The notes under the pieces: generated by a model
Seen by the model: the letters and a program-made list of their open reading frames with translations, nothing else
Told to the model about the DNA's origin: nothing
The model's database searches: none
Source of the DNA: Owenia fusiformis
Taxonomy: Eukaryota > Annelida > Polychaeta > Sabellida > Oweniidae
Length of the DNA: 64,000 nucleotides
Direction: 5' to 3'
Assembly (NCBI GenBank): GCA_903813345.2
Contig: CAIIXF020000011.1
Span: 25,536,166 to 25,600,165 of the forward strand
Shown: piece after piece, positions 1 through 64,000 of the stretch
Numbering within the stretch: position 1 is the stretch's first letter
How the letters are laid out: each line of letters starts with the position of its first letter
Program-made: the position numbers and the translations under genes

Positions 1-426
1 GTAAGCTCTGATTGTGCTTCAGTGTAGTGCCTGATTGTGTTGCAATGACACAACCTCTAGTTGTATGACAATGTATGGTAACTAGCTAAAATATGAATGT
101 GATTCAAGATCTTTGATTGTGCTTCAATGTAGTGCCTGATTGTGTTGCCATGACTAGCCCCTTGTCGTATGACAACAAATAAGAACAAGCTAAAGTATGA
201 ACGTTAAGTAAGCTCTGATTGTGCTTCAGTGTAGTGCCTGATTGTGTTGCAATGACATAACCTCTAGTTGTATGACAATGTATGGTAACTAGCTAAAATA
301 TGAATGTGATTCAAGATCTTTGATTGTGCTTCAATGTAGTGCCTGATTGTGTTACAACGATGACATAACCTCTTGTTGTGTGACAACAATGATTAGTTAC
401 TACGACTAAAGTGTGAATGTGATTCA
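1..426. repeat. 207-bp higher-order unit, two copies
   Basis: The sequence starting GTAAGCTCTGATTGTGC at 1 restarts at 208 and a third, more diverged unit begins near 427. Each 207-bp unit consists of two related halves of about 104 bp (compare positions 6 and 111). The first halves of units 1 and 2 differ at about one base in 100, so this higher-order duplication is recent compared with the decayed minisatellite to its right. Confidence 0.8.
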
Positions 427-2010
427 AGGTAATCTCTGATTGTGGCAAAGTAGGCCCCTGTGCATTTCTATGGGATTGTGCTTAAGTGCATGATAGCAGT
501 TTTTCTACCATGTCACCCGGAGACTGATTAACAATAGGCGTCAATGTCATCTCTAGGCTCTAAAGAATGGAATTATTGTGATTCGATGTAGACTCTAATA
601 ATGCTATCGTGTTGGGCCTAATGTCTAGTTGTGCTTGGTTTAAGCCCTGATTGTGTAATATACAGGCCATAGACTTGGGCCTGTAGCCCGTGATTGTGGT
701 ACAATTAAACCTTCGTGCCTTATTGTACATTTAAGTAGCCCCCGGTTGTGTTCTGAATTGTTTAGGCCATAATGTCTACTTGTATTGGTTAAAGAGCTAT
801 GCATCGTTAGGTAGGTTGCATTTGTTTTCGTACACCCTATACATTGATATAGACGTAGCCCCCGATTGTGCTTATATGCAGGCACTATGGTCTGATTGTG
901 CTTCAATGTAGTTACTAATAGTGCTATAATACGTAGGATCTAATGTCTGGTTTTGGTTTTATGCAGCCTTTATTTGTTTTTAAAGTATATAAGCCACACT
1001 GTCTGTGCCTTTACCTCTGATTGTGCTACAAAGTAGATTACAATGTAGATGAGTACCTGGGTGCTCCGATGTATCACAATGATGGACCCATTGTCTGATC
1101 GTCGTCCTTCAATGTGGCCTGTGTTTATTCTACAATGAAGACCAAAGTATCTAATTAATGAATTATGCATTAATATAGCTCCTGTAGTTTATGCTATAAC
1201 GTAGCCCCTGAGTGTGCTAATATAGGATCAGATGTTTGATTGTGCTACAAAGTAAGTCTTACTGCTTGATTGTCTATCAGTGTAACCTATGGTTGTACAT
1301 CGTACTGTATATATGCTTGTGCTTCCTTTTAACCTCAATTCGTTCCACAGTGGAGTCCCTGGTCTCTGTGCTTCAATACATCCTCTGATTGTGCTACAAT
1401 ATGATGCGTCTGCTCGTACTTTCCGTATATATAGCCCCGAGTTGTACTTCAATGACGACCAGAGTCCCTGATTGTGCTTCAAAGCATCTTCTGTTTGTAC
1501 TATAATGGGAATCATTGTGTCTGTCTGTGCTTACATACAACTTCAATGATAGCCCCAATGACGGCTCTAGTCTCTGATTGTGCTCAACTTCTGATTATGG
1601 CACAATGTAAATCATTATGTCTGTCAATATGTAATCTCTAATTGTGCAACAGAGGCTCCTAGTGTCTAGTTGTGCTGCCAATGTACGCTTTATTATGCCG
1701 CAATATAGACCTATTTGTATTGTATGATTGTGCTTCAATTTATCATCTGACTGTGCTACACAACACGTGAATCAGCATCTCATTGCTGCTAACATGTCAA
1801 TTGACTGTTACTATATAAGCCTTTGTGTCTGACTGCTCCAATTGTACCAACGTACAATTTTCTAAAACTAGCAATAAAACATCTGATTGTGCTGCTGTTT
1901 TTGATTGCAATAGGGCCCAAGTTTGATCGTATTTGAAGTCAGATAGAGGCCTCCAATGTTGTTCTAGAGCTTTGATTTATTGTACTCTCGCTCTACTGAT
2001 TGTGCTGCGG
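1..2010. repeat. Degenerate minisatellite, CTGATTGTGCTWCAATGTAG core
   Basis: The words TGATTGTGCT and CAATGTAG recur every 20-110 bases across the whole stretch, first tightly (1-440), then increasingly diverged. Open frames of 60-95 codons on both strands here are produced by the repeat and show no conserved domain, so I do not call genes. Nothing else is visible. The repeat begins outside the window. Confidence 0.8.
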
Positions 2011-3388
2011 CACTTCTTGTATCAAATATGGTTGCCTATTATATTTATTCACATTTCAAGTCGATTAATTAATTATAGAGATGTTTTTTTCTAATAAACG
2101 GGCTCACTTGAATTTTTCTTATGTTTATGTTTATTTATTATTTAAAATACACACAAAATACAATATATGAACTGGGTGACACTTTAAAAAGTGTATATTC
2201 CCAATAATCTTGGTGCCAAGTCCCTAGTTTATTGGGCCTGTTATGTTTATGTTCAAAATATATCTCAAAATATACTCCTTTTAAGCACCTTGTTACTTTA
2301 AACCTAAGACTCAATGCATTGTGGTCAGGGAGATCATTGTGACTAGCAATGTACATCAACACATTTTTCAAATGTTGGACTTATTTTCTAAAAAGAGGAT
2401 CTTGTTTTCCTCATTTTTATAGGCATACAAAGACATCTATAACTAACTTTTTCATATGTAGAACTGTAGAATGGCACTGAAAGTCTACTTTGGAAGATAT
2501 CAAGATTTGGTGACCAAAACAGGCTGAAAACAATGGATAGCTAGTACAGAGTATCATTGACTCAGACCATGTAGGACACAGGAATTTTTCTAACAAATAA
2601 AACTAATTAATTTCTTTTTCTAAATTTTATATTTCTAGTTTATACAGTTTATTTCTAGTTTATATAACTGAATTATTAATGTAACTGCTAAATCAACATG
2701 CAAATAAATAATACATAGACTAGTTACATAAAACATTTGGCAATACTTTAAGCTCTCTAAATATTTTGCATGTCAAATGTAAATGATCAAGTGATTGCAT
2801 CGATGGAGTAGACTCAGTGAAAAATGGTATAAAAATTAAGAAAACACAGATCAACCAATCTAGGCAGTTAAGATGTATCACATGACCCATAAGAGTAAAA
2901 TAATCAGACAATTTTCAAGAGGCTGTTTTTTTTCATTACAAGACCATCTTCAACTACTGCTAAGTTATATATCATGTGTACCATGTCTAGTAAATGTACT
3001 ATACTATAAGAAAATCAAAAAAAAATCAGTACATTCCGGGGGAAAGCTAGCACTGATTGTGTTTGATGAAGTATTGCTATGCTATTATGACAAAAATATT
3101 AAGAAGATATTGTAACCATTATTATTTTGGCACTCTTTACTAGCTTATATTGGCCATTTTTAAACCATTAGTTTCAATCTAAATGCATCAAATGAGGCCA
3201 AGAAAAATAGTCTTGTAAGGCCTGTGGCAAAAATAGCGGCTTGTATGAAAATTGACACTGGTGACCAGAAACAAGAATTTTTTCTCATAGTCTGAATACA
3301 AGTACAATGTAGGTTTATAACCTTTGTGAGTGACAATCAATCAGAAATTTGGATTAAACCCATGTTAATCTGAGCTTAATAGAAAGAA
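2011..3388. other. Gene-free AT-rich stretch
   Basis: Short open frames occur (for example 2138-2371 minus, 77 codons) but I recognise no domain, no convincing splice sites and no element ends. Confidence 0.5.
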
Positions 3389-3547
3389 CAGTAAAACCTG
3401 TTTAAGTAGAACACTTGGTTGCTCTTAAAAGTGTTTCAATTTGGAGGTGTTCCACTCATAGAGGTTCATTTAACATTAAGTTAGTTTGTCTTGCAACTCT
3501 GAAAGGTGTTCCACTAACAGAGGTGTTCCACTTTACAGGTTTCACTG
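3389..3547. mobile_element. Short MITE, mariner/pogo-like ends
   Basis: The left end reads CAGTAAAACCTGTTTAAGTA. The right end is its imperfect reverse complement, TTTACAGGTTTCACTG, followed by TA. Inside, GGTGTTCCACT is repeated in two places. Length 159 bp. CAGTRAAACCTG termini at TA sites are typical of small non-autonomous Tc1/mariner/pogo derivatives. The left TA is mutated to AA. A weaker relative lies near 53560-53670. Confidence 0.7.
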
Positions 3548-4439
3548 TACTTCTATACCAATGAGGATACATAATTGGCAATTTCAGCTAATATTTACAT
3601 TCAGTAGTTTGGCAACTTTGAAATGGCCAAATTAAATATGTGCACAAAAATAACATTGATTCCATTTTTTTAACTTAAGTTAACATCCATAATTGATCAG
3701 TTCGAAGAACACTAACAGCCGTTATCTTCTCTTTCAAGACAGTAAGTGTCTGTCACAATATTTTAAGTTTGCATCAATATTAAATCACTTTGCAGTAGAA
3801 CCATCTTCAACTTTTCAACTTCACCAGCTTTGTATGGAATAGAATATGAAAAACTAGAAAACAGAACTCAACAGAGTAGTAAATAATTGATCTGTACAGG
3901 GTGACACAAAAATGTTACCCTCTAAATTTGGAATAACTTTTTTTTTACTTTGGTTTGAAATGAAAAACTAAGATCCATGTGAAAAATTACCACCAGTTTC
4001 AAAGCAACGGCTATGAAAAACAGAGAGTTGGATGGTTTCAGTGTGGACATCATAATTCGATGATATTATCAACCTCTACCTCCAAGAGTCAGCAATGTAA
4101 ATTCTTCAGTTGGTAAAGGTAAAGTTATGGCAGTTTAGAGTAGACAGTCCCTTATACAAAACAGAATAAAAACCACTAAGGTTTTGTCAAGCTTGTAACT
4201 GAGCTGACTTATACATTTGTTATATATAAGTACAGATTTGAATGAACTTGCGGCTCAGATAGAAGACTGTAGAGTGTGAGATATCCTGATTCAGATAGCT
4301 ATACAGGCTAGCACATGTTCTCTTATGAAGTCTATAGCAACTATTTATCAGATTGGATGTCCTTGGAAAAGAAGTATAGTTTGATGAACAATATCGAGTG
4401 AGACAAGGTAAGAGCCATTAACTTCTGGTACTGACCAAT
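3548..4439. other. Gene-free stretch with an orphan element end
   Basis: TACAGGGTGACACAAAAATG at 3895 has the form of a mariner-type terminal repeat, but I find no matching inverted end nearby, so it is probably a fragment. Nothing else is supported. Confidence 0.4.
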
Positions 4440-4445
4440 TTTATT
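4440..4445 (-). terminator. Candidate polyadenylation signal AATAAA
   Basis: Reverse complement of TTTATT, about 180 bases after the stop codon of the helical-repeat gene at 4624-6333 and in the right orientation for it. The hexamer is common in AT-rich DNA, so this is only positional support. Confidence 0.35.
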
Positions 4446-4623
4446 GTTCATCATGTTCATGATTTGATTTTAAACAACTTTGGTCTCCAGTTGCTAGTCA
4501 ATAAGGATTTTTACAAGGCAATTAGACAACTGTATCTCAACCAATAAGCTATAACTGAGACAGATGGTTCTAGCCATGATTTTAAAATAAGTCCACGAGA
4601 AACTCTCTCTGCAGGGGCCAACT

Positions 4624-6333
4624 CTAGTCTAGTGTATTTATCCAATCAATGAGCTCTTGTATGACAGGGTCAGGTGGTTCCAGCTCTGACAATTTATCCA
4701 GGGTTTGAACAAGTTCCACAAGACGCTCTCTGTGTAGGGGTAGCTCTAGATTCTTGGCCCTAATGGCTAGAGCGATAGCATCCTCTCGTTTTCCACAGAA
4801 ACCTGCAAGCAAAGGGTGATCAATTGTAAATAGATATCATCAAATATGTTGTTTATTTTAAAAAAATATCTTTATCTTAAATTAATCACATCAGGCTTGT
4901 AAACAATATTTCTGGGTCATGTAGCAATGTAAATATGGTTTGAAATTCATAACAAAGTAGTTAGTTAGATGAAAACAAAAGATATCAAAATTGACATTTA
5001 TTGTCTGCCATTCTCCCAATACTGACCTGTGAACATGGTAGGGGAGATAAGGGAAAGATGTGCAAGAAGACAGGCAGACTATTACTATTAGGCGTTTGAC
5101 AATTACTTTCATGCATTCTGGCTTGGCTGCCATTTGAATACAAATTGGATTTTCTTAAAAAAACAATTGATACATTGTGTACATTTTTACTATGCCGCTA
5201 ATGTTATTAAGTTAACAAAGGCATTCTTTTGTACTATTTCAATATCAAGGAAATATAAATAAACTGAAAATATATAAAAAAAAATATATATATATTGTGT
5301 GACAGCCAGAATTTATGCACAGTAGTCACATGTCACATGGAGACCAATATGAAAGCACTATTGATTATCTTACACCATTGTTAGTTTACTTACAAAGTTG
5401 GGCTAATGTGGTTTCATACAGCAGACATTTTTGTTTCCTTCGTATCCATTCAAAGTTAGTGAGATATTGAAGTACAACATCTCTGTGTGTTGTCACTCTA
5501 TCTGATCTTGTACAGATGTCATTAACCATGATATGCACCAGTGATTTTATCTGCTTAACTTTAATGTGTTCTTCGAGAAGTGTTTCTGCTTCTTCAAACC
5601 GTTCACTTAATATGAGACATTTCCAGTAAAATGCAATAGGGTCATAAATATCATTTTCCTTGCATTCATTTACAAAATCTTCGATATGCTGAAGTTGATC
5701 GGGAAAGTGTTTCATAACAGTAATGGTGATGAGTGTAAAGAATATGCTGACATCATCGAAATTGTTTTTCTGAGAATAAATTTTCTTCATCAAGTCTATT
5801 CCCTCATTCGCACAACCACTATTGAAATATGCATCATTCAAATAGAAGTAGAAACTTTTGTCTGTGTACACTTTGTGATCACCTTTGAAAAGTTCATTCA
5901 GTTCAATGATTGGTTTAAATTCCCCTATATTGGCCAATTGCTGGTAGAAATTAAGCATTGTACTTCCACTTGGGTACACATCTTCCGCAGCTGATTGCTT
6001 TACAAATTTTATTCCACCTTCAACATCCCAAATATCCATGTAGTGGATCAATTTACGATCCACTCTCTCTTCGGGAGTAAGGTATGGGCTATCCCAGTCC
6101 GGTCTCGGATCCCAATCAGTTGAGTCGCTACGGTCATCACTAAACAATCTGATATAGCCAGCAGTATAATATAGGTGTGGTGGCAAATTCAACAGTTTAG
6201 ATGCATGTTCAGTTGGGATGTTTCTACGAGTGCTTTGTATTGGTCCAGAAATTGCTCTTGGATGTTGGGAGGTTACATATGAATTGCATCTCTTAGATTG
6301 CTGATACAAGGCGAGCAAAAGTCTTCTGTTCAT
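4624..6333 (-). CDS. Mitochondrial helical-repeat (PPR/TPR-like) protein, two coding exons
   Basis: Coding exons are 5394-6333 and 4624-4802, joined across a 591-base intron. The donor (CTTT|GTAAGT) and acceptor (TTGCAG|GTTTCT) agree in phase, giving a protein of about 372 residues. Reading past the donor meets TAA two codons later. The N-terminus (MNRRLLLALYQQSKRC) is basic and hydroxylated without acidic residues, like a mitochondrial targeting sequence. From about residue 95 on, the protein is a run of amphipathic helix pairs with PPR/TPR-like spacing (for example AYFNSGCANEGIDLMKKIY and CLILSERFEEAETLLEEH). I infer an organellar RNA-binding or scaffold protein, perhaps distantly related to metazoan LRPPRC/PTCD proteins, but no specific orthologue is recognisable. 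An acceptor (TTACTTTTAG|GG, exon from 6352) 19 bases before the ATG implies a non-coding first exon further upstream, beyond a region full of mobile elements. Confidence 0.75.
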
Positions 6334-6406
6334 TGTTATTGATTCAAGCTCCCTAAAAGTAAAAAAATAAAATGTTACTTTAATTTGATCTACACTCTAC
6401 AGTACA

Positions 6407-6588
6407 CTGGCGGATCTGGGGGGGGGGAGAAGAAAAAATTGGACCCAAAAAAGGCCTTTAAATTTAAGACCTTATATTAAATTTCAGGCCAAATTTTGAA
6501 GAAAATGGGCCTCAATGTTTCAAATTTTTGTAAAGCGCAAGCGCGGAGTTTTTTCTCTGACCCTTATTTGTGCCCAGATCCGCCCCTG
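6407..6588. mobile_element. hAT-like MITE with GGCGGATCTGGG ends
   Basis: The left end CTGGCGGATCTGGG and the reverse complement of the right end CAGGGGCGGATCTGGGC are inverted repeats. The element is flanked by CAGTACA on both sides (6400-6406 and 6589-6595). CAGGGGCGGATC termini are widespread in animal hAT-type MITEs. It lies in the inferred 5' UTR intron of the neighbouring gene. Confidence 0.75.
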
Positions 6589-6717
6589 CAGTACATGTAG
6601 TGCAAGTCAGGTAATTATAAACTCTCCATGCTGGTAGGCAACCATTGTCACTAATAATCAATTGAAAAGAAAGACACGATGTCTTCATTCTATCTTAGAA
6701 ACTGTCTTCGTTTCCTT

Positions 6718-6749
6718 CATGGGCTCTACCACCTCTGATAGAGCCCATG
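6718..6749. repeat. 11-bp-arm hairpin beside the foldback insertion
   Basis: CATGGGCTCTA (6718-6728) and TAGAGCCCATG (6739-6749) are perfect inverted repeats with a 10-base loop. The right arm overlaps the first bases of the target duplication of the adjacent 545-bp element, so the element inserted at the foot of a pre-existing hairpin. Confidence 0.8.
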
Positions 6750-6753
6750 TTTC

Positions 6754-7298
6754 TTATCCCGTGCCAGGACTATAGTCCTGCAGTGAGAGCATTCTTTTGC
6801 CTGTACGATTACAACTTGGGAGAATTATCTACGCCCCTTATACTTAAGATACCTACTTCAATTGAATCCTGGGTATTTTAGCATTCTTTTCGTGTAGTTG
6901 AATCCACAATTGTCTGGGTATATCGGCAGAACAGGAACATTGTTCTTTTTCATCGAGAGATATTCCATCACTTTCCAAGATGGCGGTTGGATTTAATAGG
7001 GGATTCCCCGTTTGACTGACCCGGATGTGGCCCGGAAGCACCAAAAATGGAGGAATTTGACGGTTGAAATAAGTTAAATATTACACGCAAATATTGTGAT
7101 TAAAAACGAAAATTTCTTTGTTCTGCCGATAAACCCAGACAATTGTGGATTCAACTACAAGAAAAGAATGCTAAAATACTAAGGAATCTATCGAAATAGG
7201 TATCTTAAGAGTAAGAAGCGTAGAAAATTCTCCCATGTTGTAATCGTACAGGCAAAACAATGCTCTCACTGCAGGACTATAGTCCTGGTACGGGATAA
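6754..7298. mobile_element. 545-bp foldback element, ~200-bp TIRs, 8-bp TSD
   Basis: The ends TTATCCCG and CGGGATAA are flanked by CATGTTTC on both sides (6746-6753 and 7299-7306), an exact 8-bp target duplication. The two arms are inverted repeats for about 200 bases with a few mismatches, e.g. AGGACTATAGTCCTGCAGTG in both. The core (about 6960-7105) has no coding capacity. An 8-bp duplication fits hAT, P or Merlin transposases; the terminal bases decide none of these. Core and inner-arm sequence recurs at 42770-43730. Confidence 0.9.
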
Positions 7299-7486
7299 CA
7301 TGTTTCCTTGCGAGGGAATTGATTTCTAATTATTAAACAACCTATACAGTAGTCTACTGCATGTATTTCTTAGATATAACCATATTTCGAATCCGAATCC
7401 TATGCACATCGATATTTACCTATTCACATAAACGAATTAGCCATGCGACTAAGTATGGAAAAGAAGTAGCCCTTGCCAAAAAATAA

Positions 7487-7946
7487 GAATATAGTCCGGA
7501 GTAGGGATACTAGCGGTTACCGTTGGTTATTTGGTTTTCTGTATAAAAAGCTCTTTCTCCTTTTCTGTCCCGTCGCAGCGCCATCTAGTGTTTGATAAAT
7601 GAATCAAGGTTTATTCTCGATAGGGTAAGTACTAATCTATCAGGAAACATTTACAAGTTTGGTTAGAAACAGAATTTTTATAGATGGCGGAGTGATTTTT
7701 GAGACTATGTAGAGCAGAATAATTTTCTGAAACAGGTAGCTTTACGGTGGTAGCTCTCTCCAGATTCAGTTATCTCAAAAACGGTGTGGTCACCGTATGC
7801 TTATTTTGTAACGGCAAGCTAGACAAGACTCCAATGAACACTGGGCACTGTTTCGCTGAGCTAGATCTGTGCCCATGAATATATTATCAAATGAAACGTT
7901 ATAATGGTCGTCAATGGGATTTTTTACTGCAATCTTGACCCTATTA
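7487..7946. repeat. Module A1, representative copy
   Basis: Begins GAATATAGTCCGGAGTAGGG directly after TAA or TATTA and ends CTTGACCC followed by TATTA. I see no terminal inverted repeats and no TG..CA termini. Contains the short inverted repeat CGGTG..CACCG around copy position 310. Unrelated by eye to module A2, which occupies the same slot in the neighbouring block. Confidence 0.9.
7542..7632 (+). promoter_or_regulatory. TATA-like box and splice-like signals inside A1
   Basis: TATAAAAAG (7542-7550) is followed by a pyrimidine tract ending in CGCAG (7578) and then by a perfect-looking donor, TAGG|GTAAGTAC (GT at 7625). Order and spacing resemble a promoter, a short leader and a 5' splice site. 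It recurs in all 15 A1 copies. There is no evidence of transcription in the sequence itself. Confidence 0.35.
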
Positions 7947-8805
7947 GCAACAGGGTGGTGACAGTACTAGGGTGGGAAATAGCGTTATTTTTGTAAAAAT
8001 TACACTTTCTTAGCAATGTGTACCTTGCATCTCTAAGAAAAATCAAATTATCTGAAGAATTAGCAATTTAGATTTTCGCTGATTCAGCATTTTTCATTTT
8101 TTACCTAAAAATCACAGGTTTTGACCATTTTTGGCCTGTATTTTGTTACAGGATAGCACAAGAGGGCTGTTAGTGCTGGTTTTAAGAGGTTGTTGACAGG
8201 CTTTTATCAAATTATTACCGAATTTAAGGATTTAGCCATTATCATAGCATGTAATACAGCTTTTTCCTTTGTGTCTGAATTTTTCTTGAAAATATATGAC
8301 AAATTTGACACATTTAACCCAATAGACTGACTAAATATGGCTGAAAACAGTTACTAACATGCATGTAATTAAAACAAGAACATTGCTATGCAAAACTGAT
8401 ATGATAATTTAATATAGAAGCTCATTTACTGAAAATTAATCACTAAATAATGGCTAATTTGGGGTAATCTCTGATCAAAAATGACTAGATTTGACCATTT
8501 TTTGTTTCATGGTTCAGTGATTTTGGCAATAAACATTATGGAAGTGCGAATAAACGTTTTGACATGCTAAATATTGTGAATTTTTGTTAAGCCATAGCGA
8601 GTAGCAGTATTTCTATTGCAAAAATGGTCAGTTAGGTATAAAACTGCATGGCCCTAAAATAAATGACCCCGGGGTTAACAAAGCAGCTATAAAAGCTCTT
8701 CTATAGGTGCGATTGGGCTTAAATTGCACAAAAAGTCTTGAAACACTCTTATGTTTAAGAAAAACAAGATTTCTGGCACAAAATCATTCAACCGTGTCAC
8801 TATTA
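7947..8805. repeat. Module B1, representative copy
   Basis: Starts GCAACAGGGTGGTGACAG and ends CAACCGTGTCACTATTA. Weak inverted similarity links the two ends (TATTAG..ACA.GGT.G against TAATAGTGACACGGTTG). It shares conserved blocks with B2 at 29458-30320, notably TCATGGTTCAGTGATTTTGG (8508 here, 30022 in B2). No coding capacity. Confidence 0.9.
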
Positions 8806-11800
8806 GAATATAGTCCGGAGTAGGGATACTAGCGGTTACCGTTGGTTATTTGGTTTTCTGTATAAAAAGCTCTTTCTCCTTTTCTGTCCCGTCGCAGCGC
8901 CATCTAGTGTTTGATAAATGAATCAAGGTTTATTCTCGATAGGGTAAGTACTAATCTATCAGGAAACATTTACAAGTTTGGTTAGAAACAGAATTTTTAT
9001 AGATGGCGGAGTGATTTTTGAGACTATGTAGAGCAGAATAATTTTCTGAAACAGGTAGCTTTACGGTGGTAGCTCTCTCCAGATTCAGTTATCTCAAAAA
9101 CGGTGTGGTCACCGTATGCTTATTTTGTAACGGCAAGCTAGACAAGACTCCAATGAACACTGGGCACTGTTTCGCTGAGCTAGATCTGTGCCCATGAATA
9201 TATTATCAAATGAAACGTTATAATGGTCGTCAATGGGATTTTTTACTGCAATCTTGACCCTATTAGCAACAGGGTGGTGACAGTACTAGGGTGGGAAATA
9301 GCGTTATTTTTGTAAAAATTACACTTTCTTAGCAATGTGTACCTTGCATCTCTAAGAAAAATCAAATTATCTGAAGAATTAGCAATTTAGATTTTCGCTG
9401 ATTCAGCATTTTTCATTTTTTACCTAAAAATCACAGGTTTTGACCATTTTTGGCCTGTATTTTGTTACAGGATAGCACAAGAGGGCTGTTAGTGCTGGTT
9501 TTAAGAGGTTGTTGACAGGCTTTTATCAAATTATTACCGAATTTAAGGATTTAGCCATTATCATAGCATGTAATACAGCTTTTTCCTTTGTGTCTGAATT
9601 TTTCTTGAAAATATATGACAAATTTGACACATTTAACCCAATAGACTGACTAAATATGGCTGAAAACAGTTACTAACATGCATGTAATTAAAACAAGAAC
9701 ATTGCTATGCAAAACTGATATGATAATTTAATATAGAAGCTCATTTACTGAAAATTAATCACTAAATAATGGCTAATTTGGGGTAATCTCTGATCAAAAA
9801 TGACTAGATTTGACCATTTTTTGTTTCATGGTTCAGTGATTTTGGCAATAAACATTATGGAAGTGCGAATAAACGTTTTGACATGCTAAATATTGTGAAT
9901 TTTTGTTAAGCCATAGCGAGTAGCAGTATTTCTATTGCAAAAATGGTCAGTTAGGTATAAAACTGCATGGCCCTAAAATAAATGACCCCGGGGTTAACAA
10001 AGCAGCTATAAAAGCTCTTCTATAGGTGCGATTGGGCTTAAATTGCACAAAAAGTCTTGAAACACTCTTATGTTTAAGAAAAACAAGATTTCTGGCACAA
10101 AATCATTCAACCGTGTCACTATTAGAATATAGTCCGGAGTAGGGATACTAGCGGTTACCGTTGGTTATTTGGTTTTCTGTATAAAAAGCTCTTTCTCCTT
10201 TTCTGTCCCGTCGCAGCGCCATCTAGTGTTTGATAAATGAATCAAGGTTTATTCTCGATAGGGTAAGTACTAATCTATCAGGAAACATTTACAAGTTTGG
10301 TTAGAAACAGAATTTTTATAGATGGCGGAGTGATTTTTGAGACTATGTAGAGCAGAATAATTTTCTGAAACAGGTAGCTTTACGGTGGTAGCTCTCTCCA
10401 GATTCAGTTATCTCAAAAACGGTGTGGTCACCGTATGCTTATTTTGTAACGGCAAGCTAGACAAGACTCCAATGAACACTGGGCACTGTTTCGCTGAGCT
10501 AGATCTGTGCCCATGAATATATTATCAAATGAAACGTTATAATGGTCGTCAATGGGATTTTTTACTGCAATCTTGACCCTATTAGCAACAGGGTGGTGAC
10601 AGTACTAGGGTGGGAAATAGCGTTATTTTTGTAAAAATTACACTTTCTTAGCAATGTGTACCTTGCATCTCTAAGAAAAATCAAATTATCTGAAGAATTA
10701 GCAATTTAGATTTTCGCTGATTCAGCATTTTTCATTTTTTACCTAAAAATCACAGGTTTTGACCATTTTTGGCCTGTATTTTGTTACAGGATAGCACAAG
10801 AGGGCTGTTAGTGCTGGTTTTAAGAGGTTGTTGACAGGCTTTTATCAAATTATTACCGAATTTAAGGATTTAGCCATTATCATAGCATGTAATACAGCTT
10901 TTTCCTTTGTGTCTGAATTTTTCTTGAAAATATATGACAAATTTGACACATTTAACCCAATAGACTGACTAAATATGGCTGAAAACAGTTACTAACATGC
11001 ATGTAATTAAAACAAGAACATTGCTATGCAAAACTGATATGATAATTTAATATAGAAGCTCATTTACTGAAAATTAATCACTAAATAATGGCTAATTTGG
11101 GGTAATCTCTGATCAAAAATGACTAGATTTGACCATTTTTTGTTTCATGGTTCAGTGATTTTGGCAATAAACATTATGGAAGTGCGAATAAACGTTTTGA
11201 CATGCTAAATATTGTGAATTTTTGTTAAGCCATAGCGAGTAGCAGTATTTCTATTGCAAAAATGGTCAGTTAGGTATAAAACTGCATGGCCCTAAAATAA
11301 ATGACCCCGGGGTTAACAAAGCAGCTATAAAAGCTCTTCTATAGGTGCGATTGGGCTTAAATTGCACAAAAAGTCTTGAAACACTCTTATGTTTAAGAAA
11401 AACAAGATTTCTGGCACAAAATCATTCAACCGTGTCACTATTAGAATATAGTCCGGAGTAGGGATACTAGCGGTTACCGTTGGTTATTTGGTTTTCTGTA
11501 TAAAAAGCTCTTTCTCCTTTTCTGTCCCGTCGCAGCGCCATCTAGTGTTTGATAAATGAATCAAGGTTTATTCTCGATAGGGTAAGTACTAATCTATCAG
11601 GAAACATTTACAAGTTTGGTTAGAAACAGAATTTTTATAGATGGCGGAGTGATTTTTGAGACTATGTAGAGCAGAATAATTTTCTGAAACAGGTAGCTTT
11701 ACGGTGGTAGCTCTCTCCAGATTCAGTTATCTCAAAAACGGTGTGGTCACCGTATGCTTATTTTGTAACGGCAAGCTAGACAAGACTCCAATGAACACTG

Positions 11801-14800
11801 GGCACTGTTTCGCTGAGCTAGATCTGTGCCCATGAATATATTATCAAATGAAACGTTATAATGGTCGTCAATGGGATTTTTTACTGCAATCTTGACCCTA
11901 TTAGCAACAGGGTGGTGACAGTACTAGGGTGGGAAATAGCGTTATTTTTGTAAAAATTACACTTTCTTAGCAATGTGTACCTTGCATCTCTAAGAAAAAT
12001 CAAATTATCTGAAGAATTAGCAATTTAGATTTTCGCTGATTCAGCATTTTTCATTTTTTACCTAAAAATCACAGGTTTTGACCATTTTTGGCCTGTATTT
12101 TGTTACAGGATAGCACAAGAGGGCTGTTAGTGCTGGTTTTAAGAGGTTGTTGACAGGCTTTTATCAAATTATTACCGAATTTAAGGATTTAGCCATTATC
12201 ATAGCATGTAATACAGCTTTTTCCTTTGTGTCTGAATTTTTCTTGAAAATATATGACAAATTTGACACATTTAACCCAATAGACTGACTAAATATGGCTG
12301 AAAACAGTTACTAACATGCATGTAATTAAAACAAGAACATTGCTATGCAAAACTGATATGATAATTTAATATAGAAGCTCATTTACTGAAAATTAATCAC
12401 TAAATAATGGCTAATTTGGGGTAATCTCTGATCAAAAATGACTAGATTTGACCATTTTTTGTTTCATGGTTCAGTGATTTTGGCAATAAACATTATGGAA
12501 GTGCGAATAAACGTTTTGACATGCTAAATATTGTGAATTTTTGTTAAGCCATAGCGAGTAGCAGTATTTCTATTGCAAAAATGGTCAGTTAGGTATAAAA
12601 CTGCATGGCCCTAAAATAAATGACCCCGGGGTTAACAAAGCAGCTATAAAAGCTCTTCTATAGGTGCGATTGGGCTTAAATTGCACAAAAAGTCTTGAAA
12701 CACTCTTATGTTTAAGAAAAACAAGATTTCTGGCACAAAATCATTCAACCGTGTCACTATTAGAATATAGTCCGGAGTAGGGATACTAGCGGTTACCGTT
12801 GGTTATTTGGTTTTCTGTATAAAAAGCTCTTTCTCCTTTTCTGTCCCGTCGCAGCGCCATCTAGTGTTTGATAAATGAATCAAGGTTTATTCTCGATAGG
12901 GTAAGTACTAATCTATCAGGAAACATTTACAAGTTTGGTTAGAAACAGAATTTTTATAGATGGCGGAGTGATTTTTGAGACTATGTAGAGCAGAATAATT
13001 TTCTGAAACAGGTAGCTTTACGGTGGTAGCTCTCTCCAGATTCAGTTATCTCAAAAACGGTGTGGTCACCGTATGCTTATTTTGTAACGGCAAGCTAGAC
13101 AAGACTCCAATGAACACTGGGCACTGTTTCGCTGAGCTAGATCTGTGCCCATGAATATATTATCAAATGAAACGTTATAATGGTCGTCAATGGGATTTTT
13201 TACTGCAATCTTGACCCTATTAGCAACAGGGTGGTGACAGTACTAGGGTGGGAAATAGCGTTATTTTTGTAAAAATTACACTTTCTTAGCAATGTGTACC
13301 TTGCATCTCTAAGAAAAATCAAATTATCTGAAGAATTAGCAATTTAGATTTTCGCTGATTCAGCATTTTTCATTTTTTACCTAAAAATCACAGGTTTTGA
13401 CCATTTTTGGCCTGTATTTTGTTACAGGATAGCACAAGAGGGCTGTTAGTGCTGGTTTTAAGAGGTTGTTGACAGGCTTTTATCAAATTATTACCGAATT
13501 TAAGGATTTAGCCATTATCATAGCATGTAATACAGCTTTTTCCTTTGTGTCTGAATTTTTCTTGAAAATATATGACAAATTTGACACATTTAACCCAATA
13601 GACTGACTAAATATGGCTGAAAACAGTTACTAACATGCATGTAATTAAAACAAGAACATTGCTATGCAAAACTGATATGATAATTTAATATAGAAGCTCA
13701 TTTACTGAAAATTAATCACTAAATAATGGCTAATTTGGGGTAATCTCTGATCAAAAATGACTAGATTTGACCATTTTTTGTTTCATGGTTCAGTGATTTT
13801 GGCAATAAACATTATGGAAGTGCGAATAAACGTTTTGACATGCTAAATATTGTGAATTTTTGTTAAGCCATAGCGAGTAGCAGTATTTCTATTGCAAAAA
13901 TGGTCAGTTAGGTATAAAACTGCATGGCCCTAAAATAAATGACCCCGGGGTTAACAAAGCAGCTATAAAAGCTCTTCTATAGGTGCGATTGGGCTTAAAT
14001 TGCACAAAAAGTCTTGAAACACTCTTATGTTTAAGAAAAACAAGATTTCTGGCACAAAATCATTCAACCGTGTCACTATTAGAATATAGTCCGGAGTAGG
14101 GATACTAGCGGTTACCGTTGGTTATTTGGTTTTCTGTATAAAAAGCTCTTTCTCCTTTTCTGTCCCGTCGCAGCGCCATCTAGTGTTTGATAAATGAATC
14201 AAGGTTTATTCTCGATAGGGTAAGTACTAATCTATCAGGAAACATTTACAAGTTTGGTTAGAAACAGAATTTTTATAGATGGCGGAGTGATTTTTGAGAC
14301 TATGTAGAGCAGAATAATTTTCTGAAACAGGTAGCTTTACGGTGGTAGCTCTCTCCAGATTCAGTTATCTCAAAAACGGTGTGGTCACCGTATGCTTATT
14401 TTGTAACGGCAAGCTAGACAAGACTCCAATGAACACTGGGCACTGTTTCGCTGAGCTAGATCTGTGCCCATGAATATATTATCAAATGAAACGTTATAAT
14501 GGTCGTCAATGGGATTTTTTACTGCAATCTTGACCCTATTAGCAACAGGGTGGTGACAGTACTAGGGTGGGAAATAGCGTTATTTTTGTAAAAATTACAC
14601 TTTCTTAGCAATGTGTACCTTGCATCTCTAAGAAAAATCAAATTATCTGAAGAATTAGCAATTTAGATTTTCGCTGATTCAGCATTTTTCATTTTTTACC
14701 TAAAAATCACAGGTTTTGACCATTTTTGGCCTGTATTTTGTTACAGGATAGCACAAGAGGGCTGTTAGTGCTGGTTTTAAGAGGTTGTTGACAGGCTTTT

Positions 14801-15400
14801 ATCAAATTATTACCGAATTTAAGGATTTAGCCATTATCATAGCATGTAATACAGCTTTTTCCTTTGTGTCTGAATTTTTCTTGAAAATATATGACAAATT
14901 TGACACATTTAACCCAATAGACTGACTAAATATGGCTGAAAACAGTTACTAACATGCATGTAATTAAAACAAGAACATTGCTATGCAAAACTGATATGAT
15001 AATTTAATATAGAAGCTCATTTACTGAAAATTAATCACTAAATAATGGCTAATTTGGGGTAATCTCTGATCAAAAATGACTAGATTTGACCATTTTTTGT
15101 TTCATGGTTCAGTGATTTTGGCAATAAACATTATGGAAGTGCGAATAAACGTTTTGACATGCTAAATATTGTGAATTTTTGTTAAGCCATAGCGAGTAGC
15201 AGTATTTCTATTGCAAAAATGGTCAGTTAGGTATAAAACTGCATGGCCCTAAAATAAATGACCCCGGGGTTAACAAAGCAGCTATAAAAGCTCTTCTATA
15301 GGTGCGATTGGGCTTAAATTGCACAAAAAGTCTTGAAACACTCTTATGTTTAAGAAAAACAAGATTTCTGGCACAAAATCATTCAACCGTGTCACTATTA

Positions 15401-16259
15401 GCAACAGGGTGGTGACAGTACTAGGGTGGGAAATAGCGTTATTTTTGTAAAAATTACACTTTCTTAGCAATGTGTACCTTGCATCTCTAAGAAAAATCAA
15501 ATTATCTGAAGAATTAGCAATTTAGATTTTCGCTGATTCAGCATTTTTCATTTTTTACCTAAAAATCACAGGTTTTGACCATTTTTGGCCTGTATTTTGT
15601 TACAGGATAGCACAAGAGGGCTGTTAGTGCTGGTTTTAAGAGGTTGTTGACAGGCTTTTATCAAATTATTACCGAATTTAAGGATTTAGCCATTATCATA
15701 GCATGTAATACAGCTTTTTCCTTTGTGTCTGAATTTTTCTTGAAAATATATGACAAATTTGACACATTTAACCCAATAGACTGACTAAATATGGCTGAAA
15801 ACAGTTACTAACATGCATGTAATTAAAACAAGAACATTGCTATGCAAAACTGATATGATAATTTAATATAGAAGCTCATTTACTGAAAATTAATCACTAA
15901 ATAATGGCTAATTTGGGGTAATCTCTGATCAAAAATGACTAGATTTGACCATTTTTTGTTTCATGGTTCAGTGATTTTGGCAATAAACATTATGGAAGTG
16001 CGAATAAACGTTTTGACATGCTAAATATTGTGAATTTTTGTTAAGCCATAGCGAGTAGCAGTATTTCTATTGCAAAAATGGTCAGTTAGGTATAAAACTG
16101 CATGGCCCTAAAATAAATGACCCCGGGGTTAACAAAGCAGCTATAAAAGCTCTTCTATAGGTGCGATTGGGCTTAAATTGCACAAAAAGTCTTGAAACAC
16201 TCTTATGTTTAAGAAAAACAAGATTTCTGGCACAAAATCATTCAACCGTGTCACTATTA
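15401..16259. repeat. B1 copy lacking its A1 module
   Basis: At 15400/15401 the text runs from the B1 end ...GTGTCACTATTA directly into the B1 start GCAACAGGG. Exactly 460 bases of A1 are missing, between two copies of CTATTAG. A 72-codon open frame spans the junction only because the usual stop lies in A1; it is not a gene. Confidence 0.95.
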
Positions 16260-19200
16260 GAATATAGTCCGGAGTAGGGATACTAGCGGTTACCGTTGGT
16301 TATTTGGTTTTCTGTATAAAAAGCTCTTTCTCCTTTTCTGTCCCGTCGCAGCGCCATCTAGTGTTTGATAAATGAATCAAGGTTTATTCTCGATAGGGTA
16401 AGTACTAATCTATCAGGAAACATTTACAAGTTTGGTTAGAAACAGAATTTTTATAGATGGCGGAGTGATTTTTGAGACTATGTAGAGCAGAATAATTTTC
16501 TGAAACAGGTAGCTTTACGGTGGTAGCTCTCTCCAGATTCAGTTATCTCAAAAACGGTGTGGTCACCGTATGCTTATTTTGTAACGGCAAGCTAGACAAG
16601 ACTCCAATGAACACTGGGCACTGTTTCGCTGAGCTAGATCTGTGCCCATGAATATATTATCAAATGAAACGTTATAATGGTCGTCAATGGGATTTTTTAC
16701 TGCAATCTTGACCCTATTAGCAACAGGGTGGTGACAGTACTAGGGTGGGAAATAGCGTTATTTTTGTAAAAATTACACTTTCTTAGCAATGTGTACCTTG
16801 CATCTCTAAGAAAAATCAAATTATCTGAAGAATTAGCAATTTAGATTTTCGCTGATTCAGCATTTTTCATTTTTTACCTAAAAATCACAGGTTTTGACCA
16901 TTTTTGGCCTGTATTTTGTTACAGGATAGCACAAGAGGGCTGTTAGTGCTGGTTTTAAGAGGTTGTTGACAGGCTTTTATCAAATTATTACCGAATTTAA
17001 GGATTTAGCCATTATCATAGCATGTAATACAGCTTTTTCCTTTGTGTCTGAATTTTTCTTGAAAATATATGACAAATTTGACACATTTAACCCAATAGAC
17101 TGACTAAATATGGCTGAAAACAGTTACTAACATGCATGTAATTAAAACAAGAACATTGCTATGCAAAACTGATATGATAATTTAATATAGAAGCTCATTT
17201 ACTGAAAATTAATCACTAAATAATGGCTAATTTGGGGTAATCTCTGATCAAAAATGACTAGATTTGACCATTTTTTGTTTCATGGTTCAGTGATTTTGGC
17301 AATAAACATTATGGAAGTGCGAATAAACGTTTTGACATGCTAAATATTGTGAATTTTTGTTAAGCCATAGCGAGTAGCAGTATTTCTATTGCAAAAATGG
17401 TCAGTTAGGTATAAAACTGCATGGCCCTAAAATAAATGACCCCGGGGTTAACAAAGCAGCTATAAAAGCTCTTCTATAGGTGCGATTGGGCTTAAATTGC
17501 ACAAAAAGTCTTGAAACACTCTTATGTTTAAGAAAAACAAGATTTCTGGCACAAAATCATTCAACCGTGTCACTATTAGAATATAGTCCGGAGTAGGGAT
17601 ACTAGCGGTTACCGTTGGTTATTTGGTTTTCTGTATAAAAAGCTCTTTCTCCTTTTCTGTCCCGTCGCAGCGCCATCTAGTGTTTGATAAATGAATCAAG
17701 GTTTATTCTCGATAGGGTAAGTACTAATCTATCAGGAAACATTTACAAGTTTGGTTAGAAACAGAATTTTTATAGATGGCGGAGTGATTTTTGAGACTAT
17801 GTAGAGCAGAATAATTTTCTGAAACAGGTAGCTTTACGGTGGTAGCTCTCTCCAGATTCAGTTATCTCAAAAACGGTGTGGTCACCGTATGCTTATTTTG
17901 TAACGGCAAGCTAGACAAGACTCCAATGAACACTGGGCACTGTTTCGCTGAGCTAGATCTGTGCCCATGAATATATTATCAAATGAAACGTTATAATGGT
18001 CGTCAATGGGATTTTTTACTGCAATCTTGACCCTATTAGCAACAGGGTGGTGACAGTACTAGGGTGGGAAATAGCGTTATTTTTGTAAAAATTACACTTT
18101 CTTAGCAATGTGTACCTTGCATCTCTAAGAAAAATCAAATTATCTGAAGAATTAGCAATTTAGATTTTCGCTGATTCAGCATTTTTCATTTTTTACCTAA
18201 AAATCACAGGTTTTGACCATTTTTGGCCTGTATTTTGTTACAGGATAGCACAAGAGGGCTGTTAGTGCTGGTTTTAAGAGGTTGTTGACAGGCTTTTATC
18301 AAATTATTACCGAATTTAAGGATTTAGCCATTATCATAGCATGTAATACAGCTTTTTCCTTTGTGTCTGAATTTTTCTTGAAAATATATGACAAATTTGA
18401 CACATTTAACCCAATAGACTGACTAAATATGGCTGAAAACAGTTACTAACATGCATGTAATTAAAACAAGAACATTGCTATGCAAAACTGATATGATAAT
18501 TTAATATAGAAGCTCATTTACTGAAAATTAATCACTAAATAATGGCTAATTTGGGGTAATCTCTGATCAAAAATGACTAGATTTGACCATTTTTTGTTTC
18601 ATGGTTCAGTGATTTTGGCAATAAACATTATGGAAGTGCGAATAAACGTTTTGACATGCTAAATATTGTGAATTTTTGTTAAGCCATAGCGAGTAGCAGT
18701 ATTTCTATTGCAAAAATGGTCAGTTAGGTATAAAACTGCATGGCCCTAAAATAAATGACCCCGGGGTTAACAAAGCAGCTATAAAAGCTCTTCTATAGGT
18801 GCGATTGGGCTTAAATTGCACAAAAAGTCTTGAAACACTCTTATGTTTAAGAAAAACAAGATTTCTGGCACAAAATCATTCAACCGTGTCACTATTAGAA
18901 TATAGTCCGGAGTAGGGATACTAGCGGTTACCGTTGGTTATTTGGTTTTCTGTATAAAAAGCTCTTTCTCCTTTTCTGTCCCGTCGCAGCGCCATCTAGT
19001 GTTTGATAAATGAATCAAGGTTTATTCTCGATAGGGTAAGTACTAATCTATCAGGAAACATTTACAAGTTTGGTTAGAAACAGAATTTTTATAGATGGCG
19101 GAGTGATTTTTGAGACTATGTAGAGCAGAATAATTTTCTGAAACAGGTAGCTTTACGGTGGTAGCTCTCTCCAGATTCAGTTATCTCAAAAACGGTGTGG

Positions 19201-22200
19201 TCACCGTATGCTTATTTTGTAACGGCAAGCTAGACAAGACTCCAATGAACACTGGGCACTGTTTCGCTGAGCTAGATCTGTGCCCATGAATATATTATCA
19301 AATGAAACGTTATAATGGTCGTCAATGGGATTTTTTACTGCAATCTTGACCCTATTAGCAACAGGGTGGTGACAGTACTAGGGTGGGAAATAGCGTTATT
19401 TTTGTAAAAATTACACTTTCTTAGCAATGTGTACCTTGCATCTCTAAGAAAAATCAAATTATCTGAAGAATTAGCAATTTAGATTTTCGCTGATTCAGCA
19501 TTTTTCATTTTTTACCTAAAAATCACAGGTTTTGACCATTTTTGGCCTGTATTTTGTTACAGGATAGCACAAGAGGGCTGTTAGTGCTGGTTTTAAGAGG
19601 TTGTTGACAGGCTTTTATCAAATTATTACCGAATTTAAGGATTTAGCCATTATCATAGCATGTAATACAGCTTTTTCCTTTGTGTCTGAATTTTTCTTGA
19701 AAATATATGACAAATTTGACACATTTAACCCAATAGACTGACTAAATATGGCTGAAAACAGTTACTAACATGCATGTAATTAAAACAAGAACATTGCTAT
19801 GCAAAACTGATATGATAATTTAATATAGAAGCTCATTTACTGAAAATTAATCACTAAATAATGGCTAATTTGGGGTAATCTCTGATCAAAAATGACTAGA
19901 TTTGACCATTTTTTGTTTCATGGTTCAGTGATTTTGGCAATAAACATTATGGAAGTGCGAATAAACGTTTTGACATGCTAAATATTGTGAATTTTTGTTA
20001 AGCCATAGCGAGTAGCAGTATTTCTATTGCAAAAATGGTCAGTTAGGTATAAAACTGCATGGCCCTAAAATAAATGACCCCGGGGTTAACAAAGCAGCTA
20101 TAAAAGCTCTTCTATAGGTGCGATTGGGCTTAAATTGCACAAAAAGTCTTGAAACACTCTTATGTTTAAGAAAAACAAGATTTCTGGCACAAAATCATTC
20201 AACCGTGTCACTATTAGAATATAGTCCGGAGTAGGGATACTAGCGGTTACCGTTGGTTATTTGGTTTTCTGTATAAAAAGCTCTTTCTCCTTTTCTGTCC
20301 CGTCGCAGCGCCATCTAGTGTTTGATAAATGAATCAAGGTTTATTCTCGATAGGGTAAGTACTAATCTATCAGGAAACATTTACAAGTTTGGTTAGAAAC
20401 AGAATTTTTATAGATGGCGGAGTGATTTTTGAGACTATGTAGAGCAGAATAATTTTCTGAAACAGGTAGCTTTACGGTGGTAGCTCTCTCCAGATTCAGT
20501 TATCTCAAAAACGGTGTGGTCACCGTATGCTTATTTTGTAACGGCAAGCTAGACAAGACTCCAATGAACACTGGGCACTGTTTCGCTGAGCTAGATCTGT
20601 GCCCATGAATATATTATCAAATGAAACGTTATAATGGTCGTCAATGGGATTTTTTACTGCAATCTTGACCCTATTAGCAACAGGGTGGTGACAGTACTAG
20701 GGTGGGAAATAGCGTTATTTTTGTAAAAATTACACTTTCTTAGCAATGTGTACCTTGCATCTCTAAGAAAAATCAAATTATCTGAAGAATTAGCAATTTA
20801 GATTTTCGCTGATTCAGCATTTTTCATTTTTTACCTAAAAATCACAGGTTTTGACCATTTTTGGCCTGTATTTTGTTACAGGATAGCACAAGAGGGCTGT
20901 TAGTGCTGGTTTTAAGAGGTTGTTGACAGGCTTTTATCAAATTATTACCGAATTTAAGGATTTAGCCATTATCATAGCATGTAATACAGCTTTTTCCTTT
21001 GTGTCTGAATTTTTCTTGAAAATATATGACAAATTTGACACATTTAACCCAATAGACTGACTAAATATGGCTGAAAACAGTTACTAACATGCATGTAATT
21101 AAAACAAGAACATTGCTATGCAAAACTGATATGATAATTTAATATAGAAGCTCATTTACTGAAAATTAATCACTAAATAATGGCTAATTTGGGGTAATCT
21201 CTGATCAAAAATGACTAGATTTGACCATTTTTTGTTTCATGGTTCAGTGATTTTGGCAATAAACATTATGGAAGTGCGAATAAACGTTTTGACATGCTAA
21301 ATATTGTGAATTTTTGTTAAGCCATAGCGAGTAGCAGTATTTCTATTGCAAAAATGGTCAGTTAGGTATAAAACTGCATGGCCCTAAAATAAATGACCCC
21401 GGGGTTAACAAAGCAGCTATAAAAGCTCTTCTATAGGTGCGATTGGGCTTAAATTGCACAAAAAGTCTTGAAACACTCTTATGTTTAAGAAAAACAAGAT
21501 TTCTGGCACAAAATCATTCAACCGTGTCACTATTAGAATATAGTCCGGAGTAGGGATACTAGCGGTTACCGTTGGTTATTTGGTTTTCTGTATAAAAAGC
21601 TCTTTCTCCTTTTCTGTCCCGTCGCAGCGCCATCTAGTGTTTGATAAATGAATCAAGGTTTATTCTCGATAGGGTAAGTACTAATCTATCAGGAAACATT
21701 TACAAGTTTGGTTAGAAACAGAATTTTTATAGATGGCGGAGTGATTTTTGAGACTATGTAGAGCAGAATAATTTTCTGAAACAGGTAGCTTTACGGTGGT
21801 AGCTCTCTCCAGATTCAGTTATCTCAAAAACGGTGTGGTCACCGTATGCTTATTTTGTAACGGCAAGCTAGACAAGACTCCAATGAACACTGGGCACTGT
21901 TTCGCTGAGCTAGATCTGTGCCCATGAATATATTATCAAATGAAACGTTATAATGGTCGTCAATGGGATTTTTTACTGCAATCTTGACCCTATTAGCAAC
22001 AGGGTGGTGACAGTACTAGGGTGGGAAATAGCGTTATTTTTGTAAAAATTACACTTTCTTAGCAATGTGTACCTTGCATCTCTAAGAAAAATCAAATTAT
22101 CTGAAGAATTAGCAATTTAGATTTTCGCTGATTCAGCATTTTTCATTTTTTACCTAAAAATCACAGGTTTTGACCATTTTTGGCCTGTATTTTGTTACAG

Positions 22201-25200
22201 GATAGCACAAGAGGGCTGTTAGTGCTGGTTTTAAGAGGTTGTTGACAGGCTTTTATCAAATTATTACCGAATTTAAGGATTTAGCCATTATCATAGCATG
22301 TAATACAGCTTTTTCCTTTGTGTCTGAATTTTTCTTGAAAATATATGACAAATTTGACACATTTAACCCAATAGACTGACTAAATATGGCTGAAAACAGT
22401 TACTAACATGCATGTAATTAAAACAAGAACATTGCTATGCAAAACTGATATGATAATTTAATATAGAAGCTCATTTACTGAAAATTAATCACTAAATAAT
22501 GGCTAATTTGGGGTAATCTCTGATCAAAAATGACTAGATTTGACCATTTTTTGTTTCATGGTTCAGTGATTTTGGCAATAAACATTATGGAAGTGCGAAT
22601 AAACGTTTTGACATGCTAAATATTGTGAATTTTTGTTAAGCCATAGCGAGTAGCAGTATTTCTATTGCAAAAATGGTCAGTTAGGTATAAAACTGCATGG
22701 CCCTAAAATAAATGACCCCGGGGTTAACAAAGCAGCTATAAAAGCTCTTCTATAGGTGCGATTGGGCTTAAATTGCACAAAAAGTCTTGAAACACTCTTA
22801 TGTTTAAGAAAAACAAGATTTCTGGCACAAAATCATTCAACCGTGTCACTATTAGAATATAGTCCGGAGTAGGGATACTAGCGGTTACCGTTGGTTATTT
22901 GGTTTTCTGTATAAAAAGCTCTTTCTCCTTTTCTGTCCCGTCGCAGCGCCATCTAGTGTTTGATAAATGAATCAAGGTTTATTCTCGATAGGGTAAGTAC
23001 TAATCTATCAGGAAACATTTACAAGTTTGGTTAGAAACAGAATTTTTATAGATGGCGGAGTGATTTTTGAGACTATGTAGAGCAGAATAATTTTCTGAAA
23101 CAGGTAGCTTTACGGTGGTAGCTCTCTCCAGATTCAGTTATCTCAAAAACGGTGTGGTCACCGTATGCTTATTTTGTAACGGCAAGCTAGACAAGACTCC
23201 AATGAACACTGGGCACTGTTTCGCTGAGCTAGATCTGTGCCCATGAATATATTATCAAATGAAACGTTATAATGGTCGTCAATGGGATTTTTTACTGCAA
23301 TCTTGACCCTATTAGCAACAGGGTGGTGACAGTACTAGGGTGGGAAATAGCGTTATTTTTGTAAAAATTACACTTTCTTAGCAATGTGTACCTTGCATCT
23401 CTAAGAAAAATCAAATTATCTGAAGAATTAGCAATTTAGATTTTCGCTGATTCAGCATTTTTCATTTTTTACCTAAAAATCACAGGTTTTGACCATTTTT
23501 GGCCTGTATTTTGTTACAGGATAGCACAAGAGGGCTGTTAGTGCTGGTTTTAAGAGGTTGTTGACAGGCTTTTATCAAATTATTACCGAATTTAAGGATT
23601 TAGCCATTATCATAGCATGTAATACAGCTTTTTCCTTTGTGTCTGAATTTTTCTTGAAAATATATGACAAATTTGACACATTTAACCCAATAGACTGACT
23701 AAATATGGCTGAAAACAGTTACTAACATGCATGTAATTAAAACAAGAACATTGCTATGCAAAACTGATATGATAATTTAATATAGAAGCTCATTTACTGA
23801 AAATTAATCACTAAATAATGGCTAATTTGGGGTAATCTCTGATCAAAAATGACTAGATTTGACCATTTTTTGTTTCATGGTTCAGTGATTTTGGCAATAA
23901 ACATTATGGAAGTGCGAATAAACGTTTTGACATGCTAAATATTGTGAATTTTTGTTAAGCCATAGCGAGTAGCAGTATTTCTATTGCAAAAATGGTCAGT
24001 TAGGTATAAAACTGCATGGCCCTAAAATAAATGACCCCGGGGTTAACAAAGCAGCTATAAAAGCTCTTCTATAGGTGCGATTGGGCTTAAATTGCACAAA
24101 AAGTCTTGAAACACTCTTATGTTTAAGAAAAACAAGATTTCTGGCACAAAATCATTCAACCGTGTCACTATTAGAATATAGTCCGGAGTAGGGATACTAG
24201 CGGTTACCGTTGGTTATTTGGTTTTCTGTATAAAAAGCTCTTTCTCCTTTTCTGTCCCGTCGCAGCGCCATCTAGTGTTTGATAAATGAATCAAGGTTTA
24301 TTCTCGATAGGGTAAGTACTAATCTATCAGGAAACATTTACAAGTTTGGTTAGAAACAGAATTTTTATAGATGGCGGAGTGATTTTTGAGACTATGTAGA
24401 GCAGAATAATTTTCTGAAACAGGTAGCTTTACGGTGGTAGCTCTCTCCAGATTCAGTTATCTCAAAAACGGTGTGGTCACCGTATGCTTATTTTGTAACG
24501 GCAAGCTAGACAAGACTCCAATGAACACTGGGCACTGTTTCGCTGAGCTAGATCTGTGCCCATGAATATATTATCAAATGAAACGTTATAATGGTCGTCA
24601 ATGGGATTTTTTACTGCAATCTTGACCCTATTAGCAACAGGGTGGTGACAGTACTAGGGTGGGAAATAGCGTTATTTTTGTAAAAATTACACTTTCTTAG
24701 CAATGTGTACCTTGCATCTCTAAGAAAAATCAAATTATCTGAAGAATTAGCAATTTAGATTTTCGCTGATTCAGCATTTTTCATTTTTTACCTAAAAATC
24801 ACAGGTTTTGACCATTTTTGGCCTGTATTTTGTTACAGGATAGCACAAGAGGGCTGTTAGTGCTGGTTTTAAGAGGTTGTTGACAGGCTTTTATCAAATT
24901 ATTACCGAATTTAAGGATTTAGCCATTATCATAGCATGTAATACAGCTTTTTCCTTTGTGTCTGAATTTTTCTTGAAAATATATGACAAATTTGACACAT
25001 TTAACCCAATAGACTGACTAAATATGGCTGAAAACAGTTACTAACATGCATGTAATTAAAACAAGAACATTGCTATGCAAAACTGATATGATAATTTAAT
25101 ATAGAAGCTCATTTACTGAAAATTAATCACTAAATAATGGCTAATTTGGGGTAATCTCTGATCAAAAATGACTAGATTTGACCATTTTTTGTTTCATGGT

Positions 25201-26811
25201 TCAGTGATTTTGGCAATAAACATTATGGAAGTGCGAATAAACGTTTTGACATGCTAAATATTGTGAATTTTTGTTAAGCCATAGCGAGTAGCAGTATTTC
25301 TATTGCAAAAATGGTCAGTTAGGTATAAAACTGCATGGCCCTAAAATAAATGACCCCGGGGTTAACAAAGCAGCTATAAAAGCTCTTCTATAGGTGCGAT
25401 TGGGCTTAAATTGCACAAAAAGTCTTGAAACACTCTTATGTTTAAGAAAAACAAGATTTCTGGCACAAAATCATTCAACCGTGTCACTATTAGAATATAG
25501 TCCGGAGTAGGGATACTAGCGGTTACCGTTGGTTATTTGGTTTTCTGTATAAAAAGCTCTTTCTCCTTTTCTGTCCCGTCGCAGCGCCATCTAGTGTTTG
25601 ATAAATGAATCAAGGTTTATTCTCGATAGGGTAAGTACTAATCTATCAGGAAACATTTACAAGTTTGGTTAGAAACAGAATTTTTATAGATGGCGGAGTG
25701 ATTTTTGAGACTATGTAGAGCAGAATAATTTTCTGAAACAGGTAGCTTTACGGTGGTAGCTCTCTCCAGATTCAGTTATCTCAAAAACGGTGTGGTCACC
25801 GTATGCTTATTTTGTAACGGCAAGCTAGACAAGACTCCAATGAACACTGGGCACTGTTTCGCTGAGCTAGATCTGTGCCCATGAATATATTATCAAATGA
25901 AACGTTATAATGGTCGTCAATGGGATTTTTTACTGCAATCTTGACCCTATTAGCAACAGGGTGGTGACAGTACTAGGGTGGGAAATAGCGTTATTTTTGT
26001 AAAAATTACACTTTCTTAGCAATGTGTACCTTGCATCTCTAAGAAAAATCAAATTATCTGAAGAATTAGCAATTTAGATTTTCGCTGATTCAGCATTTTT
26101 CATTTTTTACCTAAAAATCACAGGTTTTGACCATTTTTGGCCTGTATTTTGTTACAGGATAGCACAAGAGGGCTGTTAGTGCTGGTTTTAAGAGGTTGTT
26201 GACAGGCTTTTATCAAATTATTACCGAATTTAAGGATTTAGCCATTATCATAGCATGTAATACAGCTTTTTCCTTTGTGTCTGAATTTTTCTTGAAAATA
26301 TATGACAAATTTGACACATTTAACCCAATAGACTGACTAAATATGGCTGAAAACAGTTACTAACATGCATGTAATTAAAACAAGAACATTGCTATGCAAA
26401 ACTGATATGATAATTTAATATAGAAGCTCATTTACTGAAAATTAATCACTAAATAATGGCTAATTTGGGGTAATCTCTGATCAAAAATGACTAGATTTGA
26501 CCATTTTTTGTTTCATGGTTCAGTGATTTTGGCAATAAACATTATGGAAGTGCGAATAAACGTTTTGACATGCTAAATATTGTGAATTTTTGTTAAGCCA
26601 TAGCGAGTAGCAGTATTTCTATTGCAAAAATGGTCAGTTAGGTATAAAACTGCATGGCCCTAAAATAAATGACCCCGGGGTTAACAAAGCAGCTATAAAA
26701 GCTCTTCTATAGGTGCGATTGGGCTTAAATTGCACAAAAAGTCTTGAAACACTCTTATGTTTAAGAAAAACAAGATTTCTGGCACAAAATCATTCAACCG
26801 TGTCACTATTA

Positions 26812-28529
26812 GCAACAGGGTGGTGACAGTACTAGGGTGGGAAATAGCGTTATTTTTGTAAAAATTACACTTTCTTAGCAATGTGTACCTTGCATCTCTA
26901 AGAAAAATCAAATTATCTGAAGAATTAGCAATTTAGATTTTCGCTGATTCAGCATTTTTCATTTTTTACCTAAAAATCACAGGTTTTGACCATTTTTGGC
27001 CTGTATTTTGTTACAGGATAGCACAAGAGGGCTGTTAGTGCTGGTTTTAAGAGGTTGTTGACAGGCTTTTATCAAATTATTACCGAATTTAAGGATTTAG
27101 CCATTATCATAGCATGTAATACAGCTTTTTCCTTTGTGTCTGAATTTTTCTTGAAAATATATGACAAATTTGACACATTTAACCCAATAGACTGACTAAA
27201 TATGGCTGAAAACAGTTACTAACATGCATGTAATTAAAACAAGAACATTGCTATGCAAAACTGATATGATAATTTAATATAGAAGCTCATTTACTGAAAA
27301 TTAATCACTAAATAATGGCTAATTTGGGGTAATCTCTGATCAAAAATGACTAGATTTGACCATTTTTTGTTTCATGGTTCAGTGATTTTGGCAATAAACA
27401 TTATGGAAGTGCGAATAAACGTTTTGACATGCTAAATATTGTGAATTTTTGTTAAGCCATAGCGAGTAGCAGTATTTCTATTGCAAAAATGGTCAGTTAG
27501 GTATAAAACTGCATGGCCCTAAAATAAATGACCCCGGGGTTAACAAAGCAGCTATAAAAGCTCTTCTATAGGTGCGATTGGGCTTAAATTGCACAAAAAG
27601 TCTTGAAACACTCTTATGTTTAAGAAAAACAAGATTTCTGGCACAAAATCATTCAACCGTGTCACTATTAGCAACAGGGTGGTGACAGTACTAGGGTGGG
27701 AAATAGCGTTATTTTTGTAAAAATTACACTTTCTTAGCAATGTGTACCTTGCATCTCTAAGAAAAATCAAATTATCTGAAGAATTAGCAATTTAGATTTT
27801 CGCTGATTCAGCATTTTTCATTTTTTACCTAAAAATCACAGGTTTTGACCATTTTTGGCCTGTATTTTGTTACAGGATAGCACAAGAGGGCTGTTAGTGC
27901 TGGTTTTAAGAGGTTGTTGACAGGCTTTTATCAAATTATTACCGAATTTAAGGATTTAGCCATTATCATAGCATGTAATACAGCTTTTTCCTTTGTGTCT
28001 GAATTTTTCTTGAAAATATATGACAAATTTGACACATTTAACCCAATAGACTGACTAAATATGGCTGAAAACAGTTACTAACATGCATGTAATTAAAACA
28101 AGAACATTGCTATGCAAAACTGATATGATAATTTAATATAGAAGCTCATTTACTGAAAATTAATCACTAAATAATGGCTAATTTGGGGTAATCTCTGATC
28201 AAAAATGACTAGATTTGACCATTTTTTGTTTCATGGTTCAGTGATTTTGGCAATAAACATTATGGAAGTGCGAATAAACGTTTTGACATGCTAAATATTG
28301 TGAATTTTTGTTAAGCCATAGCGAGTAGCAGTATTTCTATTGCAAAAATGGTCAGTTAGGTATAAAACTGCATGGCCCTAAAATAAATGACCCCGGGGTT
28401 AACAAAGCAGCTATAAAAGCTCTTCTATAGGTGCGATTGGGCTTAAATTGCACAAAAAGTCTTGAAACACTCTTATGTTTAAGAAAAACAAGATTTCTGG
28501 CACAAAATCATTCAACCGTGTCACTATTA
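26812..28529. repeat. Two consecutive B1 copies lacking A1
   Basis: B1 units at 26812-27670 and 27671-28529 have the same exact junction as at 15401, giving a run of three B1 modules (25953-28529). This shows that B1 can be propagated in tandem without A1. Confidence 0.95.
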
Positions 28530-28987
28530 GAATATAGTCCGGAGTAGGGATACTAGCGGTTACCGTTGGTTATTTGGTTTTCTGTATAAAAAGCTCTTTC
28601 TCCTTTTCTGTCCCGTCGCAGCGCCATCTAGTGTTTGATAAATGAATCAAGGTTTATTCTCGATAGGGTAAGTACTAATCTATCAGGAAACATTTACAAG
28701 TTTGGTTAGAAACAGAATTTTTATAGATGGCGGAGTGATTTTTGAGACTATGTAGAGCAGAATAATTTTCTGAAACAGGTAGCTTTACGGTGGTAGCTCT
28801 CTCCAGATTCAGTTATCTCAAAAACGGTGTGGTCACCGTATGCTTATTTTGTAACGGCAAGCTAGACAAGACTCCAATGAACACTGGGCACTGTTTCGCT
28901 GAGCTAGATCTGTGCCCATGAATATATTATCAAATGAAACGTTATAATGGTCGTCAATGGGATTTTTTACTGCAATCTTGACCCTAA

Positions 28988-29452
28988 GGCCAAAATGCCC
29001 TAATACGTCACTTCCGCTGAATAGAAAAAAGTAGTATTCAAAAATAAATGTAGTCCCAACACAATTGTGATCATGACGAGTCAGTAAGCTAGTATGTAGG
29101 CACAGTTGTCATCTTTTTGCAATGACAACATGCCATTTCTTCTGAAAATGCGTTTATTTGGGTTATCTGAAGGAAAATTTCGAGTCAAGTGGCGTATTAA
29201 TTTTGCCTTCATTTTTGTGAATTTAAATTTGTGTCTGCAGAGAGAGGGGGTAGTGTCACAATTGACCAATTATTTCAAAAAGTAGATGATTGGCCCCTAT
29301 TGAGTTTAGTGTCAAGATGTAGCTTAGACATAGCTTTAGAACCTCAGATAGGCCAGTGAGGCCACATAAATCCATAACTCGAGATAAAAAGTCAGGCGTT
29401 TGCCCTTTTGCCCATTGACTAGTATGGTGACGTGAATTAGGGCAGTTTTGCC
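28988..29452. mobile_element. Module A2, first copy; TIR element-like
   Basis: 465 bp. The left end GGCCAAAATGCCCTAATACG and the reverse complement of the right end GGCAAAACTGCCCTAATTCA are clear inverted repeats of about 25 bases. Outer flank TAA and inner flank TATTA fit a PIF/Harbinger-like preference for TWA, but no transposase is present. The open frames inside are shared by both copies and have no recognisable domain. Confidence 0.8.
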
Positions 29453-29457
29453 TATTA

Positions 29458-30320
29458 GTCACATATGAAAGTGACCGAAATTTTTTAAAACTACTCAGAA
29501 TCGCCCAGAATTGAAGTTTATTAGTGTGAAACATATTTTGGAAGGAGGCAAAAAGGGGAATTTTCATGAACAAATTAAATGTTTTTGCTGAATCAGCAAT
29601 TTTCGCTTTTTACCCCAAAAACCACTGATTTTGAGGATATTTGGCTACAATTTTGTCCTTAGTGACCCCTAAATGTCATTTTTTGTCGTAAATGGGGAAG
29701 CCAACGAGTTGCTATTCATAATAAAGATTGAATTTTCCATCTTATGGTTTCCAGTATAGAAAGAAGGTACATATCGGGGATGCAGTCAGAAATTGGTGAG
29801 TTAAGTGTCAATTTTTGATGTATTTGTTCACTCTGAATGACTACATTATTCGAGCTAAAAAATATCTCAAAAGTCCCAATTCTCTAGGCCAGAGTCAAAA
29901 CTGATCAAATTTGTCATCATTTTTCAAATCAGGAGGTTGTTGAATGGAATAAAGTATGAAAAAGTGATGATTTTAGTAAGATTTTGCCAAAAAGTGGGCC
30001 AAATTTGTCCAATTTTCTGGTTCATGGTTCAGTGATTTTGGCTAAAAATCGCAATATGCAATAAAATACTCAATTTCTTGACACAATACTGAAAAATGTC
30101 ACCATCAGGCAGTGGATTTCATGATGTAAATGAAAAACTAGTCAAATTTAAAGGAAAACCATTGGGTTCTTGGAAAAATGACCCCAGGGGTAATGAAGTA
30201 GCCATATTTTTCATAATTGCTGTCAGAATATTCTTAAACTGCACAAAACTACTTGAAAAACTCTAGTAAATTGGAAAAACGCAATTTAAAGCCAGAAATC
30301 ATCCAACCATGTGGCTATTA
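29458..30320. repeat. Module B2, diverged relative of B1
   Basis: 863 bp against 859 for B1. The conserved blocks are in the same order: TTTGCTGAATCAGCA near the start, TCATGGTTCAGTGATTTTGG at 30022, AAATGACCCC.GGG near 30175, and AATCATYCAACCRTGT before the terminal CTATTAG. The rest is strongly diverged. Confidence 0.85.
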
Positions 30321-30785
30321 GGCCAAAATGCCCTAATACGTCACTTCCGCTGAATAGAAAAAAGTAGTATTCAAAAATAAATGTAGTCCCAACACAATTG
30401 TGATCATGACGAGTCAGTAAGCTAGTATGTAGGCACAGTTGTCATCTTTTTGCAATGACAACATGCCATTTCTTCTGAAAATGCGTTTATTTGGGTTATC
30501 TGAAGGAAAATTTCGAGTCAAGTGGCGTATTAATTTTGCCTTCATTTTTGTGAATTTAAATTTGTGTCTGCAGAGAGAGGGGGTAGTGTCACAATTGACC
30601 AATTATTTCAAAAAGTAGATGATTGGCCCCTATTGAGTTTAGTGTCAAGATGTAGCTTAGACATAGCTTTAGAACCTCAGATAGGCCAGTGAGGCCACAT
30701 AAATCCATAACTCGAGATAAAAAGTCAGGCGTTTGCCCTTTTGCCCATTGACTAGTATGGTGACGTGAATTAGGGCAGTTTTGCC
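30321..30785. mobile_element. Module A2, second copy
   Basis: Repeats 28988-29452 with no difference noticed. Its left flank is CTATTA, from B2. Its right flank is TAACAC, which is single-copy DNA, so this is the outer end of the block. Confidence 0.85.
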
Positions 30786-30788
30786 TAA

Positions 30789-33077
30789 CACAAAATTCAA
30801 TAGGCCTCATCCACCATGTTTGGTATTCCCCATTTTAGTATCACGTGATTTAACTCAAAATGAGGCTAGTGGAAATTAATTAAAGAAATGAAAATGCGAC
30901 CGATTGCATTTAAATTTGGCAATTTTATGTTTGAATAACTTTAGTGTTAAACTAGTCCTGATTAACTCCAAAGTTTTCAAAAATATTTCTGGACTAAACA
31001 TGGCTCTACGTTTGATACTTAGATTGATTCCGGAAGTTAATTCTCACGCTTTTATTTTACATTCAAGCAAAAAAAACCGACCGAAATTTGAATTCGTAAT
31101 TTCCAAGCGGTCGTAATGCAATAAGTGTTCCCGCCATTGCTAATCATCATAAGCTTACTCCAAGGAGGATTGGCTCCCAGAGTGCACCACCGATATTCTG
31201 TCCCATATATGGGTATGTCGTAATACAAAATTCGAATTCAAACAGCCGCCATTTTGTACACTTCAACATTTAAATCGTGAATTTTGGTCTTATTTCCAAA
31301 CGAAAAATTCCAAAACTCACAAGAAATGATCGAGATATTGGTTCGAATCTTTTGAACTGTTTATTTTGAACAGGGGTGAGTTTTCTTCTGTGTTTAACGT
31401 CGCAAACTAGAGCGATTTGGACAATGAGCTTTCGCCCACGATAGTGCCCACCAAGATGTGGCGTGATAACCTCGCGCGTATCAAGATTGATCCATTGGAT
31501 TCTCGAAAAAAATTGTACTACCCTTGAGAAAATTACTTTTTATTTCATTATTATTGGGAGATATATAGAATGTTATATACGAGCATGGAGCTATTGAAAT
31601 TGGGTTTCTAAATCATTAACATTCGTAATATAGTATTCAACTATTACACAAATATCATTGTTTAAAGACGAGAAATCAAATTCGCCGACATGTTTGTTTA
31701 CATTGACAACACTTACTTTAACGATAAATTAGACCCCTTTAACATGAAAAAATAATTTCAATCTTTTTTGATTCAGAAAGCCCACATCATAAGCTTATTT
31801 TTTCGCTAAATAATAATAGTATTCGTCTCCTAGTTTTCTTCATCCAGCCAATAACAAAATTATTTTTCGATTTTCCGGCATTTTGTATTGGTCTTTGACG
31901 GAGAATTAGAAGTACCTTCTTTAGGTTGAATCGGCCAAAACATACTGTAATACATTGGAAACAATCACAATCGCGATAACATGAATGAAATTCATCATAA
32001 TATTCAAGGTACACGACGAAAAATATCAATTGCGTACATTATCGGACAGACTTTTCGTTTGCCGTCAGGTTCGTTTTTCACAATAGGGTTGTCCATTGGA
32101 TGCGTTTTCGTCTAGTGTGTATATGACGTTTTTACCGGGGATAAACAAGGAGTATGAACTAGATGGATCCATTGGTCTCTCCAGTCTTTTGAATGAAAAG
32201 TGAAATATCAAAGGATGTAACTTATTACTATTCTGGATGAGTATATGCTGATTTTTTCTATATTTAACTGATCCGCCCTTTATTCTCAGGTTATCCAATA
32301 TCCATCTACACTCCACTCCAAGTTTTGCAAACTTCCCTATTAGATTACTCTATGGTTGATTTTTAACATAACATGCAATGAACACTTTAAATAAGCAATG
32401 CGAACACTTTAAATAAGGGTGCCATTGTTTACTAGCTAAGTCTTCAGTTCAATTTGTGGATATTCTCATACCTCATATGTTATCTTAAGGGATATGTTTC
32501 TTGAAAAAGCATAGTTTTGACTTTGGAGACATATAACTTTATAAAACCTGAAAAATTATATCAATTTTTTTTAAAAAATAAAGTTTGTTAAAACATTTTT
32601 GGTTTACATCTGGATGACAATTTTTAAAAATGAATTTAATTTGCCATCAATTTGCAATCTTTTGTATATAAAATGAGAAAAAATGAAGTTATACTAGGAA
32701 ATTATATCAGTTTAGATTTCCAGCCCAAGCAGTTGTTCAAATTAAAGCCAAACTTTTGAAGGGGAGTGTAAGTCTTGGCAGCACTTTGGTTTTGATTATC
32801 ATCTGATTTTACAAGCTGATTTTACTATCTTGTCAGTTGTCATTGTCACTATATCTCTGTTATAATGATGTAAGTGTAAAAACAATCATTTTACAAGTTT
32901 TTAAGGTTAAAGTTCCATTTCTTTATTTTTCTTTATTTTGATTATTCCTCACATAGGTAAAGGTAGAATCAGATCAAGCAACAAACAATCTTTACTTATA
33001 TTGTTTCAATTCTAGAATATATTTGGGTTGCATATGTATCTCACACTTTATTCAAGGAAAACTAAGATTATTACATA
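30789..33077. other. Gene-free stretch right of the array
   Basis: No supported gene. It contains CAAGGAGGATTGGCTCCCAG at 31161, an element end shared with 39746, 43898 and 44651. It also has an E-box context (ATCACGTGAT, about 30841) and a direct duplication of GAACACTTTAAATAAG near 32378-32417. Confidence 0.4.
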
Positions 33078-33579
33078 CAGAGTGAGCCAAAAAAAGGTAA
33101 CCCAAACAAATGTATGTAAATAACTCAGTCATTCAGCATGGGCTCAAAATCATATTTGGCACAACTAAACCTTAATCAATGTCATTGGTCTGTCCCTTAG
33201 AGTCACGATTTTATGGTCATCTACAAAACATGGTCCAAATGCCGAAATGACTGACTGGACATAAATCCCACCAGCTTTTTATCTTTGGGTCTATTTTTTC
33301 TACACTAACAACCCTTGAAACATTGAAACAAGGGATAAGAAGGAAGATGAGAGCCATAACACAAAATGTTTATGCTTGTGTTGTGAACAAGACTACGCCC
33401 AATATGTTCAAGTTGGCCTCCAGACTTGACGCCCATATTTTATGGCATGTTTTGTAAAATGGCCATAAAATCATGACCACTAGAGATACAACCAGAACAA
33501 CGGCAACGCCAAAGCGTAGCGAATACCATCGAACACCCATGAATGGCATTTTTACAAACAAAGTATATAGCAAAAATGC

Positions 33580-34350
33580 CAGCCATTTTTCAAAATGGCC
33601 GCCTTCTACCAAAAGTGTCATTAGACCATGTGCCATACTTATAGTATTCACATACCAAATATGAACAAAATCACTCCACTACTTTTCAAGTTATAGTAAT
33701 ACTTTAAAATGGTGGCCATTTTTCAAAATGGCCACCTTCTACCAAAAGTGCCATTAGACAGTGTGCCGTGCTTATATTTAATTTAATTATTTATTTACCT
33801 GTATTTAAACAGAGTGGTTTTACAAACATATTTACATTTGGTAACATCACACAATTAAATAAAAAGCTTCCATTTTAAATGGATGAATACTGTTTATGTT
33901 TTATAGGACATTGGTTCTTTCAAGAGTGTCTTTATAATGTAATAATCAACTGTCCAACGTATTCTTTCAGAATGTTTGATATAGTATTCACATACCAAAT
34001 ATGAACAAAATCGCTCCACTACTTTTCGAGTTATAGTAAAATACGTTAAAATGGCGGCCATTTTGAAAAATGACCGCCTTCTACCAAAAGTGTCATAGGA
34101 CAGTGTGCCATGCTTATAGTATTCACATACAAAATATGATCAAAATTGCTTTACTACTTTTCGAGTAATAGTAAAATACGTTAAAATGGTGGCCATTTTT
34201 CAAAATGGCCACCATCTACCAAAAGTGTCATAGGACAGTGTGTCATGCTTATAGTATTCACATACCAAATATGAAGAAAATGGCTCCACTACTTTTTGAG
34301 TTATAGTAAAATATGTTTAAATGGTGGCCATTTTTTAAAATTTTACATAT
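33580..34350. repeat. ~135-bp tandem repeat with AAAATGGCSGCCATTTT palindromes
   Basis: About four units, each reading ACCAAAAGTGTCATTAGACA, then TAGTATTCACATACC, then a palindromic AAAATGGC.GCCATTTT. Each unit carries CCATTTT/AAAATGG sites in both orientations, similar to YY1-type sites. Related units occur inverted at 46235-46505. Confidence 0.85.
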
Positions 34351-34490
34351 TGCACCTAAATTACTGTAAATTCGGCACTAAAATGGCCGCCATTTTGAAA
34401 ATCAGCTTTCAAGCAGACATTCTACTCCCATAGGGTATATGTGTACAAAATATGAACAAAATCGGGCCAACGGTATTTGAGTTATTGCCC

Positions 34491-34534
34491 GGACGGACTG
34501 ACGTATGTACGTACGGACGGACAGACGGACGGAG
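34491..34534. repeat. ACGG-type microsatellite
   Basis: Imperfect GGAC/ACGG/GTAC runs (GGACGGACTGACG, then ACGGACGGACAGACGGACGG), lying inside the right part of the 1.6-kb TIR element. Confidence 0.9.
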
Positions 34535-34697
34535 GCGCTCCCTATATCCCTCCGAACTTTGTTCGATGGGATAACCACTGAAAACTTGGTATACTAATAC
34601 ATTGGACAAGGCTTGTTGTGCAAAATATGACACTAAACCCATGCAAGGTGACTGAGTTATTGAGATTTGTTTTGGTTACTTTTTTTGGCTCACCCTG

Positions 34698-36449
34698 TAT
34701 TAGAGCTCTTTTTTCAGTTCTACGTCTCTTCTTTGTCACTTTGATGTTTATTTTAATTCATATTGTTCTAAGTCCAAGTGTTACATATACTACACTAGTA
34801 GATGATATTTTTTTTATCCAAGGTGTATTTAGGAAGATACTGTGAATATGTTTCTTCTTGATTTTCGGGAGATTCCTGTCATCTATTCATTCCCCAGTTC
34901 CCTGATACCTGAGCGATGAGGGATAATGGAGCATAATGTGTTGTTATCTGAAAGCAAATGAGGATTATTTAACACATGTAGGGTAAAAGAAAGTCATAGA
35001 AAATATTGGAAGACCAAGTAAAACAGACCAAGATTTTTCATTTAATTTATTAAATATAATCTAGAAATTATTGTTTTTAGTGATTTTTAGTGGTAGCCCC
35101 TTTATATTTATGGTTAAAAAATCAAAACATGAAGTTCCTTGTAATCATCAGTATTTTATTACATATTTTATAGCTTTAAATAATTTGCTGGGAAATTAAT
35201 TCAATTTAATATTAGAAATTATATATTCTAAATAAGAACATTTATTAAGGATGGTGTGTCAGCATTAGCAGCTGACTTGGTTCATTCCTCAGGCCTAGTA
35301 CACATTACAGGTACAAAATTGAAGTTACAGGATTTAAAATAGTTTTATGGCACACTCGTAAATATAGTACACATCTCACACATGTACAGGGTAGACCAAA
35401 AAAGTCCACATTTTTGATTTTGTAATATCTGCTGATGTGTTCCATAAATCCATAAATTATATATCATTAGGAAGATAATAGAATTTCCAACAAAATGATT
35501 CCTAAAATATGAATGGCTATTGGTGACTCTATGATAATTTCTAGATGTGTTGAACTTGTTTCATAATATTATATTGCTTAATCAACATTTTTAGGTTTTT
35601 ATATACCAAGAAAAAGTATCGGGGTTGTTTGTTATCATTGTATAGCTTTAAAATAATCATAGAATCTATTTTTATGCATTGCAGTTTGTTATTAAATAGA
35701 TTGTTAGAGACATTGATATTTGCAAAGAAAATCAATTGAAATTTTTCCATAACCCGTAATATATTGAATACATTTCCATTATTTCCTCTTCTGGAGCATA
35801 TAATTGCATTGTTTGCCATTTAAAATCTCAGTTAAGCTTGGTTATATAAGTAAAACATCATTATTGACCAAAATTCTACCGATGATTACAAGGAGTGTTC
35901 ATGTTATTATTTTTAAATTATACAATATTATCAAGTTTCATAGCTTCAAACAGCTTTGGAGTCCAAGAGATGCCATGTTGTCAAATAAAATATAAGCTTG
36001 AAATTACCGCATAGAAGTCAGTAGAAGACTGAGATGCAGCTCTACAACAGTGGCATTTCCCTCAGGAGTCAGTCTCATACATTCCCACTCACACAGATGT
36101 ATAGAGTACGCACGTAGATGTCAGCATAACTGAAATAAATTGAATTTGATATAAGAAATTACATATTCTACTAGTAAATGTATACAAATAATATTTAATA
36201 ATGATGTTGTGGCAGTATTCAGGTGTCACAGTAAAAAAAACAAAATCTGTCCAAAATTTGGATAAAATCTCATGAAACATACACAAGAGCAGGATTTAGT
36301 ACATGTATTTAGTAAGTCTTCTTGAAATTAAATTGAAAGGCCTCACATACCGCATTTCGAAAACATTGGTCTACTATTGGAGTACTACACGCATAATAAA
36401 GCCTAAGCTCTAAGCCAAAGTGACTGGAACTTTATATGGGCATTTAATA
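34698..36449. other. Gene-free AT-rich stretch
   Basis: TACAGGGTAGACCAAAAAAG at 35385 looks like another mariner-type end without a partner. No exon, RNA gene or regulatory cluster is supported. Confidence 0.4.
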
Positions 36450-36451
36450 TA

Positions 36452-37074
36452 CAGGGTGTCCAGAAAGTATGGGGGCCCCCCTAGGCAGACATTTTTCAAT
36501 GTCTCCATAGTATGTGCCATATATCATTTGAAAGATCATCCAAAATTACACCGATCTGCCAAGTATCACGGTTGAACTCAAAATGGGAAAAAGTTAAAAA
36601 AAATTAAAGTCAGTTTTACACCAAAATAATAGTCGGTGTGTCTCCCGGAGTCCCTAAGCCATGTTAATGGCAGCAATGCTTTCCATATATGACCTTAAAC
36701 GTGCTTCAAATAGGGATTTGGCATTTTTTTATCCTCATAAAACTTTTTTAAAGCATTCTAGAAGAGTTTCCCTGGAGTATCTACCCCCAACTTCCTCTTT
36801 TTAGAACTCAATATCCATCCTTTTGTCGACAATAGCTCTCATATTTTCGGTCATATTCAGGTCAGGGCTGTTACCAGGATACTGAAATGAACTATATGTT
36901 TAGCTAAACACTTAGTTTTGAAATGCCTGTAACTATTTACCTTTTGTGAGTTGAACCATGATACTTGGAAAATTAATGTAAGTTTGGATAAGCTTTAAAA
37001 TGATATATGACACATACTATGAAGACATTGGTATATGTCCGCCAAGGGGGCCCCCATACTTTCGGGACACCCTG
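36452..37074. mobile_element. 623-bp Tc1/mariner deletion derivative
   Basis: The left end CAGGGTGTCCAGAAAGTATG and the inverted right end CAGGGTGTCCCGAAAGTATG start TIRs of about 135 bases. TA flanks both sides (36450-36451 and 37075-37076). The interior holds antisense transposase debris. The right TA is shared with the next MITE. Confidence 0.92.
36620..36900 (-). pseudogene. Tc1/mariner transposase C-terminal fragment
   Basis: Minus-strand translation near 36890-36830 gives PGNSPDLNMTENMRAI, matching the conserved WPxxSPDLNPIENLW block that includes the last catalytic acidic region of Tc1/mariner transposases. Stops and frame changes follow at once, and the N-terminal two thirds are absent. 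It lies entirely inside the TIR-bounded 623-bp element and cannot encode an active enzyme. Confidence 0.8.
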
Positions 37075-37076
37075 TA

Positions 37077-37210
37077 CAGGGTATCAAATAAATATGTTCT
37101 CCCCCTTAACTTTATGATCCACATAATGTTGGGTAACTTTTTTGTCTGCATGATATCTGAATTGTTCCTTAGCACAGTAAAACTATCTATCATATTTATT
37201 TGACACTCTG
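37077..37210. mobile_element. 134-bp MITE sharing a TA with its neighbour
   Basis: The left end CAGGGTATCAAATAAATATG and the inverted right end CAGAGTGTCAAATAAATATG are flanked by TA (37075-37076, 37211-37212). The left TA is also the right TA of the 623-bp mariner derivative, so one element inserted at the border of the other. Confidence 0.9.
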
Positions 37211-37600
37211 TACATTCGATTTATCTAACATTGTGTACATACCTCGAAAATCACATTTTTCTGCAACATGGCAGATCTCAATCATTGGCATAACATTCAA
37301 AGATGGAGTCAACAGGTAAAGAGGCATGGTTGCTAGTCATGTCCATTCTCACTCGGTAGCTGGAAGAAAATAAGTGTACATTATTGATAATGAATAATAT
37401 TGATCATTTAGAAGGTATAAAAAGCTTTTATATGTGTAATTTGAATGAATGTTGCACCCATCAATGTTGCACCCATCAATTTAGACCCAATAAAATACAA
37501 AATAAAACTAGTGAACTGGTAAATAAAATGAGCTTGAGATCATATAATACATGTATTGTCATATATTGTATTATTATATCTTTTCATGTGGTATTTAAAC

Positions 37601-39020
37601 GCCATATAAGGAAATCAAATAATCCGAACCGGACTACAGACCCACATTTGAGGTCTTGGGGGTACAAATGTTGATGGATGAGAAAATCTACTTGGAGTTT
37701 ATCTTAGCTATTACATACACATTAAGCTGAATACATGAACCTTCAGAAATAAACTTTTCAAGTGGTGCATGTCTGAACTCTGAACACCATATAAGGAAAT
37801 CGAACAATCCAAACCAGACTGGGGAGTCGGGGACCCACATTTGAGATCTCGGGGGTACAAATGGCGATAGGTGAGAAAATATACTAGGAGTTATGCTTAG
37901 CTAATACACACATACTAAGCTGATTATATGAACCTTCAGAAATAAACTTTTCAAGTGGTGTCTGAACACCATTTAAGGAAATCGAACAATCCAAACCAGA
38001 TTACATGGATTAGGGACCCACATTTGAGGTCTCAGGGGTAAAACTGGCGATGGATCAGAAAATATACCAGGAGTTATGCTTAGCTATTTAACACACATTA
38101 AGATGAATATATGAACCTTTAGAAATAATCTTTCATATGGTGTATAAACACCATATAATGAAATCGAACTATCCGAATTGGACTAGGGACCCACATTTGA
38201 GGTCTCGTGGGGTACAAATGGCCATGGATGAGAAAATCTACCAGGAGTTATGCTTAGCTATTTAACACACATTAAGCTGAATATATGAACCTTCAGAAAT
38301 AATCTTTCATATGGTGTATAAACACCATATAAGGAAATCGAACTATCCGAATTGGACTAGGGACTCACATTTGAGATCTCAGGGGTAAAACTGGCGATGG
38401 ATCAGAAAATCTACCAGGAGTTATGCTTAGCTATTTAACACACATTAAGCTGAATATATGATTGAACCTTCAGAAATAATCTTTCATATGGTGTATAAAC
38501 ACCATATAATAAAATCGAACTATCCGAATTGGACTAGGGGTCGACCCACATTTGAGGTCTCGGGGGGTACAAATGGCCATGGATGAGAAAATCTACCAGG
38601 AGTTATGCTCAGATATTACACACACATTAGCTGAATATATGAACCTTCAGAAATAATCTTTCATATGGTGTATAAACACCATATAATGAAATCGAACTAT
38701 CCGAACTGGACTTGGGACCCACATTTGAGGTCTCGGGGGTACAAATGGCTATGGATGAGAAAATCTATCAGGAGTTATGCTTAGCTATTTAACACACATT
38801 AAGCTGAATATATGAACCTTCGGAAATAATCGTTCATATGGTGTCTAAACACCATATAAGGAAATCGAACAATTGGAACTGGACTAGGGACCCACATTTG
38901 AGGTCTCGGGGGGTACAAATGGCGATGGATGAGAAAATCTACCAGGAGTTATGCTTAGATATTACACACACATTGACCTGTATTCATGAACCCTCAGAAA
39001 TAAGCTTTTCACAACTTTTC
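37601..39020. repeat. Eight-copy satellite, 173-185-bp period
   Basis: ACCATATAAGGAAATCGAAC-type starts occur at 37601, 37786, 37968, 38150, 38324, 38501, 38678 and 38851. Shared blocks are GACCCACATTTGAGGTCTC, GGGGTACAAATGG and GAACCTTCAGAAATAA. The periods vary and most are not multiples of three, so the two plus-strand open frames at its edges (37384-37674 and 38838-39074) are not a repeat protein. Confidence 0.92.
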
Positions 39021-39029
39021 CTCAAAATC

Positions 39030-40407
39030 CCTTATCTAGAGACGCTGAAAACTAACAATTTGAACTGCAAATGACACCAAAATCCACCAACACTTTGGTT
39101 GATAATTCCGTCAAAATTTGATGAATAATTTTCAAAGTTGCTCAAATGTACACCTGTTATGTGCTCCAAATGTGTACCAAAGAAAAAATTTCTAACCTTC
39201 TAGCAAAGTACTGGAAATTAAGAAGACGCTGGGTCTCAGGAAAAGCACCTGTTTTTATTCATCAAAGTTTGAGAGTCTCGATCAGTAAGAAATCGCAATA
39301 TTTATGGATCCTTTTTCATACCACGTCAAAGCTGTGAATCTCAGGATTCCAGTGGCATTCCTCGTTTTAAACTTACCTTAATAATACCGAAGATTGTCCA
39401 TGAAACGTGCAAAAAGGCTGCATTGTCGTGACCCGTTCAGACACTGCAGCGCGTTCCTCTATCCTGTTAGTTCAAGGTCAAAACGTTGCTATAGTGACGT
39501 TATAGTACGCGCGCGCTAAACCCGGGTATCTTGGAATGAAGGTGCAAAACGAATTTTGCGCAAAAATAAAAAATTGAAAAAATGATCGGGCATCAAACTT
39601 GAGGGTTGTGTCATGTGGGCAACATGGTGGTCGAAGGATTTCCCGGGAGTAATTGTACCCCTGATTTTGAATTTATAGTCGGTTTTAATTTCAGAAAATA
39701 ACGACATTTCGACGTTTTCATTGTTGGAAAATATCGAGTTTCGATCCTGGGAGCCAATCCTCCTTGAGCTTACTCAGAACTCAACTCTTGGCTAAATTTG
39801 CAGAGTATCCGAGAGAACATACGACGCATATAGCAGTTCAAGTAAGTTTAGTATTTTTACCATAAACTTAGGCCAGAGTGCATGTTCGGAATTACGGAGT
39901 CAACCGTCAACGTTTCTTTCGAAACAAACTTTCGGGACAAAATAAAACCAACCAAAAGTTGTCACGAGCTAGGCTAAATTCTTATCGTATCCTACCGACC
40001 ACAGGCCTGTCAACTTGGGAACACCTAACATGAGTGACTTGGAAATGTTGAACACCTCCCCTCAAAATGTGGACACCTTGGTCCAAATCTGAACACCTTG
40101 ATCCAAATTTTGAAAACCTTGGTTTAAATTTTATAACATCTTGCCAAATTTTGAACACCTCAAATTTTTCGCGCTCGCTACGCTCGCGTTTCAAACATTC
40201 ATCAACGAGGGGGGCTTAGCTTGTATGTATCCAACAGACCGAATATAATAATATTCGGCATGATTGATATATTTCCTGTGGAAATCGCGGTGATATTTTT
40301 TGCACATTAATTTCTCGTTTATTACAAGAATGTTCACCTTGAAAATTGGTGAATATGTTGAAGAGATGTTCATCTTAAACCTCTAGAAGCAAAAATATTT
40401 GTATAAG
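39030..40407. other. Gene-free stretch with a small minisatellite
   Basis: At about 40005-40170 a ~27-base unit (GAACACCTTGATCCAAATTTT) repeats five or six times and is followed by the near-palindrome GCGCTCGCTACGCTCGCG. CAAGGAGGATTGGCTCCCAG occurs inverted at 39746-39766. A CpG-rich patch lies at 39420-39530. No gene supported. Confidence 0.5.
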
Positions 40408-40415
40408 GCGGGTAC

Positions 40416-41051
40416 TAGTGCCTTACGGTAATGCCGGGTTGTCGGCAGCGGCAGTAGATACTCTCAATTGCCGGTAATAAAATCCATTGCCGATAATCGC
40501 CATGCTGCTGCAACATGATGATTGGCATTGCGATCCATTGTCAAATTTACGAAACAATGTTCGTTTAAGAATATTTTATCAATCATGTATATTTCAATCT
40601 CCACATTTGAAGAGCTAATCTGTCAATCAACTGCAAAGGATTCGTAAAAGGCGGGAGGATAAGCAAAACCCCACCCACTTCTGTCAATCATCTCCCATGC
40701 CGCGAGATTAACAAATCACGTGACGTGATATTTCGGTGAAGTAAAAACAAAAACAAATAGTTTGATCAATTTTGATCGAATTCACTCTATATTATAATTC
40801 AAAGACTTCCTAACAATACACAATCACACACGAGATACACGATGATACAATATATCCACTGTAGTTGATGTGAGCGGGAAATCAAGCTGAGAAATCGGCT
40901 TCGTTAATGATTTTTCGAAATATTTTAGTTTCACTCTCAGGTTTTTCCCCGGGATTTTAGGAACATTATCAGTATCAACGATTATCGGTAACGGTAAGGT
41001 AATGGAGGTGAAATTTACCGGCAGTGAGATCCATTACCGTTGCAAGCACTA
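40416..41051. mobile_element. 636-bp non-autonomous hAT element
   Basis: An exact 8-bp duplication GCGGGTAC flanks it (40408-40415 and 41052-41059). The ends TAGTGCCTTACGGTAATG and, inverted, TAGTGCTTGCAACGGTAATG are hAT-like. Subterminal GGTAATG/CCGGTAA motifs are scattered at both ends. The interior carries the palindrome-like ATCACGTGACGTGAT (40715-40729). No transposase frame. Confidence 0.92.
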
Positions 41052-41278
41052 GCGGGTACAAGTTGATATAAAATAATGAAATGTTCAGACTCACCAAAAC
41101 TTCAGGATGTGTTCATAAGTAGATCGCGAAATCAATGTCAAGGACGTTTGAGTTCACGAGATCCAAACGAGATATGCAAATTTTTGAACTTTGACAACAC
41201 ATGACCACTTGATTACCTCGGCCTTCTTCATGAATATTTCCGCTCTATTTACTATAAATGAAGAAAATTAAAATCAAA

Positions 41279-42093
41279 TTTTTTATTCTGTGAATCAGTT
41301 CATATGGTTGGAATAAGGAAAGAATGTGATTTAACCACGTGTCTACTTACTAGCTTGTTCTATGTCATCCATCGGACTAGGTTACATCGTGGAACGCAGC
41401 CAAACACGACAATGAAGCCAGTATTCTGAGGTTATAAAATCTAAATCTAAATAATTTCCCATTTGCAGCCCCTTGGAGATTTCCGGAATTGAACAAAGTA
41501 GCGAACGTTGCGATCTTTCAACTTTAGTTCGTTCTTTTTCACCACCTTATGTGTACTGTTTTTATTTAGGAGGCGGTCTTATTTGAATGCATCATTTCAG
41601 GTCTTTATGAATCAATAGATCAATAAACAGCTTTAAAAATACAATTTAGCAGTTTCTTTCATTGCGTACTGCGCCTGTTAGGCACGAAATACAATTTAGC
41701 AGTTTCGTTCGTTGCGTAATTGGGCCTTCTATAATCAGTAGCAAATGCTCGGAAAACATTTTCCAAAATATTTACTTTCGTTTTCCTTGAAGACATGGTT
41801 GGATGACACGTCATTGACACGTGATTAAGTCACATGATCGGTACAGTAACTAGTCACATGATCAGACATAATCACGTGTCAGTCACGTGAGCTTGCAAAA
41901 TGGACGATCTAAATTTCCAAAAATTCGGCTAAGATCAAGATAGATATGCTGTTGCCTTCAGTGTCCTGTTCGGCTGCGTTCCACGATGTAACCTAGTCCG
42001 ATGGATGACATAGAACAAGCCGGTAAGTAGACACGTGGTTACATCACATTCTTTCGTTATTTCAACCATATGAACTGATTGCCAGAATAAAAA
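41279..42093. repeat. Inverted duplication with ~125-bp arms
   Basis: 41279-41403 and 41969-42093 are inverted copies at roughly 93-95% identity. Each, read outward, contains GACATAGAACAAGC followed by a good donor (GTAAGTAGACACGTGG). The spacer holds a direct pair of CAATTTAGCAGTTTC near 41642 and 41693 and an E-box cluster. It may be a bidirectional promoter with duplicated leader exons, or an element; I see no coding exon attached. Confidence 0.85.
41815..41889. promoter_or_regulatory. Cluster of five E-boxes, CACGTG and CACATG
   Basis: CACGTG at 41818, 41873 and 41884 and TCACATGATC at 41830 and 41854, all within 75 bases. TGACACGTGATTA and TAATCACGTGTCA form an inverted pair. Such sites are bound by bHLH-zip factors of the MYC/USF/MiT-TFE class. 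Placement at the centre of the inverted duplication suggests promoter function. Confidence 0.5.
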
Positions 42094-42445
42094 AAATGAG
42101 TGTAATCGGGATAATGATAATAAATGACTAGATCTAATAAATTCCCGCACAAATGGAATTTATCAATACGCTTCCGTAATGTTGCTCCGTCCGCTCCACG
42201 TGTTATTTGTTTACAAATAGACTGACGTCACTGGCTAAATCTCGTTTATCGTGAGAATTGGCATTGCCAAAATGGCTTGACCTAATCAATGGCTAAGCGT
42301 CTGTACATTTTATGAATATCTTCAGTAAGAGGACAATATACGAAAAAATAATATTGTAAGTTCTTTATAAGGTAATCATTTTATCATTAAACAAACTTAT
42401 TTGTAACATTTATACAACACCACATTTTACAATAGGTGACTTACA

Positions 42446-43826
42446 GTCTGAATATTTATTCAGACGAAGGATACAGTCTAGGGGCTTAGGTACGAAAAAT
42501 TTCGAACGGAATGCGTAAAATATACGTAATTCGCGTGAAAAGTCTGAACGAAATGCGTACGTTTTTTTTCGGCGTTCGTATTTTTACTGTGTAGACGAAC
42601 TTTTTTAGAAATTTTTCTACACAAATATTTTTGCTTGAAAATTACCAGGTAAAATGCGTATTTGCGTGACATTTTCTGTTACGCAAATACGCATTTTACC
42701 TGGTAATTTTAAATGACCTACCTCGATACATTCCAGAGTGTTTTTTTAGAATTCTTTTTATGTTGTTAGATCACCAATTGTATGGGTTTATCGGCAGAAC
42801 GAAGAGATTTTAGTTTTTACATCGGAAATATGTCAGCAATTTTCAAAATGTCGGAAGGGGAATTCCCCAGGGATTTCCCTTATGACTGGTGCATGCCCAC
42901 AGGGAAAGGTATACAACATGTATAGATACACCAACTGAAAAATCAAATAAAAAATTCCTTGTCATCTCAAAACAACAATGAAGTACATCATTTGAAAGAC
43001 AATTGGTAAAGCAATACAAAAATATACATTCTGATGCGATCAGACTCATACAAGACGAGAGTTCGAGAAGGATAATTTTTTGTGCAATTTTCGTAAAAAA
43101 CTTATTTCAGTGTTATTTAGATACAATGAATAATGTAGGTTATCGTTGTTTTACGATGTTTACTTACCTATTTTTATAATATTTGTTGATCGATAGATGC
43201 TTTATAATATGCTGTCCTGTTATAGTTCAACATGTGTCACCATCTGTGTTGCGTTTTAGTAATATACTTAGAAATGAAATTTTATAAAAAAATTTAACTC
43301 AACATGTTAGAAATAGACACGACTTCACTGAACGAAAATTGCTGTAAGGCATGGCGGTGTCTTGGTATAGACACTGCGGCAAGTAGAATGAATAATCAAA
43401 AATTGTTGAATGTAGTCCCCCTTTTCTTTTCTTTTTTGAAAAATAACACTATCATGGTGTTAGAACACAAGTTTCTCAATCTCATTGTATTTCTGTGCTT
43501 ATAATCTATCTAATGAGGTGCTACATTTTGAATACTATATATTTCCTGGCATTTTTTGGGGCCTTGATCAATTCCTTTTTACTTTTCTTTGCTTATTGAC
43601 TCGAGGCTTGCTTTATTGACTTCTTTTTCCTTCTAGACGAATTCCTGTGGTGTTTGCTGGGAACTGAATGGAGGAATTTGACGGTTGAAATAAGTTAAAT
43701 ATTACACGCAAATATTGCTATAAAAAACGCACATTAATGCAAATTAATTTTAACATATGTGGGCTATAGTCTGAATATTTTCATTCCAAATTTCAAAAAA
43801 AATTCAGACTAGAGGATATAGTATAG
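42446..43826. mobile_element. Diverged, interrupted relative of the 6754 foldback element
   Basis: 42770-42900 matches the inner arm and core of the 545-bp element (GGGTTTATCGGCAGAACRAAG, then GGGGAATTCCCC in place of GGGGATTCCCC). 43669-43730 matches 7048-7108 almost base for base. About 0.77 kb of unrelated sequence separates the two. Outer limits are uncertain; TCTGAATA/TTCAGAC hairpins at 42446 and 43772 may mark them. Confidence 0.5.
42638..42710. repeat. Perfect 30-bp-arm hairpin
   Basis: 42638-42667 and 42681-42710 are exact inverted repeats (AAAATTACCAGGTAAAATGC... and its complement). Pairing extends three bases further with one mismatch, leaving a loop of about seven bases. Confidence 0.95.
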
Positions 43827-43922
43827 CTTCATACCTGCAAATGATGGACAAATCCCTACCAAATCGAACAAATGTTTTCATGAATCGCCGTGTTTGTGAT
43901 CCAAGGAGGATTAGCCTTTCCC

Positions 43923-43946
43923 AATGGCCATGATATCATGGCCATT
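43923..43946. repeat. 24-bp perfect palindrome
   Basis: AATGGCCATGAT followed directly by its reverse complement. It lies right after a GGAGGATTAGC element-end motif (about 43898). It may be the fused ends of a MITE or a homodimeric protein site. Confidence 0.85.
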
Positions 43947-44650
43947 ACGCATACCTATATTTATAATGACGCAGCAGCAAACTGTGATAAACTATGCACC
44001 TACCCTATCTTTGAATACTCCGATATCACTCTGCTACGTGTTTAGTGAAGTAATTTGGTAGTCTATTTCATGAGTAATTAGGTGATTTGTGTCAAAAATT
44101 TGGAACTAATTTTGACATTTAAAATCCTCTTTATGTGCATGCGCGGTATCGCAGGGCCCGTATCGCATGTCAAACTTTTAACTAATCAAAATCATTATTT
44201 CAATATGTTGGCGTTGTTTCTGGTGTCACATTTACAACCGCTTTACTCCCAGACAAAGATACCTTTCTCCTAGGCATTTCTAAAAATGTTTGCGGCAAAA
44301 CTTTTTTCTAAGCACGAAAGAATATGATATCTCGCTACACGTTTGGTAGCTTTAGCGAAATCTTATTATAGTAATTTCGTTTCTTGGTGTTCATATGGAT
44401 TTGCCTAACGACCAGAGGAATGAGTTCAACGAAGTTGAAATTGCTTGGACATTATACTTATAGAACAAAGGATTTACGATAATTAAGAACTCAAGAATTT
44501 CAACTGTATAAATGAGACAGGAAAGAAGTGGGCTGCTCAAATAAAGGGTAGGTCTCTAACTAACATCATAATTTTAACATTAATGAGTGCCGAATTCTGC
44601 GACAATCTATTCAATGGTATGCGACTAGGACTAGGGACATCTTGAAGTCT

Positions 44651-44777
44651 AAGGAGGATTGACTCCCAGAATGCAACATCAGTTAACCTTAATTACTTGT
44701 GACAGGTTTCAAAATGGCGGAACAGCATTTTGAAAGCTGGCATGTGTCATGTTGCATTCTGGGAACCAATGCTCATT
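44651..44777. mobile_element. 127-bp MITE, GGAGGATTGACTCCCAGAATG family
   Basis: The left AAGGAGGATTGACTCCCAGA and, inverted at the right, AATGAGCATTGGTTCCCAGA continue together into ATGCAACAT, a TIR of about 29 bases. Lone ends of the same family stand at 31161, 39746 and 43898. Confidence 0.75.
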
Positions 44778-44904
44778 GCGACGTAATCGGGCTCCAAAAT
44801 CTCCTCAACATTTGAGTCGGCATTAACATGTTCAAATTTTTAAGTTCTTATTTGTCATTATAGACACAAATTCCACCATATCAGGACTTATGCACCATTC
44901 AAAA

Positions 44905-45060
44905 GTTTGCGTGAGACCCCCCCCCCACGCGGGGAGGGTAAGGAATTTGATCCACAATATTGCCCCCCAGGGGTAGGAATTTGACGAAGATTGTCATCCA
45001 GGGGGTGGGGAATTAGATTTACATGTGCCCAGGAATGGGGATTTTTGACTGAATCTGAGT
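44905..45060. repeat. G-rich minisatellite
   Basis: About four units of roughly 35 bases containing CCAGGGG..GGGAATTTGA follow a C10-11 run. A short ATC microsatellite follows at 45070. Confidence 0.6.
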
Positions 45061-45216
45061 TTACATGATCATCATCATCATCAGTTTAAATGATTAAAAC
45101 TTTACCTCGTGAAAGTCGTCCTCGCCAAAAACGATGTTCTTCTATTCTTAAGAATGCGCGAAGACTTCATTCAATTATTAAACAGATTTTATAAAGAAAT
45201 AACAGCAAATCAACTC

Positions 45217-45762
45217 TTAACATAGTAAATATGAGCAATCAAAATTGCATATAAAAGTGGGGTCAATTTTTAGTGAATAAAATTTCCCGCGAAAACGCGC
45301 CATATATTCGTTGTCAATTGCTATTATCAAGTGAAATCTCTTCAAATGGAACATTATGTTTGTTGTCAGACCTGTATAATAGAGTTTCATTTTGCACATA
45401 GTGTTCTTAGTGCCCTTTTCATGCAAGACTGCCTTAACATAAATTAGATGCCCAAAGTGGCTCCAAACGAAAGATTTACGAGATTCTCTCGATATCGAGT
45501 GGAATTCCGAGGGCAAACGAAGGTGACAAGCAAGATACGTTGAACTATACGACTGTCTGTCATCTCTAAGCTCTGAGTTTTTCCCTTCCTTTGGGTAAGT
45601 AAGAAGGGACTTCCGGTCAAAAAACGATACACCGATATTCAATTTATGTATCGATACAGCTCGTATCGGAGGTGAATTGCTCCAGAACTCGAGCGCTCCT
45701 GGTATCCCTAGTTCGTGCGTACAACCACAATCTAAAGTGGTAGTAGGATTCGATAACAACAT
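45217..45762 (-). CDS. BED-type zinc-finger ORF, possibly decayed
   Basis: An open frame of 181 codons. Residues about 97-144 read as a BED finger: KSFVWSHFGH, then TMCKMKLYYTGLTTNIMFHL and KRFH, giving the aromatic pair W100/F103, Cys123 and His139/His144. The second zinc-binding Cys, expected at 126, is Lys, so metal binding is probably lost. BED fingers occur in hAT transposases and in ZBED/DREF-type host proteins; no transposase catalytic region follows before the stop. The N-terminal 95 residues match nothing I know. It could be a first exon of a larger gene, a hAT remnant, or a captured finger. Confidence 0.4.
   Translation of the reverse strand: MLLSNPTTTLDCGCTHELGIPGALEFWSNSPPIRAVSIHKLNIGVSFFDRKSLLTYPKEGKNSELRDDRQSYSSTYLACHLRLPSEFHSISRESRKSFVWSHFGHLIYVKAVLHEKGTKNTMCKMKLYYTGLTTNIMFHLKRFHLIIAIDNEYMARFRGKFYSLKIDPTFICNFDCSYLLC
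45649..45656. promoter_or_regulatory. DRE-like TATCGATA
   Basis: The palindrome TATCGATA is the binding site of DREF/ZBED1, itself a BED-finger protein. It lies inside the N-terminal part of the BED ORF. Chance occurrence in AT-rich DNA is quite possible. Confidence 0.25.
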
Positions 45763-46234
45763 TGGAAAATGCTTGATTTTATATTACATGTAATTCGTAG
45801 GATGAATACTACTTACTATGCTCAACCCAAAGAATACCACTGTTTCTACAGTCCTGCTACGCCATCCTAAGTAATAACTACTGTAGTCATAAAATGAACT
45901 TCCGAACATGAGTAAAGTATTTAGTACTGGCAGGGTTTGAAAATTATTCAAGCATGTCATACTAATGTAAAAGAATGTATGGAAGAATGTTTTGATATTT
46001 AAAAAACAAGAAAAATTCAAATTCAGAAAATGTCCAGAAATTTTTTTCACTGAATTTCCTTGTTTATTATACATTTTACTAAACAAATCTTCTCATCAGC
46101 CTTTTCTAGGCACAAAAGTGCACTCTTTGTGCAAAACTGGATGATGTAGACAATGTGGGGAAGGAGTGATTCCTGTTTGAAAAATAACGTGACTCAATTG
46201 AGGAATATAGCAAAATTCTGAACATGCACCCTGG

Positions 46235-46506
46235 CCTTTAAAGGGATCAATTATGTTCATATTTGGTATGTGAATACTCATAAGCATGGCACATTGTCTA
46301 ATAACATTTTTTGGTAGAAGGCAGCCATTTTGAAAAATGGCCACCATTTTAATGTTTTTTACTATAACCAGAAAAGTAGTGGAGCGATTCTGTTCTTATT
46401 TGGTATATGAATACTATAAGCATGGCATTGGCACACTGTCTAATGACACTTTTGGTAGAAGGTGCCCATTTTGAAAAATGGCCGCCTTTTTTACCTTTTT
46501 TACTAT
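46235..46506. repeat. Inverted copies of the 135-bp repeat, left part
   Basis: Two units in reverse orientation to 33580-34350, sharing TTTGGTATGTGAATACT, ATAAGCATGGCA, TTTTTTGGTAGAAGG and GCCATTTTGAAAAATGGCC. The copy is split by the 871-bp MITE; the remainder resumes at 47380-47450. Confidence 0.85.
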
Positions 46507-46507
46507 A

Positions 46508-47378
46508 CTCCTCAAAAAAAGTTAAGGACCTCATAGGTTTACATGTTAACCCCCATATTTGTTTAACGACTGTTTTCTAAGCGGGGAACAAAAGAAATCC
46601 CAATAAAGAGAATAAATCTGTATCTTGATTCTATTCCCTATAAAGTCCGCAACGTTTCAGTGTTATATCTCCATTACATTGGGTCAACATTTGATGTCAA
46701 AATTGATGAATTTCATGAAATGTAACAAAAATGGCAGATCCCATGTTAAACAAATGGGGAATGGTGGCTTAGGGGCATCTCAGATTTTGGAATATCTATT
46801 CAGCAAAACATTTATTAAAAATACTTTCTAAGTAGAAAATTGAATGATTTTACATGCTAAATGTCTTTTATGTTGTTAAAATTAACGATACGGAGCGTTA
46901 AAGTAATTTTGACCACCTCACTTTCAACCACCTGTGTTATTTCAATAAGAGGTTCATTAAAAAATTATTGAATTTGAAACCATTAACTTTTGTAAAGCCT
47001 GGACAATTAAATCATATTTTTGTTGAGTAGACAATTTAGCAAATTTAATTATCTCTTACAATATCAATTTTGAGAGCAATCGGATGGATGGACCGTTCCT
47101 CATATGACTTATGGCAACCCAACCATTCCCCATTTGTTTAACATGGGATCTGCCATTTTTGTTAAATTTCATGAAATTCATCAATTTTAACATAAAATTT
47201 TGACCCAATGTAATGGAGATATAAAATTGAAACGTTGCGGATTATAGTGAATAGAATCAAGATACAGATTTATTTTCTTTATTGGGAATTCTTTTGTTCC
47301 CCGCTTAAAAAACAGTCGTTAAACAAATATGGGGGTTAACATGTAAACCTAAGAGGTCCTTAACTTTTTTTTGAGGAG
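46508..47378. mobile_element. 871-bp mariner-type MITE with ~265-bp TIRs
   Basis: The left CTCCTCAAAAAAAGTTAAGG and the inverted right end CTCCTCAAAAAAAAGTTAAG begin arms of about 265 bases at roughly 95% identity. TA flanks both ends (46506-46507, 47379-47380). The interior has no transposase. High arm identity suggests a fairly young insertion, and it sits inside an older repeat copy. Confidence 0.92.
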
Positions 47379-47619
47379 TATATATCATATTTGATATGTG
47401 AATACTCATAAGCATGGTACACTGTCTTAAAACATTTGACATGTAACAACCATTCAACAAATGACCTTGGGTGGATTGTTGGTTATATAACGCAATGCAG
47501 TAAAATGAAATATTGTGTTTGGATTGGCTTGAATCGGACACACCATGTCTAGCTTTGTGTGATTGATATGCATTCAATCTGCACTACCAGTAGGCCATTG
47601 CTGTGTTTATCTTCTGTTC

Positions 47620-49003
47620 ATGGCCAAAAGCGTACTAGCAGGTGAGGAATTATTGATTGATAATTCACTTGTGCAAGTTAAGAATAGGCAGCCTGTATGA
47701 AATGTACTTACAGGTGTTGGTCATTTTGATGAACCTGATATGGAGCAACTACCAGGAGCTGCTCCTCATGGGAATTTTCAGCCTGACAAAGTTGTAACTG
47801 GCGAACCTACATTCATCACCCTTGATCTTGAAACTACTGATTTGAGTAAGTTTTCAAAAAAAATTGAACTTTTTGTTGCTACCATTCATGGTGACATATT
47901 GTTATTGACCGAACTTTTTGAGGATGGTGTTTGGTCGGTGGGGTTGGTCAGAATTCAGTGTCTGTAACAAATGGCAGGTGATAACATTTTGCATGTAGTT
48001 TTGTGTAAATTCCAAATCAATTTGAAATTATTGAATCAAATGTTCTCCAAAAGTACAGTATTTTTAAATAATTTGATTTAATTTTCACTGCAATATTCTT
48101 TCTACATAGTGCCTAAGAAAATGTTGTAAACCAAAATGGCTGAAGCATTTATTAAGGAGATTATGATGATATTACAAGCAATAGACATTTCCGATAAATC
48201 GTGCCATCTTTTGATCCATCAGGGAAACTATAACTTATTGACCAGATTGATGATGTCATTGGTTGCAGGTAGCAAACTGCCCATTCAAAAATGGTATTAA
48301 CTTTTTGCTAATTTTATAAATGTACAACCTATGACATCAATCTAGCCAATATATTGTGGTTTCTCTGACGGATCAAAAGATGGCACGATTTATCGGAAAC
48401 GTCTATTAACATAGAATTCAGCTGTAACTGTATTATACTGTTTCAGTACGTGGTGGCATAATGCCACATATTACACAGATTGCTGCAGCTGACATCAAAT
48501 CAAACACCTGTTTTGCGGTCTACTGTAAGCCCAAAGTTCCAATTTGTTCTGAGGTACAGAAAATTACAGGGATATCACTTAATGATGATGGAGATATGGT
48601 TGTAAATGGCCGTTGTGTCGAATCATTGGATATCAAACTTGCCCTCGAACAACTGTGTACCTGGCTGCTGAATTTCAAAACTTCAAAACTTTACATTATT
48701 GCCCACAATGGCCAAATGTTTGACATGCCAGTGCTAATGACTGCATTGAAAAAAACTGGAACAATCAATTCCTTTTTGAAGGCAGTCAGTGGCTGTATAG
48801 ACAGTCTGAAAGTGTTCAGGAAAAAGTTTCCAAATAGATCCCATAAACAGAAAGACCTTGTGTTTGATCTTCTTGGTATGACGTATGAATCCCATAATGC
48901 TGAGGGTGATGTGAAGGCACTTGGCAAACTAGTGAATTTGTGTGAAAGCTCAGAACTACTATCAGCTAGCTTTTCCCCATTGGCTGTAATAAATACACTT
49001 TAA
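47620..49003 (+). CDS. TREX-like DEDDh 3'-5' exonuclease
   Basis: Proposed coding exons are 47620-47641, 47714-47845 and 48447-49003. Donors (GCAG|GTGAGG, TTGA|GTAAGT) and acceptors (TTACAG, TTTCAG) agree in phase throughout, giving 236 residues. If the 22-base first exon is wrong, the ATG at 47740 gives 220. The exonuclease fold is complete: Exo I LDLET (Asp45, Glu47), Exo II IIAHNGQMFD (Asp144) and Exo III HNAEGDV (His201, Asp206), the five metal and general-base residues of DEDDh enzymes. The intron splits Exo I (LDLETTDL / IRGG...ITQIAAA). Known relatives (TREX1/2, DnaQ-type) degrade DNA 3' ends and limit self-DNA sensing. No C-terminal membrane anchor is present, so I infer a soluble enzyme. 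TREX subtype is not resolved. Confidence 0.85.
48180..48407. mobile_element. Foldback element in the exonuclease intron
   Basis: The left AATAGACATTTCCGATAAAT and the inverted right end AATAGACGTTTCCGATAAAT begin arms of about 70 bases around a centre of about 85 bases. It occupies 228 of the 601 intron bases. No clear target duplication. Confidence 0.8.
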
Positions 49004-51431
49004 GTTGTAATGCATAGAAATGAAAAATGTGTCACCACTAAACATTCTTCTGTGGCCGGAGAACATTGTAGAACAAGGTTGGAATATGGGACATCTGAAT
49101 GTTATATAGTCTGGAAAAGATGGCCTGCATGACTGTTTTATTCTGAAAAACTGTGAGGAACTGAGGGTTGCCTTTGGGAAGTTCTAAAAAGGAAGTCGTT
49201 CAAAAGTTAATTTGGGGAATCTTGAAACTGATCAAAGTTTTGTTGAAACACATACGATGCTGTAAAATCGTCACATAATATTTATGTTGTACATTTATTT
49301 CCTTCAGTCTGAATATAGATAAATGAGGATTGGTTTTACAAAATAGTGTTCCTTCTGAAACATATTTGCCTTTTGATGCCTAAGACACTTTTCTCAAGGA
49401 TAAAATGCACAAATGAAGCAAAGGTTTTGCTAATATTCATGATGGCAAAATAATCTCTAAAAGCTGGATGTAATGTTACCTGTTAAATCTTCATTGTTCT
49501 GCCATTTGCTTTTCAGAACCTTTTTCATTCCATGGAATTCGTGAAAAACATAAATTCTCATGGAACAAAAACGACTGGAATAACACGTCACATGCGCACA
49601 CACGGAATTGTTAGTTTATACCAATCAGATTATTTGATATTTTCCTGCACATGAAATGTTCACCCTTATCAATCATCCATCCATCTGTTGGTCCATTCAT
49701 CTATAGAGGAACAAAAGAAAAAAGAGACTCTTTAGCTTATAATTAGAGAAGGGCCTGTCACGGTTTTTCAAGGTAACGCATTAAAATGATAGTCTACTTC
49801 ATTTCAGTAGAGGGTATTTGCCTTTCGTAGTGCCTACTGTCGAGTGTGGATCCATCACCTGACATGGTCAATTTTTACGATGCATTACCTTGTTTTGTTG
49901 AATCAATCGCAGATGTTTTAGTTTTACAACGTTCAAACTATTTTTTTTGTAAAGCATCTGAATATGAATTTGGTTACTGCTTTCAATGCTTTTTGTGAGG
50001 GACTAAAATAAGGAATGCACAAAACAAATGCGTATTTTCTCAGACTTAAAGTGGGAGTATCGATTGCCGAGTCGTATCCAATGATCCTGGGCCTATCGTA
50101 AAATGAAAGCTTTGAATATGTTGTTGCCTTTAAAAATGTATCTATTTTCCATGTATGCTACTAGAATTTGTGCACATACCTTATAACGATCGATAATGGC
50201 AAAGGAAAATCCTCTAATTCTTCGTCATAATTTCTCCTTCGACGTCCGCCATTTTTTATTAAACCGGAAGTTTTTCTCTGACGTCCGCGCAATGTTTTTT
50301 CACTTTTATTTCAGATTACGCTTCGGATTCAACATTAATGCTTTCTAATATTAATTAAGTGTTTTCTATCAGAAAGATTTCATAAAAAGACTCACACTAT
50401 CAGAGATTTTATCGATTCGAGCAGCCAGAAAAATTAGTTTCAATTTCACCCGCTAGGTGTTTCGACGTCGACTTGGAAAGAATTTGAAAAATCTATGAGT
50501 GGGACTCCTTGTATGGAATTGTAGATTCTAAACGATTTGCCAGTTCTACTGGTTGATGAATATTGCCATATGCATACATTTTTATAAAATAGGAATAAGG
50601 AAGAAGATGTTGGACCAAACTTCACCCCGATAGCTCAGAAAAGGTAAAATTTCTCCATTTTTCTCTCCACAGACCTTAGAGCCGCTTTAACTTACATGAA
50701 CAGATAGCATACAAGATAACAAATGAATTTAAGATGTTTGTTTTGTTCATGTGTTTCGTTGTTCTTGAACCTAAACATTTTCATAGTTTTGTAGTTCCTC
50801 TATTGTTAAGGTTAAACCATTTATGCTCATGTATTACTGTATGTAGTTGGTAAAGAAAATAATATGACATGATATTAAGGTTGTGTACTTGTAAACTAAA
50901 ATGTTTCTTTATTTGTATACAATTTGTATAAAATCTAATATTTTCTTTGAATGTGCCCGGGAATTCAATTTCTCAGATATTTTTTGACATAGGTAGCAAA
51001 CTAACAGCAACATTGGTTTTGTGCCTCCGTGTGCAATCTTTTTATGACTATTAGGTTGGCCTTAGTCTTATAGACAATGTACATCTTCATGAAGTCCCTT
51101 TCCTGCTTGACATATATTGCAGTAAAAAGGCTCTCCTCGTGCTTTTTTAGCAACCTTTTGATGGCAAAGGTTTAGTAGCATTTGTTACATTTTTAGTTAG
51201 AACTACTGTCTAAACATGTGTACGTTGAACACATATTTTTATTTTTTATTTTATTTATTTTTATTCAAGTACTCATTTAATACATTTCAAGTACAATATG
51301 TAATTTCACAAAAGTTTTATATGTAGAAATATGTACTATAAGTTGTATGAGTTTAAATAAATATAATTTTACATGATCTTACAACTTGAACTTCATTCAT
51401 ACCCAATACCCATTCAAATTCATTCATACAT
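49004..51431. other. Gene-free stretch after the exonuclease gene
   Basis: A weak inverted pair CAAGGTAAYGCAT (49769, 49893) may be a small element. Candidate promoter motifs lie near 50247-50271. No exon is recognised; an AG|GTAAAA..CCACAG|A pair at 50640-50690 is too weak to call. Confidence 0.4.
50247..50271. promoter_or_regulatory. YY1-like and ETS-like promoter motifs
   Basis: CGCCATTTT (50247-50255) and ACCGGAAGT (50263-50271) lie 8 bases apart, beside two GACGTCCGC copies (50241, 50281). The YY1/ETS pairing is common at animal housekeeping promoters. No attached gene is visible in this window. Confidence 0.35.
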
Positions 51432-53433
51432 GGGCTTGAGCAAGCTATTGGTAGCACTTTCATATTGGCACCCAGAAAAAATGCAAGGCTTAAGATACAG
51501 ATGTGAAATCAGTCTTATTTATTAGGTACATCCACTATATGTCTGGGGAAGATATCATTTTCTTGAAAGATGAATGATAATTTTTTTATAAATTTTCATG
51601 TATCAATATATGCCTTATTCTCTATGTAACAAATTCCCAAGAAAATATCCACATTTACAAATATACTTCAAGCATGTACTTGAAGAGAGTAAGTTAAAGT
51701 AATTTGGCTGCATTGGAAAGATTAAGGAATTTGCTTTAAAATGATATGCAACAAGTGTGTCCATAATAGTGAATAGAGTTTTGATAACCACTTGTAGCAC
51801 ACAACCGTTGGTGTAACATTTCATTGTAAATTTTATGTTAAAAAAGATTTTTGAACATATTTTCCAATGTTTGCTTACTGTTTTTTTATGATGATATCAA
51901 AAGTACTGAATGTTAGAATTCTGTCAATAAAAAATTATAGAAAAGGCTGTAGTGGTTCCTGAGATATTGGCTCTCAAAATAAGTAACTGATTTTCCGACA
52001 CGCAAATGTCTTTTCCGAAGAGCATGTGTATTTCAAGACTTAAGTAATATGATACACTAAAAACTATTTTAAAACAAAATGCATTTAGTTTCTTGAATAT
52101 TCAAAACAAATTAGTAGCTTTGAACTGTCATATATACCTGTAAAATCAATTTTAAAATTCCGACACAAGAATAAAGTCCTTTCCGCAGAGCTCTTCGGAA
52201 AAGACAAACTCTGTCAAAACAGTGCATTTACCAACAATTTTAAAGAGAAACACATTGGAATATATTTACTGATGAACTTTTATACATAAAATATCTTTAC
52301 TGAAGTAACTGAGACTTAAACAGGAACTACAAAAGTAAATGTGTCCTTTCCGAAGAGCAATCCAATCTCTGATTAGGAATGCTATATTGGATGTCAATAA
52401 CTAACTTTTCTACTTATGTATAAAGGCACTAGCACAATGTTTACAAATATTACATTGAATCTTGATTTGGACAGTACTGTAAAACCCTTTAAAACACTCA
52501 AGTGTAAAATTGCAAATAAAGAATGCTGCAAATATAAAATTGTATCTTCATCACTATTTTTCCTGTGATAATAGGTTTAATCCACTGACAATTACCACCA
52601 ACAATTGAGTCGTTTCTGTGCATAATGCTGTTACATAGGCCCACGTGTCCCTGGCCCAGCAGCTACAAAAACTATAAGTACATTCAGACTTTAATGATGT
52701 TCTGCCTTATTATCGCCCATATATCTACCTATGAAAAATTGCAGATAATGTTGTAATCTGTGGTAAATCTCGAAAACATGAATACACGAATAGAAACAAA
52801 TGTACAATCACCGAAAATTGCTCCCACAAATTTAATCTATTTAACAGCATTTAGCAATACACTAAAAAATGTCCTTTCCGAAGAGCTTTGGACAAGTGTA
52901 GTTTAGTCATATGGTACACATATATACTATCATGATTGTCTCATATATAATCAAACATTATCAAGGACTTTGTAATGATTCAGACAGAAGGTAAAATCAA
53001 CAGGATATTCAACGTTATTAAGTATTATCGTAATTGGAAAAATGATTGATTTTTTTGCCAAAATCACAGGCCAAGTGACGAGACTGGTCTTCCTATTTCA
53101 TTTCTATGATAATGATTCAGATAAAAACTATTAGTTATTTAGAACCATATATGTGCATGCTTTAAAACAAAATATGCGGAACATATAATGAAACTTATAT
53201 ATACCCTTTAATAATTGCAATTATGTGTGTGTCCTTTCCGAAGAGCCAAAGTTGGGTCTTATAATATCATCCTGATTTTTCCGATATCGATGCAAAAAGT
53301 TATCTCTGGGTCAATAAAAAATAAAAGGTAAGACATTAAGTAAAATTATGATTCAGAAAAATATTTTGTTCTAGCAAGTTTGAAAATCCACCTCTTTGGG
53401 ACTAAAAGTGCTACCAATAGCTTGCTCAAGCCC
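51432..53433. mobile_element. 2.0-kb TIR element of unknown class
   Basis: The left end begins GGGCTTGAGCAAGCTATTGG and the right end is its exact inverse over 29 bases (to ..TAGCACTTT). ACAT flanks both ends (51428-51431, 53434-53437), a possible 4-bp target duplication. No coding frame above 70 codons. The right two thirds carry six copies of a 17-base motif. I cannot place it in a superfamily. Confidence 0.7.
52007..53246. repeat. Six dispersed copies of TGTCYTTTCCGAAGAGC
   Basis: Copies at 52007, 52175 (one internal change, CGCAGAGC), 52190 (inverted, exact), 52342, 52870 and 53230. The 52175 and 52190 copies form a back-to-back pair. Flanking bases are unrelated except between the first two, so the motif itself is what is conserved. 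Confidence 0.9.
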
Positions 53434-54631
53434 ACATGCATTCTCCCACTCACACGTTGACTTTTACATTGGTATATCTCTTCAATTAGAGTCCTAATAG
53501 ACCATTTATTTTTATCAAATGAAACAACGTTGAACGTTGAACATATGGAGTTCCCAGTTGGCAGATGTTCACTCCATAGGTGCAATTTTATACAGAAGTC
53601 AGAGGAATATGTGATAAGAAGAGGTGTTCACTAGAGAGAGATGTTCATTGATACAGGGTTTACCGTGCAGCACGTTTACCAAGACTTTTTTTTATATTCT
53701 AAGACTATGCAAAACAATGAGGCATGAATTTCAAATAATTAAAAATTAGATCTGTATTGGAATCATCTTATATACAGTAATATTATGTGGTAAAAGGTTG
53801 CACAACTGTCAGAATGCAGGATGTCTGTGTGCTATTTCGATTAAATTCATATTAGCCCTATTTACACTACACATGGCATTCCAAGACGTCTTGGCAAAAA
53901 CGATCAACAAATGGATGACTATAATTGAGTACCCAACATTACTTAGTTTATGAAATGTCATAAGTTCAAATTAGAAAATGACAGTTAATATCCTCAACTT
54001 TCACATATGATATCTGCACCGCTTGTTTTCGTGTAGCACAATCTGCATAGGGTGATAGTCAGCTTTTACCATGGGAACGGTTTAACCAAGTAGAGAGCTT
54101 TTGCCAAGGTAGGAGCTTTTTTGGTTAAAACATCATGTGAAAGTGCCCAGAATGGTGAAAAACTGCAAGGTTTTGATAATTTATGGCCAGGGGGTGGGGA
54201 GGAGCGACTGCTGTCCCGCTCCGCCATGTCTATACATGTTTATACTTCAAATGGTCTTGATTTATTTTGCAACTGTATTTCAATTGTGCTAAACATTTAC
54301 TGAAAATACATCTGCATAAGATGTAAGCTTGGCATTTTGAAAAATTGCCATCCATTTTCTTCAATGTAATATTTCGATTATTTGATGTTGAACCCTCATA
54401 TCTTTTGGTCTTATTTCAATCAACATATTCCCTAGATCTATTTGATGTCTGTAAATATTTTATTGGCTCACAATTGATGAAGAAATTCAGTGTCTACTGT
54501 ATACCTTTGCATCTGAACAGTAGAGATTGTAACAAAGGTATTCACATAGATCTTTTCTTCACTGTAATGATGACAATGCATATTTCCTGAAAATATGGAC
54601 CTTTAAGCTATAAATAAACAAGTTACAATTT
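53434..54631. other. Gene-free stretch
   Basis: At 53560-53670 GTTCACT/GTTCATT motifs and ACAGGGTTTACCGTG resemble a decayed copy of the small MITE at 3389. Otherwise I see nothing. Confidence 0.4.
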
Positions 54632-54737
54632 CAGAGGCAGGTATTGACGGAGCATGCTATTGTGAAGTTTTCTTGGTGTTTTTACGAAAAATAGCATGCT
54701 CTGTCAGAGCAGACAAATCTTTCGATACCTGCCTGTG
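54632..54737. mobile_element. 106-bp hairpin MITE
   Basis: The outer CAGAGGCAGGTAT and the inverted right end CACAGGCAGGTAT, plus inner GAGCATGCTATT arms, fold back on each other. AATTT flanks both sides and may be the target duplication. Confidence 0.7.
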
Positions 54738-55389
54738 AATTTTAAGATTTTGCTGAAGAGTTTGTTAGTTACCCCCAAATAAAAAAAAATAATTTTTTTG
54801 AATTTATAAATCTGTCAAAGACAAGACTACCTTAAACATAACTTTGTGTATCACTTTGTGCAGAATGTGATATCATATCTCTGTCTATATGGGTTAATTA
54901 TTGTTATTCGAGAGCATTATTCCACCAATAATTAAGATTTCATATATTTCCAAATTTGTTTTTTTCAGGTTCAAAGAGGCACCATTGATGTCCATTTCAC
55001 CAATATGTCAAAAGAATGATGCTGTGGGGAATATGTTCTGCCAGGTCCATGCGATACACAGCGGGGCTCCATGTAACCCAAATCTTAGCAATATTGTCAT
55101 ACTCAAAGTTCGATAATTCTGAGTCACAATGTCCACTAAGAGTAACTCATCGACATCAAAGATGAGTTTAAAGGCACAGAACGTTATTCCAAGAAGAGAC
55201 AAGCTCAAGAAATGTGACTTCTATTAAGGTGAGATTTTTGTTTTTGTTACACCTGAATCCTTGTCATCATTATCACGGTAAAGGTTATAATCATCTTCAC
55301 TACCAAGAATTCTATTTCATTGACTGAGTTAAGTTAAACATTAGCTTGTTCTAGCCTATTTTTGACTACATTCAAAACTTTATCATGAT
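54738..55389. other. Gene-free stretch beside the gypsy remnant
   Basis: Minus-strand frames near 54900-55210 could be further retroelement debris, but I recognise no motif in them. Confidence 0.3.
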
Positions 55390-56100
55390 CACTACGCAAT
55401 TTTCCATATGATGTCATCCATGAATACATGACATCCTTCGATTCCCTCGAGAATATGAGTCATTTGTTTCTAGAATATCTCTGGGGCACACAGTGTACCT
55501 TCTGGAAGTCTTTGAAAACAGTATCTACCTGCTGGTAATTGGCCCAGTGTCTAACAGAATTTGAAGAAAACCAAAGTTCATTTTACACGCAGCCTTCCAA
55601 CTGAGTAAATCATCTCTTTTATTGCTTGCCACAATTGTGCATCATGAATTAATACAGGAAACTTCAGCTATAAATTCACCTACATTGGACAAGGACTCAA
55701 GGGGTTTTCAAAGGAATATTGACAGACCTTACCTTTGGCTTGAACTGATTATAAGTATGTTTTACTAATTACTGTGGCATCTGCCCCAGTGTCAATCTTA
55801 AAATCAAAGAGATTTTTTATTAAATGAGAGCATAACACTCCAAGGAGGGTCAATTTGATCACTAGAAGCAGAAATTGGGTTTATGCCATCGATACAGAAT
55901 TGATTTTTTAAATGTTTTTTTGTTTATTCATTTAGACTTCATGTAGACAACAGCCTATGTTTTGCAACCTTGTGCAAAATATCCCTTTTTACACTTGCCA
56001 CAAGTCTTGTTGTATTCATTTAGACTTCATATAGAAAACAGCCTGTGTTTTGCAACCTTGTGCAAAATATCCCTTTTTACACTTGCCACAAGTCTTGTTG
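55390..56100 (-). pseudogene. Ty3/gypsy-type gag-pol remnant
   Basis: On the minus strand, in retroelement order: a zinc-knuckle-like CGKCKKGYFAQGC (about 56045-56090; histidine replaced, one residue short), an aspartic-protease active site FKIDTGADATVI (55770-55805), and a reverse-transcriptase palm fragment with CAPEIF and VFMDDI (55405-55495), the FxDD box. Multiple stops and frame changes separate them, and much of the reverse transcriptase, RNase H and integrase is absent. It is an old, inactive copy of the K02A2.6-like gypsy type. Confidence 0.8.
55925..56100. repeat. 88-bp tandem duplication across the zinc knuckle
   Basis: 55925-56012 and 56013-56100 differ at only a few bases. Eighty-eight is not a multiple of three, so the duplication adds a frameshift. 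It is younger than most of the decay of the element. Confidence 0.95.
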
Positions 56101-57107
56101 TAAGCTGGACATTAGCGAGAACGATGGCTTTGGTCACAACTGTCACACTTCCTGTCATTGAGTCAAACTCAAACTGTGCAATAATTTACATGCCATCACA
56201 ATGAGGAATAGCTGTAGATATATATGTAGGCGTAGGTATATAGAAGCTATTTATAATAATATGAAAATGATTATCTTTAAATTGTGGACCAATGCCACAT
56301 AGGATGTGTGGTCTCCTGCCTCCAAAGGGTATTGTAATGTATGCATTTTTACAAAAATCAAAAAGGTCCGCTTTCATTCTGGATATGTCAAATACTTCCT
56401 CACCTTCTTGTTTGGAAGAAATATTTATTCCTATTCTTAATTTCCACCTCTGTTACCCCTGTGGCTTTCTCATCATCATCATCATTTGTGTCATCCTCAA
56501 GTAATTTCGACATTTCTATGAACTCATTATTTTAAATTTTTGGTTTAAGAGCCTGAGGTATAGTATGTATAAGTGATGATGAGGTATCCAGTAAGGGCAT
56601 TGAAGGCTTTGTATTACCCCTTTGTATGGCCGAAGCTTGTCCCATATTATGTGAGGGAGAACTGTTCCAATATCCCCGATTCCATTGTCCACTATGCTGC
56701 ACTTGAGGTGTCCCACCCTGTTGCCACCCGTGTGTCCCTTGAGTTGGATTACACTAAGACTGTATACCTTGTGGGTAAAGCTGATTTTGACCTGATATGA
56801 ATGACCAATACCCCCCCCCCCCAATATGGTCCCAAACCTTGTGATGGAAAGCTCCCCAATTGCTAGATTTGTCCATAGGGTTCCTGTGTTTGTTTTTATA
56901 CCACAGTTTAAAGCTCTCAGCTTGTTATTCTCACCATTTGTTGGGTTGTTTTAAATGTGCAGACTCCAACACCCAACACTTGATACAGACTAAAAACTAC
57001 TGAAAACCATCATATGCATTTATATTTTCAATATTTATTTTCAAATTATATGGGTTTGATAAGTAATGAAAACATAATGGTAACAGTCTCTTATTTTCTT
57101 TTCATTC
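56101..57107. other. Gene-free stretch
   Basis: A short TCATCATCATCATCAT microsatellite (56470) and a C10-12 run (56810). Short open frames on both strands at 56186-56824 show no domain. Confidence 0.4.
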
Positions 57108-58072
57108 TCAGAACTGCTTTGAGAAATCTTGCTGAATCCTTTTTCCATTCATCTTAATTATTTTTTCTTTATGTCTGGCCCCTTTGCAGTGTCTCAAAGG
57201 TACCTTTCTGTTAGGGTTGAAGCAGCTCGACCAGTTGATACTTACCAATGTAGCAGGAGCTTCATGACTAAAGGAATTGCAGAACTCAACCATCTTTGCA
57301 CTAAGAACCTTCATTTGCATGTTTGTCATTTCTAATCCTTGATGGATGGCACTGTTCACCAACTTCGAGTCCAGGAATTGCTCTGAGCTCAGTCACAGCC
57401 ATGGCCCTCTGGGTCATGATCAGAGACCATTTTTGCATTGCATTTTTGAATTTCTAAAGGCCACTATTAACTTCATTCTTATTTACAGATTGATCTAATG
57501 AAAAGTATTTGTGAAGGTGCTCAATGAAGATATGATCATTAACTATAATATAACTGCCCATTCATAAAGCCCATAAAGCCCATGAACTTTCTCCCAATAC
57601 CCAGCTTCAGTTAGGATAAATTCAATTCCAGCTTCTTTTATCATTATACCAAGTACAACATAAAAGACAAGCTCAATATGGAAGTTTCCGAGCATGTTTA
57701 ACAGCTTGTCAAACAAAGGGGACTTAAGAGCTTGGAAAGAGTATGTTTTGAGGGCTAAAGCCAAATCATATGTCACAACTGCATATTCCTGATTTGTTTC
57801 TTTTGCCATGTTCAATGTTCGAATCATATCTCCCTTACAACTGCATTATCTGTTGGAGACTTTGAAATTGAGTCCATGTAACAGATACGCTGAAGAAGTA
57901 AGTTATCCTCCATGAACTTACTGATGAATCCAGCATAAAGTGGTAGGTTTCCATTCTTCAGTTGTAAGAACCCATACAAATTCAATGTTTTTATGATAAG
58001 CTCTTTGGGCGGTATGTGAGTTGCTGTACTGCCCATATTGTCATTTGTAATTGTTTCACTTTTGAGAGGCAC
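57108..58072 (-). pseudogene. Broken copy of a dispersed invertebrate repeat ORF
   Basis: Three minus-strand blocks in order resemble one protein family seen in many copies in coral, mollusc and lancelet genomes: MAKETNQEYAVVTYDLALAL with LLNMLGNFHIEL (57543-57827), NAMQKWSLIMTQRAMAVTEL (about 57400-57450) and QMKVLSAKMVEFCNSF (57108-57362). Stops and frameshifts separate the blocks. From memory this family is mobile-element-associated but of unassigned class; no catalytic motif can be named. Confidence 0.6.
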
Positions 58073-58634
58073 CTGTCAAAACCAAAATGCACCTGCCAAA
58101 ATTTCAATAAAAGCTTTATTTTTGCAAAGTACAAACTTAATGATTATTTATGTATTGAATATCTTTATGAAAATTGTTAGATAAATTTATTTGAGTTACA
58201 TATTTTAGCAATTAGTTTAATATTAGTTTTATCACTTATTATCATATTGATTTGACATGTTAGAATGCAATTCAATTCATTAAATTCTTTGGTGTAAAAA
58301 TAAATATAACGTTGGACTGATGAACATAAAAAATAAAACCTTGATTAAAGTAATTACATCGTCAGTTCTTTGCCTTTTGTGTTCCAATGCATGTCGCTCT
58401 CGAGTCTAATCCTTGTCCGACAACATATACCCTTTTGATTCATTTCCCATCCATATCAGTTTATAAATATTTGATTCACCTGTCTTACAATATATGTCAA
58501 CTAGTAGATCCCATCATCTAGCACCTATTTTAGCTCCATGCGGTTGGTGTTGAGCTGAGTAATGACTTTCTCATAATGTTTCCTTTTCCTTTGGTTTAAT
58601 TGTTATTGTTTAGTTGCCTTGATCATTGATTACA
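58073..58634. other. Gene-free AT-rich stretch
   Basis: No motif, repeat end or open frame of note. Confidence 0.5.
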
Positions 58635-58925
58635 TCACTGTCTGTGGGGTTGACGCTGATAGTATGCAACCTTTATTCTCAGTAATTCAGCTATGGGTAT
58701 GTTATCCTCAATATCAGTACTGCATGAGACATCTGTATCGTTTCCTGTGATGTTAGCCAATTCTTTTTCCTGTTCTTGTTTCAGAATATACAAATGACAG
58801 TCAATATCTCCTTCAGAGTCACTAAATCTTGCAGAGTCAATATAATGATAAGGTTTCTGGACTATCCCAATCATTTCCATGCTTAAAAAGCACTGCCATT
58901 GAAATATTTTAAGAATGTAACCCAT
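58635..58925 (-). pseudogene. Acidic ORF fragment, perhaps a transposase tail
   Basis: 96 codons with an acidic, Ser-rich middle (RFSDSEGDID, NDTDVSCSTDIEDNIPIAELL). It lies 160 bases downstream, same strand, of the pogo-like exon ending at 59086, so it could be the degenerate acidic C-terminus of that transposase. No conserved domain supports this beyond position and composition. Confidence 0.25.
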
Positions 58926-59085
58926 GTACGCATGTCTTACTGGCTGTCATGGTTCAGGCTTATATGATGCCAATACTCAGTGACATCCCTTATCATGCCA
59001 ATTAACCTGCAAAAAAGCATAGCACATGGAATAATTACAAAGCAAAAATTAGACCTCCCATTATTTTTTCCTAAGCCTTCTATTT

Positions 59086-61408
59086 TTATTTTGTGCTCAA
59101 CAGAAACCCCGTCTCATCCATGTTCCAGACGCGTTCTGGGTGCATATAAAGGGATGGGTATTTATCAAAGTCGTCGAAGTATCGGTTAATTAGAACTTTG
59201 TGTAGTAGTCTAGTCCTTGATGTACTTAGAGCTTCACTCTTGCGTATGGTTAAGTCGTGCCTCTTTCGTAGGCTGTACCACCAGTCCTTTTAGAAGAAAA
59301 TAGTAAATAATACTTTTTGAAATATAAAAGAGTAGCCCATCTATGTATTTAGACTCATATATTCATAATTTCATCAATTTATTTCTCATTTTTTTCTATC
59401 AATGTCAAGATAACACGTGCAATTGGGTTTACTCACATTTATTTCTTACTTGCTTTTCTTATTGAGATCATTCATGGATTTTTAATCATGTTGCTACAAC
59501 CTGAAATTATAACTGATGTAACAAATTATAGAAAAGAGCAAGAATCACATACTGGGCCTAAGGTTCCGTTTCTGAAGGGGTTTTTCAACCCAAGTTTTCT
59601 CACAACTTCACCCATTTTTTTCATGAGCATCACCCGGGTAATTCCAAAGCCCTGGTTTGCCGCTCTTTTCGCTTTGCGAACAATGTCCTCCTCGACATCA
59701 TGGGGAAGTGCGGGAGGCCTTCCAGCCTTTAATGTCAGGTCTGACCAGACCTGTTTTGTGGTCTGAAATAGTTGACCTTGGAATGCCATACTTAGCCGTT
59801 GTTTGGCGAAGGCTAAGTTTACCCTCTCTGTATAAAATACTAGTCGAAATAGCATACACAACTTATACTAATGTGGTAAGTATGGTAAAAAGTGATGCAA
59901 TGACTAGTCTTTTATTGTTTGCGTTAATCATCAGGCAAACACAAAAATAATCAATTTGATGGGATAATAAGGAAAGTGCAAGCTAACCCACTCCCACAGT
60001 GCAATAGGTAAATTTTAGGAGAGGATGCAGGCGAAGGTTCACACAAAACCACACATTAATACAATGAATATGATTGAAGATTAGATCTAATGATTTTATT
60101 ATAACATAAATATGGTGATTAAATAATGTCATGCAATATGATTTATAAATATAGCAAATTAATATAAAGATTAAAATTGATAATTAAATATATGTATGTC
60201 AATATACAATACTACATGTATGAATAGAAATGTAGGAAAATGTTTAGATCAGATCTGTAAAAATTCAAAATTATCTAAATCTGTTATTCATGTAACTTGT
60301 AAGTTAAACATTCAGAATCACAACATAAATTATGTCATGTTAAATGCGACCTAAAAACAGTTCTGTTTGATGAACCAAGATATGAATTATTTGTTATTTG
60401 GCCTTGAAGTAGTTAAACCAGAAAACATATGAATAAACAGATAAACAGTGTTGATAAATTGTCTTCCACAAGGTTCAGACTTTCAGACACCAAAGAATTC
60501 AACCTTTGGCCCCAAATTGCTTCTGACTGATCCAGAAAAGAATGTGTAAAAATATGTTGAGAAATTGTCTTAATATTCAACCTCCCTTTAAATTGTACTA
60601 TGATATTTCTAATGATTCGATATAGTAAGAATATTGGTAAATTAATAAACGGATACGTTGGTAAACATTAAGTCACGTGACATCAACAAAAGCCGTCTGC
60701 TATTATAAATGTCGCTAAAATAGTTGATTCGTTACTCAAACTTGATATAATCATTCATCCCACTACAGGCCTTTATATTTTGTGTGAAAGTATATTTGCA
60801 ATTCATAGACTTCTAAAACCAAAACAATTGATACGACAATGTCGATACAATGTCATCAAAACAATCAAAAAATGTCAAAGGTTTTACCGGAAGTTTCAAA
60901 CTCCTCTATCAGTCCAATTCATTCAGTAATCTAGCTTTAATCTCTTTAAGATTCCTTCTAGATCTAGTATTCAATCTATCATACCTATTTAGAACATGAC
61001 TGAAGCTCAAATCTTACTCACCCACATAATCTACTGATCTACTTTTGCTGAATGTTATCTTGTTCAAGATCTCGATGGCTTTGGAAATCAACTAGTGCTT
61101 TCTCAAAATAGCCTCGCTTTAAATAGGGAATTTCTTACGGGGATTCCCCAAACATCATATTCCAAATTTAGAAGATTCGTCAAATAATAGGAAACGTTTG
61201 CATCTTTCTCCTCACTGTTTAACAACATTGTTAATGTTTATCAACAATAGATGACTCAAAGGTATTCGTAGAAGCATAATATTTGGTGTAATCGAAGGTA
61301 AGTGAAAATATGGTTATTTTGATTTGACTTCCGGATTATCTAAGATGAATGTATGTTACATCTGTATACCGCTACAGCCTTGGCCAAATCGTCTTTTGTG
61401 TACATAGA
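59086..61408 (-). pseudogene. pogo/Tigger-like transposase, intron-containing, frameshifted
   Basis: Three pieces on the minus strand. (1) 61408 to about 61362: after an acceptor TATTTCAG, MYTKDDLAKAVAVY, like the start of a psq/pogo helix. (2) 59832-59553: YREGKLSLRQTTAKYGIPRS, an HTH_psq motif, then one frame over GRPPALPHDVEEDIV..KLGLKNPF, the CENP-B-type HTH, ending at a donor CCA|GTATGT. (3) 59286-59086: after acceptor CTAAAAG, DWWYSLRKRHDLTIRKSEAL and RVWNMDETGF, the first Asp region of the DDE domain, then stop. Junction 2/3 agrees in phase. A single-base frameshift lies between the two HTH motifs and no clean splice joins pieces 1 and 2, so I call it a pseudogene. Confidence 0.7.
60672..60681. 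promoter_or_regulatory. CLEAR-type palindrome GTCACGTGAC
   Basis: An exact GTCACGTGAC, the site class used by TFEB/MITF-type bHLH-zip factors. It lies between pieces 1 and 2 of the pogo-like pseudogene. No nearby gene explains it. Confidence 0.35.
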
Positions 61409-63719
61409 CTGAAATATAGTTTTTTGGGTATAATAGAGCAATATTTTGAAAGACAGCCTTATTCCGGTCAGATTTAGAATTCCTATTTTAACTAGTCTTA
61501 ACATTCTATTTTGAATTATTGATAGAGAAGTTAGAGAAAATGTATTTAATTCAGTATAAATACATAATTTAGAACACTGGCATAAGTTAGATGAATTAAT
61601 TTTATGGTATAAGTCCAATACATGATTAAAGGTACGCTCAGTTGCAGTACCAGGACAAACAAACCACGTTTTTAACACCATTGTTTGTTCCCCATGCACC
61701 TTGCCTTGTATTAGGACCATACGATCCGATATTTCAAATAATCTTCATGGATTAAGGATATATCATTAAAAATAAGGTTCATTATAATGATTTAAAATGA
61801 CCGACATAAGACTAGTCGTAAATTATCTAAGTTTTACAGATTCAGAATGAGGCTGACCTCGGATTTTAAAAGAAAAAATAACCGTCTAATTACGGTCATT
61901 TGAAATGCATTTGTAATGAACTAAATCATCATGTTTGTCGTGTTTGCATATCTACAGAAGAACAAGTCATTCAACAATTATCTCGACACTGAATACAGTG
62001 AAAGAGGACAATCTGTAATAAAATATTCGATTTAGAAACTGAGCGTTCTCATACTCACTTTTGAATTTAGCGGCCGTTGAGAGGAAGGACTGCTCGATCA
62101 ACAAATATTAGTAATCAATCAATATTTTTATTTTGAACAATTAAAACAAACACAAGGCTATTTTGTAATGTTTGCATATTTATTATAGCTCTAATTTATC
62201 TACAAATAAAACACTCATTAAAATGACTGTCATTAAGCTTTATTTTTATCTGAAAACATATGTAAGACCGGCATAATTCAGTGCAGACCGCAATTAGCCA
62301 CTGACTGGGATTATCCTCATTCATCCTATATGAAAAATAATGATATGTTTTTGATTTAGTTTTTTATATCCTATGCATGTTTGAAAAATATATTTCCCCT
62401 TTTATATTAAATTTGTTTTGGAGCTTTTGCCTAAATAATCGCGGGCTCTGATTTCACCCGTGGTGAGAATCTGGCAAGCAACTTTGTAGTTAAAAGGTTT
62501 TGGAACGCTGTGACATTGGCAATTGGCATCCTGAATTAGAATAGCATCAATAACATATATCTGGAAGACCAGTGTTGGGATGGGTGTTTGTCAAATTAGT
62601 AAGGGACTTATATGAAATTCCACACAAGCATTACTCACTCTGTAAAATTGTTCTATTGTGGCATTCCATATGCGAAAATCAGTAAATACGTGGGGGAGTG
62701 CCTTGGAGTTACAGGCTTAGTTTTTAAATGATTAATAATTATGTACATGCATATACTTAGGCAATCAAAGAACAGTCAAATTAGACATGATTTTTTAATT
62801 CATGTAATAGGATTTTCATAAATATCTTTGTGTGGGTTTTAGAAGGGAAAAGGTTTCTCATGCATGGGTGTTGGATTATTGATCACTCACTAGTGGGAGG
62901 AGTCTTGTGATCTAGGATTAAATAGAGAGGCAATAGGCGATGGAGAGGCAAGAGATGATGAAGAGACAGGAGAGAGATGAGAGGACTGGAGTATCAGAGG
63001 TTGAATGAGTCTGTGTTGAAAATTGAGTTTGAGTGCAGAATTGGGTTGAGTGCAGAATAATGAAAGGAGTCTGAGAAGTGGAGCATGTAACTTCAGTGGT
63101 AATCTGAGAACTAAACCCTTGAGATTGAGCACCTATCCACACAAATCCAGTGTGCTCAAGGAATGAAGATATCAGATCTGGAAGACTTCTTACGTACATG
63201 GAAATAAGTGTTCGATATTGAGGTGTACCTCAATCAAAACTTGACAATTCAAAAGAAGCTGATCTACAAAGCTACCCACAAAGAGCCACTGAGCAATTTA
63301 AAAAGATAATTGATTTTTGAATTCTATTACGAGAATGTAAATTGTGTTTGAAAATGTGATCATATGTTTGTATTATTCTGGAGTATTCTGTTTTAATTAC
63401 ACAATAGTGATAATGATAATCAATTATCCTTATCAAATCATAAAGCAGTGGTAGAACACAATTCACATGCAGTATGCTCATTTCAAACTCATGAATTTCT
63501 AAGAAGATACATGTATTCAAAAAGACAATTTCCCTTTACAATAGTTGGTAGCCCTAAGAAGAGCCATGTGGTTTTACAATAAGTGAGAATCTTGTCTGTG
63601 TAATAGAGACCCAGGTTCAAATGCTTTATTTCTTTTTGCAGAACAGTAAGTTGCTGCTGGCCCTCTCAACCTTTATCATAGTCGTTAGAAGTCATTTACA
63701 TGAATTATTCATCAAAATA
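61409..63719. other. Gene-free stretch
   Basis: A purine-rich patch (62925-63010; GAGAGGCAA..GAGATGA..GAGAGAGATGAGAGG) and a TTGAGTGCAGAAT doublet (63027-63058) lie near the right end. GACCCAGGTTCAAATGC at 63608 resembles a tRNA/SINE B box but has no convincing partner. No gene supported. Confidence 0.4.
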
Positions 63720-64000
63720 CGAGGGGTGATCAGGAATTTCTTGACCGTTGGCTCTATTTTTGCCATTTTTTATCCTTTCTTAGTGATTTTTTCACACAAT
63801 ATAACCCTAATATATAGGATCACACAATGGAGATTTCATTGTTCTATGACATCATTATTTGATTATTTTTGTTACCATGGTAACAGGCGACGCAACAAGG
63901 TGGAGCTCTGAAAAAATACCAAATTTGAAAAACGACAATAATTTTATATGATGTTTGGACACTGTATTCATTGCTGAATATGACATACTGTATAGGTTGT
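63720..64000. mobile_element. Left end of a mariner-like element, truncated by the window
   Basis: After TA (63718-63719) the sequence CGAGGGGTGATCAGGAATTT with TTGACC following has the form of mariner terminal repeats (CGAGGG.TGATC.G.AA.TT). The right end lies beyond the window, so length and coding content are unknown. Confidence 0.55.
63871..63884. promoter_or_regulatory. Perfect X-box palindrome GTTACCATGGTAAC
   Basis: Matches the RFX-factor consensus GTNRCC(N0-3)RGYAAC with perfect symmetry. It lies about 150 bases inside the mariner-like end, so it may be a property of the element family. Confidence 0.6.

Follow-up and report, generated by a model that had tools for sequence, protein, structure and literature searches.

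Two adjoining repeat blocks in Owenia fusiformis, with a kept core and different ends, look like an unusual small mobile element

Short modular repeats are known from several kinds of mobile and tandem DNA. The gene cassettes of integrons are modules of the same direction joined at one short core. The terminal repeats of TRIM and LTR retrotransposons have TG...CA ends, and LTRs commonly diverge faster than the internal parts. PIF/Harbinger-like MITEs show a 3-bp target duplication, i.e., TAA or TTA, and Helitrons and Helentrons carry 5' TC, 3' CTRR, and a 3' hairpin. In a young array, neighbouring copies are usually of very high identity. The internal domain of TRIMs has a primer binding site at its start and a polypurine tract at its end, according to the available text of PMC6934838. 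The site of Crypton and other tyrosine recombinases consists of inverted arms of 11-13 bp around a core of 6-8 bp (PMC3212892). Coral CMITEs may lie in tandem arrays with highly similar spacers, as described in the available part of PMC2872659.

The window, i.e., the whole stretch of 64,000 nt of Owenia fusiformis DNA that was analysed, contains two adjoining noncoding repeat blocks, at 7488-28986 and 28988-30785. The blocks look like an unusual small mobile element and are not proof of a cassette-swapping system. By self-BLAST and core segmentation, the order of block 1 was (A B)x6, B, (A B)x8, B, B, A, which gives 15 A1 and 17 B1 modules. Block 2 was A2-B2-A2, with two identical A2 copies. 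Both blocks start and finish with an A module, and all modules have the same direction throughout. Only two A types, A1 and A2, were visible in the window, and no A-A joint was found in the array.

The original prediction had placed two adjacent blocks here, the second with the form A2-B2-A2, and both points were borne out. The predicted module lengths were also confirmed, i.e., 460 bp (A1), 859 bp (B1), and 863 bp (B2) with the core counted, and 465 bp for A2 measured from GGCC to GCC. The form A1-(B1-A1)n proposed for block 1 did not hold. A1 is missing at three B1-B1 joints, which breaks a plain alternation of A and B. One A1 sequence (15/15) and one B1 sequence (17/17) were present, with 0 differences in the 21,311 bp compared, although the identity of the copies and their exact number may partly reflect assembly. 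The positions of the features are collected in Table 1.

Table 1. Features of the two repeat blocks, with positions in the window.
Feature	Position	Strand	Basis
Block 1, 15 A1 + 17 B1	7488..28986	+	self-BLAST, core segmentation
First A1, 460 bp with core	7488..7947	+	
Other full A1, starts	8807, 10126, 11445, 12764, 14083, 16261, 17580	+	
Other full A1, starts (continued)	18899, 20218, 21537, 22856, 24175, 25494	+	
First B1, 859 bp with core, 17 identical copies	7948..8806	+	
B1-B1 joint without A1, exact at TATTAG	15396..15401	+	
B1-B1 joint without A1, exact at TATTAG	26807..26812	+	
B1-B1 joint without A1, exact at TATTAG	27666..27671	+	
Last A1, 454 bp identical to the rest, ends CCCTA against block 2, without TATTAG	28531..28986	+	
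Left A2 of block 2, GGCC...GCC	28988..29452	+	28987-29454 = 30320-30787, 468/468 bp
B2, core at 30316-30321, homologous to B1	29459..30321	+	
Right A2, terminal inverted repeats	30321..30785	+	TIR score 18, 0/500 shuffles
Inverted motif pair in the 3' third of B1, arms 8508-8525 / 8779-8796	8508..8796	+	
Same inverted motif pair in B2, arms 30023-30038 / 30296-30311	30023..30311	+	
TAA, left outer end of block 1	7484..7486	+	
TAA, contact of blocks 1 and 2	28985..28987	+	
TAA, right outer end of block 2	30786..30788	+	

The inner boundaries had been predicted to be always TATTAG. This was correct and could be extended by one base, since CTATTAG was present at 33/33 inner joints, i.e., 31/31 in block 1 (14 A1>B1, 14 B1>A1, and 3 B1>B1) and 2/2 in block 2. 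All five joint types of the two blocks carry it. At the right end of B2, the last G of the core (30321) doubles as the first G of the right A2. The only other TATTAG of the array is at 29519, within B2, and marks no joint; in the remaining 40,690 bp of the window, CTATTAG occurred four times on the + strand. Inverted recombinase arms at the core were scanned with spacers of 5-8 bp. The best match over the five joint types was 6-8/12, and at least eight arm matches were reached at 360/3000 random positions, so the joint types were no better than chance and arms of the tyrosine-recombinase type were rejected. Because CTATTAG is a direct repeat of 7 bp, ordinary recombination can drop A precisely. 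Cassette loss would account for the three exact A-less joints, and so, no less well, would a deletion between 7-bp direct repeats.

The outer ends of the blocks are TAA(G), not TATTAG, and their flanks read TAA(G/C). At this single locus, TAA stands outside both ends of both blocks, and the inner A copies are bordered by TATTAG; in the window flanks, TAA occurs at a rate of 0.026 per position, and the block boundaries were partly set by eye. Where the blocks touch, a single TAA serves both, which would suit the entry of two elements at one and the same TAA site. A1 starts with AATATAGT (outer context TAAG) and ends with GACCCTA, and A2 starts with AGGCCAAA and ends with TTGCCTA. The A-less joints, the outer ends without TATTAG, and the identity of all A1 and all B1 copies had been missed in the original prediction.

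No coding capacity was recognized in the modules. The longest stop-to-stop frame was 58 aa over one A1-B1-A1 and 117 aa over A2-B2-A2. The latter lies on the minus strand and crosses A2-B2, and 116 of its 117 residues (29256-29606) were tested and had no Pfam match at E 0.001, so protein coding was rejected. A structured RNA or an array of RNA genes was also rejected. In the whole window, Rfam gave no match at gathering score, with two weak sub-threshold matches in 27660-30800 (E 0.44 and 3.2), and a tRNA search found none. As single-stranded DNA, the 3'-terminal 307 nt of B1 (z -0.85, 24/100 shuffles as good) and of B2 (z -1.60, 7/100) did not fold clearly better than shuffles. The whole-module fold had z -0.89 for A1 and z -2.73 for A2 (0/100 shuffles as good), and the excess in A2 is ascribed to its inverted ends. 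RNAalifold was run on B1 and B2, i.e., two sequences only, and was not counted as evidence.

Searching the window flanks with the four modules by nhmmer gave no further A or B copy (E 0.49 or worse). Exact scans with conserved B strings had 0 matches in viral contigs and 0 in genome contigs. Two short B patterns were found in at least 120 and in 61 viral-contig stretches, and BLAST of the four modules against the 181 stretches listed returned only pieces of 18-27 bp (best E 0.007), mostly surrounding the search string itself. Among the 120 matches listed for the first of these patterns, the string was followed by CTATTAG at the right distance in 0 cases. The short viral-contig matches were taken as chance. 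The collections scanned were those of viruses and prokaryotes, so an absence of relatives there says little.

B1 and B2 are clearly homologous. Local alignment gave z 22.9 and 31.3 in two scoring schemes, with 0/200 shuffles as good in each, and nhmmer gave E 2.5e-23. The conserved blocks stand in the same order, with variable stretches between them. The predicted homology of B1 and B2 stands, and in some stretches it cannot be recognized by local alignment, i.e., MAFFT columns 1-110 (local z 0.6) and 201-500 (local z 0.4, global z 2.6). Near the 3' end of both, an inverted motif pair is conserved, and the motif AAATCANNCAACC with at most one mismatch occurred 36 times, all within B modules. 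Terminal inverted repeats were not found in B1 (106/500 shuffles as good) or B2 (158/500).

A1 and A2 had been described as unrelated, and no similarity between them was detected. Local alignment on both strands gave z -0.9 to 0.3, global alignment z 0.85, and banded alignment z 1.2-1.7, and nhmmer had no match at E<=10. Their 3' ends were weakly above shuffles (27/500 as good), this being one of 12 comparisons made. A common 3'-end signal of A1 and B1, by eye 10/20 identical, was rejected when 483/500 shuffles were as good in a 40-bp comparison. Without the core, A1 and A2 have 454 and 464 bp and, by summed base composition, 39.2% and 38.8% G+C. Such agreement in length and G+C is not required of unrelated cassettes. 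In simulated homologues of A1 with 80% of sites redrawn, global z was below 3 in 90% of 30 trials, and in 23% it did not exceed the 0.85 that was observed; when 70% of sites were redrawn, 20% fell below z 3 and 0% reached 0.85 or less. Extreme divergence is therefore the sole homology option left. Since stretches of B1 and B2 are also unalignable, the dissimilarity of A1 and A2 alone does not mean replacement. The two-slot architecture with a kept B and a different A is retained from the original prediction, and an exchange of A in the manner of cassettes at a short core would go beyond these data.

A2 has terminal inverted repeats of about 25 bp (TIR score 18), and 0/500 shuffles were as good. 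In the right A2, GGCCAAAATGCCCTAAT..ACGTCAC aligns with the reverse complement of its 3' end. No such repeats were found in A1 (327/500 shuffles as good), and this contrast is in favour of a difference in kind between A1 and A2.

Both blocks are best explained as a noncoding, non-autonomous mobile element with A terminal direct repeats around a constrained B, which was inserted twice and was recently tandemised in one case. This explanation is held with about as much belief as doubt. Two elements, kin through B and with different ends, would have entered the same TAA site successively. One would have stayed a single unit, A2-B2-A2, and the other would have been amplified to 15 A1 and 17 B1 very recently, because 0 differences were found in 21,311 bp of copies. 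The amplification may have come about through unequal exchange of A repeats, or an A-B circle may have been copied by the rolling-circle route, and A1 would have dropped exactly between the flanking CTATTAG repeats once to three times in its course. The difference of A1 and A2 might reflect a much faster evolution of the ends compared with the core, or a separate acquisition of the ends. A mobile element is supported by the A modules at both block ends, the A-B-A form, the TAA flanks shared at the contact, the inverted ends of A2, the ordered B blocks, and the lack of coding or RNA signal. The arrays of biv-TRIM (PMC6934838) and the coral CMITEs (PMC2872659), as far as the available text of both goes, are precedents. 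Against it, inverted ends are missing from A1, B1, and B2, so the same end chemistry is not established for both blocks. With A lacking at three joints, the count TDRx_I(x-1) does not hold (17 B1 vs 14 expected), the window flanks contain no further A or B copy, and LTR-retrotransposon signals were not found.

An ordinary complex satellite is a rather unlikely alternative. A-B would then be one unit of 1.3 kb, and the blocks would be two old subfamilies whose A diverged beyond recognition. In this reading, only the constrained B blocks would still align, and the joints lacking A would have arisen by deletion at short direct repeats. The tandem, near-identical, noncoding units that define satellite DNA are present, and the copy identity is as usual in a young array. 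Parts of B are as unalignable as A, the lengths and G+C of A1 and A2 nearly agree, and in the simulation homology mostly went unseen once about 80% of sites were redrawn. Nevertheless, the banded test gave A a lower similarity than the variable stretches of B (z 1.2-1.7 vs 3.6-4.4, where cutting the B slices from the alignment favours B), inverted ends are found in A2 and not in A1, and both blocks terminate in A at TAA. The inverted ends of A2 would suit an independent MITE-like DNA transposon A that inserted at TATTAG of a B satellite, as would the 6-bp TATTAG repeats on either side of the inner A copies and the precise B-B joints. In this improbable reading, joints without A would be empty sites or the result of precise excision, and A-bounded blocks would have moved as composites. 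A1 has no inverted ends, and two unrelated elements would need to hit the same base of B. With TATTAG inside and TAA outside as flanking repeats, no single duplication length fits.

The layout A-(B-A)n corresponds to the published tandem layout of TRIMs, in the available text of PMC6934838 and PMC7215508, but descent from a TRIM or LTR retrotransposon is judged quite improbable. A neither starts with TG nor ends with CA. For the primer binding site, the heads of B1 and B2 were compared and had no TGG in common, and for the polypurine tract, purine runs in the terminal 20 nt of B were at most 3 on the + strand and 1-2 on the - strand. The inverted ends of A2, about 25 bp, and the three B-B joints without A are further points against it. 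Cassette exchange, in which a site-specific recombinase at CTATTAG would release A or B circles and insert others in the same direction as in integrons, is very improbable. In its favour, all five joint types share CTATTAG, three joints lack A with the break precisely at the core, all modules have one direction, and two unmatched A modules occupy the same slot. However, the core has no inverted recombinase arms beyond chance, there are only two A types and no A-A joints, the 7-bp repeat suffices for ordinary deletion, and the outer ends lack the core. It is just as far from probable that an animal-type genome carries integron-like noncoding modules, in which a CTATTAG recombinase swaps an A of fixed size beside a retained B and B lineages carry unrelated A.

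If the ends of a mobile element can change while its core is kept, this would bear on how non-autonomous elements come under different transposases. Cross-mobilization was raised as a possibility for the coral CMITEs in the available text of PMC2872659. The locus is unusually clean for studying end change, with 32 modules without within-kind differences and a single sister unit adjoining. Its three exact A-less joints document that a module was lost or lacking in the course of a very recent amplification.

As in integrons, modules are joined at one core in the same direction, and a module can be exactly absent. In contrast to integrons, no recombinase was seen, the core has no inverted arms, no coding cassettes are present, and the DNA is eukaryote-like. 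Helitron ends were not found at the module ends. The 3' folds of B1 and B2 are not clearly better than shuffles, and the 3' ends of A were folded as part of whole modules. With regard to PIF/Harbinger-like MITEs, terminal inverted repeats were present in A2 and absent from A1. The MITE-derived satellites Xstir and miDNA4 of Xenopus also combine a mobile element with short direct repeats around an amplified unit, but their inner sequence is a tandem repeat within one MITE, according to the available text of the review (PMC12628747), and here the whole A recurs between B.

In the titles and abstract openings searched, no unrelated terminal modules swapped in one slot of an animal tandem array were described, and the papers on CMITE and TRIM, as far as available, were the closest. 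The biv-TRIM of bivalves has a terminal direct repeat, an internal domain, and arrays of TDRx_I(x-1), and block 2 fits TDR2_I1. Its TDRs are 202-218 bp, its internal domain is 77-80 bp, and it has a purine tract (available text of PMC6934838), whereas here no purine tract and no TG/CA ends were found, A2 has inverted ends, and A-less joints occur. Like a TRIM, A2-B2-A2 has direct repeats at its two ends, here identical, and a short internal part that is noncoding. The long tandem arrays of the plant TRIM Cassandra (PMC7215508) and tandem LTR retrotransposons (PMC11899658), in the available parts of both sources, have the form repeat-core-repeat with shared terminal repeats, as here; Cassandra LTRs hold 5S RNA sequence, and no RNA family was found here at gathering score.

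The coral CMITEs of Acropora are noncoding, may form tandem arrays, and keep the internal region better between families than the ends. They are about 100 bp, with inverted ends of 13-14 bp, a TTAA target duplication, and an end motif CC[C/T]T, in the available text of PMC2872659. Here, by contrast, the ends are direct repeats of about 460 bp, the core measures 859-863 bp, TAA would be the target, and the outer flanks are TAA(G/C) in place of the duplication and end motif of CMITEs. The likeness is one of structure, and its traits at this locus are an internal region better kept than the ends and a tandem array.

Two adjacent blocks of modules were delimited by self-BLAST and segmentation at TATTAG, as the original prediction had described. 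Block 1 is composed of A1 (n = 15) and B1 (n = 17) modules, and the 15 A1 copies were identical over 454 bp and the 17 B1 copies over 853 bp, i.e., 21,311 bp of identical sequence in sum. The two A2 copies of block 2 were also identical (468/468 bp, including flanking bases). The earlier formula for block 1, A1-(B1-A1)n, was right as to a modular array but omitted three B1-B1 joints without A1. The observation behind the prediction is right in its main lines and incomplete in two points.

Coordinates of the blocks, of the joints without A1, and of the conserved motif pairs
Feature	Position in window	Composition or remark	Basis
Block 1	7488-28986	(A1 B1)x6, B1, (A1 B1)x8, B1, B1, A1	self-BLAST, TATTAG segmentation
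Block 2	28988-30785	A2-B2-A2	self-BLAST, TATTAG segmentation
B1-B1 joints without A1	15396, 26807, 27666	single core between B1 modules	
Inverted motif pair, 3' third of B1	8508-8525 with 8779-8796	conserved in B2	
Inverted motif pair, 3' third of B2	30023-30038 with 30296-30311	conserved in B1	

The short core CTATTAG was present at 33/33 inner joints of five kinds, i.e., A1>B1 (14), B1>A1 (14), B1>B1 (3), A2>B2 (1), and B2>A2 (1), so the TATTAG boundaries expected there were recovered throughout. Outside the array, the plus strand has four occurrences in 40,690 bp. In the 20 bases left of the core, B1 and B2 were alike at 16, and the other five module pairs at 4 to 10; on the right, no module pair was alike (2 to 7 of 20; B1/B2, 5/20). 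Because all joints carry this rare string between mostly unalike flanks, the core is a real feature common to the joints. At the outer block ends, read directly, the core was absent and TAA stood instead: the left end of block 1 reads AAATAA-G, the contact between blocks CCCTAA-GG, and the right end of block 2 GCCTAA-C. The TAA frequency in the flanks was 0.026 per position. TAA at all three places is only suggestive, since the boundaries were partly set by eye at a single locus.

B1 and B2 were confirmed as homologous (local z against shuffled sequences, 22.9 and 31.3; nhmmer E 2.5e-23), and their alignment alternates strongly conserved with variable stretches. The motif AAATCANNCAACC, defined after the inverted pair had been seen, occurred at up to one mismatch 36 times in the window, all inside B modules (2.7 expected); as the B1 copies are identical, these matches represent two sites each in B1 and B2. 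Slices cut from the alignment, a procedure which favours B, gave local z 0.4, global z 2.6, and banded z 3.6 for columns 201-500, and local z -0.8 to 3.0 for the remaining variable slices, and the first 110 columns were undetectable (0.6, 0.1, and 0.3, respectively).

Neither local, global, or banded alignment nor profile comparison revealed any similarity between A1 and A2, which had been called unrelated, but extreme divergence may also explain this. When A1 homologues were simulated with a set share of sites redrawn (30 trials per setting), none fell below global z 3 at 50 or 60%; at 70%, 20% did, none reaching the observed 0.85; at 80%, 90% did, and 23% reached it. From these simulations and the B slices, either A1 and A2 have no relation or their divergence exceeds that of the variable part of B. 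In length (454/464 bp) and G+C the two are nearly equal, which mildly favours a shared origin or a shared limit on size. Inverted ends, found in A2 (0/500 shuffles as good) but not in A1 (327/500), speak for different kinds of ends, and CpG observed/expected (A1, 0.87; A2, 0.52; B1, 0.40; B2, 0.37) points weakly the same way.

In the most likely reading, the blocks would be copies of one noncoding element type, A (terminal direct repeat)-B (core of the element)-A, inserting at TAA through the A ends. Starting from an unoccupied site that carries a single TAA, two successive insertions would yield both blocks. B likely carries the cis needs of the element, as it holds the conserved blocks. Unequal exchange or circle formation through the A repeats may have expanded one A1-B1-A1 into block 1. 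Because its copies differ nowhere, this amplification is very recent, unless assembly levelled the copies. The joints without A1, which would date from the same burst, lack A1 and one core exactly to the base, and are the best evidence for the modular view. They fit loss of a cassette at the core, but ordinary slippage or annealing between the 7-bp direct repeats flanking A1 is also enough; with all copies identical, the three may trace to one event. Cassette exchange of A modules is possible, though not the favoured reading.

Inverted and tandem repeats were numerous in the window, and just 19 stop-to-stop frames of at least 100 aa were found in its 64 kb (longest, 336 aa), which gives the sequence a probable eukaryotic character. 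This longest frame (5386-6396, minus strand) and a 113-aa frame (59526-59867, minus strand) had no Pfam match at E 0.001; the latter resembles the helix-turn-helix portion of a transposase of pogo/Tigger type. A 191-aa open frame (48428-49000) has an exonuclease domain (Pfam RNase_T, E 2.3e-07). At 6754-7298, some 190 bp short of the left end of block 1, lies an inverted repeat resembling a long-armed MITE; its 201-nt arms are 88% complementary and separated by 143 nt. The element at 36450-37076 has 31-nt inverted ends (97% complementary, TACAGGGTGTCC...), which we take to be mariner-like. A perfect 30-nt inverted repeat pair at 51431-53434, 1,944 nt apart, resembles that of a young DNA transposon of about 2 kb. 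A second tandem array (37582-39008; period about 174 bp, or 354 bp) is presumably much older than block 1, given its 85-88% matches. A 135-141 bp repeat with the palindromic motif GGTGGCCATTTTT was found in both orientations (33573-34341 and 46244-46510).

Repeat-core-repeat arrays of the form TDRx_I(x-1) are described for bivalve TRIMs (PMC6934838), and tandem arrays also for plant Cassandra elements (PMC7215508) and LTR retrotransposons (PMC11899658). The blocks were not assigned to TRIMs because neither TG/CA ends nor a purine tract was found in them, and B1 and B2 have no primer-site start in common. Cryptons are described with short terminal direct repeats and a proposed exit as circles (PMC3212892), but no inverted recombinase arms flanking the core were found here, and for animal Cryptons the same paper gives no terminal repeats. 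In a Tourist-like MITE, microhomology at the target site is reported to have aided precise loss (PMC4561436). Coral CMITEs, as described in PMC2872659, combine a conserved core, divergent ends, and tandem arrays. Their much smaller size and their TTAA target make the likeness of the blocks to them one of behaviour rather than membership.
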